64,000 nucleotides of DNA, from positions 62,001 through 126,000 of the forward strand of contig NZ_AULP01000009.1 of assembly GCF_000422345.1 (NCBI RefSeq), written 5' to 3'. The translations under genes and the position numbers were made by a program. Below, piece after piece: positions 1-64,000 of the stretch (positions within the stretch are counted from its first letter, which is position 1; every line of letters starts with the position of its first letter). This stretch comes from Neomelitea salexigens DSM 19753. Its GTDB lineage: Bacteria > Pseudomonadota > Gammaproteobacteria > Pseudomonadales > Spongiibacteraceae. Under the pieces are notes generated by a model. It did no database searches, was not told the origin of the DNA, and saw only the letters and a list, made by a program, of their open reading frames with translations.

Positions 1-2
1 CC

Positions 3-50
3 TCTCGCGACCGTGTTATGCAACGGCAGCTATCGCTGGGTGGCCTGTGA
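3..50 (+). CDS. Possible 3' end of an upstream gene (partial)
   Basis: A plus-strand reading frame is open from the window edge to a TGA at 48-50 and would give a 15-residue basic tail. It sits just before the promoter region of the next gene. It is far too short to identify, and an open frame of this length could be chance. Confidence 0.25.
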   Translation, partial: SRDRVMQRQLSLGGL

Positions 51-78
51 GTGCAGTTTACGGCGCTTGCTGCTAGAG

Positions 79-95
79 TGTATTCACTGAATACA
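79..95. promoter_or_regulatory. 17-bp palindrome, candidate repressor operator
   Basis: Arms TGTATTC and GAATACA are perfect reverse complements around a 3-base centre (ACT). The site lies 53 bases before the chosen start of the molybdopterin oxidoreductase. Size and symmetry fit a TetR-like dimer site. The cognate regulator is not identifiable, and two TetR genes elsewhere in the window are only distant candidates. Confidence 0.5.
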
Positions 96-147
96 TTGTG
101 CGCGATGGCGCGCAGATAATAATAAGCGTGTGCAAGAGAGGCCTGTT

Positions 148-2283
148 ATGCCGCGATCCGGTACGTTTTATCGAACCTGTAACCTCTGTGAAGCCATGTG
201 CGGTGTGGCGATAACGCTGGAAGAGGAGCAGATTATCGCGATAAAAGGGGATGAAAACGACCCTTTTAGTCGCGGCCATATCTGCCCCAAAGCGCTGGCT
301 CTAAAAGACCTGTATGAAGACCCCGATCGCCTGCGCAAGCCGATGGAAAAGCGCGATGGCCAGTGGCATGAGCTGGAGTGGGAGGAGGCGCTGGATAAAG
401 TTGCCGAGCGTATGCGCAGTCTCCAAGAGGAGCATGGGAAGGATGCACTTGGGGTCTATTTGGGCAACCCAAATGTGCATAATCTGGGTGGAACCCTGCT
501 CAACGGCGGCTTTTTGCGCGCGCTGAAAACGCGCAATAAATTTTCTGCGACGTCGGTAGATCAACTGCCCCACCATATGGTCGCCTGGAAACTGTTCGGG
601 CATCAATTGCGCATCCCTGTTCCCGACATCGATCGCAGTGATTATTTTGTCATTATGGGCGGCAACCCGCTTGCGTCGAATGGCAGCATTATGAGTGTGG
701 CAGACGTGCGCGGTCGGCTAAAGCAGGTAAGGCAGCGCGGCAAAGTGGTGGTGATTGACCCGCGGCGAAGCCAAACGGCAGAGCTGGCTAATGAGCATCA
801 CTTTATACGCCCGGGTAGCGATGTACTGCTCCTCTTGGCCATGTTGAATCACTTGTTTGTCTCAGAGCAGGTGACGGCCGGTCACTATCGCAGTTTGCTC
901 GATAGCGACCCAATGGCGCTAAAACCGCATTTTGATGCCTACACTCCCGAGCGGGTGGCGGAACATATTGGCATCAGTGCCGCCGATATTCGCAGACTCG
1001 TCGACGAGTTTTGCGCGGCCGAGGCGCCGGTGCTGTACGGGCGCATGGGCGTGTCGGTGCAGGAGTTTGGCGCGCTGTGTCAGTACTTGATTATGCTGTT
1101 CAACGTGCTGACCGGGACTCTCGATAGCCCCGGCGGCTTGATGTTCACCACGCCCGCAGCCGATATTTTGCCCCAGACTGGGCGCGGAAATATGGGGCGC
1201 TTTCACAGCCGGGTTCGTCAGCTACCAGAATTTAATGGCGAGCTGCCGGTCTCGACGCTGGCAGAGGAAATTACCACCCCCGGTGAAGGCCAGATTAAAG
1301 GCATGGTGCTGATCGCGGGGAACCCCGTACTGTCGACGCCCAATGGCGACCAGTTAGATAAGGCCTTTGCCAGCTTGGACTTACTGGTGTCGGTAGACTT
1401 CTATCTAAATGAAAGCAGTCGCCATGCCGATTTTATTTTGCCGCCAGTCAGCCCGCTTGAGCGCGAGCATTTCGATGTAATTTTTAATCTGTTGGCGGTG
1501 CGCAACAATGTTCGCTATGCGCCAGCATTATTTCCTCCCGGTGCTGATGCCCGCCACGACTGGCAAATTTTGTTGGGGCTGCGGGACCGCCTGGCACCGC
1601 CCCGCTCGCTGAAGGAACGGCTGAGCCGCCGCGTTGAACAACGCCTCGGGCCAAGCGGTCTGTTGGCCTTCCTATTGCGTCGGGGCCCCTACGGCGCAGG
1701 TTTGCATCCCTTTAAGGGACTGACTCTTTCCAAGCTCAAATCCGCCCCACACGGTATTGATCTGGGGCCGCTCCAGCAGCAGTTGCCGAAGGGGCTGTTT
1801 CACAAAGATAAGCGAATTCACTTGAGCGCGGCGTTTTTCCTGGCGGACCTACCCCGTGTTGAGCAACGCTTCTTCGAACAACAACGCGCAGCAACATTCT
1901 TACTTATCGGCCGCCGGGATGTGCGTAGCAATAATTCTTGGCTGCACAATAGCCAGCGCTTGGTGAAAGGGAAGTCGCGCTGCACGGTATTGGTTCACCC
2001 CGACGATGCCCGGCGCTTGAATATTGCCGACCATGACACCGTGCGAGTCAGCTCGCGGGTTGGCAGTGTTGAGTTACCGGCATCAGTCAGCGACGAGGTG
2101 ATGCCCGGCGTGGTGAGCATTCCACATGGTTGGGGCCATCACCGCAGTGGCACGGCCTGGCGCCGCGCAGAGGCTAACGCCGGGGTGAGTGTTAACGACC
2201 TCACTGACGAGCAGTTTATTGACACCCTGTCGGGAAATGCGGCATTGAACGGTGTGCCGGTGAACGTAGAAGCGGTTGCATAG
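148..2283 (+). CDS. Molybdopterin-dependent oxidoreductase (formate dehydrogenase-like)
   Basis: This is a 711-residue member of the DMSO-reductase/formate-dehydrogenase superfamily, which carries bis-MGD molybdenum and usually one [4Fe-4S] cluster. The N-terminal cluster motif is visible as C11-x2-C14-x3-C18 with the fourth cysteine at C46 in a GHICPK context. The C-terminal quarter looks like the molybdopterin-dinucleotide-binding domain (GRRDVRSNNSWLHNS, then HGWGHH). The frame opens at a GTG at 130, but the ATG at 148 has AGAGG about seven bases upstream and begins directly before the cluster motif, so it was chosen. No Tat signal is seen, so it is probably cytoplasmic. No electron-transfer or maturation subunit is adjacent. 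The substrate cannot be read from sequence, and formate is only one option. Confidence 0.9.
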   Translation: MPRSGTFYRTCNLCEAMCGVAITLEEEQIIAIKGDENDPFSRGHICPKALALKDLYEDPDRLRKPMEKRDGQWHELEWEEALDKVAERMRSLQEEHGKDALGVYLGNPNVHNLGGTLLNGGFLRALKTRNKFSATSVDQLPHHMVAWKLFGHQLRIPVPDIDRSDYFVIMGGNPLASNGSIMSVADVRGRLKQVRQRGKVVVIDPRRSQTAELANEHHFIRPGSDVLLLLAMLNHLFVSEQVTAGHYRSLLDSDPMALKPHFDAYTPERVAEHIGISAADIRRLVDEFCAAEAPVLYGRMGVSVQEFGALCQYLIMLFNVLTGTLDSPGGLMFTTPAADILPQTGRGNMGRFHSRVRQLPEFNGELPVSTLAEEITTPGEGQIKGMVLIAGNPVLSTPNGDQLDKAFASLDLLVSVDFYLNESSRHADFILPPVSPLEREHFDVIFNLLAVRNNVRYAPALFPPGADARHDWQILLGLRDRLAPPRSLKERLSRRVEQRLGPSGLLAFLLRRGPYGAGLHPFKGLTLSKLKSAPHGIDLGPLQQQLPKGLFHKDKRIHLSAAFFLADLPRVEQRFFEQQRAATFLLIGRRDVRSNNSWLHNSQRLVKGKSRCTVLVHPDDARRLNIADHDTVRVSSRVGSVELPASVSDEVMPGVVSIPHGWGHHRSGTAWRRAEANAGVSVNDLTDEQFIDTLSGNAALNGVPVNVEAVA

Positions 2284-2365
2284 GCGATGGCACGGGATTT
2301 GCCTCGCAGGGTTTGCCAACAATAAAAAAGATAACCATGTCCCATCGAATGCTGGAGAGCTGTGA

Positions 2366-4885
2366 ATGAAAACGAACAAAGCTGTGTTGTTCCCGCTGGC
2401 GATGTCTGCGCTATCGACGTTGTGTGTCGCGCCGAGTTTCGCGCAAACTGAAAATCGCGCCATGCTGGAAGAGGTAGTGGTCACCGCTCGGCGGCGTGAA
2501 GAGAGTTTGCAGGATACCCCGCTGGCGGTATCGGCGCTGGGCGCGGATATGCTTGAGCAAATGGGTATCAGCGATATTGAAGACGTGGAAACACTGGCGC
2601 CCAGCCTTCAGTTCTCGCAGACCAACTACAAAGCGCCGGCGGTCTTTATTCGCGGCATTGGCCAGCGCTCGGGCAATCCCGTGTTGGACCCTGGGGTGGG
2701 CATGTACTTGAACGGTGTCTATGTGCCGCGCTCTGATGCCCAGCTGCTCGATGCGGTTGATGTGGCATCGATACAGGTATTGCGGGGCCCTCAGGGCACA
2801 CTGTTCGGCAAGAACAATATTGGTGGCGCCATACTGGTAGATTCGAAAAAACCGTTTACCGACGGCTTTGAATTTGGCGCAAAACTTGGCGCGGGGAATT
2901 ACGGGCAGAAAAGTGCCAAGCTCGATGCCAACCTACCGCTCAGCGACAGCATCGCTATGCGTGTCGCGGTGAATGCCAAGCGCAGCGATGGCTCAATCGA
3001 TAATGTCGCCGCTGACTATGCGCTGTTTGATCAGGACCGCATGGCGGTGTCATCGCGGCTGATTTGGTATGTCAACGATGAGTTCGAAGTCGACGTCTTC
3101 GGCTTTTTAAGTCGCATCGATGAGCGCGGCTCACCCTACAACTGCGTTTTTCAAAACAGCAGTGCCATTCTTGCGCAGGGCATTTACCGAGGGGCTGATG
3201 GTTCGGATTTACAGGCCGCCTGTAACGAGAGCTCTGAATTAGCGAAAACCTTTAAGGTCAGTCAAACCGCGGAGGATGCGGTCTATGCGATCGACAACCA
3301 TATGCTGGCACTCACCTTGCGCGGCTCGGTTGCGGGAATAGATGTAGAGAGCATTACCAGCTACGCGATGCAGGACAATATCCGAATTAGTGGCGACTCT
3401 GATGGCACGGCGATTCGTGCAGTGGCGGTTGGCCCTGATGCCGGTTATCAGGTACTCAATGGCTCTGATGATCCGTCGGTCGGCGATGCTGTTCGCGAGC
3501 AATTCAGTCAGGAGGTGAAATTCAACGGCACCGCCTGGGACGATACCTTGAATTACACCTTTGGTGTGTTCTACGCCGAGGAGAGTTTGGAAAATAGCAT
3601 TGACGGCACCGAGGTGGGCGACAACGGCTTGGTGGCGGTAGGGCCGGGCGCTGCGGTTGATCTGGGCATTCCGCTTCCCAATGCCCTGGTGTTGCCCGTG
3701 CAGGCCAACGCCGTTGCCTTGGCCGACTACGAAAACACCACTGCGGCAGTGTTTGCGCAGGGAACATGGGATATGACCGAGACCCTGCAGCTGACATTGG
3801 GTTTGCGCTATACCGAAGAAGAGCGCAGTACGGTGCAAATTCAAGGCACGCCGGACTACGATGAATACGCGACTCGGCTCAATGCCCAGATTGGTAGCAA
3901 TCCCGCAATATTGCTGCCCGTCACCCATGTGATGGACGGTATTTTTTCGCCGGTGCCGCTGGCGCAGTATTTTGCCTATGAGGCGCCCTCGGTTCCTCTG
4001 CTGTATGCGGCGCCGCTGCGCGGTGATACGCGCTTCTCGGAATTTACGCCAGCGGTCACGCTCAATTACCTGGCCGATGATGAACTGCTTGAGTCCCTGA
4101 ATCTCGACAGCTTTATCGCCTATGCCACCGTGAGCAAGGGCTTTAAGTCGGGTGGTTTGGATGTGCGCTCGACGCAGACCGATTCGTCGATCAAGCAGTT
4201 TGAGCCTGAGATTGTCGTCAACAAAGAGATCGGTTTTAAATTAGATGCCTTGGATAGCCGCCTGCGTTTCAATGTGGCGGTGTTCCAGATGGATTACACC
4301 GATCTACAGGTCGCGCTTTATGAGCGCGGCACCACTCAAACAGAAGTGGTGCAGTTTACCGGCAATGCGGGCGAGGCCGTGGTCGACGGGTTTGAATTTG
4401 AGATTACCGCCCTGCTGGGGGATTTCACCATCAATGCCAATGCCGGGTATACCGACGGCGACTTTATTGACTATGACCTGGGTACCAATACCGCTGATGG
4501 CTTTGCGATTGTTGACCGCAGCGGCGAGGCGTTTCCCCAGGTGCCGCAAAATGTTCGCGGCGTTGTCGTGCAATATGATTGGCACTCGCCGATTGGTCTG
4601 ATTATTCCACAGCTGCAGTACTACTATTCCGATGAAATATTCATCGGTACGGATTACCTCAGCGGTGACTACGCGAGCTCGACCATCGGCCAGTACGAGC
4701 TTTTCAATGCCAGGGCGCGTTGGCAGATCAATGAACAGATGGGCGTATCGGCCTACGTGAATAACCTAAAAGATGACCCATACTTTGTTGGCGGGATCGC
4801 AGTAACCAGCGTGATCGGGGTTGCCAATCGCGTTCCCGGAACGCCGCGAGAGGTGGGCGTAGAGTTTAGCTACCAATTTCAATAA
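2366..4885 (+). CDS. TonB-dependent outer-membrane receptor
   Basis: The protein has 839 residues, in the usual range for TonB-dependent receptors. It starts with a Sec signal peptide ending near residues 25-27 (SFAQ). A TonB-box/plug region follows (LEEVVVTARRREESLQDTP, RGIGQR, LRGPQGTLFGKNNIGGAI), then a beta-barrel ending in an aromatic residue (YQFQ). Plug and barrel style match the large marine group often annotated for steroid, lipid or polyphenol uptake rather than classic siderophore receptors, but the ligand is not determinable. GGAGAG stands nine bases before the ATG. It follows the oxidoreductase by 82 bases in the same direction and may share its transcript. Confidence 0.95.
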   Translation: MKTNKAVLFPLAMSALSTLCVAPSFAQTENRAMLEEVVVTARRREESLQDTPLAVSALGADMLEQMGISDIEDVETLAPSLQFSQTNYKAPAVFIRGIGQRSGNPVLDPGVGMYLNGVYVPRSDAQLLDAVDVASIQVLRGPQGTLFGKNNIGGAILVDSKKPFTDGFEFGAKLGAGNYGQKSAKLDANLPLSDSIAMRVAVNAKRSDGSIDNVAADYALFDQDRMAVSSRLIWYVNDEFEVDVFGFLSRIDERGSPYNCVFQNSSAILAQGIYRGADGSDLQAACNESSELAKTFKVSQTAEDAVYAIDNHMLALTLRGSVAGIDVESITSYAMQDNIRISGDSDGTAIRAVAVGPDAGYQVLNGSDDPSVGDAVREQFSQEVKFNGTAWDDTLNYTFGVFYAEESLENSIDGTEVGDNGLVAVGPGAAVDLGIPLPNALVLPVQANAVALADYENTTAAVFAQGTWDMTETLQLTLGLRYTEEERSTVQIQGTPDYDEYATRLNAQIGSNPAILLPVTHVMDGIFSPVPLAQYFAYEAPSVPLLYAAPLRGDTRFSEFTPAVTLNYLADDELLESLNLDSFIAYATVSKGFKSGGLDVRSTQTDSSIKQFEPEIVVNKEIGFKLDALDSRLRFNVAVFQMDYTDLQVALYERGTTQTEVVQFTGNAGEAVVDGFEFEITALLGDFTINANAGYTDGDFIDYDLGTNTADGFAIVDRSGEAFPQVPQNVRGVVVQYDWHSPIGLIIPQLQYYYSDEIFIGTDYLSGDYASSTIGQYELFNARARWQINEQMGVSAYVNNLKDDPYFVGGIAVTSVIGVANRVPGTPREVGVEFSYQFQ

Positions 4886-4954
4886 ACTGTAATGCCGCCA
4901 GGCCCGAGGGTGGTTAAGCCATATACGGGCCTGCGTGTTGGTAAAGATGGACGC

Positions 4955-4971
4955 GGGCCGACAGTCGGCCC
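4955..4971. other. Perfect 7-bp hairpin between receptor and peptidase genes
   Basis: GGGCCGA and TCGGCCC pair perfectly around a 3-base loop (CAG). No T-run follows, so it is a weak candidate for an intrinsic terminator and could equally limit read-through or stabilise an mRNA end. It lies 21 bases before the peptidase start. Confidence 0.45.
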
Positions 4972-4992
4972 ACTAGAAATGGACGAGGAACT

Positions 4993-6456
4993 ATGAAGCG
5001 TATATTTGGCATGTTGCTGGGTGCAGTGCTGCTACTGACCGCGGTGCTGGTAATTCGCACACTGCAATTCGCGCCACCACAATTTGAGGCGAGCGAAATC
5101 TTGGCTGACGTTGATTGGTCAGAGGCGGAGTTGGCAGCGGGGCTTGCCGGAGCGCTGCGTTTTCCCACCATTTCGAATATCGATGCTGATGCCGTGGATC
5201 AGCAAGCATTTGAAGACTTTCAGGCCTATTTAAAACAGCGCTTCCCCAAGGTGTTTGCACAAATTCCCCACCAGCGCCTGCCCGGCGGTACCTTGCTGTT
5301 TCGCTGGTCGGGCAGCAGTGAAGCGTTAAAACCTATTATGCTGATTGCCCACCAAGACGTGGTGCCCGTGATACCGGGTACCGAAGATCAGTGGAGCTAT
5401 CCTCCCTTCGCGGGGACCATCGCCGATGGTTACATTTGGGGGCGGGGAGCAATCGACGACAAAGCCAGTGTGATCGGTATTGTAGAAGCCACTGAGCGTT
5501 TGCTTGAAGAGGGTTTTGTTCCGCCGCGCACGGTTTATTTGGGCTTTGGTCACGACGAAGAGGTGGGCGGCAAGGGTGCACAGGCCATGGCGGCACTGTT
5601 GGCTGAGCGTGGTGAGTCGCTGGCCTTCTTGCTAGATGAGGGCGGGGTGATCGCCAAGGACATGCTACCCGGTGTCGCGGAGCGCGTCGCATTGATTGGC
5701 CCGGCTGAAAAGGGCTATGTCAGTTTGAAACTCAGTGCCGACGGTGGCGGTGGTCACTCCTCCATACCACCGCCGCAAAGTGCGGCGGGCATTGTTGCGG
5801 CGGCAGTGGCGCGCCTCGAGGCCAATCCGCTACCTGCTGATATGCAATATACGGTGGACTTTATTCGCTATTTGGGTGACAGCGTACCTTTTTACCAACG
5901 CTTGCTGTTTGCCAATAACTGGCTGTTTGAGCCGCTTTTGGAAAAAGTACTGAGCAGTCAAGCGCCGATCAACGCCGGTATGCGCACGACGACGGCCGTT
6001 ACCATGTTGCAGGGCAGTGTGCGGGACAATGTACTGCCGATTATCGCCTATGCCGTGGTGAACTTCCGTATTCTTCCGGGCGATACGATTGATGGTGTGC
6101 AGCAGAAGGTGGCGGAGATCATTGATGATCCTCGCATTCGCATTGAGACCTACGGCGGCTTCGGCAACAATCCCTCTGCGGTGGCCTCGCCCGAATCGGC
6201 GGGTTTCAACGTACTCGCTGACCTCGTCCGACAAGTGAGTCCCGGCACCTTGGTAGCACCGCGGTTAGTGGTCGCGGCGACTGATGCCCGACACTTCGAG
6301 GAGGTATCGGAAAACAGTTATCGCTTTATCGGAGTAGAGGTTGGCCCAAAAGAAATGAAGGGTATTCACGGTACCGATGAGCGGGTCTCTATTGCCAGCT
6401 ATGTTGAGGCGGTGCGTATTTACTATCATCTTCTTCGCCGCAGCGCTGAATTATAG
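4993..6456 (+). CDS. Membrane-anchored M20 family metallopeptidase (CPS1/PM20D1-like)
   Basis: This 487-residue protein starts with a hydrophobic segment (residues 4-23) that would anchor it or act as a signal, placing the enzyme outside the cytoplasmic membrane. Dizinc M20 motifs are present: AHQDVV with the first metal His/Asp, RGAIDDK with the bridging Asp, GHDEEVGG with the catalytic Glu pair, DEGG, and HGTDERV near the C-terminus. The internal insert fits the dimerisation (lid) domain. The length and anchor resemble yeast carboxypeptidase S and the animal PM20D1 enzymes, which cleave and make N-fatty-acyl amino acids; bacterial relatives are mostly uncharacterised. GAGGA lies about five bases before the ATG. 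A terminator follows. Confidence 0.9.
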   Translation: MKRIFGMLLGAVLLLTAVLVIRTLQFAPPQFEASEILADVDWSEAELAAGLAGALRFPTISNIDADAVDQQAFEDFQAYLKQRFPKVFAQIPHQRLPGGTLLFRWSGSSEALKPIMLIAHQDVVPVIPGTEDQWSYPPFAGTIADGYIWGRGAIDDKASVIGIVEATERLLEEGFVPPRTVYLGFGHDEEVGGKGAQAMAALLAERGESLAFLLDEGGVIAKDMLPGVAERVALIGPAEKGYVSLKLSADGGGGHSSIPPPQSAAGIVAAAVARLEANPLPADMQYTVDFIRYLGDSVPFYQRLLFANNWLFEPLLEKVLSSQAPINAGMRTTTAVTMLQGSVRDNVLPIIAYAVVNFRILPGDTIDGVQQKVAEIIDDPRIRIETYGGFGNNPSAVASPESAGFNVLADLVRQVSPGTLVAPRLVVAATDARHFEEVSENSYRFIGVEVGPKEMKGIHGTDERVSIASYVEAVRIYYHLLRRSAEL

Positions 6457-6489
6457 GTGCTGCTTCTCGCCACTATTTCAGTGTGTTAT

Positions 6490-6515
6490 AGCGGGTAAAA
6501 AAAGCCCGCTTTTTG
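6490..6515 (+). terminator. Rho-independent terminator after the M20 peptidase
   Basis: AGCGGG at 6490-6495 pairs with CCCGCT at 6505-6510 around an A-rich loop and is followed directly by TTTTG. It lies 34 bases after the peptidase stop codon. Confidence 0.75.
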
Positions 6516-6625
6516 TTGTTGACGACCAAAAACGTCTATCCGTTCTTGGATTTTCTTACCGCTATTCTTATACATTGCCGCCCAAAGCGTGAAGCAGCGC
6601 TGTTTAATAGCCCGAGAGACTCCAC

Positions 6626-7621
6626 ATGCGTTATCCCGTTGATCCCCATTTCCCAGTGCGCGATGAAGATGCGTCACTGAAAGCTGACCTTGCTGAGCAA
6701 AAGGTAAAGCCGATATTTATTATGGGCTTGCACCGTTCCGGCACTACCTTTCTCTACGACAGTGTGGCCAGGGCCTTTCCTCTGGCACAGCTAACCCTCT
6801 ACGATTTTTTCTACTATGACCGTCTGCTCCGCAACCAACAGCAGGGCGGTGCGAAACAAGACGCGCAGCGCTTGAATGCCTGCTTCGCTGCACTGGGGAT
6901 TAAAGACCGCAATATCGACTCGGTGCCCGTTTCCGCCGAGGAAGTTGAAGAGTACGGCTATCTCCTCAGGCGTCGCTTCGGCAGTTTTAAGCTCAACGAG
7001 CACAGCGCCGAGTTTTTTGAGGAAATGTGCCGAAAGCTTTTGACCGTGCACGCCGGTAGTGAGGCGGTCTTGCTCAAGAACCCCTGGGATACCGGTAATG
7101 CGCGCTGGATGGCGGAGCGATTCCCCGAGGCGAGGTTTATCTACATCAGCCGTGAGCCCATCGCGGTGCTCAATAGCATGCTAAACGCGCTGCTTTCCTA
7201 TCTAGAGGGGCCGCAACATTATCTTGAAATGCTGTTGGACCGTGGGGACGGGCGCCGTAGTTATCGCGCTGGTTATATTGTGTGGCTGGGACTACGGGGA
7301 CTGCGCAAGCTGATTGGTCGCCGTGCCATTGCCCGCCTCGCGAGGCCGCTGCTGGCGCGAACGGTGGCCAAACAAGTGGCGGCCTACCGCCGCGAGTTGG
7401 CGGCAATGCCGGGCCATCAAACGGTCGAGGTGGATTATTCCGCGTTGCGAGAAAACCCTGACGCCGTGATGGAGAGTCTTGCGCCACTACTGGCGGTATC
7501 GCGTCGCGCCAGTGATGAAAACATGCGAGCGGTCACTGCCGAGCGGCCCGTTAATCCGGTTTTGCGCGATTACGCCGAGCATCTGGATAGGTTAGTGGAG
7601 CGAGAACTGGGCGCCGCTTGA
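6626..7621 (+). CDS. Sulfotransferase-family protein
   Basis: The 331-residue protein carries the PAPS-binding P-loop-like motif GLHRSGTT at residues 34-41 near its N-terminus. A second conserved stretch, FIYISREPIAVLNSML, matches the 3'-phosphate-binding strand and helix of the P-loop sulfotransferase family (Sulfotransfer_3 type). Such enzymes move sulfate from PAPS to hydroxyl or amino groups of lipids, sugars or small molecules. No signal peptide is seen, so it is probably cytoplasmic. GAGAG lies about eight bases before the ATG. It stands alone between two terminators, upstream of the peptide-synthetase cluster. Whether it modifies that product is open. Confidence 0.85.
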   Translation: MRYPVDPHFPVRDEDASLKADLAEQKVKPIFIMGLHRSGTTFLYDSVARAFPLAQLTLYDFFYYDRLLRNQQQGGAKQDAQRLNACFAALGIKDRNIDSVPVSAEEVEEYGYLLRRRFGSFKLNEHSAEFFEEMCRKLLTVHAGSEAVLLKNPWDTGNARWMAERFPEARFIYISREPIAVLNSMLNALLSYLEGPQHYLEMLLDRGDGRRSYRAGYIVWLGLRGLRKLIGRRAIARLARPLLARTVAKQVAAYRRELAAMPGHQTVEVDYSALRENPDAVMESLAPLLAVSRRASDENMRAVTAERPVNPVLRDYAEHLDRLVERELGAA

Positions 7622-7646
7622 TAAGGGATGCCCCCGTCATTCCCTC

Positions 7647-7670
7647 AAGGCCTGGAAACAGGCCTTATTC
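7647..7670 (+). terminator. Hairpin terminator after the sulfotransferase gene
   Basis: AAGGCCTG and CAGGCCTT form a perfect 8-bp stem closed by a GAAA tetraloop at 7655-7658. The T-tract after it is short (TTATTC), so termination may be partial. Confidence 0.6.
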
Positions 7671-7903
7671 ACCCGCAGATATTTCCCCTCATTGACAAAA
7701 AATATGCGCCATCGGCAGGGCGTTATTTACTTGTGTACGCATAAACCCCTATAGCTATTTTTAAGAGGCTGTATGGCAAGTGTTTTATTGCTCAAAAGCA
7801 CGCTATGACACATTAGGTGCGAATTGACTATGTCACACTCGTTTCCCAGTGTGCTGCAAGGTATTGAAATATAAGTAAAAATTCTTATCTCCATGTTCTT
7901 ATG

Positions 7904-7919
7904 TGTGACTTAAGTCACG
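7904..7919. promoter_or_regulatory. CRP/Vfr-like binding site
   Basis: TGTGA-N6-TCACG matches the CRP-family consensus TGTGA-N6-TCACA at nine of ten positions. Its core GTGACTTAAGTCAC is a perfect 14-base palindrome. It lies roughly 190 bases before the synthetase start. Confidence 0.5.
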
Positions 7920-7982
7920 CTGGTCGTTTAGTGATGTCCTTATCATCCCTGTGTGTCTTAGCGATTTACACATATAAAAATG

Positions 7983-7999
7983 CGGCTGCTTAACAGCCG
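7983..7999 (+). other. Leader hairpin upstream of the peptide synthetase
   Basis: CGGCTG and CAGCCG pair around a 5-base loop (CTTAA). The following AAATAAAAATG stretch is A-rich rather than T-rich on the plus strand, so this is not a terminator for a plus-strand transcript. Confidence 0.35.
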
Positions 8000-8090
8000 A
8001 AATAAAAATGAAAAAATTAAGCAGGGGCTGTTTCCGATTCGTCGGTAGGTTTCCTGTTTAGTGCGATACCTAGCCAGAGAGACGAAGAAG

Positions 8091-11000
8091 ATGGAAAAGT
8101 TACCCCGCTCGCAAAATTCGCGAGACCCGTACCTGAGAAAGGACCTTGAAGCCGAGCTGCATTTAAGCCGGGGTAAAGTTGCCACAGGCGGCGCACTTGA
8201 GTTGCCAGCCTCACCCGTTAGACCTCTGACGCAGGTTCCCCAACTTCTGCCAATTGCAACAGCGCAGCGCGGTATGTGGATGGGCGAGAAGATCGGCCCC
8301 GCCGATGCGGTATATAAACTTGCCGAGTATGTCGATATCCGCGGCCATATTGATGCCGCGGTATTTCTCCGCGCGACTTCCATCTTGACCCAAGAGGCGG
8401 AGTCAACGCGAGTACAGATTATTGAAACCGCCGATGGACCTCGCCAATTGGTGGCAGAGGCCTATATGGGAGAGTTGCCGGTTGTCGACTTCAGTAGCCA
8501 TGCCGACGCCGAGCAGCGTGCATTGCGGTGGATGAACGATGAGCTGCGCCGCCCCGCAGACCTCGCAGAAGATGCACTGTGGTTCAGCGCGCTAATCAAG
8601 GTCGAGGATGAACGGTTTTTTTGGTACCACCGCTGCCACCACATCACCATTGACGGTTTTGGTGGCGGTCTGATCGCGCGCCGAATGGCAGAAATTTATA
8701 ATGCGCTGCTCAGTGGCGAGGAGCTAGGTGAGTCGCCATTTTTACCCTTGGTAACCCAGTTGGAGCAGGAAAAGCTCTATCGCGAATCTGCGCGTTTTGA
8801 GCGCGACCGAGATTACTGGAAGCAGCAACTGAGTGGCTTGCCCGATGCAATTTCGCTGTCGCGTCGCAATGCCCAGCGCAGTGGTGGCCTGCGGCGCAGC
8901 GGTATTACCCTGTCGCTAGAGCACTCTGCGAAAATTCGCGACATCGCCCAGCAATATGGCGGCTCAGTACCGCAGTTATTAATTGCCATGCTCGCGGTTT
9001 ACACCTACCGCATGACGGGTCAGCAGGACCTGGTCTTCGGTATGCCGGTTACGGCACGAGCAAACCGCACGCTGCGCAGCATCCCGGCAATGATGGCCAA
9101 CGCCGTGGCGATTCGCCTGGCGATGGCCGACGATGCTAGCCTTGTCGACCTGCTTGGGCAAACAGCGAAAACCGTAAGGAATGCGCTTCGCCACCAGCAG
9201 TATCGCTATGAGGAGCTGCGGCGTGATCTCGGCCTGCTTGCACAGGGGCAGCAGATCTCCTGGATGGGAGTGAATATTGAACCCTTTGATTACGACCTGG
9301 GCTTCGGTGGCCACGAGTGCAGTGCACACAACCTGTCGAATGGCACCGTAGAAGACATGACAGTGTTTGTGTTTGATCGCGGTGCCAAGCAGGGCATGAA
9401 TGTGGTGATTGACGCTAACCCCGCGCTTTACAGTCAGCGAGAGCTCGATGAGCACCGCGATCGATTGGCGCGATTAATCGAAGCGATGATTGCCGCCCCT
9501 GAGGGCGCGATCGGTGACTTTGACCTGCTCTCCGAGCAGGAGCGGCACCTGCAGCTGCAGGCCTGGAACGATACCAAGCAGCCGTTGCCGGACAGCCACT
9601 TGCCAGCGTTGTTTGACAAAAGTGTCGCCGCTTTCCCAAGCCACGCCGCGGTATCTGACGCCGGGCAAACGCTGAGTTATTCAGCGTTCGGGCAACAGGT
9701 CAATCAATTGGCCCGGGCATTGAATGTATTGGGCGTAGGGCCGGGTAAGTTGGTGGCCGTGTCCCTGCCGCGCACCGCGGCAATGCCGATGACGCTGTTG
9801 GCGATTATGAAGTGCGGAGCGGCGTATTTACCGCTGGATCCAGAAACCCCCGCTGAGCGCCTGGCCATGATATTGGACGACGCCAAGCCCAGCTTGCTGC
9901 TCAGCAGCGTTGAGACCGCCGAAAAGTTGCCTGACTGTGAAATACAAGCGCTGCTGTGGGAAGAGCTCAACTTAAACGCCTTTTCCGGCGACGATGTGCC
10001 CCTTGCTGATATTGGCGCAAACAGTCCGGCGTACATCATTTACACCTCCGGTTCGACGGGGCGCCCCAAGGGCGTGGTGATTGGCCATCGCAGCTTGATG
10101 AATTTTTTGCTGGCCATGCAGGATGCCTTGGCACTTCAACCCGAGCAGCGGATGTTGGCGCTAACGACCGTGTCGTTTGATATAGCTGCGCTAGAGATGT
10201 TTTTGCCACTGCTTGCCGGTGCTCAAGTCCATGTCGCTACCCGCGACATCGCCAGAGACCCGGCGGCGCTGGCCGCGCTGGTGAATGAGCAGGCGATCAC
10301 GCATATTCAAGCGACGCCTTCGCACTGGCAGGCGCTGCTTGAAGATAATACCGAGGCCTTTACGGGTGTTCAACCGCTGGTGGGCGGTGAGGCGCTGCCG
10401 ATGGAGCTGGCGCGCAAAATGCGTAAGCTCGGAGCGCCGATTATCAACTTATACGGCCCGACAGAGACAACGATCTGGTCCACGATGATGACTCTGGACA
10501 AGCTGGACGGTGGGACGCCGGCCATTGGTCGTCCGATCTGGAATACGCAGGTCTATGTACTGGGTGACGACCTTCAGTTGTTGCCAAATGGCGCTGCCGG
10601 GGAATTGTACATTGGCGGAGAAGGCCTCGCGCTGGGTTACCACAAACGTCCCGACTTAACCGCCGAACGTTTTATTGCCAATCCTCACGGCGAGGGCTTG
10701 TTGTACAAAACCGGTGACCTTGCGCGCTGGCGTGATGACGGTGCACTGGAATACCTGGGACGCAATGACTTCCAGATTAAAATTCGCGGCTTTCGTGTAG
10801 AGACTGAAGAAATTGAATCGCAGTTGATCCGCTGTCAGGGTGTGCGCCGTGCGGCGGTGGTACTGCGTAATGACCCCGCTGGCGTACCAAAGCTGGTGGC
10901 GTTCCTGCTCGGTGAGGAGGACTTCGATGCCCAGCACACTGCCTTGGAGGCTGCCACACTGCGCCAACAGATCGAGCGCAGTCTAGCGGAATACATGCTG

Positions 11001-12146
11001 CCCTCTCACTATCAGGTGCTGGATGATTTCCCGCTGAATGTGAATGGCAAGCTAGACCGCAAAGCCTTGCCGGAGCCTCAGTGGCAACTTGTTAGCGAAT
11101 ACACGGCGCCGCGCAATGCGCTGGAAACGCAGCTGGCCGAGTTGTGGTGTGAAATTTTCAAACTGCCGCGTATCGGCATCCACGATAGCTTTTTCGACCT
11201 GGGTGCTGACTCGATTACCGCGGCGCGTATGGTATCGCGTCTGCGTGATGTCGTGGGTAAAGACGTACCCCTGGCGGCCATCTTTGAGGCGACGACGATC
11301 GCTGAATTGGCGGAGCAGCTGGAGCGCGGTGACCAAATAGACCCCTTGGCAGGCGTGCAAGCCCTCAACCCCTTAGCCGCGCGTGGCGAGGGTGACGCTC
11401 TATTTTGTATTCACCCGGTACTCGGCTTGAGCTGGGGATTCGCGGGGCTAAATCAATACCTGCCTGAAGATACGGCCTTGTTTGGCATTCAGTCGCGTGG
11501 CCTCTCTGGCGGGCAAGAGCTGCCTGCGAGTATCGAGGAAATTGCCGCAGACTATATTGCATTGATGCGGGACCGCCAGCCACAGGGCCCCTACCGTATA
11601 TTGGGCTGGTCGATGGGCGGCGTTATCGCCCAGGAAATGGCGCGTCAGCTGCGCGAGCTGGACGAGTCAGTGAGTTTCCTTGGCGCTTTGGATTCCTACC
11701 CCTTTGTGTCGCAGCAGCGTGATGACAAGGCCGGTCAGGTGCGCAGCATATTGGAATTTCTCGACATTGCGGTAGAAGGCGAGCTGCCCGATACCATGGA
11801 GGAGCTGAGTGAACTCCTGTGCCGCGAATACGACGTGCTTAACCTGGAGTTTGTCAAACAGTTGCAGGGTAAACAAAGCGCCTTAATTGACGATGTCAGT
11901 GCGGTGATTAGCAATAACCTGCAGCTGTTGCAGAATTTCCAGCCGCGACCTGTAGACGTGGACATGCATTTTTTCCAAGCGCTGCAAACGGCCACATCAC
12001 AGCAGCTGCATCACCGCCCAGATGCCTGGCAGGACGCCGTCGCGGGTCTCAATATTTATCCGGTGGAATGCCACCACCAACAGATGCTGGACGCGGAACC
12101 GCTGGCAGTAATCGGACCCTTTGTTAAGCGCGCGCTGGCAGGTTGA
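8091..12146 (+). CDS. Single-module nonribosomal peptide synthetase C-A-T-TE, predicted glycine-activating
   Basis: The 1351-residue enzyme has EntF architecture. The condensation domain (about 50-490) starts with an EntF-like LPIATAQRGMWMGEK and has active site HHITIDG near 183-189. The adenylation domain (about 500-1000) has YTSGSTGRPKG, LYGPTETT, YKTGDLARW and NGKLDRKAL. The carrier domain has DLGADS, with the attachment Ser near 1040. The thioesterase has GWSMGG (Ser near 1174) and a late His. Aligned to GrsA, the pocket residues read D-I-L-Q-L-G-L-I-W-K, the code recalled for glycine. A condensation domain at the front needs an acyl or aryl donor from elsewhere, and no EntE/EntB partner is present. 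The frame opens at a GTG at 8061; the ATG at 8091 is preferred but lacks a strong ribosome site. Confidence 0.93.
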   Translation: MEKLPRSQNSRDPYLRKDLEAELHLSRGKVATGGALELPASPVRPLTQVPQLLPIATAQRGMWMGEKIGPADAVYKLAEYVDIRGHIDAAVFLRATSILTQEAESTRVQIIETADGPRQLVAEAYMGELPVVDFSSHADAEQRALRWMNDELRRPADLAEDALWFSALIKVEDERFFWYHRCHHITIDGFGGGLIARRMAEIYNALLSGEELGESPFLPLVTQLEQEKLYRESARFERDRDYWKQQLSGLPDAISLSRRNAQRSGGLRRSGITLSLEHSAKIRDIAQQYGGSVPQLLIAMLAVYTYRMTGQQDLVFGMPVTARANRTLRSIPAMMANAVAIRLAMADDASLVDLLGQTAKTVRNALRHQQYRYEELRRDLGLLAQGQQISWMGVNIEPFDYDLGFGGHECSAHNLSNGTVEDMTVFVFDRGAKQGMNVVIDANPALYSQRELDEHRDRLARLIEAMIAAPEGAIGDFDLLSEQERHLQLQAWNDTKQPLPDSHLPALFDKSVAAFPSHAAVSDAGQTLSYSAFGQQVNQLARALNVLGVGPGKLVAVSLPRTAAMPMTLLAIMKCGAAYLPLDPETPAERLAMILDDAKPSLLLSSVETAEKLPDCEIQALLWEELNLNAFSGDDVPLADIGANSPAYIIYTSGSTGRPKGVVIGHRSLMNFLLAMQDALALQPEQRMLALTTVSFDIAALEMFLPLLAGAQVHVATRDIARDPAALAALVNEQAITHIQATPSHWQALLEDNTEAFTGVQPLVGGEALPMELARKMRKLGAPIINLYGPTETTIWSTMMTLDKLDGGTPAIGRPIWNTQVYVLGDDLQLLPNGAAGELYIGGEGLALGYHKRPDLTAERFIANPHGEGLLYKTGDLARWRDDGALEYLGRNDFQIKIRGFRVETEEIESQLIRCQGVRRAAVVLRNDPAGVPKLVAFLLGEEDFDAQHTALEAATLRQQIERSLAEYMLPSHYQVLDDFPLNVNGKLDRKALPEPQWQLVSEYTAPRNALETQLAELWCEIFKLPRIGIHDSFFDLGADSITAARMVSRLRDVVGKDVPLAAIFEATTIAELAEQLERGDQIDPLAGVQALNPLAARGEGDALFCIHPVLGLSWGFAGLNQYLPEDTALFGIQSRGLSGGQELPASIEEIAADYIALMRDRQPQGPYRILGWSMGGVIAQEMARQLRELDESVSFLGALDSYPFVSQQRDDKAGQVRSILEFLDIAVEGELPDTMEELSELLCREYDVLNLEFVKQLQGKQSALIDDVSAVISNNLQLLQNFQPRPVDVDMHFFQALQTATSQQLHHRPDAWQDAVAGLNIYPVECHHQQMLDAEPLAVIGPFVKRALAG

Positions 12147-12151
12147 TAAGC

Positions 12152-13465
12152 ATGAAAATCGCGATCTTCTCCATCGGCACCCAGGGAGATGTCCGCCCTT
12201 TTGTCGCGCTAGGCTTGGGCTTGCAAGCGCAGGGGCACCAAGTGTGTATTGTGACGGGCGACAGCTGTGAACAGTTGGTACGCCGTCATGGCCTCGATTA
12301 CGCGCCGCTGACCGCCGACTTTTTGGAAGTAATGGCCAAGGACCCGGAAGTACTTCAGCGCGGCCTGAACCCCGTTGCGCTTTTGCGTACGGCGCGGCGG
12401 GAGTTGTTGGCAATGTCTGCAGACTGGGTCACACAGGCCACGCAGGCGGCGAACGGCGCTGACTTGTTGTTGGGTTGCGGCATGGTGGCCTCGCTGGCCG
12501 CCGCCATGGGCGAACGCTACGACATTCCGGTGGTCGAGACCCACTTGCAACCGGTGACGCCGTGTCCTGATATTCCGCCGATGATGTTGCCACCGCCGCG
12601 CCGCCCGCGCCCCGGTCTGGTAAACCAAGGCTTGTATCACGCCTGTCGCGTGCTGACGTGGCAGATGCTCAGCCCCGCCTATCGTCAGGTTCGTGAAAAA
12701 CTCAATTTGGCGCCACTGCCCTGGTATGGGCCGTTTTACCGGCGTCGTCGGACTCACCATGTGTTGTATGGGTTTAGCCCGAGCATTATTCCGCCATCGC
12801 GTTATTGGCCAGAGTCGGTGCGGATAGCGGGGAACTGGTTTCTCGATGAAGCTCAGACGTGGCAGGCGCCGGAATCACTGGACGCATTTTTAGCCGCCGG
12901 GGACAAACCCATATATGTGGGCTTTGGCAGCATGCTCGGTGATGACAGTGCGGCGCTCAGTGAGGTGTTTTTAAAGGCGCTGAGAAATAGTGGCCGCCGC
13001 GCCATTTTTGCAACAGGTTGGGGAGGCTTGGCAGATGTCGACGACGACAATGTGTACTGCCTGACATCGGCGCCTCACGACTGGCTGTTTCCGCGAGTGG
13101 CAGCGGCCATTCACCACGGCGGGGCGGGTACGACGGCGGCAGCGGCAAGGGCGGGAATTCCGTCGATAATTATGCCGTTTTTTGGCGATCAGCCATTTTG
13201 GTCGTGGCGCTTGCAGCAACTTGGGGTGGCAACCCCTTCGCTGGATCGCAACAGCTTGAATGTCGCGGATGTTGAGCGGGCTATTGAGTCGGCAACAGAC
13301 GCGGCGCTGCGTCAGCGTGCAGCTACTGTGGGTGAGCAAATGCGCGCCGAAGATGGCGTGGCGGCGGCCATAGCGCAGTTGTCCACGTGGGGCTACCTGT
13401 CCCCCGTCAGTGAGTCAAGCCCCGCCGTTGATCGCGACCTTACCGAGCCCAGCCTTGCGCAATAG
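12152..13465 (+). CDS. GT1/GT28-type glycosyltransferase (sterol/macrolide UDP-sugar transferase-like)
   Basis: This 437-residue GT-B enzyme starts with the acceptor-domain signature MKIAIFSIGTQGDVRPF and carries the nucleotide-sugar signature HHGGAGTTAAAARAGIP followed by PFFGDQPFW, where the acidic/Gln pair usually contacts the sugar. This pattern is typical of sterol 3-beta-glucosyltransferases, macrolide glycosyltransferases and rhamnosyltransferase-like bacterial enzymes. The ATG at 12152 lies five bases after the synthetase stop, so the two are almost certainly co-translated and a glycosylated product is likely. A TTG at 12143 in frame is a less likely start. The sugar donor and acceptor cannot be read from sequence. 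Confidence 0.9.
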   Translation: MKIAIFSIGTQGDVRPFVALGLGLQAQGHQVCIVTGDSCEQLVRRHGLDYAPLTADFLEVMAKDPEVLQRGLNPVALLRTARRELLAMSADWVTQATQAANGADLLLGCGMVASLAAAMGERYDIPVVETHLQPVTPCPDIPPMMLPPPRRPRPGLVNQGLYHACRVLTWQMLSPAYRQVREKLNLAPLPWYGPFYRRRRTHHVLYGFSPSIIPPSRYWPESVRIAGNWFLDEAQTWQAPESLDAFLAAGDKPIYVGFGSMLGDDSAALSEVFLKALRNSGRRAIFATGWGGLADVDDDNVYCLTSAPHDWLFPRVAAAIHHGGAGTTAAAARAGIPSIIMPFFGDQPFWSWRLQQLGVATPSLDRNSLNVADVERAIESATDAALRQRAATVGEQMRAEDGVAAAIAQLSTWGYLSPVSESSPAVDRDLTEPSLAQ

Positions 13466-14183
13466 TGGCGCGGACACGCAGAGCTTGTCATCACCCCTGC
13501 CCGCAGGTGGATTTATAGAGCAGGTCTCGTTGCTGCCAATGCCCGAATTGGCCGTCAACGCGGTTCACTGTCGTTTTAAACAAAGCCGTTATACCCGAGA
13601 CCTGTTGGCGTCTTGGGGCATTGCATTACCAGCCTCTTTGGCGCGGGTGTCCGCCGTGCGCCAAGCGCAATTCCTTGCCGGTCGTTATGCTGCTTGTTAT
13701 GCGCTGGGTTTAGAAAATGTAGAGAATCGCAGCCCAGCAAGGCGAGATACCGGCGAGGTGATATGGCCGCAGGGGATTACCGGTTCCATCAGCCATTGCG
13801 ACGACAGCGCGCTGTGCGTGGTTGGGCGTGGAGGGCATTTGGGGATCGATATTGAGCCATTAGTCGCCAGCGATGCCATTGACGAGCTGTGGCGTTTGGT
13901 GGGTGATGACAAGGAGTGGCAGCTCCTATCTCGATTGCCTCGCGATTGCGCGTTAACTCTGCTGTTTTCTGCCAAAGAGAGCTTGTACAAAGCGCTGTTC
14001 CCGCGCTTGCAGCGCTACATCGATTTTTCCGAAGTGCGTGTTATCGCGGTCGACCTGGAGCGGCGTACGCTCCAGTTCAAGCCGCGCTCCGCACTGGGTT
14101 TGGCCTTGCCAAGGGGCTGCATATTTACGGTGTATTGGCAGTGGCTGGGAGAGCGCTGCCTAAGTTACACGCGCTGCGACTAG
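13410..14183 (+). CDS. 4'-phosphopantetheinyl transferase (EntD-like)
   Basis: The protein converts apo carrier domains to the holo form by attaching the CoA phosphopantetheine arm. EntD/Sfp signatures are visible: GSISHC with its conserved His, GIDIE with the Mg-binding acidic pair, and FSAKESLYKALFP with the K-E-x3-K motif. The open frame begins at a GTG at 13410, overlapping the glycosyltransferase end by 56 bases; the true start may be further in, since EntD homology only begins around residue 40. Its place directly behind the synthetase and glycosyltransferase implies that it activates the carrier domain of this cluster. Its stop overlaps the stop of nhaC on the other strand. Confidence 0.92.
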   Translation: MSQAPPLIATLPSPALRNSGADTQSLSSPLPAGGFIEQVSLLPMPELAVNAVHCRFKQSRYTRDLLASWGIALPASLARVSAVRQAQFLAGRYAACYALGLENVENRSPARRDTGEVIWPQGITGSISHCDDSALCVVGRGGHLGIDIEPLVASDAIDELWRLVGDDKEWQLLSRLPRDCALTLLFSAKESLYKALFPRLQRYIDFSEVRVIAVDLERRTLQFKPRSALGLALPRGCIFTVYWQWLGERCLSYTRCD

Positions 14184-15604
14184 GCCTCTTCTATCGCTAT
14201 GTTGAAGCGCATATACAGCATCGACATAAAGGGGCTGATCAAATTAAAAAAGCAAAAGGGCAGGTAGCTGAGCGTTGCAACGCCGAGAGCGGTGGCATGA
14301 AATGCGCCGCAGGTGTTCCAGGGAACCAGTACTGAGGTGGCGGTTCCGGCGTCTTCCAGCGTGCGGCTGAGGTTGCGCTGACTCAGCCCCTGCTGGGCGT
14401 ACATGTCGCCGTACATTCGCCCGCCAATAAGAATGGTCAGATACTGCTCGGCCGCCGTGAGATTGAGCACCCCACAGCTGCCAGCCGTGGTTGCCACGAG
14501 CGACGTCCGGCTGCGCGCCAGTCTTTTTAGTCCGCTTGTAATGTCGCCGAGCAAGCCCGAGGCTTCCATCATGCCACCGAAAACCACGGCGCTTAAAATA
14601 AGCCATATTGTATTGAGCATGCCTGCCATGCCGCTGCTGGCCAGCAAGGTATCGCTAAAGCTGTGACCGGTGATGATCTCGCTACTTCCTACAATGGTTT
14701 GCACCAGCCCCTTGTACAGCCCACTTGCCGAACGCTCGCCACCAATTTGATAGACCAATTCCGGCTGCACATAGGCGGAGATCACCGTGCCGATGAGCGT
14801 TGCAATAAACATCACGGGCAGCGCCGGAACGCGTTTTACGATCATGACAACGACGAGCAGCGGCGCAAGCAATAGCCAGCCCGACAGGGTCATGCTGGTG
14901 CTCAAGGCATTCATAATCGCTTGCGTCTCGGCGACCTCCCTTCCACTGCTGTGGTGTATACCCAGCCCAACAAAAATAAGCAGGGCAATGGCAAACGAGG
15001 GCAGTGTGGTGAGGGCGAGGTAGCGCACGTGACTGAACAACTCGACATTGCACACACCTGCGGCCAGGTTGGTGGTATCGGAAAGGGGGGAGAGTTTGTC
15101 GCCAAAGTAGGCGCCAGAGATCACGGCTCCCGCGGTAATGGCTTCACTCATACCGAGCCCCGCCCCGGTTGCCATCATGGCAATGCCGATGGTGGCCGCA
15201 GTGGTCCAGGAACTGCCAATGGCCGTTGACACAATGGCGCAGACAATTGCCGCGGCAGCATAAAACCAACTGGGGTCGGCCAGTTGCAATCCATAGTAGA
15301 TAAGCGTCGGTACAATACCGGCGACCGTCCAAGTGCTGGATAGCGCACCAATCATAAACAGCATTAAGATGGGGATGATCGCAACGCCGATTACTTTTAG
15401 CATGCCGTCTTGCAGGGTTTGCCAGGAGCGGCCGCGGTGCAGGCCGATAACGGCCGCGACGCCGCCCCCGAGCAGCAGTGCCAGCTGGTTGGGGCCTTCT
15501 ATACCGGCATCGCCGTAGAGATAGACATTGAGACCGAGCAGGCCGATTACCAAGCATAGCGGGAGGAGTGCTATGCCGACATGATTAGAGCGGGCTGGGG
15601 TCAT
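14180..15604 (-). CDS. nhaC: Na+/H+ antiporter, NhaC family
   Basis: This 474-residue polytopic membrane protein has about 11-12 hydrophobic segments and NhaC-family signatures such as GSSWTTAATIGIA, the GAYFGDKLSPLSDTTNLAA block, and LVPWNTCGAFHATALG near the C-terminus. Family members exchange cytoplasmic sodium for protons, which fits a marine organism. It converges on the phosphopantetheinyl transferase: the two stop codons overlap within a CTAG. A strong hairpin separates it from the P450 gene upstream, so it is probably its own transcription unit. No strong ribosome site is visible before the ATG. Confidence 0.92.
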   Translation of the reverse strand: MTPARSNHVGIALLPLCLVIGLLGLNVYLYGDAGIEGPNQLALLLGGGVAAVIGLHRGRSWQTLQDGMLKVIGVAIIPILMLFMIGALSSTWTVAGIVPTLIYYGLQLADPSWFYAAAAIVCAIVSTAIGSSWTTAATIGIAMMATGAGLGMSEAITAGAVISGAYFGDKLSPLSDTTNLAAGVCNVELFSHVRYLALTTLPSFAIALLIFVGLGIHHSSGREVAETQAIMNALSTSMTLSGWLLLAPLLVVVMIVKRVPALPVMFIATLIGTVISAYVQPELVYQIGGERSASGLYKGLVQTIVGSSEIITGHSFSDTLLASSGMAGMLNTIWLILSAVVFGGMMEASGLLGDITSGLKRLARSRTSLVATTAGSCGVLNLTAAEQYLTILIGGRMYGDMYAQQGLSQRNLSRTLEDAGTATSVLVPWNTCGAFHATALGVATLSYLPFCFFNLISPFMSMLYMRFNIAIEEA

Positions 15605-15661
15605 TGGCTACCACACATTGCTGTTTGTTGTTTGTAGTGGCCAGAATAGCGGGCGCGTTGC

Positions 15662-15684
15662 GGTGGCGCCACTTTGGCGCCACC
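15662..15684 (-). terminator. 9-bp perfect hairpin between P450 and nhaC genes
   Basis: GGTGGCGCC and GGCGCCACC pair perfectly around ACTTT. It lies eight bases past the P450 stop on the minus strand and before the nhaC start. No T-run follows in the minus direction, so it may act as a weak terminator or mRNA 3'-end stabiliser. Confidence 0.5.
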
Positions 15685-15692
15685 ACAGAGGC

Positions 15693-16940
15693 TTAGCGGT
15701 TGGTTTTTACCCGCAGGGATTTAAAGCTAATGGAGTTGTGGTCCTCCAGGTCGCGCTCGGGCTCCTCTGCCAGTGTGGCATTGGGGAACTGGCGGAAAAA
15801 CTCGCGCATACTCAAGTAAAGCTGATGTTTTGCCAGCGCGGCACCGATGCAATAGCGAGGGCCATAGCCAAAGAGTACGTCGGGATTGAACTCGCGGCGT
15901 ACATCCAGGCGGTAGGGGTCGTCGAAAAAATCGGGGTCGTGATCTTTTAAGTGGGGCATCATTAACACCATTTGCCCTTTTTTCACTTGCTGCCCAAGCA
16001 GTTCACGGTCTTCTGGTACGTAGCGGGCGAAGCCCATCTTCGAGTTGCCTGCCCAGCGCATAATTTCGCTAAAGGCATTAGAGAAGGTGGCGGTAGACTC
16101 CAGTGCCAGGGGGATCTGATCTGGGTTCTTCAGAAAGGCATAGGCCGACCACTGTTGAGCCATCAGTGTGGTGTCGGCGCCGGCGCCGATCAGTGCCAGG
16201 ATCAAGGTAACGATATCCCACTCGTCGAAATCGTCATTTTCCGCTTCCACTTGCAGCAGCGCGCTGAGGAAGTCCTCTTCACCTACAGGTGACAGGCGGC
16301 GCTCGGCGATGACTTCCAGCAAGATGTCGATGGCCAGGTTGCTGTCTTGCTGGGCTTTTTCCCTGCGCTCATCGGAGATGGTCGGGTTCCAGGTTTCGGT
16401 AAAGGTCAGCACCGTCTGCTTGATCTGGGGCCAGTATTTTTCTGGAATACCCACCATGCGAGTGATGGAGATAAAGGGGATGTGTCGCGCGACATCTTCA
16501 ATGTAGTCGAATTCATCGGCGTCTTTTAAGCCCTCGAAAAGGCGGACGATATCGGGCTCGATGCGTCGGTTGATGTTATCAACAACATTGCGAGAAAACG
16601 CCGGGGAGGTGATCTTGCGAATAAGGCGGTGGTGGTCAGGGTCAGCCAGCAGGCTGTGACCCACCAGGGCGCGCTCGAAGTTATTCCAGTTTTCTTCCAG
16701 TGGCCGTGGCGGCGCAAACTCCCAGTCGTAAAAGTCTGAACTCAGGTACTCATTCTTCCAGCAGTCCATGATGTCCGGCATGCGGGTCATAATCCAGCAC
16801 ATCCAGGGGGCGTACCATACTAGTCGGCCGCGCTCAGAAAGCGCTTTGCATTGGGGGCCGGGGTCCATGGCGTATTCCATGGAATTAGGGTTGAAGATCG
16901 ATTCGATCGGGGGCAGTTCCTGCTGTTCAGTGGTTTGCAT
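15693..16940 (-). CDS. Cytochrome P450
   Basis: The ATG at 16940 has AAGGAG eight bases upstream and starts a normal 415-residue soluble bacterial P450, so it is preferred over the longer open frame beginning at 17042. Seen motifs are the I-helix oxygen-activation segment GAGADTT, the K-helix ExxR (EIMR), and the heme loop FGYGPRYCIG with the thiolate Cys near residue 364. It would hydroxylate a hydrophobic substrate using electrons from a ferredoxin and reductase, neither of which is in the window. It is divergent from an SDR-TetR pair across a palindrome. Co-location with a KshA-like Rieske oxygenase hints at a steroid or terpenoid substrate, which is inference. Confidence 0.93.
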   Translation of the reverse strand: MQTTEQQELPPIESIFNPNSMEYAMDPGPQCKALSERGRLVWYAPWMCWIMTRMPDIMDCWKNEYLSSDFYDWEFAPPRPLEENWNNFERALVGHSLLADPDHHRLIRKITSPAFSRNVVDNINRRIEPDIVRLFEGLKDADEFDYIEDVARHIPFISITRMVGIPEKYWPQIKQTVLTFTETWNPTISDERREKAQQDSNLAIDILLEVIAERRLSPVGEEDFLSALLQVEAENDDFDEWDIVTLILALIGAGADTTLMAQQWSAYAFLKNPDQIPLALESTATFSNAFSEIMRWAGNSKMGFARYVPEDRELLGQQVKKGQMVLMMPHLKDHDPDFFDDPYRLDVRREFNPDVLFGYGPRYCIGAALAKHQLYLSMREFFRQFPNATLAEEPERDLEDHNSISFKSLRVKTNR

Positions 16941-17011
16941 TGCGTACACTCCTTTATCTTTATTGTTAAACGCCGCCGCCAAGGCACGCGAAATACTGCG
17001 CTGTTTGCGAA

Positions 17012-17033
17012 AAAATATACTACCGTGTATTTT
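17012..17033. promoter_or_regulatory. Near-perfect palindrome in the divergent P450/SDR promoter
   Basis: Arms AAAATATAC and GTGTATTTT match as reverse complements at eight of nine positions around TACC. The site sits 71 bases before the P450 ATG and 62 bases before the SDR ATG. A TATACT hexamer lies within it at 17016-17021. The TetR gene two positions downstream is the natural candidate to bind here and control both directions. Confidence 0.5.
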
Positions 17034-17095
17034 TATTCTCAAGTGACATTATTTTTAATTACCGCGCGTCGCGGCGATAACAATAAGGAGCAGTA

Positions 17096-17974
17096 ATGCA
17101 AAACTTTACAGACAAGGTAGCGGTAATAACCGGCGGGGCCAGTGGTGTGGGGCGCGCATTGGCGCTCGCGCTTGCCGATGAAGGCGCCAGACTGGTGATT
17201 GCAGACATCGAAGAAAATGCCTTGCAGCGCTGCAAAGCGGAATTGGAGGAGCGCGGAGCCCAGTGTTTAGCGCAACGCGCCGATGTTACGCAGCCGGAGT
17301 CGATGGCGGCCCTCGCTGAGGCGGCGTTTACACACTTTTCTTCCGTGCACCTCGTTTTTGCAAACGCCGGTGTGGGGACGGGCGAAGGTGGCAATATGTG
17401 GGAGTACAGCGCCAATGATTGGGAGTGGGGCTTTCGGGTAAATACCTGGGGCTTGATCAACACCATTAACGCCTTCGTCCCGCGCTTGGTGGAGCAAGGT
17501 GAAGAGGCGCACTTTGTGGTGACGGGCTCAGGGAATGGTGCCTTTTTGGTGCTGCCAGACACACCGATCTACACCGCGACCAAGGCAGCGGCGCAGGCGA
17601 TTACGGAAAACCTGCATTTTCAGTTGCAGGCCCAGCAATCGCCGGTGAAGGTCAATGCCCTGTTCCCCGGCCCGCATGTGGTGAATACCGGCATCTTTAA
17701 CTCTGAGCGCAATCGCCCAGAGGATTTGCCCGTCGACCCGAACAAGCCCGATTCGGGTATTCACTCGGTCGATGATATGAAGGCGATCATGGCGCAATAC
17801 GATATGGAGTTGAAAACCACCGAGCCGGATGAAGTTGCTGCGTTTGCGCTCAACGGGCTGCGCGAAGACAAGTTTTGGATTACGCCAATGTCGGAGAAGT
17901 CCAGAGCTGCCTTTATTGAGCGCACCCAGGGCATTCTAAATGGGGTTACACCAACGCCGCCGAACGTACTGTAG
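17096..17974 (+). CDS. Short-chain dehydrogenase/reductase (SDR)
   Basis: This 292-residue classical SDR has the cofactor motif TGGASGVG at residues 12-19, an Asp at the end of strand 2 (IADIEE) that favours NAD(H), and catalytic Ser and Y159-x3-K163 (YTATK). It interconverts an alcohol and a ketone on a small hydrophobic substrate. AAGGAG lies eight bases before the ATG. It leads the SDR-TetR pair and is divergent from the P450 gene, so it may oxidise the hydroxyl group made by the P450. The substrate is unknown. Confidence 0.92.
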   Translation: MQNFTDKVAVITGGASGVGRALALALADEGARLVIADIEENALQRCKAELEERGAQCLAQRADVTQPESMAALAEAAFTHFSSVHLVFANAGVGTGEGGNMWEYSANDWEWGFRVNTWGLINTINAFVPRLVEQGEEAHFVVTGSGNGAFLVLPDTPIYTATKAAAQAITENLHFQLQAQQSPVKVNALFPGPHVVNTGIFNSERNRPEDLPVDPNKPDSGIHSVDDMKAIMAQYDMELKTTEPDEVAAFALNGLREDKFWITPMSEKSRAAFIERTQGILNGVTPTPPNVL

Positions 17975-17988
17975 GAGGCATTCGCTTG

Positions 17989-18645
17989 ATGGACCGGCTT
18001 ACGCTACCATTCGATGCTTTGACAGAGATGGGAGAATCATCGGTGCCAGCGAGTCAGCTTGGGCGGCGAGAGCGCAAAAAGAAAGCCGTGCGCGACACCA
18101 TTCGCAAAGAAACACTGCGTTTGATCGGTCGTCACGGTGTTGAGGGGCTGACGATTGACGCTATCTGTGACTGCGTGGATATCGCCAAGAAGACCTTCTA
18201 TAACTATTACGCGACCAAACACGATCTCATGGTGGAGCTGTGTCAGGCTGAGTTGTTGCAGCGGACTGACCAGCTTATTGACGAAGTGTTGGACAGTGGT
18301 AAGTCTCTTGAACAACAACTCAGCCACATCGTTGAGGTATTTATTAACCGGGAGCAGCTGGCAGGAGGCGTTGAGCGAGAGCTGATTGCCTATTCGGTTG
18401 GCACCATGTCAGCTAACATCAGCCAAGGTGCCAGTCAGCTGGCGTTTATAAACAGCAGTTTTCTTCGACTGTATGAGCGCAATAGCAAAGACTTAAAGCC
18501 GGGGCTGAGCCCGGTGTTTTGTGCGGAAATGACGGTGGGCATGTTTAATGCCATTACGCTGAACTGGGTTCACGATGAGGATTATGATTCGGAAACCCGC
18601 TACCGTGAATTACTTGCCTTTATTCTAAGCAGTATGCTCGCTTAA
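17989..18645 (+). CDS. TetR-family transcriptional regulator
   Basis: The 218-residue protein has a TetR helix-turn-helix around residues 35-80 (GLTIDAICDCVDIAKKTFYNYYATKHDL), preceded by a basic stretch (GRRERKKKAVRDTIRKE). The C-terminal ligand domain is unassigned. AGGAGG overlapping the end of the SDR gene stands about nine bases before the ATG, which fixes the start and shows co-translation with the SDR. The likely role is control of the P450, SDR and possibly Rieske genes, through the palindrome at 17012-17033 or the inverted repeat near 18752. Confidence 0.9.
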   Translation: MDRLTLPFDALTEMGESSVPASQLGRRERKKKAVRDTIRKETLRLIGRHGVEGLTIDAICDCVDIAKKTFYNYYATKHDLMVELCQAELLQRTDQLIDEVLDSGKSLEQQLSHIVEVFINREQLAGGVERELIAYSVGTMSANISQGASQLAFINSSFLRLYERNSKDLKPGLSPVFCAEMTVGMFNAITLNWVHDEDYDSETRYRELLAFILSSMLA

Positions 18646-18659
18646 AACGTCCCTTTACG

Positions 18660-18682
18660 CTGGCCCCAGCAGTGGTGGCCAG
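18660..18682 (+). terminator. Possible terminator after the TetR gene
   Basis: CTGGCC and GGCCAG form a 6-bp stem around 11 bases, followed by TGTTCTTATCTT. The T-tract is interrupted, so strength is doubtful. Confidence 0.4.
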
Positions 18683-18735
18683 TGTTCTTATCTTCCTGCC
18701 TTACCAATCAGTAATCATTTCTCCGCTGCTCTCGC

Positions 18736-18779
18736 TTGACCGAAATAGGGAAACCGTATACTTTTTTTACATCACGGTT
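18736..18779 (+). promoter_or_regulatory. Candidate promoter and operator of the Rieske oxygenase gene
   Basis: TTGACC at 18736-18741 and TATACT at 18757-18762 look like -35 and -10 elements, though the 15-base spacing is short. Inverted repeats AACCGT (18752-18757) and ACGGTT (18774-18779) bracket the -10 region, which would let a bound regulator block or remodel the promoter. Confidence 0.4.
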
Positions 18780-18810
18780 ACCTTTTTTGAGAGAAGGGTC
18801 AGGAGGGAGA

Positions 18811-19785
18811 ATGAATAATAGATATAAGAAGCCCATCCCATGTGGCTGGTTTGCCATTGAATACAGCAAAGAGCTCGCCCCTAAGGATGTGAAGCCGCTG
18901 AAGTATTTCGGCCGAGACCTGGTGCTGTTTCGCACTGAATCGGGTGAGGCAGTATTGCTAGACGCCCACTGCCCGCACTTGGGTGCCCACTTGGGGCACG
19001 GTGGTCAGGTGAAGGGGGAAAGCATCGCCTGTCCCTTCCACGCCTGGGAATTTAACGGCGAGGGCTTTTGTACCAAGGTGCCCTACGCGAAAAATATGCC
19101 GCCGAAAGTCGATGGCAAGCAGGCCATTGGCAACTATCCTGTGGTTGAACTGAATCAAATGATTTGGGCCTGGTATCACCCCCAAGGGGTGGCGCCGCTG
19201 TGGGAGGTTGAGCGCCACGCCGAGCTGCACTCCGACGAGTGGACGGAGATGGATGTCTTCGACTGGCAGATTAACTCTATCATTCAGGAGACCGGTGAAA
19301 ATGCCGTGGACATCGCGCATTTTGTGACCGTTCACGACTCTCCGGAAATGCCGGATGGCCACGTCACCATCGATGGTTACAAGCGCAGCACGCTGATGGA
19401 CAGCCTACAACACGCCATTGATGAAGAGGGCAATGTAGACCTGAGTGGCGAGAATTATGACCAGGGACGCTTGGAAACCTATTCATTTGGCCCGGGACAA
19501 ACCTACCAAAAATTCTCTCGCATGTTCGATATTGTCATGATGGGCACTATCACACCTATCGACGACCAGAACATTCACATGCGCTTTAACTTCTCTATGC
19601 CTAAACAGCAGAGTGGTGAGCACAACCTATATGCCAATGCCTTCCGCGACGAGATCGTTCGCCAAGTCGGTCAGGATATCCCTATTTGGGAGAACAAGGT
19701 GTATCTGGAGCAACCTACTCTGTGTGATGGCGATGGCCCGATCGCAAAATACCGTAAGTGGTTTGAGCAATTCTACGCGGTGTAG
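18811..19785 (+). CDS. Rieske non-heme iron oxygenase (KshA-like)
   Basis: The ATG at 18811 directly follows AGGAGGGAGA and gives a 324-residue protein, so the longer upstream frame from 18736 is rejected. The Rieske [2Fe-2S] ligands are C54-x-H56 and C74-x2-H77. The mononuclear iron site is suggested by ENAVDIAHFVTVH, with two His, plus a later Asp. Size and layout match the KshA-type oxygenases (3-ketosteroid 9-alpha-hydroxylase and relatives) that hydroxylate polycyclic substrates with a separate reductase. No reductase gene is nearby. It is followed 50 bases later by an acetoacetate-decarboxylase-like gene. Steroid specificity is only family-level inference. Confidence 0.9.
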   Translation: MNNRYKKPIPCGWFAIEYSKELAPKDVKPLKYFGRDLVLFRTESGEAVLLDAHCPHLGAHLGHGGQVKGESIACPFHAWEFNGEGFCTKVPYAKNMPPKVDGKQAIGNYPVVELNQMIWAWYHPQGVAPLWEVERHAELHSDEWTEMDVFDWQINSIIQETGENAVDIAHFVTVHDSPEMPDGHVTIDGYKRSTLMDSLQHAIDEEGNVDLSGENYDQGRLETYSFGPGQTYQKFSRMFDIVMMGTITPIDDQNIHMRFNFSMPKQQSGEHNLYANAFRDEIVRQVGQDIPIWENKVYLEQPTLCDGDGPIAKYRKWFEQFYAV

Positions 19786-19835
19786 ATCGCGGTGCTCAAC
19801 CCGTCCCAAAACCATAATAATGAGGAATAACTACC

Positions 19836-20606
19836 ATGACTGACTCCAACGCCCCTATGGGTAAACCCGGCGATATTCTCAACTGGCCGATGCTAAAAAT
19901 TCGCTATAAAACGGACGCTGAGGCGATAGCGAAACTTTTACCGCCGGGTATTGAGCCAGGTAAAGAACCGGGCGTGACCATTACCATTTATAACTTCCCA
20001 GTATTAAATGAGCCCGAGTATGGTTGCGTGGTCAACGTTGACGCTAACTACAATGGCATTGAAGGCGAGTACACCCTGGGTATTGCCATCGATCAGGAGG
20101 CGGCAATTTACGGTAGTCACGAGCGCTGGGGGCAGCCGAAGTATTACGGAGAGACCCAGTACTTCCGCTTGATGGACTATGTATCAGCAAAGGTAAGCCA
20201 CCGCGGATATACCTTCCTGGAGTTTAAGGGGCAGGTTACCGGTGAGGGCGAGATTCCCCCTGAGCACGAAACGAACGAGTGGTGGATAAAACACCTGCGC
20301 GGTGTGGATATGGAAAACCCCAGCTGGGATTTCCCGCCTCATGTTGTGCGTGTTTACGCAAAATACGGCACGGCGCATATCGAGAAATTGCAGGGCCAGG
20401 TCACCCTAAATGACAGCCCTTGGGACCCTCTGGCCAGCAAACTGCCTATGCGAACGGAGGCAGAGGCATGGCTGTGGACGCCGATTTTCCTCGACCGCCG
20501 TATCACGCTCGAAGGCCCGCTGGACCCCGAGGGCTTTATGCCCTTTGCTGACACCATCGGCGGCTCTCGCTGGCCCGGTGAAAATGGTGGCCCCAAACAG
20601 TCGTAG
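19836..20606 (+). CDS. Acetoacetate decarboxylase-family protein
   Basis: The 256-residue protein has the ADC-fold signature HERWGQPKYYGE, in which the Lys after Pro is the Schiff-base residue in true acetoacetate decarboxylases. An upstream Glu (SHERWG) is also conserved in type. Many family members are not decarboxylases but do lyase, hydrolase or aldolase-dehydratase chemistry on keto acids. Its position straight after the Rieske oxygenase and before a terminator makes it the second gene of that operon, so it may act on a ring-cleavage or side-chain product. The exact reaction is unknown. Confidence 0.85.
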   Translation: MTDSNAPMGKPGDILNWPMLKIRYKTDAEAIAKLLPPGIEPGKEPGVTITIYNFPVLNEPEYGCVVNVDANYNGIEGEYTLGIAIDQEAAIYGSHERWGQPKYYGETQYFRLMDYVSAKVSHRGYTFLEFKGQVTGEGEIPPEHETNEWWIKHLRGVDMENPSWDFPPHVVRVYAKYGTAHIEKLQGQVTLNDSPWDPLASKLPMRTEAEAWLWTPIFLDRRITLEGPLDPEGFMPFADTIGGSRWPGENGGPKQS

Positions 20607-20616
20607 AATTACCCTC

Positions 20617-20642
20617 GCCGGGTATCACCGCCCGGCTTTTTT
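20617..20642 (+). terminator. Rho-independent terminator after the ADC-like gene
   Basis: GCCGGG at 20617-20622 pairs with CCCGGC at 20631-20636 and is followed by TTTTTTCTCTTTTT. It closes the Rieske/ADC operon 10 bases after the stop codon. Confidence 0.85.
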
Positions 20643-20700
20643 CTCTTTTTCCTTTTTCTGTGAGCTTGTCGCGCCGATAAGCTGATCTCCCTCATCACTG

Positions 20701-20742
20701 TTGATTCAGGTCAATGGGAATGGCGTTGCCGCATATTATGAT
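20701..20742 (+). promoter_or_regulatory. FNR/ANR-type box with -10 element before the hemerythrin gene
   Basis: TTGATTCAGGTCAA at 20701-20714 matches the FNR/ANR consensus TTGAT-N4-ATCAA at nine of ten positions. TATGAT at 20737-20742 begins 22 bases after the box, placing the box about 41.5 bases before a start site near 20749. This is the classic activating (class II) layout. Confidence 0.75.
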
Positions 20743-20771
20743 GCCTTGGCTAGAATAATATGGAGCGGGCC

Positions 20772-21335
20772 ATGCATCCCATTTTTTTGCAGTTGGAAAC
20801 GGACCATCAGCGCATGCAGCGAATGCTGTATGACCTCAATCATCAAATTGAGAGCTATTTCGGCTTACATGATGCGCCGGCAGATATTGACGCAATGATG
20901 CGTTGCCTGGATTACATCCAAATCTACCCCGAAGTATGGCACCACCCCATTGAAGATATCATTTTTAGGCAGCTGCTCACCAAGCCCGGAGTGAATCAAT
21001 ACGCCGTGGAGAATGTGCTGCGAGACCACGGCATGCTAGAGGCCTTGAGTGATCAGCTGTCGTTGATATTTTCTGAATTACGGCTGAGTGAAAAGCCTGT
21101 CCGGCCGGCAATTATTCGCTTAAGTAAGCATTATCACAGTCGTCAGATATCGCACATTCATGAAGAGCGAGGCATCTTTCAGATGGCTGGAGAGTTGTTT
21201 GGCGACGCTGATTGGCAGGCGATTGAGCGCGAGGTAGATGCCGTCATCGGGCCGCTTGGTCAGCATGAGCGAGATGACTATTTATCGACATTTACGCCTG
21301 AGCATGCGTCTTACTCTGGTACATTCAAACAGTAG
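20772..21335 (+). CDS. Hemerythrin HHE-domain protein
   Basis: This 187-residue helical protein has hemerythrin-type His/Glu ligands: ETDHQRM near the N-terminus, YPEVWHHPIED, a His in ENVLRDHGML, and HIHEERGIF. Such proteins bind a di-iron centre and are linked to oxygen or nitric-oxide sensing and iron-sulfur repair. GGAG lies seven bases before the ATG at 20772, favouring it over the ATG at 20760. It is the first gene after an FNR-type promoter and is followed 17 bases later by hemN, so low oxygen should induce both. Confidence 0.88.
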   Translation: MHPIFLQLETDHQRMQRMLYDLNHQIESYFGLHDAPADIDAMMRCLDYIQIYPEVWHHPIEDIIFRQLLTKPGVNQYAVENVLRDHGMLEALSDQLSLIFSELRLSEKPVRPAIIRLSKHYHSRQISHIHEERGIFQMAGELFGDADWQAIEREVDAVIGPLGQHERDDYLSTFTPEHASYSGTFKQ

Positions 21336-21352
21336 TATTGAAGGGAATATAC

Positions 21353-22756
21353 ATGCCGACTGCCATCGCAAGAGAATTTGATAACGCCACTGCTATTGCT
21401 GCTGATATGGTGCGACGGTATGCGGTGCAGGGGCCGCGCTACACCTCGTACCCCACTGCACTGAACTTTAGCGAAGCGTTCAGCGATGGCGATTATGTGC
21501 GCTTTCTTGACGATGCTCGCAATAGCCCGTCGCCGCTATCTTTATATGTCCACATTCCGTTTTGTCGAAGCCTCTGCTACTACTGTGCATGCAATAAAAT
21601 CATTACCAAAGACCCGCGAGCAAGTCGTCGTTATCTGGACCATTTAAATAGAGAGCTACAGCTCCTGTCACGGCATGTGGGCGTGTCTCGCCGTGTAAGT
21701 CAGCTTCATCTAGGGGGTGGAACACCCAATTACCTGGACAAGGCTGAAATGACTGAGCTCGTGCACCAACTTGCCAGCCACTTCAATCTCGATGACAGCG
21801 ATGACCGGGAGTTTTCCATCGAGCTGGATCCGCGTTGCGTCGATGAGGATTATTTGGCCTTGCTTAAAGGCTTGGGTTTTAACCGTGTCAGTTTTGGCGT
21901 GCAAGATACAAACCCCGATGTGCAACAGGCCATTAATCGCGTACAGAGTGAGGATATGATCGCCGAGCTGGTGTCATTGGCGCGGCGTTTTAAATTTAGA
22001 TCGGTGAGTGCAGATTTAATATACGGCCTGCCACTACAGACCGAGGAAAGCTTTAAAGCGACGCTGGACGCGTTAATTGCCATGTCGCCAGATAGAATTG
22101 CCATCTACCATTACGCCCATATGCCACAGCGCTTTAAATGGCAAAAGTCGATGGATAGATACCCAATGCCGGATAGCGAAGAGAAATTGAAAATTTTTGC
22201 TCTGGCGAGCCAGCGATTGCAAGCTGCAGGGTATTTGCATATTGGTATGGATCATTTTGTTAAGCCCGATGACGAGTTGGCCATCTATCAGCAGCAGGGC
22301 CGTCTGCAACGAAACTTTCAGGGGTATTCGACCTGCCATTCACCCGATGTGCTGGGGATGGGGGTGTCGGCGATAAGCTCTTTGGGGCGCTGCTATGCCC
22401 AGAATGAGAAAGACCTTGAAGCGTACTACGCTGAGATTGATGCTGGGCGATTGCCGGTGGCTCGCGGCTTAGAGCTTTCAGCTGAAGATATGCTTCGTCG
22501 CTACGTTATTATGCAATTGGCCTGTAACTTAAAGCTGGACTTTAAGGCGTTGTACGGTCGTTATCAGGTCAGCTTTAGAGAAAAATTTGCTGAAGCTCTG
22601 CCGTCGCTGGAAGAATTTCATAATTCAGGCGTGTTGTTACTCAGTGATGAGGGGATAAGAATAACCGAAGCGGGGCGGGCGGTTTTGCGAAATGTTTGTA
22701 TGCTTTTTGATGAAAGGTTGTCTCTGCACCGCGGAGCGTATTCCAAAACCTTGTAG
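21353..22756 (+). CDS. hemN: Oxygen-independent coproporphyrinogen III oxidase
   Basis: This 467-residue radical-SAM enzyme oxidatively decarboxylates coproporphyrinogen III to protoporphyrinogen IX without oxygen, supplying heme in microaerobic growth. The cluster motif is C-x3-C-x2-C (CRSLCYYC) followed by an extra Cys, as in HemN. HLGGGTPNYL and the C-terminal HemN domain are recognisable, and length matches the family. GAAGGGAA precedes the ATG at 21353, better than the in-frame TTG at 21338. It shares the FNR-type promoter of the hemerythrin gene, and fnr follows. Confidence 0.96.
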   Translation: MPTAIAREFDNATAIAADMVRRYAVQGPRYTSYPTALNFSEAFSDGDYVRFLDDARNSPSPLSLYVHIPFCRSLCYYCACNKIITKDPRASRRYLDHLNRELQLLSRHVGVSRRVSQLHLGGGTPNYLDKAEMTELVHQLASHFNLDDSDDREFSIELDPRCVDEDYLALLKGLGFNRVSFGVQDTNPDVQQAINRVQSEDMIAELVSLARRFKFRSVSADLIYGLPLQTEESFKATLDALIAMSPDRIAIYHYAHMPQRFKWQKSMDRYPMPDSEEKLKIFALASQRLQAAGYLHIGMDHFVKPDDELAIYQQQGRLQRNFQGYSTCHSPDVLGMGVSAISSLGRCYAQNEKDLEAYYAEIDAGRLPVARGLELSAEDMLRRYVIMQLACNLKLDFKALYGRYQVSFREKFAEALPSLEEFHNSGVLLLSDEGIRITEAGRAVLRNVCMLFDERLSLHRGAYSKTL

Positions 22757-22893
22757 CGATTTACAGCCTTTTGGCGCGCTATTTTATTGTGTAGTAACTT
22801 TATCGCGACTACGCCGAAAGTAGACTTGACCCACCCGGAGATAAGGCGTTCAATGGCGGCAGTACTCTCCCCCGACATGTGTAAGGAGACCAC

Positions 22894-23628
22894 ATGCGAC
22901 GCGCGGAAGCCCCCAAAGCCTGCCCACACAACCCTGCTGTTAGCTGTAACAATTGTCGACTAAGTGGCATCTGCTTGCCGCTGGCTTTGGAAAGCGATGA
23001 AATTGTTAAGCTGGATAATATTGTGCAGCGCGGTCGCCCACTGCCAAAGAGTCGTCATATATTTCGTGAAGGCGATGCGTTTACCTCTGTATTTGCCGTG
23101 CGCTCTGGTGCTGTAAAAACATATAGCATTACCGATGCCGGGGAAGAGCAGGTCACCGGTTTTTATTTTCCGGGCGAAGTTGTTGGCTTGGATGGTATAG
23201 GCCAAAACCGCTATGCGAGTTCCGCGGTTTCATTAGAAGTATCGGCGATTTGTGAAATTCCTTTTTCGCAGATTGAAGACCTCAGCGGCCAGTTGCCCAA
23301 CCTTCAACGACACTTTTTTAAGTTATTGAGTAGTGAGATCGTTGATGATCAGCGGCATATTACTTTGCTCAGTAAAAATACGGCTGACGAGCGTGTCGCA
23401 TCGCTGTTGGTGAGCATCTCCGCTCGCCAGGCGCGCCGTAAACTGTCAGCATCGGCTTTTAGGCTGCCGATGTCGCGTGCGGATATTGCCAGCTTTCTGG
23501 GGCTCACCGTCGAGACGGTAAGCCGCGTTCTGAGCCGTTTTGCAAAACAAGACTTAATTCGAATCGACAATAAGGAAATTAGCGATCTCGATGTCGAAGG
23601 CCTTAAGGCTGCCGCTAACCTTCAGTAG
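22894..23628 (+). CDS. fnr: FNR/ANR oxygen-sensing transcription factor
   Basis: The 244-residue CRP-family regulator has the N-terminal [4Fe-4S] cysteines C18-x2-C21-x5-C27 and an inner Cys at 120, the four ligands of FNR/ANR. A cyclic-nucleotide-type beta-barrel and dimer helix follow, and the C-terminal helix-turn-helix SRADIASFLGLTVETVSRVL includes the E..SR recognition pattern that reads TTGAT. AAGGAG lies five bases before the ATG. It is flanked by the genes it should control: hemerythrin/hemN upstream and the Yip1-type and cco genes downstream, all carrying FNR-type boxes. ANR would be the Pseudomonas name. Confidence 0.96.
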   Translation: MRRAEAPKACPHNPAVSCNNCRLSGICLPLALESDEIVKLDNIVQRGRPLPKSRHIFREGDAFTSVFAVRSGAVKTYSITDAGEEQVTGFYFPGEVVGLDGIGQNRYASSAVSLEVSAICEIPFSQIEDLSGQLPNLQRHFFKLLSSEIVDDQRHITLLSKNTADERVASLLVSISARQARRKLSASAFRLPMSRADIASFLGLTVETVSRVLSRFAKQDLIRIDNKEISDLDVEGLKAAANLQ

Positions 23629-23664
23629 TAGCAGTCGCGCGTATTAAGGTGTAGTGCCCAAGGC

Positions 23665-23705
23665 TTGACTCAGATCAAGGGCCGCCACCTTTGGGTCGGT
23701 ACACT
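23665..23705 (+). promoter_or_regulatory. FNR/ANR-type box with -10 element before the Yip1-type gene
   Basis: TTGACTCAGATCAA at 23665-23678 matches the FNR consensus at nine of ten positions. TACACT at 23700-23705 begins 21 bases after it, giving a start site near 23713 and box centre close to -41.5. Confidence 0.75.
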
Positions 23706-23739
23706 CTCAGCAAATCTCCCCGGAAAGAGTGAGTAGGCT

Positions 23740-24348
23740 GTGAGTGCAATGATTAGCAATCCCTTAGGGTTTTTGTTCAGTCCCCGTAAGCAGTGGCGCA
23801 TGGTTGCCGATGCCGGCGATGAGGGTTTGGCTGCCAAACTGCTGTACCCCATCATCCTTGCCATCGGGCCATGCGTGGCATGGTACTACGGTGCCAGCCA
23901 AGTGGGTTGGACAGTGGGAGATGGGGAGGTGGTGCGCCTGACGCAGGCCAGTGCGCTGCAGATTGTCATTGCCTTCTATTTTGCGATGTTGGGCTCGTTG
24001 GCGGTGATCGGTTATTTCGTTCACTGGATGTCAGAGACCTATGGCGCTTCCTCGTCGGTGCTCAAGGGCATCGTCTTATCTGGATACACGGCAACTCCGC
24101 TTTTCATTGCGGGGCTTTGCGGTTTCTTTCCTCTTTTCTGGTTTGATCTGACCCTGGGTATTCTGGCCTTGGGTTGGTCTGTATACCTGCTGTATTTAGG
24201 TATTCCGCTGGCGATGGGAATTCCTGAAGAGCGCGGCTTTTTGTACGCCTCGGCGGTAGTCGCAATCTGTATGGTGATATTTATGGCGCTAATGGGCGCG
24301 GTGGTTATTCTCTGGGATATGGGAATGACGCCGGTGTTCACTGATTAG
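23740..24348 (+). CDS. Yip1-family multi-spanning membrane protein
   Basis: This 202-residue integral membrane protein has about five hydrophobic segments and the general pattern of bacterial Yip1-domain proteins (NPLGFLFSPRKQWRM at the N-terminus, SGYTATPLFIAGL in the middle). Function is unknown for bacterial members. The GTG at 23740 begins the best frame, and an ATG at 23749 is an alternative. It has its own FNR-type promoter and stands between fnr and ccoN, so it is probably induced at low oxygen and might help respiratory complex assembly or membrane adaptation; that role is inference. Confidence 0.75.
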   Translation: MSAMISNPLGFLFSPRKQWRMVADAGDEGLAAKLLYPIILAIGPCVAWYYGASQVGWTVGDGEVVRLTQASALQIVIAFYFAMLGSLAVIGYFVHWMSETYGASSSVLKGIVLSGYTATPLFIAGLCGFFPLFWFDLTLGILALGWSVYLLYLGIPLAMGIPEERGFLYASAVVAICMVIFMALMGAVVILWDMGMTPVFTD

Positions 24349-24417
24349 CGGCATAAATGAGTCGGTAGGAAGGTAAATATTCTGCGGCATAGTGTCGCAG
24401 GTCTGTTTAGCTTTCTG

Positions 24418-24459
24418 TTGATCTGGGTCAGCATTGCGGCCCCCACCTGCTGGGACAAT
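24418..24459 (+). promoter_or_regulatory. FNR/ANR-type box with -10 element before ccoN
   Basis: TTGATCTGGGTCAG at 24418-24431 matches the FNR consensus at eight of ten positions. GACAAT at 24454-24459 begins 22 bases after it, as in the hemerythrin promoter, and predicts a start near 24466 and a leader of about 70 bases. Confidence 0.7.
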
Positions 24460-24536
24460 ACCCACCTCCATCATGTCTGCCCGAACGGCGCTTGTTGCCG
24501 GGTCGCGCATAGTCCACCTGAGGTTCGTGAACTGTC

Positions 24537-25970
24537 ATGACATCTTCGCAAGAACATCCAACTTACAACTACAAAGTGGTGCGGCAATTCACCATTATGA
24601 CTGTGGTATGGGGCATCGTCGGAATGACCGTCGGCGTCCTCATTGCAGCGCAATTGGTTTGGCCGCAACTCAACTTCGATACACCCTGGCTCAGTTTTGG
24701 GCGACTGCGACCCCTGCATACTAACGCGGTTATATTTGCGTTTGGTGGCTGTGCTCTGATGGGGTCTTCGCTGTTTGTGGTGCAGCGAACCTGTCAAGCG
24801 GCGCTATTGTCGGACCGTCTCGCGGCCTTCGTCTTTTGGGGGTGGCAGCTGGTCATCGTGCTGGCGGCAATTACGCTTCCAATGGGGCTTACCTCCGCTA
24901 AGGAGTATGCCGAGCTTGAATGGCCGATAGATATTCTTATCGCCGTAGTTTGGGTGGCCTATGCGGTACTCTTTTTCGGCACGATCATGCGCCGAAAGAT
25001 GTCGCATATCTATGTGGCGAACTGGTTCTACGGCGCGTTTATCGTGACCATTGCGGTACTTCACATCGTCAATAGCGCCGCGATTCCAGTGAGCATGTCT
25101 AAGTCATATTCGGCCTACTCCGGTGCTGTCGACGCCATGATCCAGTGGTGGTACGGGCACAACGCTGTGGGCTTCTTCCTGACGGCAGGCTTCTTGGGAA
25201 TGATGTACTACTTCGTTCCTAAGCAGGCTGGGCGTCCGGTCTACTCATATCGGCTATCGATCGTTCACTTCTGGGCGTTGGTCTCTGTATACATCTGGGC
25301 TGGCCCTCATCACCTTCACTATACCGCGCTGCCTGACTGGGCGCAGAGCCTGGGTATGGTGATGTCGCTGATCCTGCTGGCACCCTCTTGGGGCGGTATG
25401 ATCAACGGTATGATGACCCTCAGTGGTGCCTGGCACAAACTGCGCACCGACCCCATCCTGCGCTTCCTGATTGTGTCGCTTTCTTTCTACGGTATGTCGA
25501 CGTTTGAAGGTCCGATGATGTCGATCAAAACCGTTAACTCTCTTTCCCATTACACTGACTGGACGATTGGTCATGTTCATTCGGGCGCATTGGGCTGGGT
25601 GGCGATGATTTCCATCGGCATGGTTTACCACTTGATCCCTGTGCTCTTTGACCGTAAGCAAATGTACAGCGTCAATATGATCAATACACACTTTTGGCTA
25701 TCCACCATCGGTACCGTGCTTTACATCGCATCCATGTGGGTAAACGGCATCGTTCAGGGCCTGATGTGGCGCGCCTACAACGCCGATGGCAGCCTGACCT
25801 ACAGCTTTGCTGAATCGGTTATCGCCAGCCACCCAGGCTACGTAGTGCGGCTGTTTGGTGGGTTCCTGTTCCTGGTCGGCATGTTGTTGATGGCTTGGAA
25901 CGTTTGGAAAACCATTTCCAGCAAAGAAACTAAGGAACTGCTGGCAAATACTGCGGGGGCTGAAGCATGA
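24537..25970 (+). CDS. ccoN: cbb3-type cytochrome c oxidase subunit I
   Basis: This 477-residue catalytic heme-copper subunit has twelve hydrophobic segments and conserved His ligands in contexts such as [24 protein letters not shown], the AGPHHLHYT block and the [14 protein letters not shown] block. It reduces oxygen to water at the low-spin b/high-spin b3-CuB centres and pumps protons. Length matches the family. It is preceded by an FNR-type box and overlaps ccoO at an ATGA, giving a standard ccoNOQP operon. No strong ribosome site is visible before the ATG. Confidence 0.97.
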
Positions 25971-26575
25971 ATCACGACGTCGTCGAGAAAAATATCGGCT
26001 TGATGATTATTTTTATCATTGTCGCCATTAGTTTTGGAGCCCTGGTGGAGATCGTGCCGCTTTTCTTCCAAAAGCAAACGACAGAGCCGATTGCTGGCTT
26101 GAAGCCATTAAACGCGATGCAGCTAACCGGCCGAGATATCTATATCCGTGAAGGCTGCCACGTATGTCATTCGCAAATGGTTCGCCCTATGCGCTCTGAA
26201 ACAGAGCGCTATGGTCACTACTCTGTTGCCGGTGAATCTGTTTACGAACACCCCTTCCTGTGGGGCTCCAAGCGAACAGGGCCTGATCTGGCACGTCTAG
26301 GTGGACGTTATAGCGACGAGTGGCACCGTGCTCACTTGTACAACCCGCGCGATGTCGTGCCTGAATCCATTATGCCGTCGTACCCCTGGCTGTTTAAGAA
26401 CGAGATCGATGGCGATGAAGTAGGGAAGAAAATGCGAGCACTGCGCAAAGTGGGTGTGCCCTACACCGATGACGACATCGCCACAGCGGCCTCGCAAGTG
26501 GAAGGTAAGAAAGAGATCGACGCCATGGTTGCCTACTTGCAGCAGCTGGGAACACTAATCAAGTACAAACGTTGA
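25967..26575 (+). CDS. ccoO: cbb3-type cytochrome c oxidase subunit II (monoheme c)
   Basis: The 202-residue protein has one N-terminal membrane anchor (residues 9-29) and a periplasmic cytochrome c domain with the single heme site C-H-V-C-H ([10 protein letters not shown]), plus a Met-rich VRPM segment for the distal ligand. It passes electrons to CcoN. Its ATG overlaps the ccoN stop by four bases. It is of normal size for CcoO. Confidence 0.97.
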
Positions 26576-26584
26576 GGAGGATGT

Positions 26585-26755
26585 ATGTTTGATCAAGACA
26601 ATCTGCGTGCGTTATCAACGTTGTTGCTGTTCCTGGCATTCATGGGTGTGTGTTTCAACGTGTATAGAAGAAGCCGTAAATCGATGTATGACGAAGCAGC
26701 TCAGCTGCCATTTGTAGACGAAAGTAAAGCCAAGCAGGAGAGCCGAGATGAGTGA
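26585..26755 (+). CDS. ccoQ: cbb3 oxidase small subunit CcoQ
   Basis: A 56-residue protein starts at the ATG at 26585, 10 bases after the ccoO stop, with GAGGAGG just before it. It has one membrane helix (about residues 9-27), then a basic stretch YRRSRKS and an acidic polar tail, the usual CcoQ layout. It overlaps the start of ccoP by eight bases. CcoQ stabilises CcoP binding and the assembled oxidase. Confidence 0.9.
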   Translation: MFDQDNLRALSTLLLFLAFMGVCFNVYRRSRKSMYDEAAQLPFVDESKAKQESRDE

Positions 26756-27638
26756 TTTTTGGAGTGGCTGGATCATTGTCTTAACGGCGGTCTCCTATGT
26801 GCTTTTGGCATGGCTTCTGCTCTCAAATCGCAAGATCAATCAACCCAAAGACGGTGCGACAACAGGTCACATTTACGATGGTATCGAGGAATACGATAAT
26901 CCTATGCCATCGTGGTGGATCAAGATGTTTGTGCTCAGCATGGTGTTTGGTGCGGGTTACCTGTTGGCCTACCCTGGCATGGGCAAATTCCCCGGACTGT
27001 TGAATTGGACATCGGTTTCGCAGTGGCAGGGCAATGTGGATGCTGCAAAGCAAAAAAACGAAGCGCTCTACGCTGAGTTTATGGAAAAAGATGCCGAGGC
27101 CTTGGTTGCCGACCCCAAAGCGATGCGCATTGCCAAGCGGGTGTTCGCCAACAACTGTGCGATTTGCCACGGCAATGATGCAAAAGGAAGCTACGGCTTT
27201 CCGAACTTGGCTGACAACGACTGGTTGTACGGAGGCAGCCCGGATCAAATTGCTCACTCTATTCGCGATGGTCGTAGCGGCATGATGCCTGGTTGGCAGT
27301 CAGTACTCGGTGCCGAGGGTGTCAAGTCGATGGCGGCTTACGTGCAAAGCTTACGCGATGCTCAGGCGAGCGCTTCTGCGGAGCATGCCGAATCGCGCGA
27401 GAAGTTCACCATGCTGTGTGCCGGCTGTCACGGTGCATCGGGCGAGGGCAATATCGCGATGGGTGCCCCCCGACTGAATGACGACACTTGGCTATACGGT
27501 GGTGACACCGGCAAGATTATCCACAGCATCGCCAATGGCCGGTCAGGAAAGATGCCCGCTCATGCAGACAATTTGAGCGCAGCGAAGATCCACCTACTCA
27601 GTGCCTATGTTTATCAGCTTGCAGAAGAGGAACCATAA
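26748..27638 (+). CDS. ccoP: cbb3-type cytochrome c oxidase subunit III (diheme c)
   Basis: The 296-residue protein has N-terminal membrane segments and two cytochrome c domains with heme sites CAICH and CAGCH, each followed by a W-L-Y-GG-pattern and a distal Met in MMPGW and KMPAH. It takes electrons from soluble or membrane cytochromes c and feeds CcoO. It is the last structural gene of the oxidase, overlapping ccoQ and followed six bases later by ccoG. Confidence 0.97.
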   Translation: MSDFWSGWIIVLTAVSYVLLAWLLLSNRKINQPKDGATTGHIYDGIEEYDNPMPSWWIKMFVLSMVFGAGYLLAYPGMGKFPGLLNWTSVSQWQGNVDAAKQKNEALYAEFMEKDAEALVADPKAMRIAKRVFANNCAICHGNDAKGSYGFPNLADNDWLYGGSPDQIAHSIRDGRSGMMPGWQSVLGAEGVKSMAAYVQSLRDAQASASAEHAESREKFTMLCAGCHGASGEGNIAMGAPRLNDDTWLYGGDTGKIIHSIANGRSGKMPAHADNLSAAKIHLLSAYVYQLAEEEP

Positions 27639-27644
27639 TCTGCT

Positions 27645-29099
27645 ATGAACACTCAGGAGCGGCAACCGGCTGGCGGGCGTGAAACAAACCCAGAAAACCT
27701 TGCGGTAGAAATTGTAGTCCCGGCGGAAGTTGGGGAAATCGACCTCTACCAAAAGCGAGAAAAAATATACACTCGCGCAATTGAAGGGTTTTATCAGCGC
27801 ATTCGCGTATTCACCGGTTGGCCGCTGTTGTTGGGCTATATCATTCTACCGTGGTTGAATTGGGATGGCCGTCAGTCGGTCCTGTTTGACCTGCCCGCGC
27901 GGCAATTCCATGTTCTCGGACTCACCTTTTGGCCACAAGACATGACGATGTTGGCCTGGGTATTGATCATCGCTGCCTTTGGTCTTTTCGCGGTGACTAA
28001 CCTCGCTGGTCGGGTGTGGTGCGGCTACAGCTGCCCGCAGACCGTATGGACCAGTATCTTTATGTGGATGGAGCAGAAGGCTGAGGGGACGCGGAACCAG
28101 CGTATCAAGCTTGACGCGGCGCCCTGGTCCTTCGAAAAGCTGCGCAAGAAGGCGTACAAACACGCCATGTGGCTGGGCTTTGCATTTTTAACCGGCTTCA
28201 CCTTTGTCGGCTACTTTACCCCCGTTCGAGAGCTTGCCGTCGACTTTATTGACCTCTCAGCGAATGGCTGGGCTTTCTTCTGGATCGCGTTCTTTACCGC
28301 CGCGACTTACCTCAATGCCGGTTGGATGCGTGAGCAAGTGTGCATGTATATGTGTCCTTACGCGCGCTTTCAATCAGCGATGTTCGACCCCGACACGCTA
28401 ATTATCAGTTACGACAGTAAGCGCGGTGAACCCCGTGGCTCAAGGAAACGGGAAGCGCAATCCCAGGACGTTGGCCTGGGTGATTGCATAGATTGCCAGT
28501 TGTGTGTGCAAGTCTGTCCTACCGGGATCGATATTCGCGATGGTCTTCAATACGAGTGTATTGGCTGTGCCTTGTGTGTGGATGCCTGTAACTCGGTAAT
28601 GGATAAAATGGGTTACGAGCCCGGGCTGATTCGCTACGCAACGGAAAATAGCTTGAAGGGTAAGAAGACCCATATCATGCGTCCGCGCCTGCTGGGTTAT
28701 GTGGTAGCGATGACCCTGATGGTGGGGCTGTTAGCCTATAATATTGCTGATCGCGATGTGATTGAATTAAGCGTGCTGCGCGACCGTCAGGCGCTATTCA
28801 CCGAAGTGCAGGACGGCATGATTGAAAATAGCTACACCGTAAAGATCGCGAATAAAACGCAGCAGGAACATCGCTATCAGGTCGTTGTCGAGAGTGAGAT
28901 AAACTTCGAAAACTTCCACAAGCAGGAAATCAGTTTACAATCCGGGGAACTCTTAGACTTACCAATGCGACTGCAGGCTCGCGCAGACAGCCTTCCTTCC
29001 AGTCGTTCGCCGATCACGATCAGCGTACGACAAATGGACAAGGAGAATAGTGTTGCCGAAGTTGAAAGCAGTTTCTTTGGTCCGGTTCCTCAGCGTTAA
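27645..29099 (+). CDS. ccoG: cbb3 oxidase accessory ferredoxin-like protein CcoG
   Basis: This 484-residue membrane protein (FixG/RdxA family) has several membrane helices, an early Cys pair in VWCGYSCPQTVW, and a double [4Fe-4S] ferredoxin motif (CIDCQLCVQVCP and CIGCALCVDAC). The C-terminal domain is immunoglobulin-like. CcoG is a cupric reductase that supplies Cu(I) for the CuB site of the oxidase. The gene starts six bases after ccoP. Confidence 0.95.
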   Translation: MNTQERQPAGGRETNPENLAVEIVVPAEVGEIDLYQKREKIYTRAIEGFYQRIRVFTGWPLLLGYIILPWLNWDGRQSVLFDLPARQFHVLGLTFWPQDMTMLAWVLIIAAFGLFAVTNLAGRVWCGYSCPQTVWTSIFMWMEQKAEGTRNQRIKLDAAPWSFEKLRKKAYKHAMWLGFAFLTGFTFVGYFTPVRELAVDFIDLSANGWAFFWIAFFTAATYLNAGWMREQVCMYMCPYARFQSAMFDPDTLIISYDSKRGEPRGSRKREAQSQDVGLGDCIDCQLCVQVCPTGIDIRDGLQYECIGCALCVDACNSVMDKMGYEPGLIRYATENSLKGKKTHIMRPRLLGYVVAMTLMVGLLAYNIADRDVIELSVLRDRQALFTEVQDGMIENSYTVKIANKTQQEHRYQVVVESEINFENFHKQEISLQSGELLDLPMRLQARADSLPSSRSPITISVRQMDKENSVAEVESSFFGPVPQR

Positions 29100-29114
29100 G
29101 GTTAAATTTTGCCT

Positions 29115-29633
29115 ATGAATGCCGCCGCTAACACCCCTTGGTATCGCCAATTTTGGCCGTGGTTCTTAATCGTACTGCCAGGCGCTGTCGTGGTGGCGGG
29201 GCTGTCCACCGTCGCCATTTCGATGAAGCACGCCGATAACCTGGTTGCCGACGATTACTACAAAGAAGGTTTGGCGATTAACCAGCGCTTGTCGCAGGAT
29301 CGCCGCGCCGCGGAGAGCAATATCTCGGCGGCGATCGATTTTGCTTCGGGTGGCAGTATTCTCCTCGAACTCTCCGGCAATACCGTGTCCTGGCCAGACC
29401 ATGTGCAGTTGCTGCTACAACACCCGACCAGCCAGGAGCTTGATCACAGTGTGGTGTTGTCTCGGGAATCTCAGCGCGGCTATCGCGTTGATGTCGATAC
29501 GCTTGTGCAGGGACGTTGGTATCTGACCTTGCAGAGTGTCGGTTTGCCCGAGGCGGAAAGTTGGCGCTTAAAGGGTGAGGTCGATTTGAGCAGCCGGCGG
29601 GACGCCCTATTGGTGAGCCGTATCGGTGGCTGA
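29115..29633 (+). CDS. ccoH: cbb3 oxidase assembly protein CcoH (FixH)
   Basis: The 172-residue protein has one N-terminal membrane helix (WPWFLIVLPGAVVVAGLSTVAI) and a periplasmic FixH domain with the typical ADNLVADDYYKEGLAIN stretch. It is needed for assembly of the cbb3 oxidase. The ATG at 29115 is preferred over the in-frame TTG at 29109. It overlaps ccoI by eight bases. Confidence 0.92.
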   Translation: MNAAANTPWYRQFWPWFLIVLPGAVVVAGLSTVAISMKHADNLVADDYYKEGLAINQRLSQDRRAAESNISAAIDFASGGSILLELSGNTVSWPDHVQLLLQHPTSQELDHSVVLSRESQRGYRVDVDTLVQGRWYLTLQSVGLPEAESWRLKGEVDLSSRRDALLVSRIGG

Positions 29634-32064
29634 GACAAGCTGCTTTCATTGCGGTGAGCCGTTGCCAGCGAAAGGCCGTTACAGCTTAATTATCGATGGC
29701 CAAGAGCGGTTGATGTGCTGCCCGGCCTGCGTCGCAGTGTCGGAATGCATATTGGGAGCGGGTCTGGACGACTACTACCGAATGCGGGGCCAGCAAGCTA
29801 ACCGCCCTGCGGCCAGCGCTGAAGATTATCTGCAATACGACTCCCCCGCGGTATTCGAGCAGTTCTCCCACCCCGATGGTGAATGTTGGCAGAGCCAGCT
29901 CAGTGTCAGTGATATGCATTGTGCGGCCTGCGCCTGGTTGATCGAAAACCGCCTCGGTGCAATCGATGGTGTCAACGCAGTCCGTGTCAATTTGCAGCGC
30001 GGCATGGCAACTGTAGAATGGCGTCCCGCCCAGGTTCAGCTCAGCGAGATTTTTGCGTCGGTTCATCAGCTCGGCTATGGCGTTCAACCCTGGTCCGCTG
30101 AGGCCCATCTCCAGCAGCTGCAAGAAGGACAGAAAAGCCTGTTAAGGCGCCTTGGTTTGGCTGGCGTGGCGATGATGCAGTTAATGATGACGGCCATCGC
30201 ACTTTACGCTGGCGACTTTCAAGGCATCGACACCGATATCCGGCAATTGCTGCGCTGGTTTAGTTTGGCGATTGCCACGCCAGTGATTTTGTATTCCGCA
30301 CAACCGTTTTTTTCCGGCGCGTGGCGGGGTATCAAGGCCGGCCGAGCGGGCATGGATGTGCCGGTTTCCATCGCGATGCTCGCCGCCTATGGTGCCAGCC
30401 TAAGGGCGACGGTGAGCGGGGAAGGTCACGTCTATTTCGATACAGTGAGCATGTTTTGCTTTTTCTTGCTGCTCAGCCGCTACCTGCAAAATGCGGTGCA
30501 GCTGCGCCGCGAATCCTCGATTCGACCGTTACTCCCCCTTACCGCCAGGAAAGTTTCGCCCGACGGTGCAAACCAGTGGGTGGCGCTGTCGGCACTCCAG
30601 GACGGCGATGAGCTGCTGGTGCAGCCCGGTGAGCTGGTGCCCGTAGATGGTGTGGTTGTCAGCGGTCAGAGTAGTGTTGAAGATAGCGCCTTCACCGGCG
30701 AGTTTATGCCGCGCAGTAAAGTGCCCGGCGATACCGTACTGGCGGGTAGCCACAATATTGATGGCAGCTTGTGCCTTCGTCTTCAGGGCCACCCAGAGCA
30801 AAGTCGCTTGTCGCAAATTGATCAGTTGCTCGACAGTGCGCGTCTTGCTAAACCCCCTATAGCTGAGCTCGCCGATCGGATCAGTGGCTACTTCACCTTG
30901 TTTGTGTTGTTCTGCGCAGCGACGGCCTATACCTATTGGTCTTTCAACCCTGGTCACAGCGCTTTTCTCACCGCGCTTGCGGTGTTGGTGGTGAGTTGTC
31001 CCTGTGCATTGTCGCTGGCAACGCCCAGCAGTTATTCTGCGGCGGTCAGCGGCCTGCGTCGTCGCGGAGCCTTGGTTGCCAATGCGGCGGTGCTTGAGAA
31101 TTTGGCAGGCATCAGCCACGTTATTTTTGATAAAACCGGCACCCTTACCGAGGGTCGTCCTCGGCTGTTGAAAGTGGAGCTTGCGGGCGAGTTAGACCAA
31201 TGCCAGGCGCTGAGTATTGCCGCCGCACTTGAAGCCCCATCCAGCCACCCTATTGCCGAGGCTTTTTCAGTCGATGCCCTCAGTGCTGCGGGGTATACGC
31301 TGATAGCACTGGCGCCCAGTCAGCTGGAATTGCAGGCAGGGCAGGGAATTAGCGCCGTTATTGATGGCGACAGCTATAAAATTGGCCGACGTGAGTTTTG
31401 CGGACTTGCCGAGCAAGGTGACAGCGATGAGCTGATGACTGTGTACCTTGCTAAAAACGGCAAACTTGCGGCGCGTTTTTTCCTTGAGGACACCCTGCGT
31501 GAAGGCGCTGCGCAAGCGCTGGCCTTTTTAAAGCAGCGCGGTGTGCGCAGTGTGTTGTTAAGCGGTGACAGCTCTGATCAAGTCGCCGTTCTGGCCAACT
31601 CGCTGGGCTTTGATGAGTATCAAGCGGGCTGCACGGCAGCCGATAAGCTGGCGCGTATTAGCTCATTGCAGGCGATGGGCGGCACGGTGCTTATGGTCGG
31701 TGACGGCGTCAATGATGCGCCGGTTATTGCCGCCGCCGATGTCTCAGTGGCGATGGCGGGGGCGAGTGATCTGACGCGCTCCTGTGCAGATGTGGCGCTA
31801 TTGAGTGATCGCTTAAGCTTGATCGAGTTGTTGTTTACCAAATCAGCCAAGATGGGGCGTATTCTTCGACAAAATATATTCTGGGCCTTGCTGTATAACG
31901 GCACGGCCTTGCCGGCAGCCGCAGCGGGCTTGGTGCCACCGTGGTTAGCAGCAATAGGTATGTCGTTGAGCTCGCTGGTTGTGGTGTTAAATGCCCTGCG
32001 CCTGGATAGGCAAGAACAGCAGCGATCGCTGAACGCTCAGCATGTGGAGTTGGCCAGTGTCTAG
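29626..32064 (+). CDS. ccoI: Copper-transporting P1B-type ATPase for cbb3 assembly
   Basis: The 812-residue pump starts at a GTG. It has an N-terminal Cys-rich metal-binding segment (CFHCGEPLP, CCPAC), a heavy-metal domain with MHCAACAW, the membrane metal site SCPCALSLATP, the phosphorylation motif DKTGTLTEG and the hinge GDGVNDAP. This is the CcoI/FixI type, which exports copper slowly to load the oxidase rather than for resistance. It sits between ccoH and ccoS, overlapping both, in the standard order. Confidence 0.95.
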   Translation: MAETSCFHCGEPLPAKGRYSLIIDGQERLMCCPACVAVSECILGAGLDDYYRMRGQQANRPAASAEDYLQYDSPAVFEQFSHPDGECWQSQLSVSDMHCAACAWLIENRLGAIDGVNAVRVNLQRGMATVEWRPAQVQLSEIFASVHQLGYGVQPWSAEAHLQQLQEGQKSLLRRLGLAGVAMMQLMMTAIALYAGDFQGIDTDIRQLLRWFSLAIATPVILYSAQPFFSGAWRGIKAGRAGMDVPVSIAMLAAYGASLRATVSGEGHVYFDTVSMFCFFLLLSRYLQNAVQLRRESSIRPLLPLTARKVSPDGANQWVALSALQDGDELLVQPGELVPVDGVVVSGQSSVEDSAFTGEFMPRSKVPGDTVLAGSHNIDGSLCLRLQGHPEQSRLSQIDQLLDSARLAKPPIAELADRISGYFTLFVLFCAATAYTYWSFNPGHSAFLTALAVLVVSCPCALSLATPSSYSAAVSGLRRRGALVANAAVLENLAGISHVIFDKTGTLTEGRPRLLKVELAGELDQCQALSIAAALEAPSSHPIAEAFSVDALSAAGYTLIALAPSQLELQAGQGISAVIDGDSYKIGRREFCGLAEQGDSDELMTVYLAKNGKLAARFFLEDTLREGAAQALAFLKQRGVRSVLLSGDSSDQVAVLANSLGFDEYQAGCTAADKLARISSLQAMGGTVLMVGDGVNDAPVIAAADVSVAMAGASDLTRSCADVALLSDRLSLIELLFTKSAKMGRILRQNIFWALLYNGTALPAAAAGLVPPWLAAIGMSLSSLVVVLNALRLDRQEQQRSLNAQHVELASV

Positions 32065-32230
32065 TTTATATATTCTACTTCCGGTCGCGTTGGTGTTTTT
32101 CGTCGCCATTTGCGCACTCTTTTTTTGGGCGGTGAATCATCGTCAATTTGACGATCTTGACCGCGAGGCGCAGCGGATTCTCTACGATGATGAACGCCGC
32201 AATACGCGCGCAGATAAAAACGATGATTGA
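32057..32230 (+). CDS. ccoS: cbb3 oxidase maturation protein CcoS
   Basis: This small protein of about 57 residues has one membrane helix (SLYILLPVALVFFVAICALFF), then WAVNHRQFDDLDREA, the CcoS family hallmark. It is needed for cofactor insertion into the oxidase. A GTG at 32057 with GGAG upstream fits the family's usual MxxLYxLIP start better than the ATG at 32042. It overlaps ccoI and the next gene. Confidence 0.9.
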   Translation: MSSLYILLPVALVFFVAICALFFWAVNHRQFDDLDREAQRILYDDERRNTRADKNDD

Positions 32231-32948
32231 TCCCAGTAATATCAATTACACCGCGGCGTTTATGCTCGGCTTGATGGGCAGCCCGCATTGCTTGGGAATG
32301 TGCGGCGCTATCAGCGCACTGAGCGCGGCGTCCAGCGCGGGGCGGTCGCCAATCTTAATGCTGGGCTTTCAACTTGGCCGGATCAGCAGCTACGCACTCA
32401 TTGGCGCGATCGGCGGCGGTATTGCCGCGTGGCTTGGCGCGGAATTTATGGTCGTTGGCAAGGCATTGCGATTATTGGCGAGCGCGCTACTGATTATGGT
32501 CGCCGTCGCGCTGGCAGGCTGGTGGCGCGGTGGTGGTCTTATTGAACGCGGCGGCGCAAAAATTTGGCGGCGTATCCAGCCGCTTACTGTGAAGCTACTG
32601 CCGGCTGATCGTTTGCCCAAAGCCCTGGCGCTGGGTGTGCTGTGGGGCTTTTTGCCCTGTGGGCTGATATACAGCAGCTTGGCGTGGGCCAGTACCAGTG
32701 GCAGCGCGTCGCAGGCGTCGGCATTGATGTTTTTCTTTGGCCTGGGCACGCTTCCGGCGATGTTGGCGGTCAGCGCCGCGCAGCGCAGTGCTCTGGAATG
32801 GCTGCGCAACACCTTTTTTCGAAATACCGTTGCGGTGTTAATGATCCTGTGGGCGATCTTTTCCGCGTCGACCCTGTTTGGTTCCCACGGTGGTCACTCG
32901 GGGGCGAATGATGGTGCTGGCCAGTCAATGGAGCACCATCACCACTGA
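32223..32948 (+). CDS. SafE/TauE-like membrane protein (urease accessory-type)
   Basis: The ATG at 32223 overlaps the ccoS stop by eight bases and gives a 241-residue protein with about six membrane segments and the motifs GLMGSPHCLGMCG and WGFLPCGLIYS. This family regularly follows ccoS in cbb3 clusters and is linked to copper delivery or oxidase biogenesis. The C-terminus is His-rich (HGGHSGANDG, EHHHH), which could bind metal. It is the last gene of the cco block and converges with the leucine operon 13 bases away. Confidence 0.85.
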   Translation: MIDPSNINYTAAFMLGLMGSPHCLGMCGAISALSAASSAGRSPILMLGFQLGRISSYALIGAIGGGIAAWLGAEFMVVGKALRLLASALLIMVAVALAGWWRGGGLIERGGAKIWRRIQPLTVKLLPADRLPKALALGVLWGFLPCGLIYSSLAWASTSGSASQASALMFFFGLGTLPAMLAVSAAQRSALEWLRNTFFRNTVAVLMILWAIFSASTLFGSHGGHSGANDGAGQSMEHHHH

Positions 32949-32961
32949 TAATTACTGATCG

Positions 32962-33861
32962 CTATGTAGTTTGCTCCGTCAGCGCTTGTGCGGTTCGGGA
33001 TTGGTTGGGGCGGCCCAAGGTCGCCGAGATAGCGTTACCAGCAGCGATAAGCGCAGACAGGTCAATGCCGTGGTGAATGCCGAGGCCGTTGAGTAGGTAC
33101 ACAACATCCTCACTTGCCACATTGCCCGACGCACCTTTTGCATAGGGGCAGCCCCCTAAACCGGCAACCGAGCTATCGATAGTCGCGATACCGCGCAGCA
33201 TTGCTGTATAGATGTTGACCAGAGCCTGACCATAGGTGTCGTGACAATGCACGGCGAGCTGCTCGGGCGATATTTCGGCAAGCAAGCTGTCGAGTAAACG
33301 GTTCATCGACGCGGGGGTGCCCACGCCAATGGTGTCGCCTAGCGATATTTCGTAGCAGCCCATCGCCAGCATTTCCCGGCTGACTTCCAGTACTTTCTCC
33401 GGTGAAACACTGCCATCATAGGGGCAGCCGAGCACGCAGGATACATAGCCGCGCACGCGTATTTTGGCGTCGTTGGCCCTTTGCATTACCGCTTCGAAGC
33501 GCTTGAGGCTGTCGGCAATACTGCAATTGATATTCTTTTGCGAGAAGCCCTCCGACGCAGCGGCAAATACCGCCACTTCTTTTGCCCCAGCGGCGAGCGC
33601 GCGGTCGAGTCCCTGCAGGTTGGGCGTCAATGCGCTGTAACAGACCTCGTCGTCGGGAAGGGCGGCAAAAACCGCTTCGCTGTTGGCCATTTGCGGCACC
33701 CACTTGGGGTTCACGAAGCTACCGGCTTCAATATGCTTGACGCCAGCGTTTGCAAGCCGCTGAATCAAAGCCACTTTGTCGGCAACGCTGATGGCGTGTT
33801 TTTCATTCTGTAAGCCGTCGCGGGGGCCGACTTCTACCAGCTTTACGCTATTGGGGAGCAT
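32962..33861 (-). CDS. liuE: Hydroxymethylglutaryl-CoA lyase
   Basis: This 299-residue TIM-barrel lyase splits HMG-CoA into acetoacetate and acetyl-CoA, the last step of leucine breakdown. Signatures are VEVGPRDGLQNE at the N-terminus, HCHDTYGQAL (metal-binding His pair) and GLGGCPYAKGASGN with the catalytic Cys loop. It is the last gene of the liu operon, two bases after liuD, and also called mvaB. Confidence 0.95.
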   Translation of the reverse strand: MLPNSVKLVEVGPRDGLQNEKHAISVADKVALIQRLANAGVKHIEAGSFVNPKWVPQMANSEAVFAALPDDEVCYSALTPNLQGLDRALAAGAKEVAVFAAASEGFSQKNINCSIADSLKRFEAVMQRANDAKIRVRGYVSCVLGCPYDGSVSPEKVLEVSREMLAMGCYEISLGDTIGVGTPASMNRLLDSLLAEISPEQLAVHCHDTYGQALVNIYTAMLRGIATIDSSVAGLGGCPYAKGASGNVASEDVVYLLNGLGIHHGIDLSALIAAGNAISATLGRPNQSRTAQALTEQTT

Positions 33862-33863
33862 GG

Positions 33864-35834
33864 CTAGGCCTCCTCGAAACTGAGTAAGCTGGCGCCACCT
33901 TCAACCAGGTCACCTTCGCCGAAGTGGAAGCTGGCAACGTGGCCGGCTGATGGCGCGGTCACGCTGTGTTCCATTTTCATGGCTTCCATAATCATCAGTA
34001 CATCGCCCTGTTGGACTGGCTGCATGGGCTCTACCAGCAGACTGACGATGCGCCCATTCATCGGCGCTAACAGCCCGCCATGTTGCTCGTCGCTGGCACT
34101 TTGATAGCGATGGGGCTCACAGCGCAATGCCTGGCCACGTTCGGTGAACAACAGACAATCGTCTTTGGTGCTGCGGCGCAGCTGTTTTCTACAACCATTG
34201 ATTTCCACCGTCACACTGCTGCCATCGAGGTTACCGTTAACGTGGAAGCGCTGGCCATCGATGGTTAAGGCCCAACCATCACTGAGGTGGCTGACGCCAA
34301 CATTGACTCGCTGCCCGTCGATCGTTAACGCGAGTTCACGTGAGCGGGATAAGTTCAAGCGCCAACTGTCCTGTTTCCAGGGTGAGTCGCTACTGCACTG
34401 AGTGCTTTCGCAAAGCAGGTAGTGGAGAGCGGCTAGGGCGTGCAGCTGGGGCTGCTGCTCCGCTTGACGCTGTTGCTCGTCGCGGCGCATATCGTCGTAG
34501 TGTTTGTCGATGAAGCCGGTGTCAAAGTCAGCGGCTTCAAAGGCAGTGTGGCTGGCCAGTTGATACAGGAAGTCTCTGTTCGTGGTCAGGCCATCAATAT
34601 GACATTCACACAGTGCCTGTTGTAAGCGTTTGAGCGCACGCTCGCGGTCTTCATCCCACACGACCAATTTGGCGATCATGGGGTCGTAGTACATGCTGAT
34701 GGTATCACCAGCGATGACCCCTGAGTCGACGCGAGTATGGGCGTTTTCAGTGGGAAAGTGCAGGGTGTTCAAGCGCCCCGTTTGCGGTAAGAACTGTTGT
34801 TCGGGGTCTTCGGCATAGAGCCTGGCCTCAAAGGCGTGTCCGCGAATTTGCAGGTCCTGCTGTTGGCAGGGCAGTGCCTCACCGCTGGCAACCAGAAGCT
34901 GCCACTCCACTAAATCCTGGCCGCTGATCATTTCAGTGACGGGGTGTTCTACTTGCAAGCGGGTATTCATTTCCATGAAGTAGAAGCTATTGTCGCTATT
35001 AAGCAGGAACTCCACCGTACCCGCGCCGCAGTAGCCAATTGCTTTAGCCGCTTGCACAGCGGCGTCGCCCATCGCCTCACGCAGTGACGCGCTCATCCCC
35101 GGGGCCGGCGCCTCTTCTATGACTTTCTGGTGGCGGCGTTGCAGCGAGCAGTCGCGTTCAAACACATGAACGGCATTGCCGTGGCCGTCACAAAATACCT
35201 GAATTTCCACGTGGCGAGGGCCGGTGAGGTATTTTTCCACCAGCATTTTGTCATCGCCAAATGCATTGATGGCCTCGCGGCGGGTGGCCGCCAAAGCGCT
35301 GTCAAAGTCCTCGGCTTGCCAGATAATGCGCATGCCTTTGCCGCCGCCGCCGGCGCTGGCCTTGAGAAGTACCGGGTAGCCAATATCGGCCGCCGCCTGC
35401 TTTAGCAGCGCGTCGTCCTGGTCGTCCCCGTGGTAGCCTGGCAGCAGTGGCACTGCTGCCTCGCTCATAATCGCCTTCGCTGCCGACTTGGAACCCATGG
35501 CCTCAATCGCGCTGACAGGTGGCCCAATGAAGACGATGCCTGCGGCATCACATGCTCGGCAGAAGTCAGCGTTTTCCGACAGAAAACCGTAGCCGGGGTG
35601 GACGGCTTCGGCGCCGCTGCGCTGTGCGACGTCGAGAATTTTGTCAGCGCAGAGGTAAGACTCAGCCGCCGCTGAGGGACCGATATAGTAGGCTTCATCG
35701 GCTTGTGCAACGTGCTGGGCGTCGCGATCAGCATCGCTGTATACGGCAACGGTTGCCACGCCCAGGCGTTTGGCTGTGGCGATGACCCGGCAAGCAATTT
35801 CGCCGCGGTTGGCGATTAGAATTTTATTGAACAT
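33864..35834 (-). CDS. liuD: 3-methylcrotonyl-CoA carboxylase biotin-containing subunit
   Basis: The 656-residue subunit has the biotin carboxylase domain at the N-terminus (ANRGEIACRV, the ATP loop KASAGGGGKGMRI, EMNTRLQVEHPVTE) and a biotinyl domain at the C-terminus with EAMKMEHS carrying the biotin Lys. It carboxylates biotin and partners with LiuB to carboxylate 3-methylcrotonyl-CoA. It lies between liuC and liuE with one- or two-base gaps, so it is translationally coupled. Confidence 0.95.
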   Translation of the reverse strand: MFNKILIANRGEIACRVIATAKRLGVATVAVYSDADRDAQHVAQADEAYYIGPSAAAESYLCADKILDVAQRSGAEAVHPGYGFLSENADFCRACDAAGIVFIGPPVSAIEAMGSKSAAKAIMSEAAVPLLPGYHGDDQDDALLKQAAADIGYPVLLKASAGGGGKGMRIIWQAEDFDSALAATRREAINAFGDDKMLVEKYLTGPRHVEIQVFCDGHGNAVHVFERDCSLQRRHQKVIEEAPAPGMSASLREAMGDAAVQAAKAIGYCGAGTVEFLLNSDNSFYFMEMNTRLQVEHPVTEMISGQDLVEWQLLVASGEALPCQQQDLQIRGHAFEARLYAEDPEQQFLPQTGRLNTLHFPTENAHTRVDSGVIAGDTISMYYDPMIAKLVVWDEDRERALKRLQQALCECHIDGLTTNRDFLYQLASHTAFEAADFDTGFIDKHYDDMRRDEQQRQAEQQPQLHALAALHYLLCESTQCSSDSPWKQDSWRLNLSRSRELALTIDGQRVNVGVSHLSDGWALTIDGQRFHVNGNLDGSSVTVEINGCRKQLRRSTKDDCLLFTERGQALRCEPHRYQSASDEQHGGLLAPMNGRIVSLLVEPMQPVQQGDVLMIMEAMKMEHSVTAPSAGHVASFHFGEGDLVEGGASLLSFEEA

Positions 35835-35835
35835 T

Positions 35836-36639
35836 TTACTCTCCGCTATGCCAAGCAGCTTGGCGTTTTTCCAGGAAGGCGGTCAGGCCTTCTTGCCCCT
35901 CGGGGGAGACGCGAATATCGGCGATGCGCTGACAGCTATCTTCGATCAGTGCGCTATTGGTTTCGCAATTTTGATAGTCCAGGACTAGCTGTTTAGCGGC
36001 CCGCATGGCGCAGGGGCCATTGGCGAGCAGTTGCGCAACCAGTTGCTCCAGACGGTCGTCGAGTTGGTCGTCATCGACACACTCACTCAGCAGTCCGAGT
36101 TCGGTGGCGGTGTTGGCGTCGAATCGCTCGGCGCTAAGAAAGTAGCGCCGTGCTGCGCGCCCACCGATAGCGTTGATCACGTAGGGGCTGATAGTCGCGG
36201 GGATCAGGCCAATTTTTACCTCGCTCAGGCAGAAGCTTGCTCGCGTGTTTCCAATCGCCATGTCGCAGCAGCTGACAAGGCCGACACCGCCACCAAAGGC
36301 CGCGCCGTTTACCCGGGCAATGGTCGGATGGGGGAAGCGGTTCAGTACATCTAACAGGGCAGCTAATGCCCGAGCATCGCGCAGATTTTCCTCAACGCTG
36401 TAGTTGGCCATGCGCCGCATCCAATTGGCATCGGCACCGGCAGAAAAGCTCTTCCCGTTGGCGGCTAATATCAGCAAGCGCACCTCGGGGTTGGCTGCCA
36501 GCGTCGTCAGTGCGGCATGTATCTCTGCGATAAGGCTATCGTCAAAGGCGTTGTGAAGTGCTGGCCGGTTAAGCGTGAGTGTGGCGACGCCGCGTTGGTC
36601 GACGTCACAGATAAGTGTCGCGTCTGTCATTGGCTGCAC
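35836..36639 (-). CDS. liuC: Methylglutaconyl-CoA hydratase (enoyl-CoA hydratase family)
   Basis: This 267-residue crotonase-fold protein has the oxyanion-hole motifs AANGKSFSAGADANWM and GAAFGGGVGLVSCCD. In the liu operon this enzyme hydrates 3-methylglutaconyl-CoA to HMG-CoA. Start choice between ATG at 36639 and ATG at 36630 is open. Gaps to liuB and liuD are two and one bases. Confidence 0.93.
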   Translation of the reverse strand: MQPMTDATLICDVDQRGVATLTLNRPALHNAFDDSLIAEIHAALTTLAANPEVRLLILAANGKSFSAGADANWMRRMANYSVEENLRDARALAALLDVLNRFPHPTIARVNGAAFGGGVGLVSCCDMAIGNTRASFCLSEVKIGLIPATISPYVINAIGGRAARRYFLSAERFDANTATELGLLSECVDDDQLDDRLEQLVAQLLANGPCAMRAAKQLVLDYQNCETNSALIEDSCQRIADIRVSPEGQEGLTAFLEKRQAAWHSGE

Positions 36640-36641
36640 TC

Positions 36642-38249
36642 CTACATTCGGAAGACGCCGAAGCGGCTGTCGTCGATGGTTTTATTTAAGCTGGCAGACA
36701 AACTCATACCCAGCACGCGGCGGGTATCTGCAGGGTCGATAACGCCGTCGTCCCACAGTCGTGCAGAGGCATAGAAGGGATGGCTCTGCTCGGCAAATTT
36801 ATCCAGAATCGGCTTTTTGAAGGCCTGCTCCTGTTCTTCGCTCCAGCTCTCGCCCTGGCGTTGGTATTGCGCGCGCTTAATGTCGGCAAGTACGCCGGCC
36901 GCTTGTTCGCCGCCCATCACGCCGATTCGCGCGTTGGGCCACATATACATAAAGCGCGGCTCATAAGCGCGGCCACACATGCCGTAATTACCCGCTCCGT
37001 AGGAGCCGCCGATAACGACGGTGAATTTTGGCACCTGGGCGCAGGCGACTGCCATCACCATTTTTGCGCCGTGACGAGCAATACCGCCGGCTTCGTACTG
37101 CTTTCCTACCATAAAGCCGGTGATGTTCTGCAGGAAGATCAGCGGGATCTTGCGCTGTGCACACAGCTCGATAAAGTGGGCGCCCTTTTGTGCAGATTCA
37201 CTGAACAGAATGCCATTGTTCGCGACGATGCCCACTGGGTAGCCGTAGAGCCGCGCGAAGCCACAGACCAAGCTGCTGCCAAACAGCGCCTTGAATTCGT
37301 CGAAGTCGGAACCGTCAACAATACGCGCTATCACTTCGCGGACATCGAAGGGCTTGCGGCTATCGTTGGGAATAACACCGTACAGTTCATCGGCGGCGTA
37401 GAGGGGCGCTTTGGTTTCGCATTGCTCCAGCTGTTGCGGCTTTTGGCGATTGAGCTTTGAGACGGCCTGTCGGGCCAGTTGCAGAGCATGCTCATCGTTT
37501 TCCGCGTAGTGGTCAGCAACGCCCGACTCACGGCAATGCACGTCGGCGCCGCCAAGCTCTTCGGCTGTGACTACTTCCCCGGTCGCCGCCTTTACCAACG
37601 GGGGACCAGCCAGAAAGATGGTGCCCTGTTGTTTAACAATAATGGTCTCGTCAGCCATGGCTGGCACGTAGGCGCCACCGGCAGTACAGGAGCCCATCAC
37701 CACGGCGATTTGAGGAATATTTTTCGCCGACATATTCGCCTGGTTATAGAAAATGCGGCCGAAGTGTTCACGGTCTGGAAAAACTTCATCCTGGCGGGGC
37801 AGGTTGGCACCGCCGGAGTCCACCAGGTAGATGCAGGGTAGGTGATTTTGTTCGGCGATCGTCTGCGCGCGCAGGTGCTTTTTGACAGACAGGGGGTAGT
37901 AGGAGCCGCCTTTGACCGTGGCGTCATTGGCGACAATCATACATTCGATACCACAGACCTGTCCGATACCGGCGATGACGCCTGCCGCGGGCACGGACTC
38001 GCCGTAGACCCCTTCAGCCGCCAGCTGGGCGATTTCCAAAAAGGCGGCGCCGGGGTCCAGCAGGGCGTCGATGCGCTCGCGGGCCAGCATTTTTCCGCGT
38101 TGGTGATGGCGCTCGCGCGCTTTTTCACCACCGCCCTGGGCAATTTCTTCCGACTTGTTGCGCAGTGCCTCGACCTCTTTGGCCAGGGCCTGGTAGTTTT
38201 CCTGGAACTCAGCGCTGTGTTTGTCGACACGGGTGTTAAGCACGGTCAT
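36642..38249 (-). CDS. liuB: 3-methylcrotonyl-CoA carboxylase carboxyltransferase subunit
   Basis: The 535-residue protein is the carboxyltransferase partner of LiuD and moves CO2 from biotin to 3-methylcrotonyl-CoA. Family features are [13 protein letters not shown]-like basic N-terminal region (seen as [14 protein letters not shown]), [15 protein letters not shown], and [18 protein letters not shown] with the glycine-rich oxyanion segment. Length matches MccB. It follows liuA by 17 bases in the same operon. Confidence 0.95.
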
Positions 38250-38266
38250 AGCAGGTCTCCAATCAC

Positions 38267-39436
38267 TTAGCGGGTTTCGTTAAACAGTTCTCGACCAATC
38301 AGCATACGGCGAACCTCTGAGGTGCCTGCGCCAATCTCGTAAAGCTTGGCATCGCGAAGTAGGCGGCCTGTCGGGTAGTCGTTGATGTAGCCGTTGCCGC
38401 CGAGGGTTTGAATCGCTTGCAGCGCCATTTGTGTGGCCTTTTCAGCGGTATACAGAATGACGGCGGCGGCGTCTTTACGGGTCTCTTCTCCGCGGTCACA
38501 GCTTTTTGCGACAGTGTACAAATAGGCACGGCTGGCATTGAGATCGCAGTACATGTCGGCGACCTTGCCCTGCATTAACTGAAACTCGCCAATGCTCTGG
38601 CCGAATTGGGTGCGCTCGTGTAAGTAGGGCACCACGACGTCCATGCAAGCCAGCATAATGCCCGTGGGGCCACCAGACAGCACCGTGCGTTCGAAATCCA
38701 GGCCGCTCATCAAAATGCGCGCGCCGTCGCCCTCATTGCCCATGAGGTTTTCCGCAGGGACCTCACAATCCTGAAATACCAGCTCGCAGGTATTCGAGCC
38801 ACGCATACCCAGTTTGTCGAGTTTGGGGGAGCGGGAAAAGCCCGGGAAGTCGCGTTCGACGATAAAGGCGCTGATCCCTTTGGAGCCGCCCTGCGGGTCA
38901 GTTTTGGCATAGATCACATAGGTGTGAGCGTCGGGGCCATTGGTGATCCACATTTTGTTGCCGTTGAGGATATAGCGGTCACCTTTTTTCTCTGCCCGCA
39001 GTTTCATGCTCACCACATCAGAGCCGGCATTGGGTTCTGACATCGCCAGCGCGCCGATATGCTCGCCGCTGCATAGCTTGGGCAGATACTTCTCGCGCTG
39101 CGCCGCGTTGCCGTTTTTAAAAATCTGGTTTACGCACAAATTGGAATGCGCGCCGTAGGACAGGCCCACAGAGGCTGAGGCGCGGCTGATTTCTTCCATC
39201 GCAACAACGTGCGCCAGGTAGCCCATATTGCTGCCGCCGTACTCTTCGCTGACGGTGATACCCAGTAGGCCCAGGTCGCCGAATTTGCGCCACAGGTCCA
39301 AGGGGAACTGGTTGTCCTTGTCTATGCTCTCTGCACGCGGGGCAATTTCGGCCTGTGCAAAGCGATACACCGTTTCACGGAGCATATCGATGTCTTCACC
39401 GAGGTCGAAGTTGAGGCTGGGGTAGGCGGTGCTCAT
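38267..39436 (-). CDS. liuA: Isovaleryl-CoA dehydrogenase
   Basis: This 389-residue FAD-dependent acyl-CoA dehydrogenase oxidises isovaleryl-CoA to 3-methylcrotonyl-CoA. Conserved segments include [14 protein letters not shown] and [14 protein letters not shown] for flavin and substrate contact, and [32 protein letters not shown] at the C-terminus. It is the first structural gene after the regulator liuR, one base away, with electrons passing to ETF (not in the window). Confidence 0.95.
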
Positions 39437-39437
39437 A

Positions 39438-39845
39438 TTAGGGCTCCTTAGCAGTGATGCTCTGGTCAGGCGAGGCGTTGTCTAAAGCGTCAAGGCATCG
39501 CGTCTCTGCGGCATCGAGTTCTTGTAATAGGGTTTGAATATCGTTGAGTTGTTGCTCTAACTGCTCACGCTTTTCGCGAATTTTGTCGATCAGTCTTTGC
39601 AACTGCGGGCTGTTGTCGCGCTGGGGGGCGTACATTTCAATAATGTCGCGGCTCTCCTCCAGTGACAGGCCCAGCCGTTTACCGCGCAGAATCAGTTTCA
39701 GCTTGGTGCGGTCAGCGCTGCTATACACTCGCGTTTGGCCCCTGCGTATGGGGCGCAGGAGTCCCTTCTCTTCGTAGAAGCGAATACTGCGGGTGGTAAT
39801 GTCAAACTCCGAGGCGAGGTCGGAGATGCTGTACTGTTGCGTCAT
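39438..39845 (-). CDS. liuR: MerR-family regulator of leucine catabolism LiuR
   Basis: The 135-residue protein has the MerR winged helix ([28 protein letters not shown]) and a C-terminal coiled coil (residues about 75-120) for dimerisation, with no obvious metal-binding Cys set. Position at the head of liuABCDE and family match identify LiuR, which represses the operon in many gamma- and betaproteobacteria and responds to a pathway intermediate. It transcribes from the promoter at 39875-39904, which overlaps a palindrome it probably binds. Confidence 0.92.
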
Positions 39846-39874
39846 ATTGAAGGGTTCAGGCGGCTGTGTTGCAT

Positions 39875-39904
39875 GTTATAGATTACGTTTACGTTAACGT
39901 CAAC
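39875..39904 (-). promoter_or_regulatory. Promoter and LiuR operator candidate of the liu operon
   Basis: On the minus strand TTGACG (39903-39898) and TATAAC (39880-39875) are separated by exactly 17 bases, a near-ideal sigma70 promoter. The spacer and -35 region hold an 18-base palindrome (39887-39904) with core ACGTTAACGT and one mismatched pair. The predicted start is about 20 bases before the liuR ATG. The region 39905-39995 holds nothing else clear. Confidence 0.75.
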
Positions 39905-39995
39905 TTTTTGTGTCACTTTTTCGCTGCGCTGTAACGCACTGAGCAAAGGGGGAGGGAGCCGCCGCTTTTACGCAAACGGCGCCAAGAGAGTAGCC

Positions 39996-40676
39996 TTAAT
40001 TCAGCTGGATTTGGCCAAAGTGGCTAACGCACTGATGTGTTGCGTGATCGACAAGGTCACCGCTGCGCTGAACCCAGACCGTGCGCATGCCCGCTTGGGC
40101 GGCGGCGTCGAGCTCTTCAACAATGTCCGACAGAAAGAGCGTTTGCGCGGCCGGTATATCCAGTGCGCGGCTGATTTCCCGGTAGGAGGCGGCATCGCGT
40201 TTGGGGCCGGTGGTCGTGTCGAAGTAGTCACTGAATAGCTTGCGCAGGTCGCCCGCCTCGCTGTGCCCGAAAAAAAGCTTCTGAGCGAGGATCGAGCCCG
40301 AGCTGTAAACATAGAGGGCGATGCCTTGTTTATGCCACTGCTTCAGGGCGGTGACGGCGTCGTTGTAGACATGGGCGCGGAAGTCGCCATTCGCATAGCC
40401 GTGCTCCCAGATCAGGCCCTGTAAGCTTTTCAGTGGGGTTATTTTTCGGTCTTCATCAATCCATTGCTGCAGAACACGGATGATGGCCGAGTGGTCATCT
40501 GTATTGAGTTTGGCAATGCGGGCGGTTTCTTTAAGTATTCCACTGACTTTCGGCTCGCGATGATGCGCGATGACAAAGTCACCCAGGTGTTTGCGGGCGT
40601 AGGGAAACAGCACTTGCGTAACGAAGTCGATGGCGCTGGTTGTGCCTTCGATGTCTGTGACAATGGCCTTGATCAT
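39996..40676 (-). CDS. mtnC: Enolase-phosphatase E1 (methionine salvage)
   Basis: This 226-residue HAD-superfamily enzyme converts 2,3-diketo-5-methylthiopentyl-1-phosphate to acireductone by enolisation and dephosphorylation. The first HAD motif appears as VTDIEGTTSAIDFV, motif II as VYSSGS, and the acidic late motif as FLSDIVEELDAA. It overlaps mtnD by four bases and is the last gene of mtnABDC. Confidence 0.95.
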   Translation of the reverse strand: MIKAIVTDIEGTTSAIDFVTQVLFPYARKHLGDFVIAHHREPKVSGILKETARIAKLNTDDHSAIIRVLQQWIDEDRKITPLKSLQGLIWEHGYANGDFRAHVYNDAVTALKQWHKQGIALYVYSSGSILAQKLFFGHSEAGDLRKLFSDYFDTTTGPKRDAASYREISRALDIPAAQTLFLSDIVEELDAAAQAGMRTVWVQRSGDLVDHATHQCVSHFGQIQLN

Positions 40677-41221
40677 AGTGTGTCCAGGCGAGAGTAACGC
40701 TGGGCAATATCGCTACCGGTGTAGTGCGCCACCCAGCCGTCGGGATTGTTAAAAAATCGTATCGCGAGCAACGCCGGAGTCGGCCCTAGGTCAAACCAGT
40801 GTGGGGTGTTTGCCGGGACGCTAATCAGGTCGCCGCGCTCGCAAAGGACTTCGCAGACCATGGCACCAATATGCAGCGCAAACAGGCCGCAACCGTCGGC
40901 AAAGAAGCGCACCTCGTCTTCGCTGTGGCAGTGCTCAGATAAAAATTTCTCGCGCAGCGCAGCCTTGTCGGGATGGCTGTTATCAAGGCTGATAACGTCG
41001 ACGCTTTGGTAGCCCTGTTGCGCAACCAGGGCGTCTACCTCGGCTTGATACGTTTTTAACACCGTCTCGGCATCATCGCCGGCTTTGACCTCGCTGCGCG
41101 TGCGCCACTGCTCAAAGCGCACGCCGAGAGCGGCGAGCTGATGTTGAATCTCGGTAGCGTCGGTGCTTTGGGTAACGATGTCGTCGCTGTTATCGTCGCG
41201 GTACACGCGCAATGCTGTCAT
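40673..41221 (-). CDS. mtnD: Acireductone dioxygenase
   Basis: The 182-residue cupin binds Fe or Ni and oxidises acireductone; with Fe it yields the keto acid of methionine and formate. Metal ligands are seen in EHCHSEDEVRFF (two His and a Glu) and in NTPHWFDLG (third His). It sits between mtnB and mtnC with a 15-base gap and a four-base overlap. Confidence 0.95.
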   Translation of the reverse strand: MTALRVYRDDNSDDIVTQSTDATEIQHQLAALGVRFEQWRTRSEVKAGDDAETVLKTYQAEVDALVAQQGYQSVDVISLDNSHPDKAALREKFLSEHCHSEDEVRFFADGCGLFALHIGAMVCEVLCERGDLISVPANTPHWFDLGPTPALLAIRFFNNPDGWVAHYTGSDIAQRYSRLDTL

Positions 41222-41236
41222 GGTGTTGATCCTCGG

Positions 41237-41860
41237 CTAGCGGCGCAAGCGATGCATTTCCAGCTCGCAGTCCAGCATAAATTCAAGGGCTTCCAGGTGG
41301 CGTAAACAGTCGCTCAGGGTTTTCCCCCAGCAATACAGGCCGTGACCTTCTATCAAATAGCCTGGGCACGCTGGGTATTCCTGAAGGTACTGGTCTACTT
41401 CGATGGCTAACGCGGCGATGTCTTGCGTATTCGCAAAAATCGGAATATCAACCGACGTCGCGTGACTGTCAATGTTGGGAAAAGCCTTTAGCAACTCGTA
41501 ATCACGCAGCGTAATTTTGCCGTCGCTGGCGTGGAGGCGGGACAGAATGGTGGCCGTTGCGCTGTGGCAGTGCAGGACCGCGCCGAGGTCTGCGAAGCGG
41601 CGGTACAGGGCGGTGTGGAGCAGGGTTTCTGCCGAGGGCTTGCCGTCGCTAAGCGCAGCGCCATCGAAGTCGACAGCGATGAAGTCAGTTGGGCCGAGCT
41701 GGCCTTTGTGTTTACCTGAGGCGGTGACCAGCGCGCTATCATTGTCCAGGCGGAGCGAAAAGTTGCCGCTAGTGGCTGGCACCCAACCGCGTTGATACAA
41801 CTCGGCGCCCGCGGCAGCCAGCGCGATCGCTTTGTCGAAAAAGGTCTTGGTCTTTTTCAT
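41237..41860 (-). CDS. mtnB: Methylthioribulose-1-phosphate dehydratase
   Basis: The 207-residue class II aldolase/adducin-fold protein binds zinc and removes water from methylthioribulose-1-phosphate. Family motifs are PATSGNFSLRL, the LHCHSATATILSR block with two metal His, and EGHGLYCWGKTL with the third His. Its start overlaps the mtnA stop by four bases. Confidence 0.94.
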   Translation of the reverse strand: MKKTKTFFDKAIALAAAGAELYQRGWVPATSGNFSLRLDNDSALVTASGKHKGQLGPTDFIAVDFDGAALSDGKPSAETLLHTALYRRFADLGAVLHCHSATATILSRLHASDGKITLRDYELLKAFPNIDSHATSVDIPIFANTQDIAALAIEVDQYLQEYPACPGYLIEGHGLYCWGKTLSDCLRHLEALEFMLDCELEMHRLRR

Positions 41861-42915
41861 GAGGCGCCCCCGGTTGTTGCTTTGTCGAGATGAGCGGCGA
41901 TGGTGTCTCGCCCTGGCTGATGTATGACACCGTGCTCGGTCACGATGGCATCAATGAGTGACGCGGGCGTGACATCGAAGGCCGGGTTGTGTGCCGGGCA
42001 GCCTTGCGGCGCAATGGCAGTGCCTTGGCTATGAGTGATCTCCGAGGCGCTGCGCTGCTCGATGGGGATGTCAGGGCCATCCATCGTGCGGTCAAAGGTG
42101 CTCGTTGGCGCGGCCACCATCATTTTTACGCCGTGGTGACGCGCAATAATGGCGAGGTTGTAGGTGCCGATTTTGTTGGCGACATCGCCATTGGCGGCGA
42201 CGCGGTCGGCCCCGACAATGACCCAGCTGGGAGTCAATTCGCGCATTAATTGTGCAGCTGCACCCTCGGTTGCCAGCGTTACTGGGATAGCGTCTTGCAT
42301 GAGTTCCCAGCTGGTTAATCTGGCACCCTGCATCCACGGCCGGGTTTCTCCGGCAATCACGCCGCGGATAGTGCCTTCACGCCATGCAGAGCGAATCACG
42401 CCGAGCGCTGTACCGTAGCCGCCGGTCGCCAGTGCGCCGGCATTACAGTGGGTATATACCAAGCTATCGGGTTCGATCAATGTTGCGCCGTGATCGCCGA
42501 TGCGTCGGTTAATATCGATGTCTTCCTGGTGGATTTGCTGGGCCAATGCCAGCATCGCCGATCCAAGGCCCGGGCCGTTGCCGTACTGTTCCACGACGAG
42601 ATCGCAACGTTGCAGCGCCCAAAACAGATTCACGGCAGTGGGGCGGCTGTCTGCGAGGGTTTGGCGGGGCGCCGCTAAGGCTTTTGTCCAAGCGGCAACA
42701 CTGGGCTGCTCACCGCATTGCCTGCACGCCAATGCCATACCGTAGGCAGCGGTAATGCCGATGGCCGGCGCGCCGCGCACGACCATGTCGCGAATTGCGT
42801 GGGCAACGTCTTCAGCACGGTCGTAGCTCAAGTAAGCGCAGGTGTTGGGCAGGGCGCGTTGATCGAGTAGTTCTAGCTGGTTGTTGTTCCAGCGGATAGC
42901 ATCTGGCGTAGACAC
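41857..42915 (-). CDS. mtnA: Methylthioribose-1-phosphate isomerase
   Basis: The 352-residue enzyme of the eIF2B-like family isomerises methylthioribose-1-phosphate to the ribulose form. Motifs include VRGAPAIGITAAYG, THCNAGALATGGYGTALG with the catalytic Cys, and GADRVAANGDVANKIGTYNLA with the catalytic Asp. The start is a GTG with GGAGG six bases before it. A TATAAT on the minus strand at 42947-42942 is a possible -10 for the operon, without a clear -35. No mtnK or mtnP is here, so the substrate must come from a gene elsewhere. Confidence 0.95.
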   Translation of the reverse strand: MSTPDAIRWNNNQLELLDQRALPNTCAYLSYDRAEDVAHAIRDMVVRGAPAIGITAAYGMALACRQCGEQPSVAAWTKALAAPRQTLADSRPTAVNLFWALQRCDLVVEQYGNGPGLGSAMLALAQQIHQEDIDINRRIGDHGATLIEPDSLVYTHCNAGALATGGYGTALGVIRSAWREGTIRGVIAGETRPWMQGARLTSWELMQDAIPVTLATEGAAAQLMRELTPSWVIVGADRVAANGDVANKIGTYNLAIIARHHGVKMMVAAPTSTFDRTMDGPDIPIEQRSASEITHSQGTAIAPQGCPAHNPAFDVTPASLIDAIVTEHGVIHQPGRDTIAAHLDKATTGGAS

Positions 42916-43012
42916 GGCAAGCCTCCGTTTTTGGGGGCGTCATTATAAGACAGGGCGTTCTCCGCTGATAGCGGGTAAAATGCTCGCCTTTACGCAACGG
43001 CTTGGGGAAATT

Positions 43013-43486
43013 ATGGAAGGCTACACAGTCTGGCTTGTGGCGGGCGCAGTGATCATTTTGGTATTGGCCAGTTACGCCGCGATACTGCTGATGCGGTTGC
43101 GCAGTCTGTCCAAAGCTCAGCGCGCTGCAGTGCAGTCTGCCGACGACGCAGTGGTAGAATTTCAGCCAGCGAGCAACGAGCACGCCTTGGGGGCGCGAGA
43201 GAGTATTCGCGTGTTGGCAAAGTGTTTTCTTGACGGACAGGTGGGTGGCAGTGAGCTGTGTTTGCGGGTCGCTGTGCTGGTTGATCAGCCGGCTATCGAC
43301 GCCCAAGTTCGGCAGCAAGCTGGGGTATTTGTTGAAATGGCGGCAGAACTGGCAGATATCCCCACTCACGATGCCTGGAAGTCACTGGGCCGCACCGAGC
43401 GTGAGAATTATCGCAAGCATATGGCAGCGCTCGAGGAGAAACACGGCGCTGCGATGCGAGAGGCCGCGGAAATATTAGCCAAATAA
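43013..43486 (+). CDS. DUF2489-type small membrane protein
   Basis: The ATG at 43013 follows GGGGAAATT and gives a 157-residue protein with one N-terminal membrane helix (about residues 6-25) and a helical cytoplasmic domain (GRTERENYRKHMAALEEKHG). It resembles the DUF2489 family of gammaproteobacteria, whose function is unknown. The gene is divergent from mtnA and ends five bases before the convergent TetR gene. Confidence 0.75.
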   Translation: MEGYTVWLVAGAVIILVLASYAAILLMRLRSLSKAQRAAVQSADDAVVEFQPASNEHALGARESIRVLAKCFLDGQVGGSELCLRVAVLVDQPAIDAQVRQQAGVFVEMAAELADIPTHDAWKSLGRTERENYRKHMAALEEKHGAAMREAAEILAK

Positions 43487-43491
43487 TGGGT

Positions 43492-44088
43492 TTATTGCTG
43501 CTCGGGCAGCAGTAAATTGAAGCCGTCGACCATATCGTGCTGCAGCTGCAATTGTGCCTCTAACTGTTTTGGCTCCATCGGGTCTATGCCAAAGATGGAT
43601 TGATGTAATGGGGCCAGTGTCACGTAGCCCAAAATCATACAGTGGAAGGCCATCGCAGTGGGGGCGTGTATCCATTCGATATTGGGGTTGTTCGCGCCGT
43701 CGCTGATAAAGGCGAATATTTTCCGGTACCAGCGCTCGCTGAGCAGAGTCAGCGTTTCATCTTGAGCCAGTGTGGCGTGTTGCACCAGGCGAGCAATATT
43801 GGGGCGGGCGCTCAGGTCACTCATGATAGTGTGAATTTGCTCGCGGATCTCCAGGAAGTTGGCAGCCGTATGGAGTTTGCTGGTTTTTTCCACCAGGGGG
43901 GCCATCAGGCGCTCGCAAACTTCCTCGTAAATGGCGAGTTTGTTACTGAAGTGTTTGTAGATCCCGGGGCTGCTGATACCAACCTGTACGGCGATTTCAC
44001 TGATAGAAGTCGCGGCGAAGCCCTGCTGTGCAAACAGTTCCTCTGCCACTTGTAAAATGCGCTCACGGGTGTTGCGCCGCGTTGTCAT
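43492..44088 (-). CDS. TetR-family transcriptional regulator
   Basis: The 198-residue protein has the TetR DNA-binding domain at residues 8-55 (RILQVAEELFAQQGFAATSISEIAVQVGISSPGIYKHFSNK). The C-terminal ligand domain is unassigned. It is the last gene in a close minus-strand series after the EF-hand membrane protein (10-base gap), so it may control genes in that series or respond to a lipid-like ligand. Confidence 0.9.
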   Translation of the reverse strand: MTTRRNTRERILQVAEELFAQQGFAATSISEIAVQVGISSPGIYKHFSNKLAIYEEVCERLMAPLVEKTSKLHTAANFLEIREQIHTIMSDLSARPNIARLVQHATLAQDETLTLLSERWYRKIFAFISDGANNPNIEWIHAPTAMAFHCMILGYVTLAPLHQSIFGIDPMEPKQLEAQLQLQHDMVDGFNLLLPEQQ

Positions 44089-44098
44089 GGTGCTGGTC

Positions 44099-44995
44099 CT
44101 ATACTGCGCCTATCGTCGACAGGTTTTCCTGAAGCAAAAGCCAGGCCACGCCAGCGGCGCAGCCCACACTCACTATCAACCATGCTAGCGCTTGCCAGCG
44201 GTAGCGTCGACTCAGGGATTCGGGTTCTGAGGTGGCGATGATAAACGGTTGTTGTCGATTGGGCGAGTGACGGAGCGTATTCACTGCTTGGCTCGGCAAT
44301 CTTTTACGCGCTTCTCGCTCTGCCATGCGAAGGGCCTCCCTGCGCGCCAGCTCCCACTCATCCGGGTCTATCTCGCCATTGTTGTCGCGGTCAAAGCGCT
44401 CCACGAGTTTGTCGTAGTCCTGTTTCCAGTCCCTGAGAATTTCTGCCATTCGCGATTGATTGCGCTGAGCGTCGCTCGGCGGGTGGCGGGTTTCAAAAAG
44501 GCCAAGCGCGTAGAGTAGGTCGCCCTCGCAGAGAAGCTCTTCGGTATAGCGGTAGCGTCGGCCAAACAGCGAATGCTTCTGCCCCGAAATCGGGTAGCGG
44601 CTACTGCCATACCAGCTGCGTTTGCGGTGGCTGGATATATCTGCTTTGTCGGGGAAGATGTAGCAGCGACCACTGCCGTCGTTGAGCAAAAAAGGCTGCT
44701 CGCTGCTGAAGCCTTCTATTTTACGCCAGCGGCTGTTTTTGCCACTGCGCTCATAGCGGTCTATGCGATAGCGAAACCAAATGCAGGGGCTGGCCGACAA
44801 CTTGCTGAGCAACGGCGTGGGTTGCTCCGGACGCTCGCCGCTACCGATTAGCTCCACATAGCCCTGGGGGGCTGAGCGGATCTTGGATGTGGGGGTGTCT
44901 TCAATGAGTCGAGCGCGTGCCAGCCGAGAAAAGCTGGCGGCGGCGGCAACCGCGCTTATGATGCCCAATAAGGCAATATGGAAAAGCCCTTCCAT
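44099..44995 (-). CDS. GIDE-like membrane protein with an EF-hand
   Basis: The 298-residue protein has an N-terminal membrane helix (residues 5-22), a soluble region of about 200 residues whose pattern (SGERPEQPTPLLSKLSASPCIWFRYRIDRYER, then a GRCYIFPDKADI segment) resembles the GIDE/BAM-type domain of E3-ligase-like bacterial proteins, then a 12-residue canonical EF-hand loop DRDNNGEIDPDE, an amphipathic charged helix and a C-terminal membrane helix. Calcium-binding positions 1, 3, 5, 9 and 12 of the loop are all acceptable. It starts six bases after lemA. Family assignment is moderate, and the function is unknown. Confidence 0.6.
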   Translation of the reverse strand: MEGLFHIALLGIISAVAAAASFSRLARARLIEDTPTSKIRSAPQGYVELIGSGERPEQPTPLLSKLSASPCIWFRYRIDRYERSGKNSRWRKIEGFSSEQPFLLNDGSGRCYIFPDKADISSHRKRSWYGSSRYPISGQKHSLFGRRYRYTEELLCEGDLLYALGLFETRHPPSDAQRNQSRMAEILRDWKQDYDKLVERFDRDNNGEIDPDEWELARREALRMAEREARKRLPSQAVNTLRHSPNRQQPFIIATSEPESLSRRYRWQALAWLIVSVGCAAGVAWLLLQENLSTIGAV

Positions 44996-45001
44996 GTCGC
45001 G

Positions 45002-45577
45002 CTAGCTGTTGAACAAGGTGCCGATATTCACATCCTTCAATTCTGCTTTTTCGAACTGTAACAAGTCGAAGGCCTTGAAGTTAAATGCTCGGGCAATCAG
45101 TACGTCCGGGAACTGTTCTATGCGCACGTTGTTATTGTTGACGGCTTCGTTGTAGACCTCGCGCCGGTCGGCAATGGCATTTTCGAGCGCAGAAATGCGG
45201 GTGTGGAGATTTTGAAATACCCCATCGGCTTTGAGCTCTGGGTAATTTTCCGCGAGAGCGAAGAGTTGTCCGAGGCTGCTGCGCAAGCCATTTTCCGCTT
45301 GCCCGAGGCTTTTTATGTCGTGTTGAGCTTGTGCATCGGCGACTTGTTGGCGAGCCAGGATAACCTTTTGCAGGGTGTCCTGTTCGAACTGCATATACTG
45401 TTTACAGGTCTCGACGAGCTTGGGGAGTTCGTCGTGGCGCTGTTTGAGCAGCACATCGATATTGGCGAGGTGCTTGGCAACGTTGTGCTTGAGATTCACC
45501 AAGCCGTTATACATAAGAACCAAGTAGAGTACGGTAAAAACCAGTACTGCTAGAAATACCATTGTGCCTACGGCCAT
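45002..45577 (-). CDS. lemA: LemA-family protein
   Basis: The preferred start at 45577 gives a 191-residue protein with an N-terminal membrane helix (MVFLAVLVFTVLYLVLMYNGLVNL) and a long helical LemA domain (HLANIDVLLKQRHDELPKLVETCKQYM, FQNLHTRISALENAIADRREVYNEAVNNNN). LemA proteins are membrane-anchored four-helix proteins of unclear role. The open frame extends to 45631, overlapping the cysteine synthase gene, but GGAG in front of 45577 and family length favour the shorter form. It is coupled to the EF-hand protein gene downstream. Confidence 0.88.
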   Translation of the reverse strand: MAVGTMVFLAVLVFTVLYLVLMYNGLVNLKHNVAKHLANIDVLLKQRHDELPKLVETCKQYMQFEQDTLQKVILARQQVADAQAQHDIKSLGQAENGLRSSLGQLFALAENYPELKADGVFQNLHTRISALENAIADRREVYNEAVNNNNVRIEQFPDVLIARAFNFKAFDLLQFEKAELKDVNIGTLFNS

Positions 45578-45615
45578 GGCGATGTGCTCTCCGTGTTGTA
45601 TTGTTATTGCAGGGC

Positions 45616-46617
45616 TCAGTTTACCGGCCAATCTGGAGCGGGCAGGCCCATATTTTCCAAAAATACCGGGTTGTAGAGCTTACTTTTGTAACGGTCGCCA
45701 TAGTCGCAAAGAATCGTGACAATCGTATGGCCGGGACCCAGCTTGCGGGCCAGTGCAACGGCGCCCGCGATATTAATTGCCGATGACCCGCCAAGACACA
45801 GGCCTTCATTGCGGAGCAGGCTAAAAATGTAGGGCAGCGCTTCCGCGTCAGCGATCTGGTGGGCGCTGTCGACCTCCGCCAAGCGTAAATTGTCGGTGAT
45901 TAAACTGATGCCAATGCCTTCGGCGATTGAACGGCCTTCGCCCTGCAGTTCGCCGTGGGTGTAATAATTGTAGAGGGCAGAACCTTGTGGGTCGGCAAGA
46001 CCAATGTGTATGTCCTTGTTGTGGGCTTTGAGTGCGCGACTGACGCCTGCCAGTGTTCCGCCAGTACCCACGGCGCAGATAAAGCCGTCAACTTGCCCGT
46101 CGGTCTGACGCCAAATTTCTTCCCCGGTGGTCTCCTGGTGAATTTTTGCATTGGCCGTATTATCGAACTGGCGAGCCCAAATGGCGCCGTTGGCTTCGCT
46201 GTCATTGAGGCTTTCAGCGAGGCGGCGGGCGGTATGAATATAGTGGTTAGGGTCGCTGTAGCTTGTGGCTTGAACGAGCCGTAGGTCTGCACCATAGAGA
46301 TCGAGTAATTCAATTTTTTCGCGGCTTTGACTTTGCGGCATCACAACAACACTTTTATAACCCAGAGCATTGGCGATGAGTGTTAAACCTATACCCGTAT
46401 TGCCAGCGGTGCCCTCGACAATTGTGCCGCCGGGACGCAGTGAGCCGTCGCGTTCCGCTTCGCGAATAATGCCGAGTGCTGTGCGATCTTTGACGGAGCC
46501 TCCAGGGTTAAGAAACTCCGCCTTGCCAAGAATAGTGCAGCCGGTGAGTTCTGATACTCCCTTCAGCTGTATTAAAGGGGTGTTGCCGATGAGCTCCGGC
46601 ATGCTCTTATAGGTCAT
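45616..46617 (-). CDS. Cysteine synthase-family PLP enzyme
   Basis: The 333-residue beta-family PLP enzyme has the Schiff-base Lys in NPGGSVKDRTA, the phosphate loop EGTAGNTGIGL and a C-terminal CLGGSSAINIAGAV stretch that holds the pyridine-nitrogen Ser. It makes cysteine (or a related beta-replacement product) from O-acetylserine and sulfide. It is longer than CysM and of the CysK/cystathionine-beta-synthase-like group lacking CBS domains. It is the first gene of the minus-strand series with lemA. Confidence 0.9.
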   Translation of the reverse strand: MTYKSMPELIGNTPLIQLKGVSELTGCTILGKAEFLNPGGSVKDRTALGIIREAERDGSLRPGGTIVEGTAGNTGIGLTLIANALGYKSVVVMPQSQSREKIELLDLYGADLRLVQATSYSDPNHYIHTARRLAESLNDSEANGAIWARQFDNTANAKIHQETTGEEIWRQTDGQVDGFICAVGTGGTLAGVSRALKAHNKDIHIGLADPQGSALYNYYTHGELQGEGRSIAEGIGISLITDNLRLAEVDSAHQIADAEALPYIFSLLRNEGLCLGGSSAINIAGAVALARKLGPGHTIVTILCDYGDRYKSKLYNPVFLENMGLPAPDWPVN

Positions 46618-46772
46618 TACTACTTCTCCACAGCGAATACGTCCATGTTAACGAGCGGTGGACGCGGTCACAAGCGCCTGTATTTAGACTATTGTTGATA
46701 AGTGCCGTTAGCATCTGTGTAGAATCGGCCAGCGCAGTGCTAGGGTACACCTTTGCAAAAATGGAGATTAGG

Positions 46773-47180
46773 GTGAAGGCAGTAATTCGTGGCTTGATCT
46801 GTTTGTTCTTTCTAGCGGGCGGGGTTGCACATTTTCTGCTCGCTCAGGAGTTTGCTGCTATCGTGCCGCCGTTCCTCCCATACCCTGTTTGGATTGTTTG
46901 GTTAACCGGTGTATTCGAACTGCTGATTGCGCCACTGATATTTTTATCTAGTTGGCGCCAGCGAGTTGGCCAGATTATGGCGCTGTATTGCATCGCTGTT
47001 CTGCCCGCCAATATCTATCAAGCGATGGCGGGCGTGGCAGGCCCGGGCGGTGAGATGCCTGATATGGTTTTATGGTTGCGCATTCCGCTGCAGTTTGTGC
47101 TGATAGCCGCTATTTTGTGGGCAACATCAGGGATGATCCGTAATCAGTCCTCCAACGTAAACGAGGCCTCAAGAGGTTAA
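46773..47180 (+). CDS. DoxX-like small membrane protein
   Basis: From the GTG at 46773, which has GGAG seven bases upstream, the protein has 135 residues and four hydrophobic segments with the DoxX pattern (GGVAHFLLAQEFAAIVPPFLPYP, LTGVFELLIAPLIF, CIAVLPANIYQAM). An in-frame ATG at 46761 has no ribosome site. The function is unknown; related proteins associate with oxidoreductases or thiol stress. Its 3' end contains the promoter candidate for the sigma factor gene, which begins three bases after its stop. Confidence 0.8.
   Translation: MKAVIRGLICLFFLAGGVAHFLLAQEFAAIVPPFLPYPVWIVWLTGVFELLIAPLIFLSSWRQRVGQIMALYCIAVLPANIYQAMAGVAGPGGEMPDMVLWLRIPLQFVLIAAILWATSGMIRNQSSNVNEASRG
47134..47160 (+). promoter_or_regulatory. 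ECF11-type (RpoE/ChrR) autoregulated promoter candidate
   Basis: TGATCC at 47134-47139 and CGTAA at 47156-47160 are separated by 16 bases, the layout described for singlet-oxygen RpoE promoters (TGATCC-N18-TAA). The site lies inside the end of the DoxX-like gene, with a predicted start about 17 bases before the sigma ATG. Confidence 0.65.
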
Positions 47181-47183
47181 TAC

Positions 47184-47744
47184 ATGGCAAAAGAAGCCAC
47201 ACAACAAGAGCGTACCGGCGCATTCTGGGCGGATTGCATGGAGCGCGTTGCCGGTGAAAGGGACAAAAAGAGCTTTATGCTTCTTTTTGACCATTTTTCA
47301 CCCAGGGTGAACGCTTATTTGCTCGGCCAAGGGGTGGAAGCCTCGCTAGCGGAAGATCTGACGCAGGATGCACTGCTCGCTTTGTGGAATAAAGCGCATT
47401 TGTACAAGCGCGAAAAAGCTGCGGTAAGCACGTGGCTTTTTCGCGTGGCACGGAATCTGTGGATAGATCGTTTGCGTAAACAACGTGGGATAGCATACGA
47501 ATCTGACGAAAATTTGACAGAGACCTATGAACCCGAGCCGAGCATTAACGCAGATGGGGACCGACTTTTGAGAGTCATTGAGCAGTTGCCAAATAACCAA
47601 GCTCAAGTGGTGTACAAGTCGTATTACGAAGGCAAAAGTCACAGTGAAATAGCGCTAGAGACCGGGATGCCTCTAGGCAGTGTGAAATCTAGTTTACGGC
47701 TGGCGATTCGGGCGTTTCGCCAGCACTTCGGAGATAATGAATGA
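47184..47744 (+). CDS. ECF sigma factor, RpoE/ChrR (ECF11) type
   Basis: The 186-residue sigma has region 2 (DLTQDALLALWNKAHLY, STWLFRVARNLWIDRLRK) and region 4 (LPNNQAQVVYKSYYEGKSHSEIALETGMPLGSVKSSLRLAIRAFR). It directs RNA polymerase to stress genes. Its ATGA overlap with a ChrR-type anti-sigma gene marks it as the singlet-oxygen or zinc-anti-sigma group. It probably controls its own gene through the promoter at 47134-47160. Confidence 0.93.
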   Translation: MAKEATQQERTGAFWADCMERVAGERDKKSFMLLFDHFSPRVNAYLLGQGVEASLAEDLTQDALLALWNKAHLYKREKAAVSTWLFRVARNLWIDRLRKQRGIAYESDENLTETYEPEPSINADGDRLLRVIEQLPNNQAQVVYKSYYEGKSHSEIALETGMPLGSVKSSLRLAIRAFRQHFGDNE

Positions 47745-48415
47745 TGGGGCACATCGAGCATCATCCAAACGATGAAACAATTTTGGGCTATGCGGCCGGT
47801 TCCTTACCGGCGGCCATGGCGCTGGTTGTGGGTTGCCATTTGCAATACTGCAGCGCATGCCGTGAGCGAGTGGCGCAAGCTGATGCCGTTGGCGGTAGTT
47901 TAATGTCGCAGTTGCAGGAGAAGCCGCTCTCTGACGGACGACGCGAATCCATGATGGCGTTGTTGGACGCGAATCCGGATGGCGAAGAAAACCCAGCCTT
48001 GGCGCGCGAAAATACGCCTGCTTCGGAATCGCGGAGCGAGTTGCCTCGCTTGCTGCGCAATCTGGTGGATCAAGACGACTTCGATTCTCTGCCGTGGAAA
48101 AGTATCGTTCCCGGCATGAAACAGGTGGATTTGAAGTGCGGGGAGGGGGACGCCAAATTATTAAGAATTGCGGCTGGTAAGCAAATGCCCGTTCATTCTC
48201 ATCGCGGCCACGAACTGACACTGATTTTGCGCGGTGGATATCGCGACAGTCTCGGGAAGTTCAACGCGGGAGACTTTGCTGATTTGGATGGCTCTGTCGA
48301 GCACCAGCCAATCGCCGATGCAGATCAAGACTGTATCTGTTTGGCGGGGATGGATGCGCCACTGGAGTTCCGAGGGTGGATCGCTAAATTGGTGCAACCT
48401 TTCATTAAGATCTAG
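47741..48415 (+). CDS. chrR: ChrR-type cupin zinc anti-sigma factor
   Basis: The 224-residue protein has the N-terminal zinc anti-sigma domain (HHPNDETILGYAAGSL, then H-x3-C-x2-C in CHLQYCSACRERV) and a C-terminal cupin (HSHRGHELTLILRGGYRDSLGKFNAGDFADLDGSVEH) that can hold a second metal. ChrR releases its sigma on singlet oxygen or related stress. It overlaps the sigma gene by four bases. Confidence 0.93.
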   Translation: MMGHIEHHPNDETILGYAAGSLPAAMALVVGCHLQYCSACRERVAQADAVGGSLMSQLQEKPLSDGRRESMMALLDANPDGEENPALARENTPASESRSELPRLLRNLVDQDDFDSLPWKSIVPGMKQVDLKCGEGDAKLLRIAAGKQMPVHSHRGHELTLILRGGYRDSLGKFNAGDFADLDGSVEHQPIADADQDCICLAGMDAPLEFRGWIAKLVQPFIKI

Positions 48416-48430
48416 AAGGAATTGCATCGT

Positions 48431-48460
48431 AAAAAAGGCAGCCCTTGGGCTGCCTTTTTT
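48431..48460. terminator. Bidirectional rho-independent terminator
   Basis: GGCAGCCC and GGGCTGCC form an 8-bp perfect stem with a TT loop, flanked by AAAAAA before and TTTTTT after. It serves chrR on the plus strand and the convergent TonB receptor on the minus strand. Confidence 0.92.
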
Positions 48461-48480
48461 ATTGCTTAGTAAGTGGGCGG

Positions 48481-51036
48481 TTAGAACTCGTAGATTACGT
48501 CGATACCATAGGTTCGAGGCTCTCCCCAGATAACGGCTCGGTCACTGTGTGGCAGGTTGTCGATAGCCGTGATTTCGTATTCCTCATCGCCGAGGTTTTT
48601 ACCCCATAGGCCGATATTTAATGTACCAAATCGACTTACGGGCACTTGGCTGAGACTTAAACGGCCATTCCACAGTCCGTAGCTACCAATGAAGGTGTTG
48701 ACGGCATTGGCTTCGCGCACACCGCCGTTGCGGTCGTCCATGAAGTTATAGCTGACATTGGCCGACAGCACGCCCCAATCCCAAGAGCCGATCGTCCAGT
48801 CCGCAGACGCCGTGTAGCTGTGCTCTGGCGCGGAATAGAACACGAAGGTATCGGTGACATCGTTACCGGCCTTGTCCACGGCCTTGGTTACTTCCGCGTC
48901 GAGGTAGGCGTAGTTGAGCATCAGCATCAAGTTGTCTGTCGCCATGAAGGTGATGTCAGCTTCGAGGCCGCGCATTTCCGCTTCACCTGCATTCGCCACC
49001 TTGGTGTCGGCAATGGTGCCGGCGAGGATAAAGTTGAGCTGAATGTCGGTGTACTCGCTGTAAAATAGGTTGGCATTTATGCGTAGCCGGCGATCTAGTA
49101 ACTCGCTCTTGATCCCTGCTTCAATGGAGTCTACGTGTTCTTCGTCGAAGCCGTCAGCAAAGCCGTAGCCGTAGACGACGCCATCTGGTGCGGGCTGATC
49201 CGTGTCGTCACCGCGTCCCTCTGGCGTGGTCGGGCCGGAAGGCGTGCCTGTGGAGCCGCGCTGTGGGTCGCGTGTGTTGAAACCGCCTGATTTATAGGCC
49301 TGGATAAATTTACCGTAGAGGTTGATGTCCTCGGTCAGGTCAAATTCGGCAATAAAGCTGAAGGAGCTGTCGGTGAAATCCTTCGATGCGTAAATGTTAT
49401 CGAAAGCGCGATCGCCCGGTAATAAGAAGCCACCTGCACCCAAAACAGGCTGCAATGGACCCAAGTTCTGCATATCTATTGCTTGGTTTAACGTGCCTAT
49501 TTCTAGGTAAGTTTTATCTGTCTGATTCTTCAGTGCTTCGCGGGAGTCTTTGGAATAGCGAGCGCCAAAGGTCAGGTGTAAACGCTCATCGAGAATGCCT
49601 GGTGTCCAGGTAAACTGGCCGAATACCGCTTTGGCGGTGTTCTCGATGTCGTAGCGCTGCGACAACATATTGACGATCTTAACGTCGCCAGCTGTGAGTA
49701 GCGTGCTTCCCAGAATTTCTCCCAAGACAGGGATAGGAATAACGTTATCACTGATTTCCGAGCTGAACTGGTGGTGTAGCGGCGCGTTATTTTCTGTAGC
49801 CTCTTCTTCGAAGTAGTACGCGCCCACGATGTAGTCAACAGAATCTTTAAACAAGCTCCCTGCAAACTGCAGCTCGTGAGAGGTTTGTTCTTGAGAGATT
49901 TTCGGCACGACGAGAGGCAGGCATTCCTCGCCAGTTTGTGCCTCGACTGCGGGCCCGCAGTATTCATGTGAATCGGTGCGGTAGCGGCCTGAGCCTATTC
50001 CGCCGCCTAAGTCGGCATACGACGCGTCATACAATTCGCGATAGGCTGCGATGTATTTCACCTGAACATTTTCAAAATCTTTGGTCAGGATAAGGGAGTG
50101 GCCTTCAATCTCGGTTTCTGACGTCTCCATCGGGCGGAACGTTTCCATGGAGTCGAAGCGGTCTTCACTGTGCTTAGCTTGGCTTACCGAAAACTCTCTA
50201 ACGGGCTCGGCTTGCCCTTTGTTTTGTTCGCCGGGGCGAATCGACTGATACATGTAGTTTATGTATTCATACTCGGATTTGTCATAGGCGTAATCCAAGG
50301 TCATGGTGTCACTGATATCCCAGCGAAAGTCGATGCGATAGCCCTCGACTTCGCGGTCGCCAAAATCACCGCCGGGGCCGGTGTTTTCGATGAAACCGTC
50401 CATTTCCGTCGTCAGATAGGCGACCTTGGCCGCCAAGGTATCGCTGATGGGAATGTTAGCGGTGGTTTTAGAGGTGAACTGGTTGCGGTTGCCAAATGTG
50501 AGTTTTTCTTTGAATTCGAAGGCCTCAGTCGTTGGGCGCTTAGTCACTAGATTGATGGCGCCACCAGTGGTATTGCGGCCGTATAGTGTGCCCTGGGGGC
50601 CGCGGAGTACTTCTATGCGCTGTAATTCAGCGACGTCTAGCGCCGTGCCTGTGGAACGTGCGATATAAACGCCGTCCACATAAATCCCGATCGGCGGATC
50701 CTGCGTTACCTGAACGTCAGACAGGCCGATACCGCGGATAAAAATTCGCAATGTTGCATTGTTGATCGGAAATGGCTCAATAGTCAGGCTGGGGACCTTG
50801 GAGCCGATATCGTTCAAATTATTGATGCCGTCAATTTCTAGGCGCTCTTCGCCGAAGGCGGTCAGTGAAATGGGCGTATCCTGTAGGGACTCCGCTTTTT
50901 TCTGGGCGGTAACAATCACCTCTTCCAGACCGCGAGGCGTATTTTTCTCTTGGGCGTAGCTTAATTGGGCGATTGAACTGGCGAGCAGGCACAGCCCTGC
51001 TGCAATAGGGGTTGTGTTCTTCACGTAGTGCTCCAT
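48481..51036 (-). CDS. TonB-dependent outer-membrane receptor
   Basis: The 851-residue receptor has a signal peptide ending near SYAQ (residue 29), a TonB-box/plug region (GLEEVIVTAQKKAESLQDTP, RGIGLSDVQV, LRGPQGTLYGRNTTGGAINLVTKRP) and a barrel ending in aromatic F (VIYEF). It belongs to the same broad marine group as the receptor at 2366, but the substrate is unknown. It is preceded by a 9-bp hairpin and an alpha/beta hydrolase on the same strand. Confidence 0.95.
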   Translation of the reverse strand: MEHYVKNTTPIAAGLCLLASSIAQLSYAQEKNTPRGLEEVIVTAQKKAESLQDTPISLTAFGEERLEIDGINNLNDIGSKVPSLTIEPFPINNATLRIFIRGIGLSDVQVTQDPPIGIYVDGVYIARSTGTALDVAELQRIEVLRGPQGTLYGRNTTGGAINLVTKRPTTEAFEFKEKLTFGNRNQFTSKTTANIPISDTLAAKVAYLTTEMDGFIENTGPGGDFGDREVEGYRIDFRWDISDTMTLDYAYDKSEYEYINYMYQSIRPGEQNKGQAEPVREFSVSQAKHSEDRFDSMETFRPMETSETEIEGHSLILTKDFENVQVKYIAAYRELYDASYADLGGGIGSGRYRTDSHEYCGPAVEAQTGEECLPLVVPKISQEQTSHELQFAGSLFKDSVDYIVGAYYFEEEATENNAPLHHQFSSEISDNVIPIPVLGEILGSTLLTAGDVKIVNMLSQRYDIENTAKAVFGQFTWTPGILDERLHLTFGARYSKDSREALKNQTDKTYLEIGTLNQAIDMQNLGPLQPVLGAGGFLLPGDRAFDNIYASKDFTDSSFSFIAEFDLTEDINLYGKFIQAYKSGGFNTRDPQRGSTGTPSGPTTPEGRGDDTDQPAPDGVVYGYGFADGFDEEHVDSIEAGIKSELLDRRLRINANLFYSEYTDIQLNFILAGTIADTKVANAGEAEMRGLEADITFMATDNLMLMLNYAYLDAEVTKAVDKAGNDVTDTFVFYSAPEHSYTASADWTIGSWDWGVLSANVSYNFMDDRNGGVREANAVNTFIGSYGLWNGRLSLSQVPVSRFGTLNIGLWGKNLGDEEYEITAIDNLPHSDRAVIWGEPRTYGIDVIYEF

Positions 51037-51094
51037 TGGTGCTGATTATTGTTATGTTGCAGTGTGCAGTTAAAGCATATTCGACTACTGCACG

Positions 51095-51123
51095 CAACAG
51101 CCCATTTGTACTAGGGGCTGTTG
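51095..51123 (-). other. 9-bp perfect inverted repeat between receptor and hydrolase
   Basis: CAACAGCCC and GGGCTGTTG pair perfectly around 11 bases. It lies about 70 bases past the hydrolase stop and 59 bases before the receptor start. Without a T-run it could be a weak terminator, a leader hairpin or an operator. Confidence 0.45.
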
Positions 51124-51193
51124 GCACACCGCGCTGGGGGAGCGCGCCGCTACGATGTGGGGGGATTGCCGCAATGACGCGGCGATAACGTGC

Positions 51194-51979
51194 TCAGGGG
51201 AGGGGGCGAGCGAGAACCTCGGCGACTTTCTCCATAACGGCGGGATTCCAAGCAAAAGCGAGGTGACTGGACTCGACCTCGATATTGTCGATATTTGGCC
51301 CTTCAAGTCGGGCGATAGAGGGCGACACAATCCCGTCGCAGGGGCTATAGATCACCGTTGTCGGCACGGTGCGCGGCCCTGCATTCAGTTCTACCCACTG
51401 ATCCGTGTTTTGCTCGTGGTCGGGCGTTGTGCTGCGATTGAGTAACTTGAGGACATTCCAAGCAGCGGTCCCTTTCGGGTCACCGTAGGGGGTGCCAAGG
51501 CTAATCACGCGACGGATTTTCTCCGGCTCACGCTGCGCCATGGCGTTGGCGTAAATGCCCCCCAGGCTCCAGCCAATAAGACTGATTGGTTGTCTGTCGC
51601 ACAGTTCGTATAAATCATCTACGCGCTGCTGGATGCGGCTTAGCATATGCTCTTGAAACTCGTGCATGTGCTCCATTTGTGAGATGCGCCCGGCGGGAAT
51701 ATTTCGGCCCAGTTTCCACGGTTCAGCCTGGTAGTTCCAGCGCCGTAGCCAGTATCGCAATGCTGACATGCTGCCATCGTCGCCGCCATAGCCGGGGAGG
51801 GCGATAACAGGATGACCGTCGCCTCTGGGTAATTTTGCGAGCTGCCGATGGCGGGAAACTAGCAAGCTGCATTCCTTGGCGGCGCGACCAAATTCTCCGA
51901 GGGTGTTCATGAGACGCGGAGGCCGAATATCAGAGCCATGGCTCAATGTGAGACTGGGGCTAGGCATGATCATTTCCAT
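51194..51979 (-). CDS. Alpha/beta hydrolase (esterase/lipase-like)
   Basis: The 261-residue protein has the nucleophile elbow GWSLGG, an early GDGHPVIALPGYGGDDGSM oxyanion segment and a late DGIVSP Asp and SSHLAF His region consistent with the catalytic triad. It probably cleaves esters or lipids. No secretion signal is evident. Start is uncertain between ATG codons at 51979, 51973 and 51967. It lies upstream of the TonB receptor on the same strand and may supply or process the receptor's substrate. Confidence 0.85.
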   Translation of the reverse strand: MEMIMPSPSLTLSHGSDIRPPRLMNTLGEFGRAAKECSLLVSRHRQLAKLPRGDGHPVIALPGYGGDDGSMSALRYWLRRWNYQAEPWKLGRNIPAGRISQMEHMHEFQEHMLSRIQQRVDDLYELCDRQPISLIGWSLGGIYANAMAQREPEKIRRVISLGTPYGDPKGTAAWNVLKLLNRSTTPDHEQNTDQWVELNAGPRTVPTTVIYSPCDGIVSPSIARLEGPNIDNIEVESSHLAFAWNPAVMEKVAEVLARPLP

Positions 51980-52087
51980 TGTGTTGGTGTTACGGCGTTA
52001 TACGCGACTCATGACGAGTGAGATGTGTTTTGGTGTTTTTAATTCGTCTATATTAAAACGAGCGCGGCGCCAAAGAAAGTTCAGCGC

Positions 52088-52978
52088 CTAATCACCATAG
52101 ACGACGCGGTTACGGCCGGAATGCTTAGCGGTATACAGAGCCCGATCGGCCCGCTCAAACAGGCTTATGCGGCTGTCGCTACCGTCGTGCCGGAACTCTG
52201 TAATACCAATGCTTACCGTCATTGATATACCGAGCTGAGTGTCAACCTGAGCTGGGTGGTACTGCAGAGAGGCGCGGATACGTTCGGCAACGCCCCACGC
52301 AGAATCCTTGTCGGTGGAGGGTAGGATCACCACAAATTCCTCTCCGCCATAGCGCCCGACCTGGTCGTACTCTCGTAAATTGGTATTGAGAATATTCACC
52401 ATATGCTTAAGGGCAACATCGCCGGCGGCGTGGCCGTGGGTGTCGTTTACTTTCTTAAAATGGTCGATATCCAGCACCATCAGCGACAGGTTTGAGGTTT
52501 TGCGGCGGGCTTCGGCAATCGCTGAGTCGAGTAGCTCATCGATCATTCGACGATTCCAGCACTGGGTTAAAGAATCGCGGGAAGCCAGTTGATTGAGGGT
52601 TTGCTCCAGGCGAACGATGCGGCTGCCTGCGGCGAGCCGAACCTTGAGCACGCGGTGATCAAAGGGTTTGCTCAAGAAGTCGTCGGCGCCAGACTCCATC
52701 GCTTCTATAACCGCCTCATTGCCCTCTTTGCCGGTGAGCATAAGAATGTAGAAGAACTGGCCGTCATCTCGCAGCCGTATATTTTCACACAGTTCAGGGC
52801 CACTCATTCCCGGCATCGACCAGTCGATGATAAGAAGGTGAGGCGGGCTGTCTTCATTCAGGATCTCGAGCGCTTGTTCACCACTTTTCGCGACAATGGG
52901 CGTAAAGCCCCAGTCTTCTACTGCGGCGCAAAGCGCGAGGCGAGTGATTGGGTCGTCGTCGACCAGTAAAATATCCAT
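52088..52978 (-). CDS. Response regulator with GGDEF diguanylate cyclase domain
   Basis: The 296-residue protein has a receiver domain (residues about 1-120: LLVDDDP, phosphoacceptor Asp in LIIDWSMPGM, KPF) and a GGDEF domain with the catalytic RYGGEEFVVIL. An RxxD inhibitory site (REYD) lies five residues before it, as in PleD. It should make cyclic di-GMP on phosphorylation. It begins three bases after the sensor kinase gene, so the kinase is its natural partner. Confidence 0.93.
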   Translation of the reverse strand: MDILLVDDDPITRLALCAAVEDWGFTPIVAKSGEQALEILNEDSPPHLLIIDWSMPGMSGPELCENIRLRDDGQFFYILMLTGKEGNEAVIEAMESGADDFLSKPFDHRVLKVRLAAGSRIVRLEQTLNQLASRDSLTQCWNRRMIDELLDSAIAEARRKTSNLSLMVLDIDHFKKVNDTHGHAAGDVALKHMVNILNTNLREYDQVGRYGGEEFVVILPSTDKDSAWGVAERIRASLQYHPAQVDTQLGISMTVSIGITEFRHDGSDSRISLFERADRALYTAKHSGRNRVVYGD

Positions 52979-52981
52979 TGG

Positions 52982-55387
52982 CTAGAGGCCCGCTATATCC
53001 TTTAACTCATTTTCCAGTAATTGTAGTTTAAGGATGACTGTATCCCATTTTTCACGCCACAGGGATAGCGGTTCGTCAGACTCCTTGGCCTGGGCCTCCA
53101 ATCCACTAACGTCGCGGTAGTATTCCTGCGTTGCGAAATTCCCCAGTGCGCTTTTCAGCCTGTGAACGGCCTGAGCGAGCTCGTCGCGCTCGCCCTTGGC
53201 ATAGGCGTCATCGATACTTTGCAACATATCTGGAAGCTCATCGATAAAGAGCTGAGAGATGCTGGTGATGAGTGCAGGCTTGTTGCGGGTAATATCACGC
53301 AGGCGTTGTTCATCCAGTATCATGTGTCTATCGTCCTCTACCGCCGGTTCTGGCAACGACGTGCAGTCATCTATAAATGCCAGTGTAGCTGCTTGTGATG
53401 AGAGTTTCGCCGTTGCAGGTCTCATTCTGGTTTGCGCCGCTCGCTGGGCTGGCGGCTGTAGTTGATGTACGTTCCCACTCGCTGGCGAGCTGGACTCTAT
53501 GTTTGCTGTGCTTGCATCGGCATGTTTGCCATTAACGTGATCCGTTCTCTGGCTTGCCAGTGGTGCTGGCTCAGCAACGAGTAATTCGGTAGTTACGGTG
53601 AATGTCGTGCCGCGGTTCTCCGTGCTGGTGACGTCAATGCGGCCGTTCATGATGGCGACGATGTGGGAGACAATGCTCAACCCTAAACCGTTGCCCCCGT
53701 AGCGGCGAGTGCTGCCACCGTCAGCCTGAACAAAGGGCTTGAAGACATCTTGTTGTTTTGATGGCGGGATACCGATGCCGGTATCGGTAACGGACAGGCA
53801 AAGCTGACCGCGAGAAGCAGACGTCGCCGACCAACTAATTTTAACGTCTATGTTCCCTGACTGGGTAAACTTCAAAGCATTGCTAAGCAACTGCTTTAAC
53901 ACCTGCGTAAGTCGTGTAGCATCGCCGTGCAAGGTGCGTGGCACATTGCTGGAAAACGCTACGGTAAATGCGAGCCCTTTCTCCCTGGCCGCATCAGCAG
54001 ATGATTTCAGTACAGTGGAAAAGACATCGCGGGCGCTAAAGTCGTCGTTGTGAAGACAGAGTTGCCCGGTGTTTGCGCGCGATAATTCTAATATGTCATC
54101 GATAATGACAAGCAGGTTTTGCCCAGAGTTTTCGATGATGTCGAGGTACTCTTGTGTTCGGTCGTCACTGACCGACCGTTTTAGTATGCTCGCGATACCC
54201 ATAATACCATTCAGTGGTGTGCGGACTTCATGGCTCATATTGGCCAGAAACTCGCTTTGTAGCCGGCTATTTTCCTCGGCTCGCTCTCTTGCAGACTCCG
54301 CCTCGAAGGTGCGCTGCGCGACGGCTTTCTCAAGCTGGGTATTATCGTCGATAAGCTGGTCGAGCATGCCGTTAATAGCGCGACCCAATACCGCCATTTC
54401 ATTGTGACCGCACTCATCGGCCCGCTTGCGTAGATCACCTGTGCGAATGCGCTCTGCGGTTTGCGTTAGCTTCGCCACGGGGCGATGAATAATCGCTGCT
54501 GCACGCAGGGCAATAATTATGCTGAGTCCGGCAATCGCGATAATGAATATGTTGAGGCGGGATAGCATAGCCTTGGCAGGACCTAGTATCTCGCTGATAT
54601 CGCGCTTAACAATAATTCCCCAGTTCAACTCGGGAAAGAATTGACCCACTAAGAGCACGGCTTCGCCGCGATAATCAAAAACGTCGTACGCCTCTTTGTG
54701 ATTGCTATTAAAGGGCGGACGAAAGGGGTTGTAGGTCAAGTCGCCACGGTCATTATATCGGCGTTTGTGTAGCGCTTTGACTCGGAGGTCCTGGTCGGGT
54801 TGGATCAGTATTGATTCGCCGGTCTCACCCATGCCGCTGTAGTCGGTAAATATGTGCAGTAGCGGTTCAGCATTTGTGTACAGGCGAATCCGGCCGACAA
54901 ATTTTCCACTGTGGTAAATGGGGGCTTCGTCGACGAGCAGCGCCTGCCCATTGGTGTCGTGGGATAACGAGATCTCAGAATATCGGCGGCTGTCAGTTGG
55001 TGTCTGCGCATTATATCCCGCACCAAAAACGCGACTCTGCAGTGTGTTTGCGGGGCCATAGATATGCGCTTCGGTCACGTTTGGCGCTAGGGAAAGCGCG
55101 TCTTCCAGTGCTGCCCCCAAATTATGGTTGTCGGCATCGCCCTGCCATACAGCGTAGGCTGCCTGCGTCAAAGCGGGTGCCTGGGCAATCATTAACATTT
55201 GTTGTTTGTGTTGATTAACCTGGTTGAGTAGGCGCTCTCGCTGGATGTCGCTTAGCGCTGTTAGCTCCCGCATAGCCGCGGCTTTGAGTTGAGCTACAGA
55301 CATGGAATAGTCCACCGCACCAAAGAACAGCAGCGGCAGGAGCGCGAACGCGCATAAAATCAGCGTTAGTTGCTTGCGTAATGTCAT
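52982..55387 (-). CDS. Sensor histidine kinase with Cache sensor and C-terminal Hpt
   Basis: The 801-residue protein has an N-terminal membrane helix, a periplasmic sensor of about 240 residues with a Cache-like pattern, a second membrane helix near 275-300, HAMP, HisKA with phospho-His in NMSHEVRTPLNG, an ATPase domain (NALKFT, DTGIGI, GNGLGLSI) and an Hpt domain near the end (AVHRLKSALGNF). No receiver domain lies between ATPase and Hpt, which is unusual since hybrid kinases normally have one. The linker of about 90 residues between them is low in predicted structure. It pairs with the REC-GGDEF gene. Confidence 0.92.
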   Translation of the reverse strand: MTLRKQLTLILCAFALLPLLFFGAVDYSMSVAQLKAAAMRELTALSDIQRERLLNQVNQHKQQMLMIAQAPALTQAAYAVWQGDADNHNLGAALEDALSLAPNVTEAHIYGPANTLQSRVFGAGYNAQTPTDSRRYSEISLSHDTNGQALLVDEAPIYHSGKFVGRIRLYTNAEPLLHIFTDYSGMGETGESILIQPDQDLRVKALHKRRYNDRGDLTYNPFRPPFNSNHKEAYDVFDYRGEAVLLVGQFFPELNWGIIVKRDISEILGPAKAMLSRLNIFIIAIAGLSIIIALRAAAIIHRPVAKLTQTAERIRTGDLRKRADECGHNEMAVLGRAINGMLDQLIDDNTQLEKAVAQRTFEAESARERAEENSRLQSEFLANMSHEVRTPLNGIMGIASILKRSVSDDRTQEYLDIIENSGQNLLVIIDDILELSRANTGQLCLHNDDFSARDVFSTVLKSSADAAREKGLAFTVAFSSNVPRTLHGDATRLTQVLKQLLSNALKFTQSGNIDVKISWSATSASRGQLCLSVTDTGIGIPPSKQQDVFKPFVQADGGSTRRYGGNGLGLSIVSHIVAIMNGRIDVTSTENRGTTFTVTTELLVAEPAPLASQRTDHVNGKHADASTANIESSSPASGNVHQLQPPAQRAAQTRMRPATAKLSSQAATLAFIDDCTSLPEPAVEDDRHMILDEQRLRDITRNKPALITSISQLFIDELPDMLQSIDDAYAKGERDELAQAVHRLKSALGNFATQEYYRDVSGLEAQAKESDEPLSLWREKWDTVILKLQLLENELKDIAGL

Positions 55388-55393
55388 ACCTAA

Positions 55394-55561
55394 TTAGCTG
55401 TGTTGGTGCCAGCCACTTAACGCTGCAGCGCTAAGAAGTAAGATCGCTAGCATAGCGATGCCGCTCATGATGCTAATTTCAGTCGGCGCGACAGCCGCAC
55501 TCACGCACAGAAGTAAGACATTTGCAAAGATAGCGAGCCCCGTTGGTTGCTTGCGTTCCAT
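55394..55561 (-). CDS. Small two-helix membrane protein (55 residues)
   Basis: A 55-codon frame runs from an ATG at 55561, with AAGGGA about ten bases before it, to a TAA six bases before the sensor kinase start. The product has two hydrophobic segments (about residues 9-27 and 30-50) and a short polar tail ending WHQHS. No family was recognised. The gap to the kinase gene suggests a shared transcript and possible translational coupling. It may tune or accompany the sensor; it could also be a chance frame. Confidence 0.55.
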   Translation of the reverse strand: MERKQPTGLAIFANVLLLCVSAAVAPTEISIMSGIAMLAILLLSAAALSGWHQHS

Positions 55562-55845
55562 AGCGGCGAATCCCTTGTGGCGTTCAGTGTGAATTAGAGT
55601 ATCTGAGATGTTTGTCAGAGAAGGGATTCGAGTTTGTACCTAGCTGATATTCGCATAACGAAGTTGGGGCTTCGTAGCGTAGCGATGCCCTCAAATCATC
55701 GCGTGGGCTTGCGTACTGTCTGCGTGATGTCCCGCCCAGATTAGTACAATTACGAATACTTAGGCTTTCGTGAAGTCTATGTACTGACTAGCGTTGGGGA
55801 CTCTAAAAATCAGCAGTGCAGCGAGTAAAAAGATGGAGCGGGGCT
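55562..55845. other. Divergent promoter region between the kinase and chemotaxis operons
   Basis: About 280 bases separate the small membrane protein gene from the first chemotaxis gene. It holds a 6-bp hairpin (ACGAAG at 55658-55663 with CTTCGT at 55670-55675). No clear sigma28 or sigma70 promoter was recognised. Confidence 0.4.
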
Positions 55846-56208
55846 ATGGCGAATATTTTAGCGGTTGACGATTCACCATCTATCCGGAAGCTGGTGTCTG
55901 CCACGCTGAGCAAGGCCGGCCATAGTGTGGAATCGGCAAGTGATGGTCAAGAAGGGTTGGAGCTGGCAGAAGCCAATGCCTACGACGTCGTCATTACCGA
56001 CGTCCACATGCCGATAATGGATGGTATTACGCTGACTGAGCATCTACGCAAGCTGGATACCTGTCGGTTTACCCCCATTTTGATCCTGACGACCGAGTCG
56101 GCGTCTGATATGAAACTTCGTGGCAAACAGGCCGGTGCAACAGGCTGGATAGTGAAGCCGTTTAACCCTGAGTCGCTGATAAAGGTTATCGATCGCGTGC
56201 TTGGCTAG
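55846..56208 (+). CDS. CheY-like single-domain response regulator
   Basis: From the ATG at 55846, with GGAG nine or so bases upstream, the protein has 120 residues. Receiver residues are D8-D9, phospho-Asp D52 in ITDVHMP, Thr-rich ILTTES and the late Lys in VKPF. No output domain. It opens the chemotaxis cluster ahead of cheA, and sequence style is closer to PilG/stand-alone CheY proteins than to the DWNMP-type flagellar CheY at 61463. Confidence 0.92.
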   Translation: MANILAVDDSPSIRKLVSATLSKAGHSVESASDGQEGLELAEANAYDVVITDVHMPIMDGITLTEHLRKLDTCRFTPILILTTESASDMKLRGKQAGATGWIVKPFNPESLIKVIDRVLG

Positions 56209-56218
56209 GAGTTGATAT

Positions 56219-58285
56219 ATGTCCATTGATTTGGATATGAAGGAAATCCACGATATTTTCTTCGAAGAGAGCGAGGAAGGTATCGATGTAATGGAGTCGG
56301 GGCTTCTGGGGCTGGAGCCTGGCAATGCCGACCCAGAGCTTATCAATACGATTTTCCGAGCGGCACATTCGATAAAAGGGGGTGCCGCAACATTTGGCTT
56401 CACCGCAATTTCAGAATTCACCCACGGTGTTGAGACGCTTTTAGACCAGCTGCGCAGTAATCAGCGAGCGGTGAGCGAAGACCTTATCGAAGTGTTACTC
56501 GGCGCCGTTGATTGTGTGCGCGGTATGCTCGCTGCGCTCAAGGATGATGCCGAGCTTGACTTGAATTCCGTGACGGAGTGCCAGGAGAAAATAAATGCCC
56601 TGCTGGGCAGCACGTCAGTCTCTGCAACGCCGGAGTCTGCAGCTGAAAGCAATGAGATTGTGGCTCTAGGATCGGGCGTAAAAGTCTGGGACATCGAGTT
56701 CAGGCCGGATGCGAATATATTCAAAACCGGCAATGAGCCCGTTCGCATTTTTAGAGAGCTGGAGTCGCTGGGAAAGCTACATGTCGTCGCTGAATTGTCA
56801 GGCGATACCGAGTTTGATTCCGTTGACCCGGAAAGTTGTTACTGCGGCTGGTTTCTGGAATTGGAAGCCGACGTAGACGCTGGGGCGATTGAGGCTGCGT
56901 TTGAATGGGTGAAGGAGCAGTGTGAGCTAAAAATACACTGTCGGAACCTGCAAGCTGACGTAACAGCCGATACGGGCGCTGTTGAAAGTGCCAATACCGT
57001 CGCCCAACTTGAGCCGCCAAAAAGTGAATCAAATGTCGCGAAGCCTGCTGCCGCTCCTGCCGCCGCTAGCCGGGACTCGGGGTCGATTCGCGTAAATATC
57101 GATAAAATTGATGCCCTGTTGAATCTCGTCGGTGAGCTGGTTATCACGCAGTCTATGCTGGCGCGGTTTGGCGAAGATGGCGGTGAAAGAGGTGCGAAAT
57201 CCGGTCTGCGCGATGGACTTATGGTGTTAGAACGGCACACTCGGGAGCTGCAAGAGAGTGCGATGCAAATACGCATGTTGCCGATTAGCAGTAGCTTTAG
57301 TCGCTTTAAGCGCTTGGTACGGGATATCAGTAGTAAGCTGGGCAAGAAAGTAGAGCTCGTATTATCCGGGGAAGACACTGAGCTGGATAAAACCGTTCTC
57401 GAAAAGATGAGCGACCCGTTAGTACACCTGGTTCGCAATTCCTTAGATCACGGCATAGAGATGCCTGAGCAGCGCCTCGCGGCAGGCAAGCCGGAAGTGG
57501 GCACGCTTAAACTGAGCGCGTACCACGAAGGCGGCAGTATCGTTATTGAAGTTGAAGATGACGGCGCGGGTCTGAATGCCAAAAGAATTCACCAAATTGC
57601 GATAGAGCGTGGTGTGGTTAGCGAAACTGAGCAGCTCAGCGAAGAGCAAATTCATCACCTAATCTTCCAGCCGGGCTTTTCGACAGCCGAGGCCGTGAGC
57701 GATTTGTCTGGCCGCGGTGTAGGTATGGATGTCGTGCGACGAAACATCGCCGACTTGGGCGGTCGAATTGATATTCACTCCGAGCAGGGAAAAGGCTCCT
57801 GTCTGAAAATACGTCTTCCCCTCACGTTGGCTATTCTCGATGGCCAGCTCGTGCGGGTGGGTGATGATGTCTACATCTTCTCGCTAAGGTCCATTGTAGA
57901 AACGGTGCTTGTGCCGCCAAACCAGATAAAGCGTTTGGCCGGGGGCTCTGTTGTCTATCGGTTGCGGGAGGATTACATCCCCGTGGTGAGACTGCGTGAG
58001 CGCTTTAATTTAAATTGCTCCGCACCGAGAAAAACATATCTCGAGAGCGATGGCGAGTTGATGGTCGTCGTGGAGAGTGATGGAAAGCGCTTGGGGCTAT
58101 TTGTCGACGAGCTATTAGATCAGCAGCAGGTCGTCATTAAAAGCCTTGAGGAAAACTACATGCCGGTCACCGGCCTTGCGGGTGCAACAATTTTGGGAGA
58201 CGGCAACGTTGCCATGATTATCGACGTGCCGGGCCTGGTACGCGACGCAGGCGATGCCAAAGCCAATGACTCAAACGCCGCTTAA
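56219..58285 (+). CDS. cheA: Chemotaxis histidine kinase CheA
   Basis: The 688-residue kinase has a P1 Hpt domain (phospho-His H50 in AAHSIKGG), a P2-like linker region, P3 dimerisation, P4 ATPase (HLVRNSLDHGIE, DDGAGLN, GRGVGMDVV) and P5 CheW-like domain. It controls CheY phosphorylation in response to receptors. It starts ten bases after the CheY-like gene and is followed by cheW. Confidence 0.96.
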   Translation: MSIDLDMKEIHDIFFEESEEGIDVMESGLLGLEPGNADPELINTIFRAAHSIKGGAATFGFTAISEFTHGVETLLDQLRSNQRAVSEDLIEVLLGAVDCVRGMLAALKDDAELDLNSVTECQEKINALLGSTSVSATPESAAESNEIVALGSGVKVWDIEFRPDANIFKTGNEPVRIFRELESLGKLHVVAELSGDTEFDSVDPESCYCGWFLELEADVDAGAIEAAFEWVKEQCELKIHCRNLQADVTADTGAVESANTVAQLEPPKSESNVAKPAAAPAAASRDSGSIRVNIDKIDALLNLVGELVITQSMLARFGEDGGERGAKSGLRDGLMVLERHTRELQESAMQIRMLPISSSFSRFKRLVRDISSKLGKKVELVLSGEDTELDKTVLEKMSDPLVHLVRNSLDHGIEMPEQRLAAGKPEVGTLKLSAYHEGGSIVIEVEDDGAGLNAKRIHQIAIERGVVSETEQLSEEQIHHLIFQPGFSTAEAVSDLSGRGVGMDVVRRNIADLGGRIDIHSEQGKGSCLKIRLPLTLAILDGQLVRVGDDVYIFSLRSIVETVLVPPNQIKRLAGGSVVYRLREDYIPVVRLRERFNLNCSAPRKTYLESDGELMVVVESDGKRLGLFVDELLDQQQVVIKSLEENYMPVTGLAGATILGDGNVAMIIDVPGLVRDAGDAKANDSNAA

Positions 58286-58302
58286 AAAGTAGGGGAAATC
58301 GA

Positions 58303-58830
58303 ATGACAAGTGAATACAGCAACAGCCCTGACGATCAGTTGAGCGCCGGCGATGCCAACCAGTATCTGACCTTTGTGTTGAACGGTGAAGAATACGGCGT
58401 CGAAATATTGCGTGTTCAAGGTATTCAGGGTTGGGACACCGTGACACCTATTCCGAATTCGCCGGACTTTGTCCTTGGTGTCATGAATTTGCGGGGCGCT
58501 ATTGTTCCAATTATCGACCTCCGAAAGCGTTTTAATATGGAGGCCATACCCCACGGTCCGACCACGGTGATTATTGTTGTCAAAGTCGAGAGCGCTGACA
58601 AACCCAGAACCATTGGTATGGTGGTTGACGGGGTATCGGAAGTGTATCGCTTAGATGATGCCAACATACAGGCCTTGCCTGAAGTCGGCGCGGGTGGCGT
58701 GAGTAGTGACTATGTGAAAGGTTTGTCTACCGTCGATGAAAAGATGCTCATTCTTCTAAATATCGACAAGCTTTTCTCTGGGAATGAACTCAACCATGAT
58801 GCGCCGGCGCATATGGCGAAAACGGCGTGA
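58303..58830 (+). CDS. cheW: Chemotaxis adaptor CheW
   Basis: The 175-residue protein has the CheW fold pattern: LTFVLNGEEYGVEILRVQGI, LGVMNLRGAIVPIIDLRKRF, and GMVVDGVSEVYRLD. It bridges receptors and CheA. It follows cheA by 17 bases and precedes the STAS gene. Confidence 0.96.
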   Translation: MTSEYSNSPDDQLSAGDANQYLTFVLNGEEYGVEILRVQGIQGWDTVTPIPNSPDFVLGVMNLRGAIVPIIDLRKRFNMEAIPHGPTTVIIVVKVESADKPRTIGMVVDGVSEVYRLDDANIQALPEVGAGGVSSDYVKGLSTVDEKMLILLNIDKLFSGNELNHDAPAHMAKTA

Positions 58831-58839
58831 GAAAACGCG

Positions 58840-59256
58840 ATGGCAGATGAAGAATTTATTATTCTTTTGGGTGATGAGCCTGAAGAGGGTTCGGGCGCCG
58901 ACGTAAACGGCCCAGAACAAGGTTCGGCGGCTTCGAACGCCGAAGACGACGGTTTTGTTGTTCTACTCACCAGCGAACAGAGTGAGGTCGGTGGTAGGTC
59001 ACTTCCCAGTGAACTTGTTATTGCCAGTGCCGGTTCTCTCTATCAGGTTTTGGCTGAATTTGCTGCCGACACAGACGGCGATATCAGTATAGATGCATCG
59101 ACCGTTGAGCAGGTCGATAGTGCCGGTCTGCAGTTATTGGCGTTGTTCCGACAGAGTCAGCAGAAAACCGGTCGAGAGGTTAGCTATCAAGGCTTTCCTG
59201 ACGAAATCGATGCCGTGATACGTCGTGCAGGGTTCGCCTCGTTGTTGGCAGCATGA
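58840..59256 (+). CDS. STAS-domain protein with duplicated acidic-hydrophobic N-terminal motif
   Basis: The 138-residue protein ends in a STAS domain (about 50-138) with the usual VDSAGLQLLALF helix holding the Ser that is phosphorylated in anti-anti-sigma proteins. The first 45 residues contain two similar short motifs, EEFIILLGDE near residue 4 and DGFVVLLTSE near residue 37, separated by a Gly/Ala/acidic linker. It lies between cheW and a CheZ-like gene in the same direction. The role in chemotaxis is unknown. Confidence 0.8.
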   Translation: MADEEFIILLGDEPEEGSGADVNGPEQGSAASNAEDDGFVVLLTSEQSEVGGRSLPSELVIASAGSLYQVLAEFAADTDGDISIDASTVEQVDSAGLQLLALFRQSQQKTGREVSYQGFPDEIDAVIRRAGFASLLAA

Positions 59257-59289
59257 CCCCTTAAGTGGGAACCCGGGAAAGAGGCTTTA

Positions 59290-59718
59290 ATGGTGGTACT
59301 CAGTCGAGAGGTAAATCGCGGTATGTCACCGAGGTCGGAAGAGGACCGGCGAGTACTCTCTGTATATACGGCTCAATTGCGCGCGGTTGCATCGGAGCTC
59401 GAGGATGAAGCCTGTGACATTATTCTTCTGTTCATGGAGATTACTTCAGCACTGGATCGGATGGAGCGCGATGGCGGCAGTGAGCCTGAGGATGTTGAGG
59501 CGGTCCGCAACGCATTAACTGCCATTACAGAGCGCCTGCAGATGTTTGATAGCAGTGCTCAGCGCCTTGGTCATATTGCAGACAGCGCTGAGCGAATGAA
59601 GGCATTGGATAGCGAGCATTCTGAGCTTGCAACATTAGCTAGCAGCTACAGCTGCCCGGTAGAACATGACGTGCATCGCCAAGTATGTAATGAGGCTGGC
59701 GACGCACTAGACCAATAG
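59290..59718 (+). CDS. Small helical protein, candidate CheZ-like phosphatase
   Basis: The 142-residue protein is predicted to be largely helical. No family was firmly recognised. A helix with LQMFDSSAQRLGHIADSAE has D87 and Q91 in the D-x3-Q spacing of the catalytic Asp and Gln of CheZ, though the surrounding sequence is degenerate and CheZ is normally over 200 residues. It sits between the STAS gene and cheD in the chemotaxis cluster, and no ordinary cheZ is visible. Function as a CheY phosphatase is inference. Confidence 0.6.
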   Translation: MVVLSREVNRGMSPRSEEDRRVLSVYTAQLRAVASELEDEACDIILLFMEITSALDRMERDGGSEPEDVEAVRNALTAITERLQMFDSSAQRLGHIADSAERMKALDSEHSELATLASSYSCPVEHDVHRQVCNEAGDALDQ

Positions 59719-59756
59719 TAGGGCCATAACAACGGGCGGAGCGCGTTTGCTTGAAT

Positions 59757-60371
59757 ATGCCAAATCGCAATCGAAGTGAAATCTCCGAACACTACCCTGG
59801 CGTCTCCTGCCACTGGGACAGTGTACACAACGTGTATGCGGTTCGCGTATTGCCAGGGCAATACTACGTTACAGACCGAAGTGATCAGATGATATCAACC
59901 GTGCTGGGGTCGTGTATCGCAGCCTGTATTCGCGATCCTGAGATTGGTGTCGGTGGTTTAAATCACTTTATGCTGCCCGGCGGCGACGTCGCTGCAGATG
60001 GTGTGGCGGCGCGCTACGGTATTTACGCAATGGAGCATTTGATCAACGATATTGTCCGTCGTGGCGGTGATAAAAGGCGCTTGGAGATCAAACTGTTCGG
60101 CGGCGGCAAAATAATGCGAGGACTCACTGATATTGGTGCAAAAAATATCAAATTTGTTCGAGAGTTCCTCAGTGTAGAAGGCTACCCGATAGCTGCCGCA
60201 GACTTGGGCGAGAGTTTTTCCAGGAAGGTGAATTATTTTCCCACTACGGGCCAGGTGTTAGTGAAGAGATTGCGTTCTCTGCATGCACAGCAAATTGCCA
60301 GAGAAGAAATCGACTACGGTAAAACATTGGTTGAGAAGCCGGAGTATGGTGATATTGAACTCTTTGACTAG
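59757..60371 (+). CDS. cheD: Chemoreceptor glutamine deamidase CheD
   Basis: The 204-residue enzyme deamidates glutamines in chemoreceptors. Family motifs are STVLGSCIAACIRD with the catalytic Cys, GGLNHFMLPGG with the catalytic His, and KLFGGGKIM with a conserved Thr/Gly loop. An ATG at 59757 follows a TTG at 59751, and either may start. It is followed by 89 bases with no clear feature before the HDOD gene on the other strand. Confidence 0.95.
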   Translation: MPNRNRSEISEHYPGVSCHWDSVHNVYAVRVLPGQYYVTDRSDQMISTVLGSCIAACIRDPEIGVGGLNHFMLPGGDVAADGVAARYGIYAMEHLINDIVRRGGDKRRLEIKLFGGGKIMRGLTDIGAKNIKFVREFLSVEGYPIAAADLGESFSRKVNYFPTTGQVLVKRLRSLHAQQIAREEIDYGKTLVEKPEYGDIELFD

Positions 60372-60460
60372 GGCCTGTTAACACTGGATGAATCCCACCT
60401 ATTGAAGGTTATTTTGCCGATAGCTAGGAGGAGTGAGCGACGTTAAGTGGGCCTAAATAT

Positions 60461-61348
60461 TTAAGCAGAAAATGCCTGGAGAATGTCTTCAGCACTGGCT
60501 TTGATGTCGCCAATAATCTCTGTTGCCTGGCTTGGGCTCAGACCTAAAGTCTGCCACGCTGCGTCCAAAATCGGCGCCGCCTCAGAAAAATCGTTGCTGT
60601 CGAGTTCACATAACACAGCGAGGCTATTTGCGATATGCACCACATATACCAGGTCTGGAATGTCCTCTAGTTTACTCGGTGTGTGGTGAGCAAGAATACT
60701 CTCTTGAATGGACGTTGGCAGTGACCACTGACTGGCTAATTCGTAGCCGACGTCACTGTGGTCAAAGCCAAAAAAATCTTGCTCAGTTCTATAAGTTTCC
60801 AGACCGTCGTTGTCGAGCAGCGATTGTGAGAAACATTGTTCACCATGCTCTTTTGTCGCGTTATATAAAATAAGATCGCCAATATCGTGTAGCAGGCCTG
60901 CGGTAAACGCCACGCCGGGCTCCACTTTCCCGCAAATGTTGGCGATATTCTGCGCGATCAGTGCGGTATAAATGCTGTGGCGCCAAAACTCGTCAATGGA
61001 AAAGGCGGCGTTTTCGACGCCTTCGAAGCAGCGTGCAACCTCGATTCCCGTTAATACTTGATTGATCGTGCGAGAACCAATGCGGGTAATCGCTTTAGGG
61101 ACAGTGTCGACCTCCGAGACACTGGGGAAGGCTGCGCTGTTTGCCACTCGAAGTAATTTTGCTGTTAAGGCAGGGTCTGATTCAATGAGTTTAGCGACGT
61201 CTCGAACGGAACCATCTTCGCTATTAATCACTTTGCCAACTTCAATGGCGATACTCGGAAAAGACACCAAGGAGCTCGCATTTGTTACCAGTGATTTTGC
61301 ACTTTCCATTGGCGTAATCCCGGAAAAGTTATCTGTAAACAATCTCAT
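60461..61348 (-). CDS. HDOD-domain signalling protein
   Basis: From the ATG at 61348, which has AAGG nine bases before it, the protein has 295 residues. It has an HDOD domain (LPS-type FPSIAIEVGKVI, ANSAAF, LLHDIGDLIL, HSDVGYELASQW) that resembles HD phosphohydrolases but lacks the full metal set, as is usual. It is on the opposite strand to the chemotaxis genes, and the open frame extends to 61438. Such proteins often act in signalling near receptors and cyclic nucleotides. Confidence 0.88.
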   Translation of the reverse strand: MRLFTDNFSGITPMESAKSLVTNASSLVSFPSIAIEVGKVINSEDGSVRDVAKLIESDPALTAKLLRVANSAAFPSVSEVDTVPKAITRIGSRTINQVLTGIEVARCFEGVENAAFSIDEFWRHSIYTALIAQNIANICGKVEPGVAFTAGLLHDIGDLILYNATKEHGEQCFSQSLLDNDGLETYRTEQDFFGFDHSDVGYELASQWSLPTSIQESILAHHTPSKLEDIPDLVYVVHIANSLAVLCELDSNDFSEAAPILDAAWQTLGLSPSQATEIIGDIKASAEDILQAFSA

Positions 61349-61462
61349 TGGCAGCGCCTTTGCAACAATAGGTATGTTCACTAATTGGGGGTTTCGCGAT
61401 GTGTGTGCTGGAATTATTAGCATAGAGGTATTGCGCAATTTCGATGAAAAAGGTGGCTAAGC

Positions 61463-61822
61463 ATGAACATACTTGTGGTCGACGACAGTGCGGCGATGAG
61501 AAATATGATTATTAGAACATTGCGTCAAGCAGGCTTTGACGGCAATGACGTTTCTCAGGCTGAGGATGGCGCCGTGGCCCTGGAAATGGTGAAAGGGCAG
61601 TTGCCAGATTTAGTCCTCGCAGATTGGAATATGCCAAATATGACCGGCATCGAGCTTTTAGAAGCCATGAATGAGGAGGGGCTGAAAACCAAGTTTGGGT
61701 TTATAACCACCGAAGCCACTTCAGAAATGCGTGCCAAGGCGACCGCCGGTGGCGCGAAGTTCTTGATTTCAAAGCCGTTCTCTGTGGACTCCTTTCAAAA
61801 AGTACTAAGCGCGATCATGTAG
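61463..61822 (+). CDS. cheY: Chemotaxis response regulator CheY
   Basis: The 119-residue receiver has D7-D8, phospho-Asp D54 in LADWNMPNM, ITTEA and the late K in SKPF. The DWNMP pattern matches the flagellar CheY group. It is divergent from the HDOD gene and is followed 12 bases later by a CheX/CheC-like gene. Confidence 0.92.
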   Translation: MNILVVDDSAAMRNMIIRTLRQAGFDGNDVSQAEDGAVALEMVKGQLPDLVLADWNMPNMTGIELLEAMNEEGLKTKFGFITTEATSEMRAKATAGGAKFLISKPFSVDSFQKVLSAIM

Positions 61823-61834
61823 AAGGAAAATTCC

Positions 61835-62302
61835 ATGGCATCACTGTTAAAACCCAAGGCCGGTTCGGTAGCGAGTATGCTCGCCATGCTTTTCGGCGTC
61901 GATGACTTAGAGGTGGGCGACGGTGATGCGTCTCTGCCATCATCTGCGATAGGGGCGAGCTATGTCGATGATGAGGGTGCACTGGTTGCTATGCTCGTTG
62001 CCGATTATTCATTCGCCGCATTTTCGGGAGCCGCACTTTCAATGATTCCCAAAGGTGGCGCTGAGGATATGGCTAAAGACGAGGATCTCTCCGAGGGTGT
62101 GCGGGCTAACTTCTACGAAGTGGCGAACATTTGTTCGCGATTGCTGATGAATGATCAATCCACCCATATAAAGCTGGTGGAACTCGTCGAAGGGGCTGCG
62201 TTGGCAGATGCCGTTGGCACCCTAGAGGGTTCAGCGGTGGTAGGTTTTAACGTGCCGATCCCGCGCTATGGTAATGGCAAGTTATACTTCGTCGTCTCGT
62301 AG
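61835..62302 (+). CDS. CheX/CheC-like protein, candidate CheY phosphatase
   Basis: The 155-residue protein has the single ExxN pair (E95, N98 in YEVANICSRLLMN) of the CheC/CheX/FliY phosphatase family, with the right helical context, but lacks the Asp/Ser four residues before the Glu that most members have. Sequence similarity elsewhere is weak. Its place directly after cheY supports dephosphorylation of CheY. Two such candidates in one cluster (also 59290) would be unusual. Confidence 0.55.
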   Translation: MASLLKPKAGSVASMLAMLFGVDDLEVGDGDASLPSSAIGASYVDDEGALVAMLVADYSFAAFSGAALSMIPKGGAEDMAKDEDLSEGVRANFYEVANICSRLLMNDQSTHIKLVELVEGAALADAVGTLEGSAVVGFNVPIPRYGNGKLYFVVS

Positions 62303-62304
62303 CG

Positions 62305-62697
62305 ATGAAAGCGATAGAAGCGACTGGCGTCGCACGGATGTTTTATCTGTCTGCGGGGCTTCTGTTCCTGTTACTGGCATTGGCTGGTGTGTTTCTGCCA
62401 TTACTCCCGACCACTCCCTTTTTGCTGCTTACCGCAGCGTGTTTTTCAAAGAGTTCTGAGCGCTGTCATCAACGTTTGTTAGCGAGTCGTTTGTTCGGCC
62501 CGACGATAAAGCGCTGGGAACGTCAGCGCTGTGTAAACTGCCGAACAAAATGGATCGCCGTCTTCTCTATGCTTGCCGTTGGAGGGTGCTCGGTTGTCTT
62601 TGCCGTCCCGACACTCGCCGGACAAATCGCCTGCGCCGCCTTAATGGCTGTTGGAGGCGCGGTGGTGATTTCTCTGAAGACCTGTATTTCTCATTGA
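62305..62697 (+). CDS. DUF454 (YbaN-type) membrane protein
   Basis: The 130-residue protein has three or four membrane helices and the YbaN family pattern GLLFLLLALAGVFLPLLPTTPFLLLTAACFSKSSER. The function is unknown. It begins two bases after the CheX-like gene, so it is co-translated within the chemotaxis cluster, although the family is normally unlinked to chemotaxis. Confidence 0.88.
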   Translation: MKAIEATGVARMFYLSAGLLFLLLALAGVFLPLLPTTPFLLLTAACFSKSSERCHQRLLASRLFGPTIKRWERQRCVNCRTKWIAVFSMLAVGGCSVVFAVPTLAGQIACAALMAVGGAVVISLKTCISH

Positions 62698-62799
62698 TGG
62701 TTATCGTAATTGCGGTAGGTGCCATTACTTATGGTCTGTGAGGCAATCGCTATGATGTACTCAGAGTGAAGTTTCAGTGCTTAACCTAGGGGCGTTGCT

Positions 62800-63648
62800 G
62801 TGAGTGCTGCGGAAGATCTATCTGACGTGAAGTTTGAATTTCAGTTCAAAGATCGCGACTTCGATAAGTTAAAAGAGATAGTGTACGCGCGCACAGGGAT
62901 TACCTTGGGGGAGGAAAAGCGTCAACTCGTATACAGTCGCTTTGCCAAGCGTCTTCGTAAATTGAATCTTCGCAATTTCTCGGAATACATTGAGTACTTC
63001 GAGCAAAATGAGGAATCGGAAGTCACCGATTTTATCAACGCCATCACGACAAACTTCACCAGTTTTTTCCGGGAGCCGCACCATTTCGAGTTTCTTAAAG
63101 ACTTTATTGCCAGCCGTGATATGGCGTCCAAGTATTGCCGGATTTGGTCAGCTGGATGCAGCAGTGGTGAAGAGCCTTACAGTATCGCGATGACGGTATT
63201 GGATAGCATCGCTAACCCAGACTCATGGGATCTGAAGATTCTGTGCACCGATATCGACACGTCAGTATTGCGCAAAGCAGAACAGGGTGTTTATGACGCA
63301 GCGCGCGTTGAAGGTATTGATGAGCGGCTGCTATCCCGTTTTTTTATGCGCGGAAAAGGCCCGCGCAAAGGATTCGTTAAGGTTCGCGATGACGTGCGCA
63401 CCAATATGGTGTTTCGCCAACTGAATTTTTTAGATGAGTTCCCGTTTAAGAAGGGTTTCGATCTTATTTTTTTTCGCAATGTCATTATCTATTTTGATAA
63501 AGACACGCAAAGAAAAATATTTAGCAAAATTGCAAAACTACAAAAACCTGGTGATGTGTTGATCATTGGCCACTCTGAAAATCTCGCGGGGGTGACCGAT
63601 AAGTACGCACTGATCGGCAGAACGATATATCAGCGATTAGATAATTAG
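62800..63648 (+). CDS. cheR: Chemotaxis protein methyltransferase CheR
   Basis: The 282-residue enzyme methylates chemoreceptor glutamates using SAM. Visible motifs are the N-terminal CheR domain (GITLGEEKRQLVYSRFAKRLRKL), TNFTSFFREPHHFEFL, the SAM-binding WSAGCSSGEEPYSIAM, CTDIDTSVLRKA and FDLIFFRNVIIYFD. The start is a GTG. It is followed by a receptor gene. Confidence 0.96.
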   Translation: MSAAEDLSDVKFEFQFKDRDFDKLKEIVYARTGITLGEEKRQLVYSRFAKRLRKLNLRNFSEYIEYFEQNEESEVTDFINAITTNFTSFFREPHHFEFLKDFIASRDMASKYCRIWSAGCSSGEEPYSIAMTVLDSIANPDSWDLKILCTDIDTSVLRKAEQGVYDAARVEGIDERLLSRFFMRGKGPRKGFVKVRDDVRTNMVFRQLNFLDEFPFKKGFDLIFFRNVIIYFDKDTQRKIFSKIAKLQKPGDVLIIGHSENLAGVTDKYALIGRTIYQRLDN

Positions 63649-63708
63649 CCGGCTCTCATGACCAGAGGTATGAGATAGGGCAGCATAGATAGGTTCAGGA
63701 GAAATCAT

Positions 63709-64000
63709 ATGGCAGCGCAGAATACAAAACCCGCAACGGCCCGCCGTACTACTAGCACTGCGAAGACCCCCCGTCGCAGCAAAGCCGATCAACAACAACT
63801 TCAGGAGTTGGCGCGTTGGCGAACTGCCGTCGGTGGGGCGATGACCGCTATCATGATGGTCGACCGCGACCTCGTGGTCACCTATGTGAATGACTCCACG
63901 CAAAAGCTACTTGCTAAGCACGCAGATGCCTTGGCGGCCACGTATCCAGGCTTTGATGCGAATAATATCGTGGGTACCTGCATCGATATTTTTCACAAGG
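63709..64000 (+). CDS. PAS-domain chemoreceptor (partial, runs off the end)
   Basis: An ATG at 63709 with AGGAG about eight bases before it opens a frame that stays open to the window end (97 codons). After a basic, Thr/Ala-rich lead, it contains a PAS-domain pattern (MMVDRDLVVTYVNDST, NNIVGTCIDIF) typical of soluble or membrane PAS chemoreceptors next to cheR. The methyl-accepting part would lie beyond the window. Confidence 0.8.
   Translation, partial: MAAQNTKPATARRTTSTAKTPRRSKADQQQLQELARWRTAVGGAMTAIMMVDRDLVVTYVNDSTQKLLAKHADALAATYPGFDANNIVGTCIDIFHK

Follow-up and report, generated by a model that had tools for sequence, protein, structure and literature searches.

A predicted sulfotransferase linked to a one-module glycine peptide synthetase, a glycosyltransferase and a phosphopantetheinyl transferase in the Spongiibacter group

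What would a peptide synthetase (NRPS) of a single module make when it is followed by a glycosyltransferase (GT) and a phosphopantetheinyl transferase (PPTase), with no partner enzyme in view to supply its acyl group? The question is raised by a locus in a 64,000-nucleotide stretch of the genome of the marine bacterium Neomelitea salexigens DSM 19753, referred to here as the window. We examined the domains of the cassette, the likely substrates of the module, the conservation of the gene neighbourhood and the published systems that the cassette resembles.

Genes and domains of the cassette

The features of the cassette are collected in Table 1. The NRPS reading frame spans 8061-12146, opening at a GTG at 8061, with an ATG at 8091. 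Pfam places a single Condensation, AMP-binding, PP-binding and Thioesterase domain in it, each above cut-off, which bears out the one C-A-T-TE module of an earlier, sequence-only reading of this DNA. Each of the four domains retains its active-site motifs, among them HHxxxDG, GxDS and GWSxGG. That reading had also placed the GT five bases past the NRPS and an EntD-like PPTase overlapping the GT. Both placements hold: the NRPS frame closes at 12146 and the GT ATG follows five bases further on, at 12152 (an alternative TTG at 12143 would overlap the NRPS), and the PPTase frame begins at 13410, before the GT ends at 13465. The EntD score of the PPTase is below the cut-off of that equivalog (169 bits; NCBIfam).

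Table 1. Positions of the cassette genes and NRPS domains in the window
Feature	Position	Strand	Basis and remarks
Predicted sulfotransferase (Sulfotransfer_3, 331 aa)	6626..7621	+	First cassette gene; Pfam PF13469, E 1.7e-16
One-module NRPS, C-A-T-TE	8091..12146	+	Pfam; NCBIfam EntF 728 bits, far under cut-off of 2400
Starter-type condensation domain of NRPS	8247..9548	+	PDB match RzmA; C-domain tree; residue 148
Adenylation domain of NRPS, code DILQLGLIWK	9612..11051	+	Pfam and alignment
Carrier (T) domain of NRPS	11130..11318	+	Pfam; one of just two carriers genome-wide
Type I thioesterase domain of NRPS, GWSMGG	11400..12143	+	PF00975, E 3.2e-29; motif conserved
GT1 glycosyltransferase	12152..13465	+	EryCIII-like_C, Glyco_transf_28, UDPGT (Pfam)
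Sfp/EntD-like 4'-phosphopantetheinyl transferase	13410..14183	+	4PPT_N and ACPS; NCBIfam EntD 87 bits

Amino acid code, condensation domain and acyl donor

Alignment of the adenylation (A) domain gave the pocket residues D-I-L-Q-L-G-L-I-W-K, the same ten that had been read by eye, and no different code emerged. We take this to be a glycine code. It is identical in 16 Spongiibacter-group homologues (48-100% identical) but for three with V at position 330; the NRPS of Spongiibacter marinus DSM 17750 is 99% identical to that of the window. The glycine reading is supported by the Gly signature reported for the Xanthomonas albilineans synthetase XALc_0364.

Among solved structures, the condensation (C) domain matched the RzmA starter domain with 263 bits, ObiF1 with 192, EntF with 187, CDA with 169 and VibH with 120. 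In a maximum-likelihood tree, which has several long branches and in which the finer joins are unsure, the C domains of the glycine modules formed one clade (100/99), sister to a starter domain from Variovorax. The LCL domains were separate (100/100), and the catecholate domains lay with CDA in another clade (99/94). The C domain of the window is thus of starter type.

The length of the acyl chain can be approached through RzmA, where residue 148 acts as a gate: with R at this position the domain uses C2, the R148G change gives C8-C10, and R148G combined with Y138A lengthened the chains to C10-C12 (PMC7804268). The equivalent of residue 148 is Gly or Ala in 20/20 C domains of the glycine clade and bulky in 8/9 catecholate or Ser-type controls; the equivalent of residue 138 is Cys, Ser, Val or Ala in all 20. 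By analogy with this one characterised family, the small residues at both positions point to a C domain that would admit acyl chains that are medium or long and come from CoA or AcpP.

We then considered which protein could present the acyl group. A census of the whole genome found two carrier domains, the T domain of the NRPS and an 83-residue AcpP, and seven further cassette genomes (eight altogether) held the same two kinds only. As a positive control, the search detects a carrier in the reading frame immediately upstream of a Ser-code NRPS in another genome (G169), so that an EntB-like carrier would be visible. With two carriers only, there is no dedicated donor carrier. The census, the starter-type C domain and the search for a DHB-AMP ligase support the earlier proposal that the acyl chain is taken from CoA or a fatty-acid carrier, and the donor is predicted to be CoA or AcpP.

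These data bear directly on whether the enzyme is a catecholate siderophore synthetase of the EntF/DhbF/MxcG kind, joining DHB to glycine with the DHB genes lying elsewhere. The NRPS does share full-length similarity with EntF (728 bits) and MxcG (699 bits) in NCBIfam, as well as the C-A-T-TE architecture and EntD-like PPTase of the enterobactin system. DHB-glycine occurs in bacillibactin, which provides a precedent for such a product. However, EntF has a Ser code and a DHB-type C domain, whereas the window has a glycine code, a C domain outside the catecholate clade and, in keeping with the sequence-only reading, no recognisable EntA, EntB, EntC or EntE-type gene in a scan of ten window proteins (130-17974). 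Genome-wide, the top match to a DHB-AMP ligase reached 210 bits, where the cut-off is 724, and the census, which detected a carrier in the control genome, found no aryl carrier. Glycine also lacks the hydroxyl needed for a trilactone. A DHB donor is rejected on the census together with the ligase search, and the catecholate explanation as a whole, already largely refuted, is very improbable.

The sulfotransferase and the surroundings of the cassette

The 5'-PSB motif 'GLHRSGTT' of the sulfotransferase is invariant across 21 homologues, as are R176 and S184 of the 3'-PB. A sequence search of the PDB with this protein gave zero matches, but a fold search did match: the AlphaFold2 model (pLDDT 90.7) had M. 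tuberculosis STF1 as its top PDB fold (E 3e-7). The genome also encodes an APS kinase for the supply of PAPS. By its motifs, modelled fold and this kinase, the protein is a PAPS-type sulfotransferase, with its activity predicted. Decarboxylation by a sulfotransferase and TE of the curacin type was considered and dropped because glycine has no beta-hydroxyl.

We compared the cassette neighbourhoods in 15 Spongiibacter-group genomes. The sulfotransferase, NRPS and GT genes occur in the same order and on the same strand in all 15, with the sulfotransferase immediately upstream of the NRPS, and the PPTase gene adjoins the GT gene in 13. The NRPS-GT-PPTase set is upheld by synteny in the relatives; the count of three genes is not, as the sulfotransferase is an equally constant fourth. 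Across 21 genomes of the family, its ortholog is found in 15/15 genomes that bear the NRPS and in 0/6 that lack it (p 1.8e-5 for random assortment, uncorrected for kinship). Sulfotransferase, NRPS (49%) and GT genes are also adjacent in a genome from a different family (G329), a grouping that suggests transfer between families. Two genomes from yet another family carry a sulfotransferase homologue between an unrelated GT1 gene and a gene for a VTT-domain membrane protein, with the NRPS absent (L114 5436-8672 and L115 1414-4603). The presence of a homologue beside a different GT1 without an NRPS makes sugar-directed sulfation more likely.

The searches were also extended to more distant sequences. 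When the class was searched for further cassettes, the extra single-module NRPS matches that were checked were Ser-code or non-starter and had no GT-model match, and so did not represent this cassette. Plasmid searches found relatives in Pseudosulfitobacter and Variovorax but no four-gene set and no sulfotransferase match. On the Pseudosulfitobacter plasmid pDSM107133_h, a lone single-module glycine-code NRPS adjoins cyoABCD and zinc transport genes (L144 8959-12933). The Variovorax paradoxus plasmid CP063167.1 encodes a C-A(Ser code)-T-C-A-T-reductase NRPS with GT1 and MbtH genes after it (L146 7968-16776), and its starter C domain is the sister to the cassette clade. A Rhizobium lusitanum GT (46%) had no adjoining NRPS. 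One genome with a full cassette (G020) also carries a second NRPS-GT pair, the NRPS being 53% identical with the same Gly code, without a sulfotransferase or PPTase (L047 7868-13221).

Single-module NRPS genes with the Gly code (45-46%) were also found in genomes G351 and G142, within an operon of Peripla_BP_2, FecCD, ABC ATPase and cupredoxin genes (L135 2916-11866, which also has an MFS gene, and L136 7788-15893), a possible metallophore context. As these relatives sit in an iron or metal uptake operon without a GT and sulfotransferase, this type of NRPS may serve more than one product.

The flanks of the cassette itself vary by clade. Around the clade of the window there are genes for a molybdopterin oxidoreductase, a TonB receptor and an M20 peptidase. 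In another Spongiibacter clade (L039-L045) the cassette has as neighbours an integrase gene and genes for metal efflux (copper P-type ATPase, RND and cation-efflux types), a setting that resembles a metal-resistance island.

Such surroundings could indicate an amphiphilic metal binder, taken up through the TonB receptor at 2366-4885. This receptor is siderophore-like and lies two genes upstream of the sulfotransferase, the efflux genes adjoin the cassette in the one clade, and the G142 and G351 relatives keep the company described above. Set against this, only the two nearest relatives retain the receptor next to the cassette, a more distant receptor being near the second, sulfotransferase-less copy, and the FecBCD-linked relatives have neither the GT nor the sulfotransferase. 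The predicted product carries no chelating group, and the DNA upstream of the cassette lacks a convincing Fur box. Regulation by Fur as in a siderophore locus was rejected: upstream of the Spongiibacter cassette genes only weak matches of 11-13/19 were found, and 16/19 was reached only in the FecBCD-type relative G351. We regard a metallophore as quite unlikely.

Predicted product and published relatives

The sequence-only reading held that a pathway of this kind would be new, and this was not sustained. Royer et al. (2013) described a short C-A-PCP-TE NRPS, a GT and a contiguous PPTase in the oil-degrading Alcanivorax borkumensis (ABO_1784/1783/1782), and already predicted a beta-hydroxyacyl-glycine glycoside as the product, in which glycine is linked to a glycosyl residue and to a beta-hydroxy-carboxylic acid (PMC3849588). 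The strain SK2 genes follow the same order as those of the window, with the GT at the 3' end of the NRPS. In Xanthomonas, the same source reports short one-module NRPS genes that overlap a GT gene, with starter C domains and one Gly signature (PMC3849588). The X. albilineans pairs XALc_0364/0365 and XALc_1145/1144 thus resemble the window, with the difference that, in the text available, a PPTase and sulfotransferase are unreported for the pairs and one copy has a non-Gly code. The window cassette shares with these short systems the single module, starter C domain, glycine A domain, abutting GT and, as in A. borkumensis, contiguous PPTase.

The lipid of A. borkumensis has been on record since 1998. 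It is a glycine-glucolipid composed of glucose, four 3-hydroxy fatty acids and an amide-linked glycine (PMC10710537, PMC10684412), and its amino acid matches the code of the window. In 2023 its pathway was termed unresolved in one of these two papers, with ABO_1783 as candidate GT; the other speculates that glycine first joins a 3-hydroxy fatty acid and that glucose is added last. As far as the consulted parts of these sources go, neither a sulfotransferase nor a sulfated congener is mentioned for Alcanivorax, and the likeness to the window rests on the published architecture. The window cassette fits the Alcanivorax system closely, so that its core is of a known kind; the linked sulfotransferase appears to be the new element.

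We propose that the cassette probably makes a glycine-containing glycolipid of the Alcanivorax type, extended by sulfation. The following scheme builds on direct observations: the domain composition with its motifs, the A-domain code for glycine, the clade of the starter C domain, the missing aryl carrier, the four-gene linkage and the APS kinase. The PPTase would prime the T domain, and the A domain would load glycine. The starter C domain would take a medium-to-long acyl chain, most likely a 3-hydroxyacyl group, from CoA or AcpP, and the resulting acyl-glycine would be released by the TE. GT1 would then add a sugar, most likely onto the 3-hydroxyl in the manner of RhlB, and the sulfotransferase would transfer sulfate from PAPS to the product, with the sugar as the most likely site. 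We infer the length of the acyl chain and its 3-hydroxyl, which sugar is added, in what order the steps run, where the sulfate sits, the final product and a surfactant or cell-envelope role.

The model enzymes also differ from the window. RzmA, the top solved match of the C domain, and HolA, whose small gate residue it shares, start multi-module lipopeptides, whereas the window module is single and ends in a TE. RhlB is the GT that acts on 3-hydroxyacyl lipids in rhamnolipid formation, and ABO_1783 is described as RhlB-like (PMC10710537), whereas the nearest solved structure to the window GT is yeast sterol 3-beta-glucosyltransferase (195 bits).

The last point leaves room for a simpler product, in which the NRPS makes plain N-acyl-glycine, serving as a signal or as a lipid of the membrane. 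The GT and sulfotransferase would then have a different substrate, or would esterify the carboxylate of glycine with a sugar instead of forming an O-glycoside. One module and a TE would suffice for this; the nearest solved relatives of the GT act on sterols and glycopeptides, so that it may use another acceptor; and distant Gly-NRPS genes exist without a GT or sulfotransferase. However, both of these genes are fixed neighbours of the NRPS in 15/15 genomes, and the published Alcanivorax product unites sugar, hydroxyacyl and glycine in one molecule (PMC10684412, PMC10710537). We consider plain N-acyl-glycine unlikely. The glycosylated N-acyl-glycine first proposed for this locus thus stands as the likely product in its acyl-glycine glycoside part, and is amended to an Alcanivorax-type compound that is probably also sulfated.

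A bolder claim is that the Spongiibacter group makes sulfo-glycine-glycolipids, sulfated acyl-glycine glycosides that would form a new family, by a four-gene sulfotransferase-NRPS-GT-PPTase pathway, with a single module drawing the hydroxyacyl group directly from primary metabolism, through AcpP or CoA. We see the case for and against this as evenly balanced. The comparative evidence ties the compact NRPS-GT-PPTase set to acyl-glycine chemistry and names CoA or AcpP as its likely donor. The strictly linked sulfotransferase predicts sulfated congeners, and the cassette enzymes are candidates for biosurfactant production.

Other genes were noted near the cassette. Amide hydrolases occur there in different clades, an M20 peptidase in the window (4993-6456) and a penicillin acylase elsewhere (L040 16908-19202), and may reflect turnover of acyl-glycine or chance. 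A cytochrome P450 gene (15693-17042) adjoins an SDR gene (17096-17974) in the window, and the two nearest relatives also keep it close to their cassettes.
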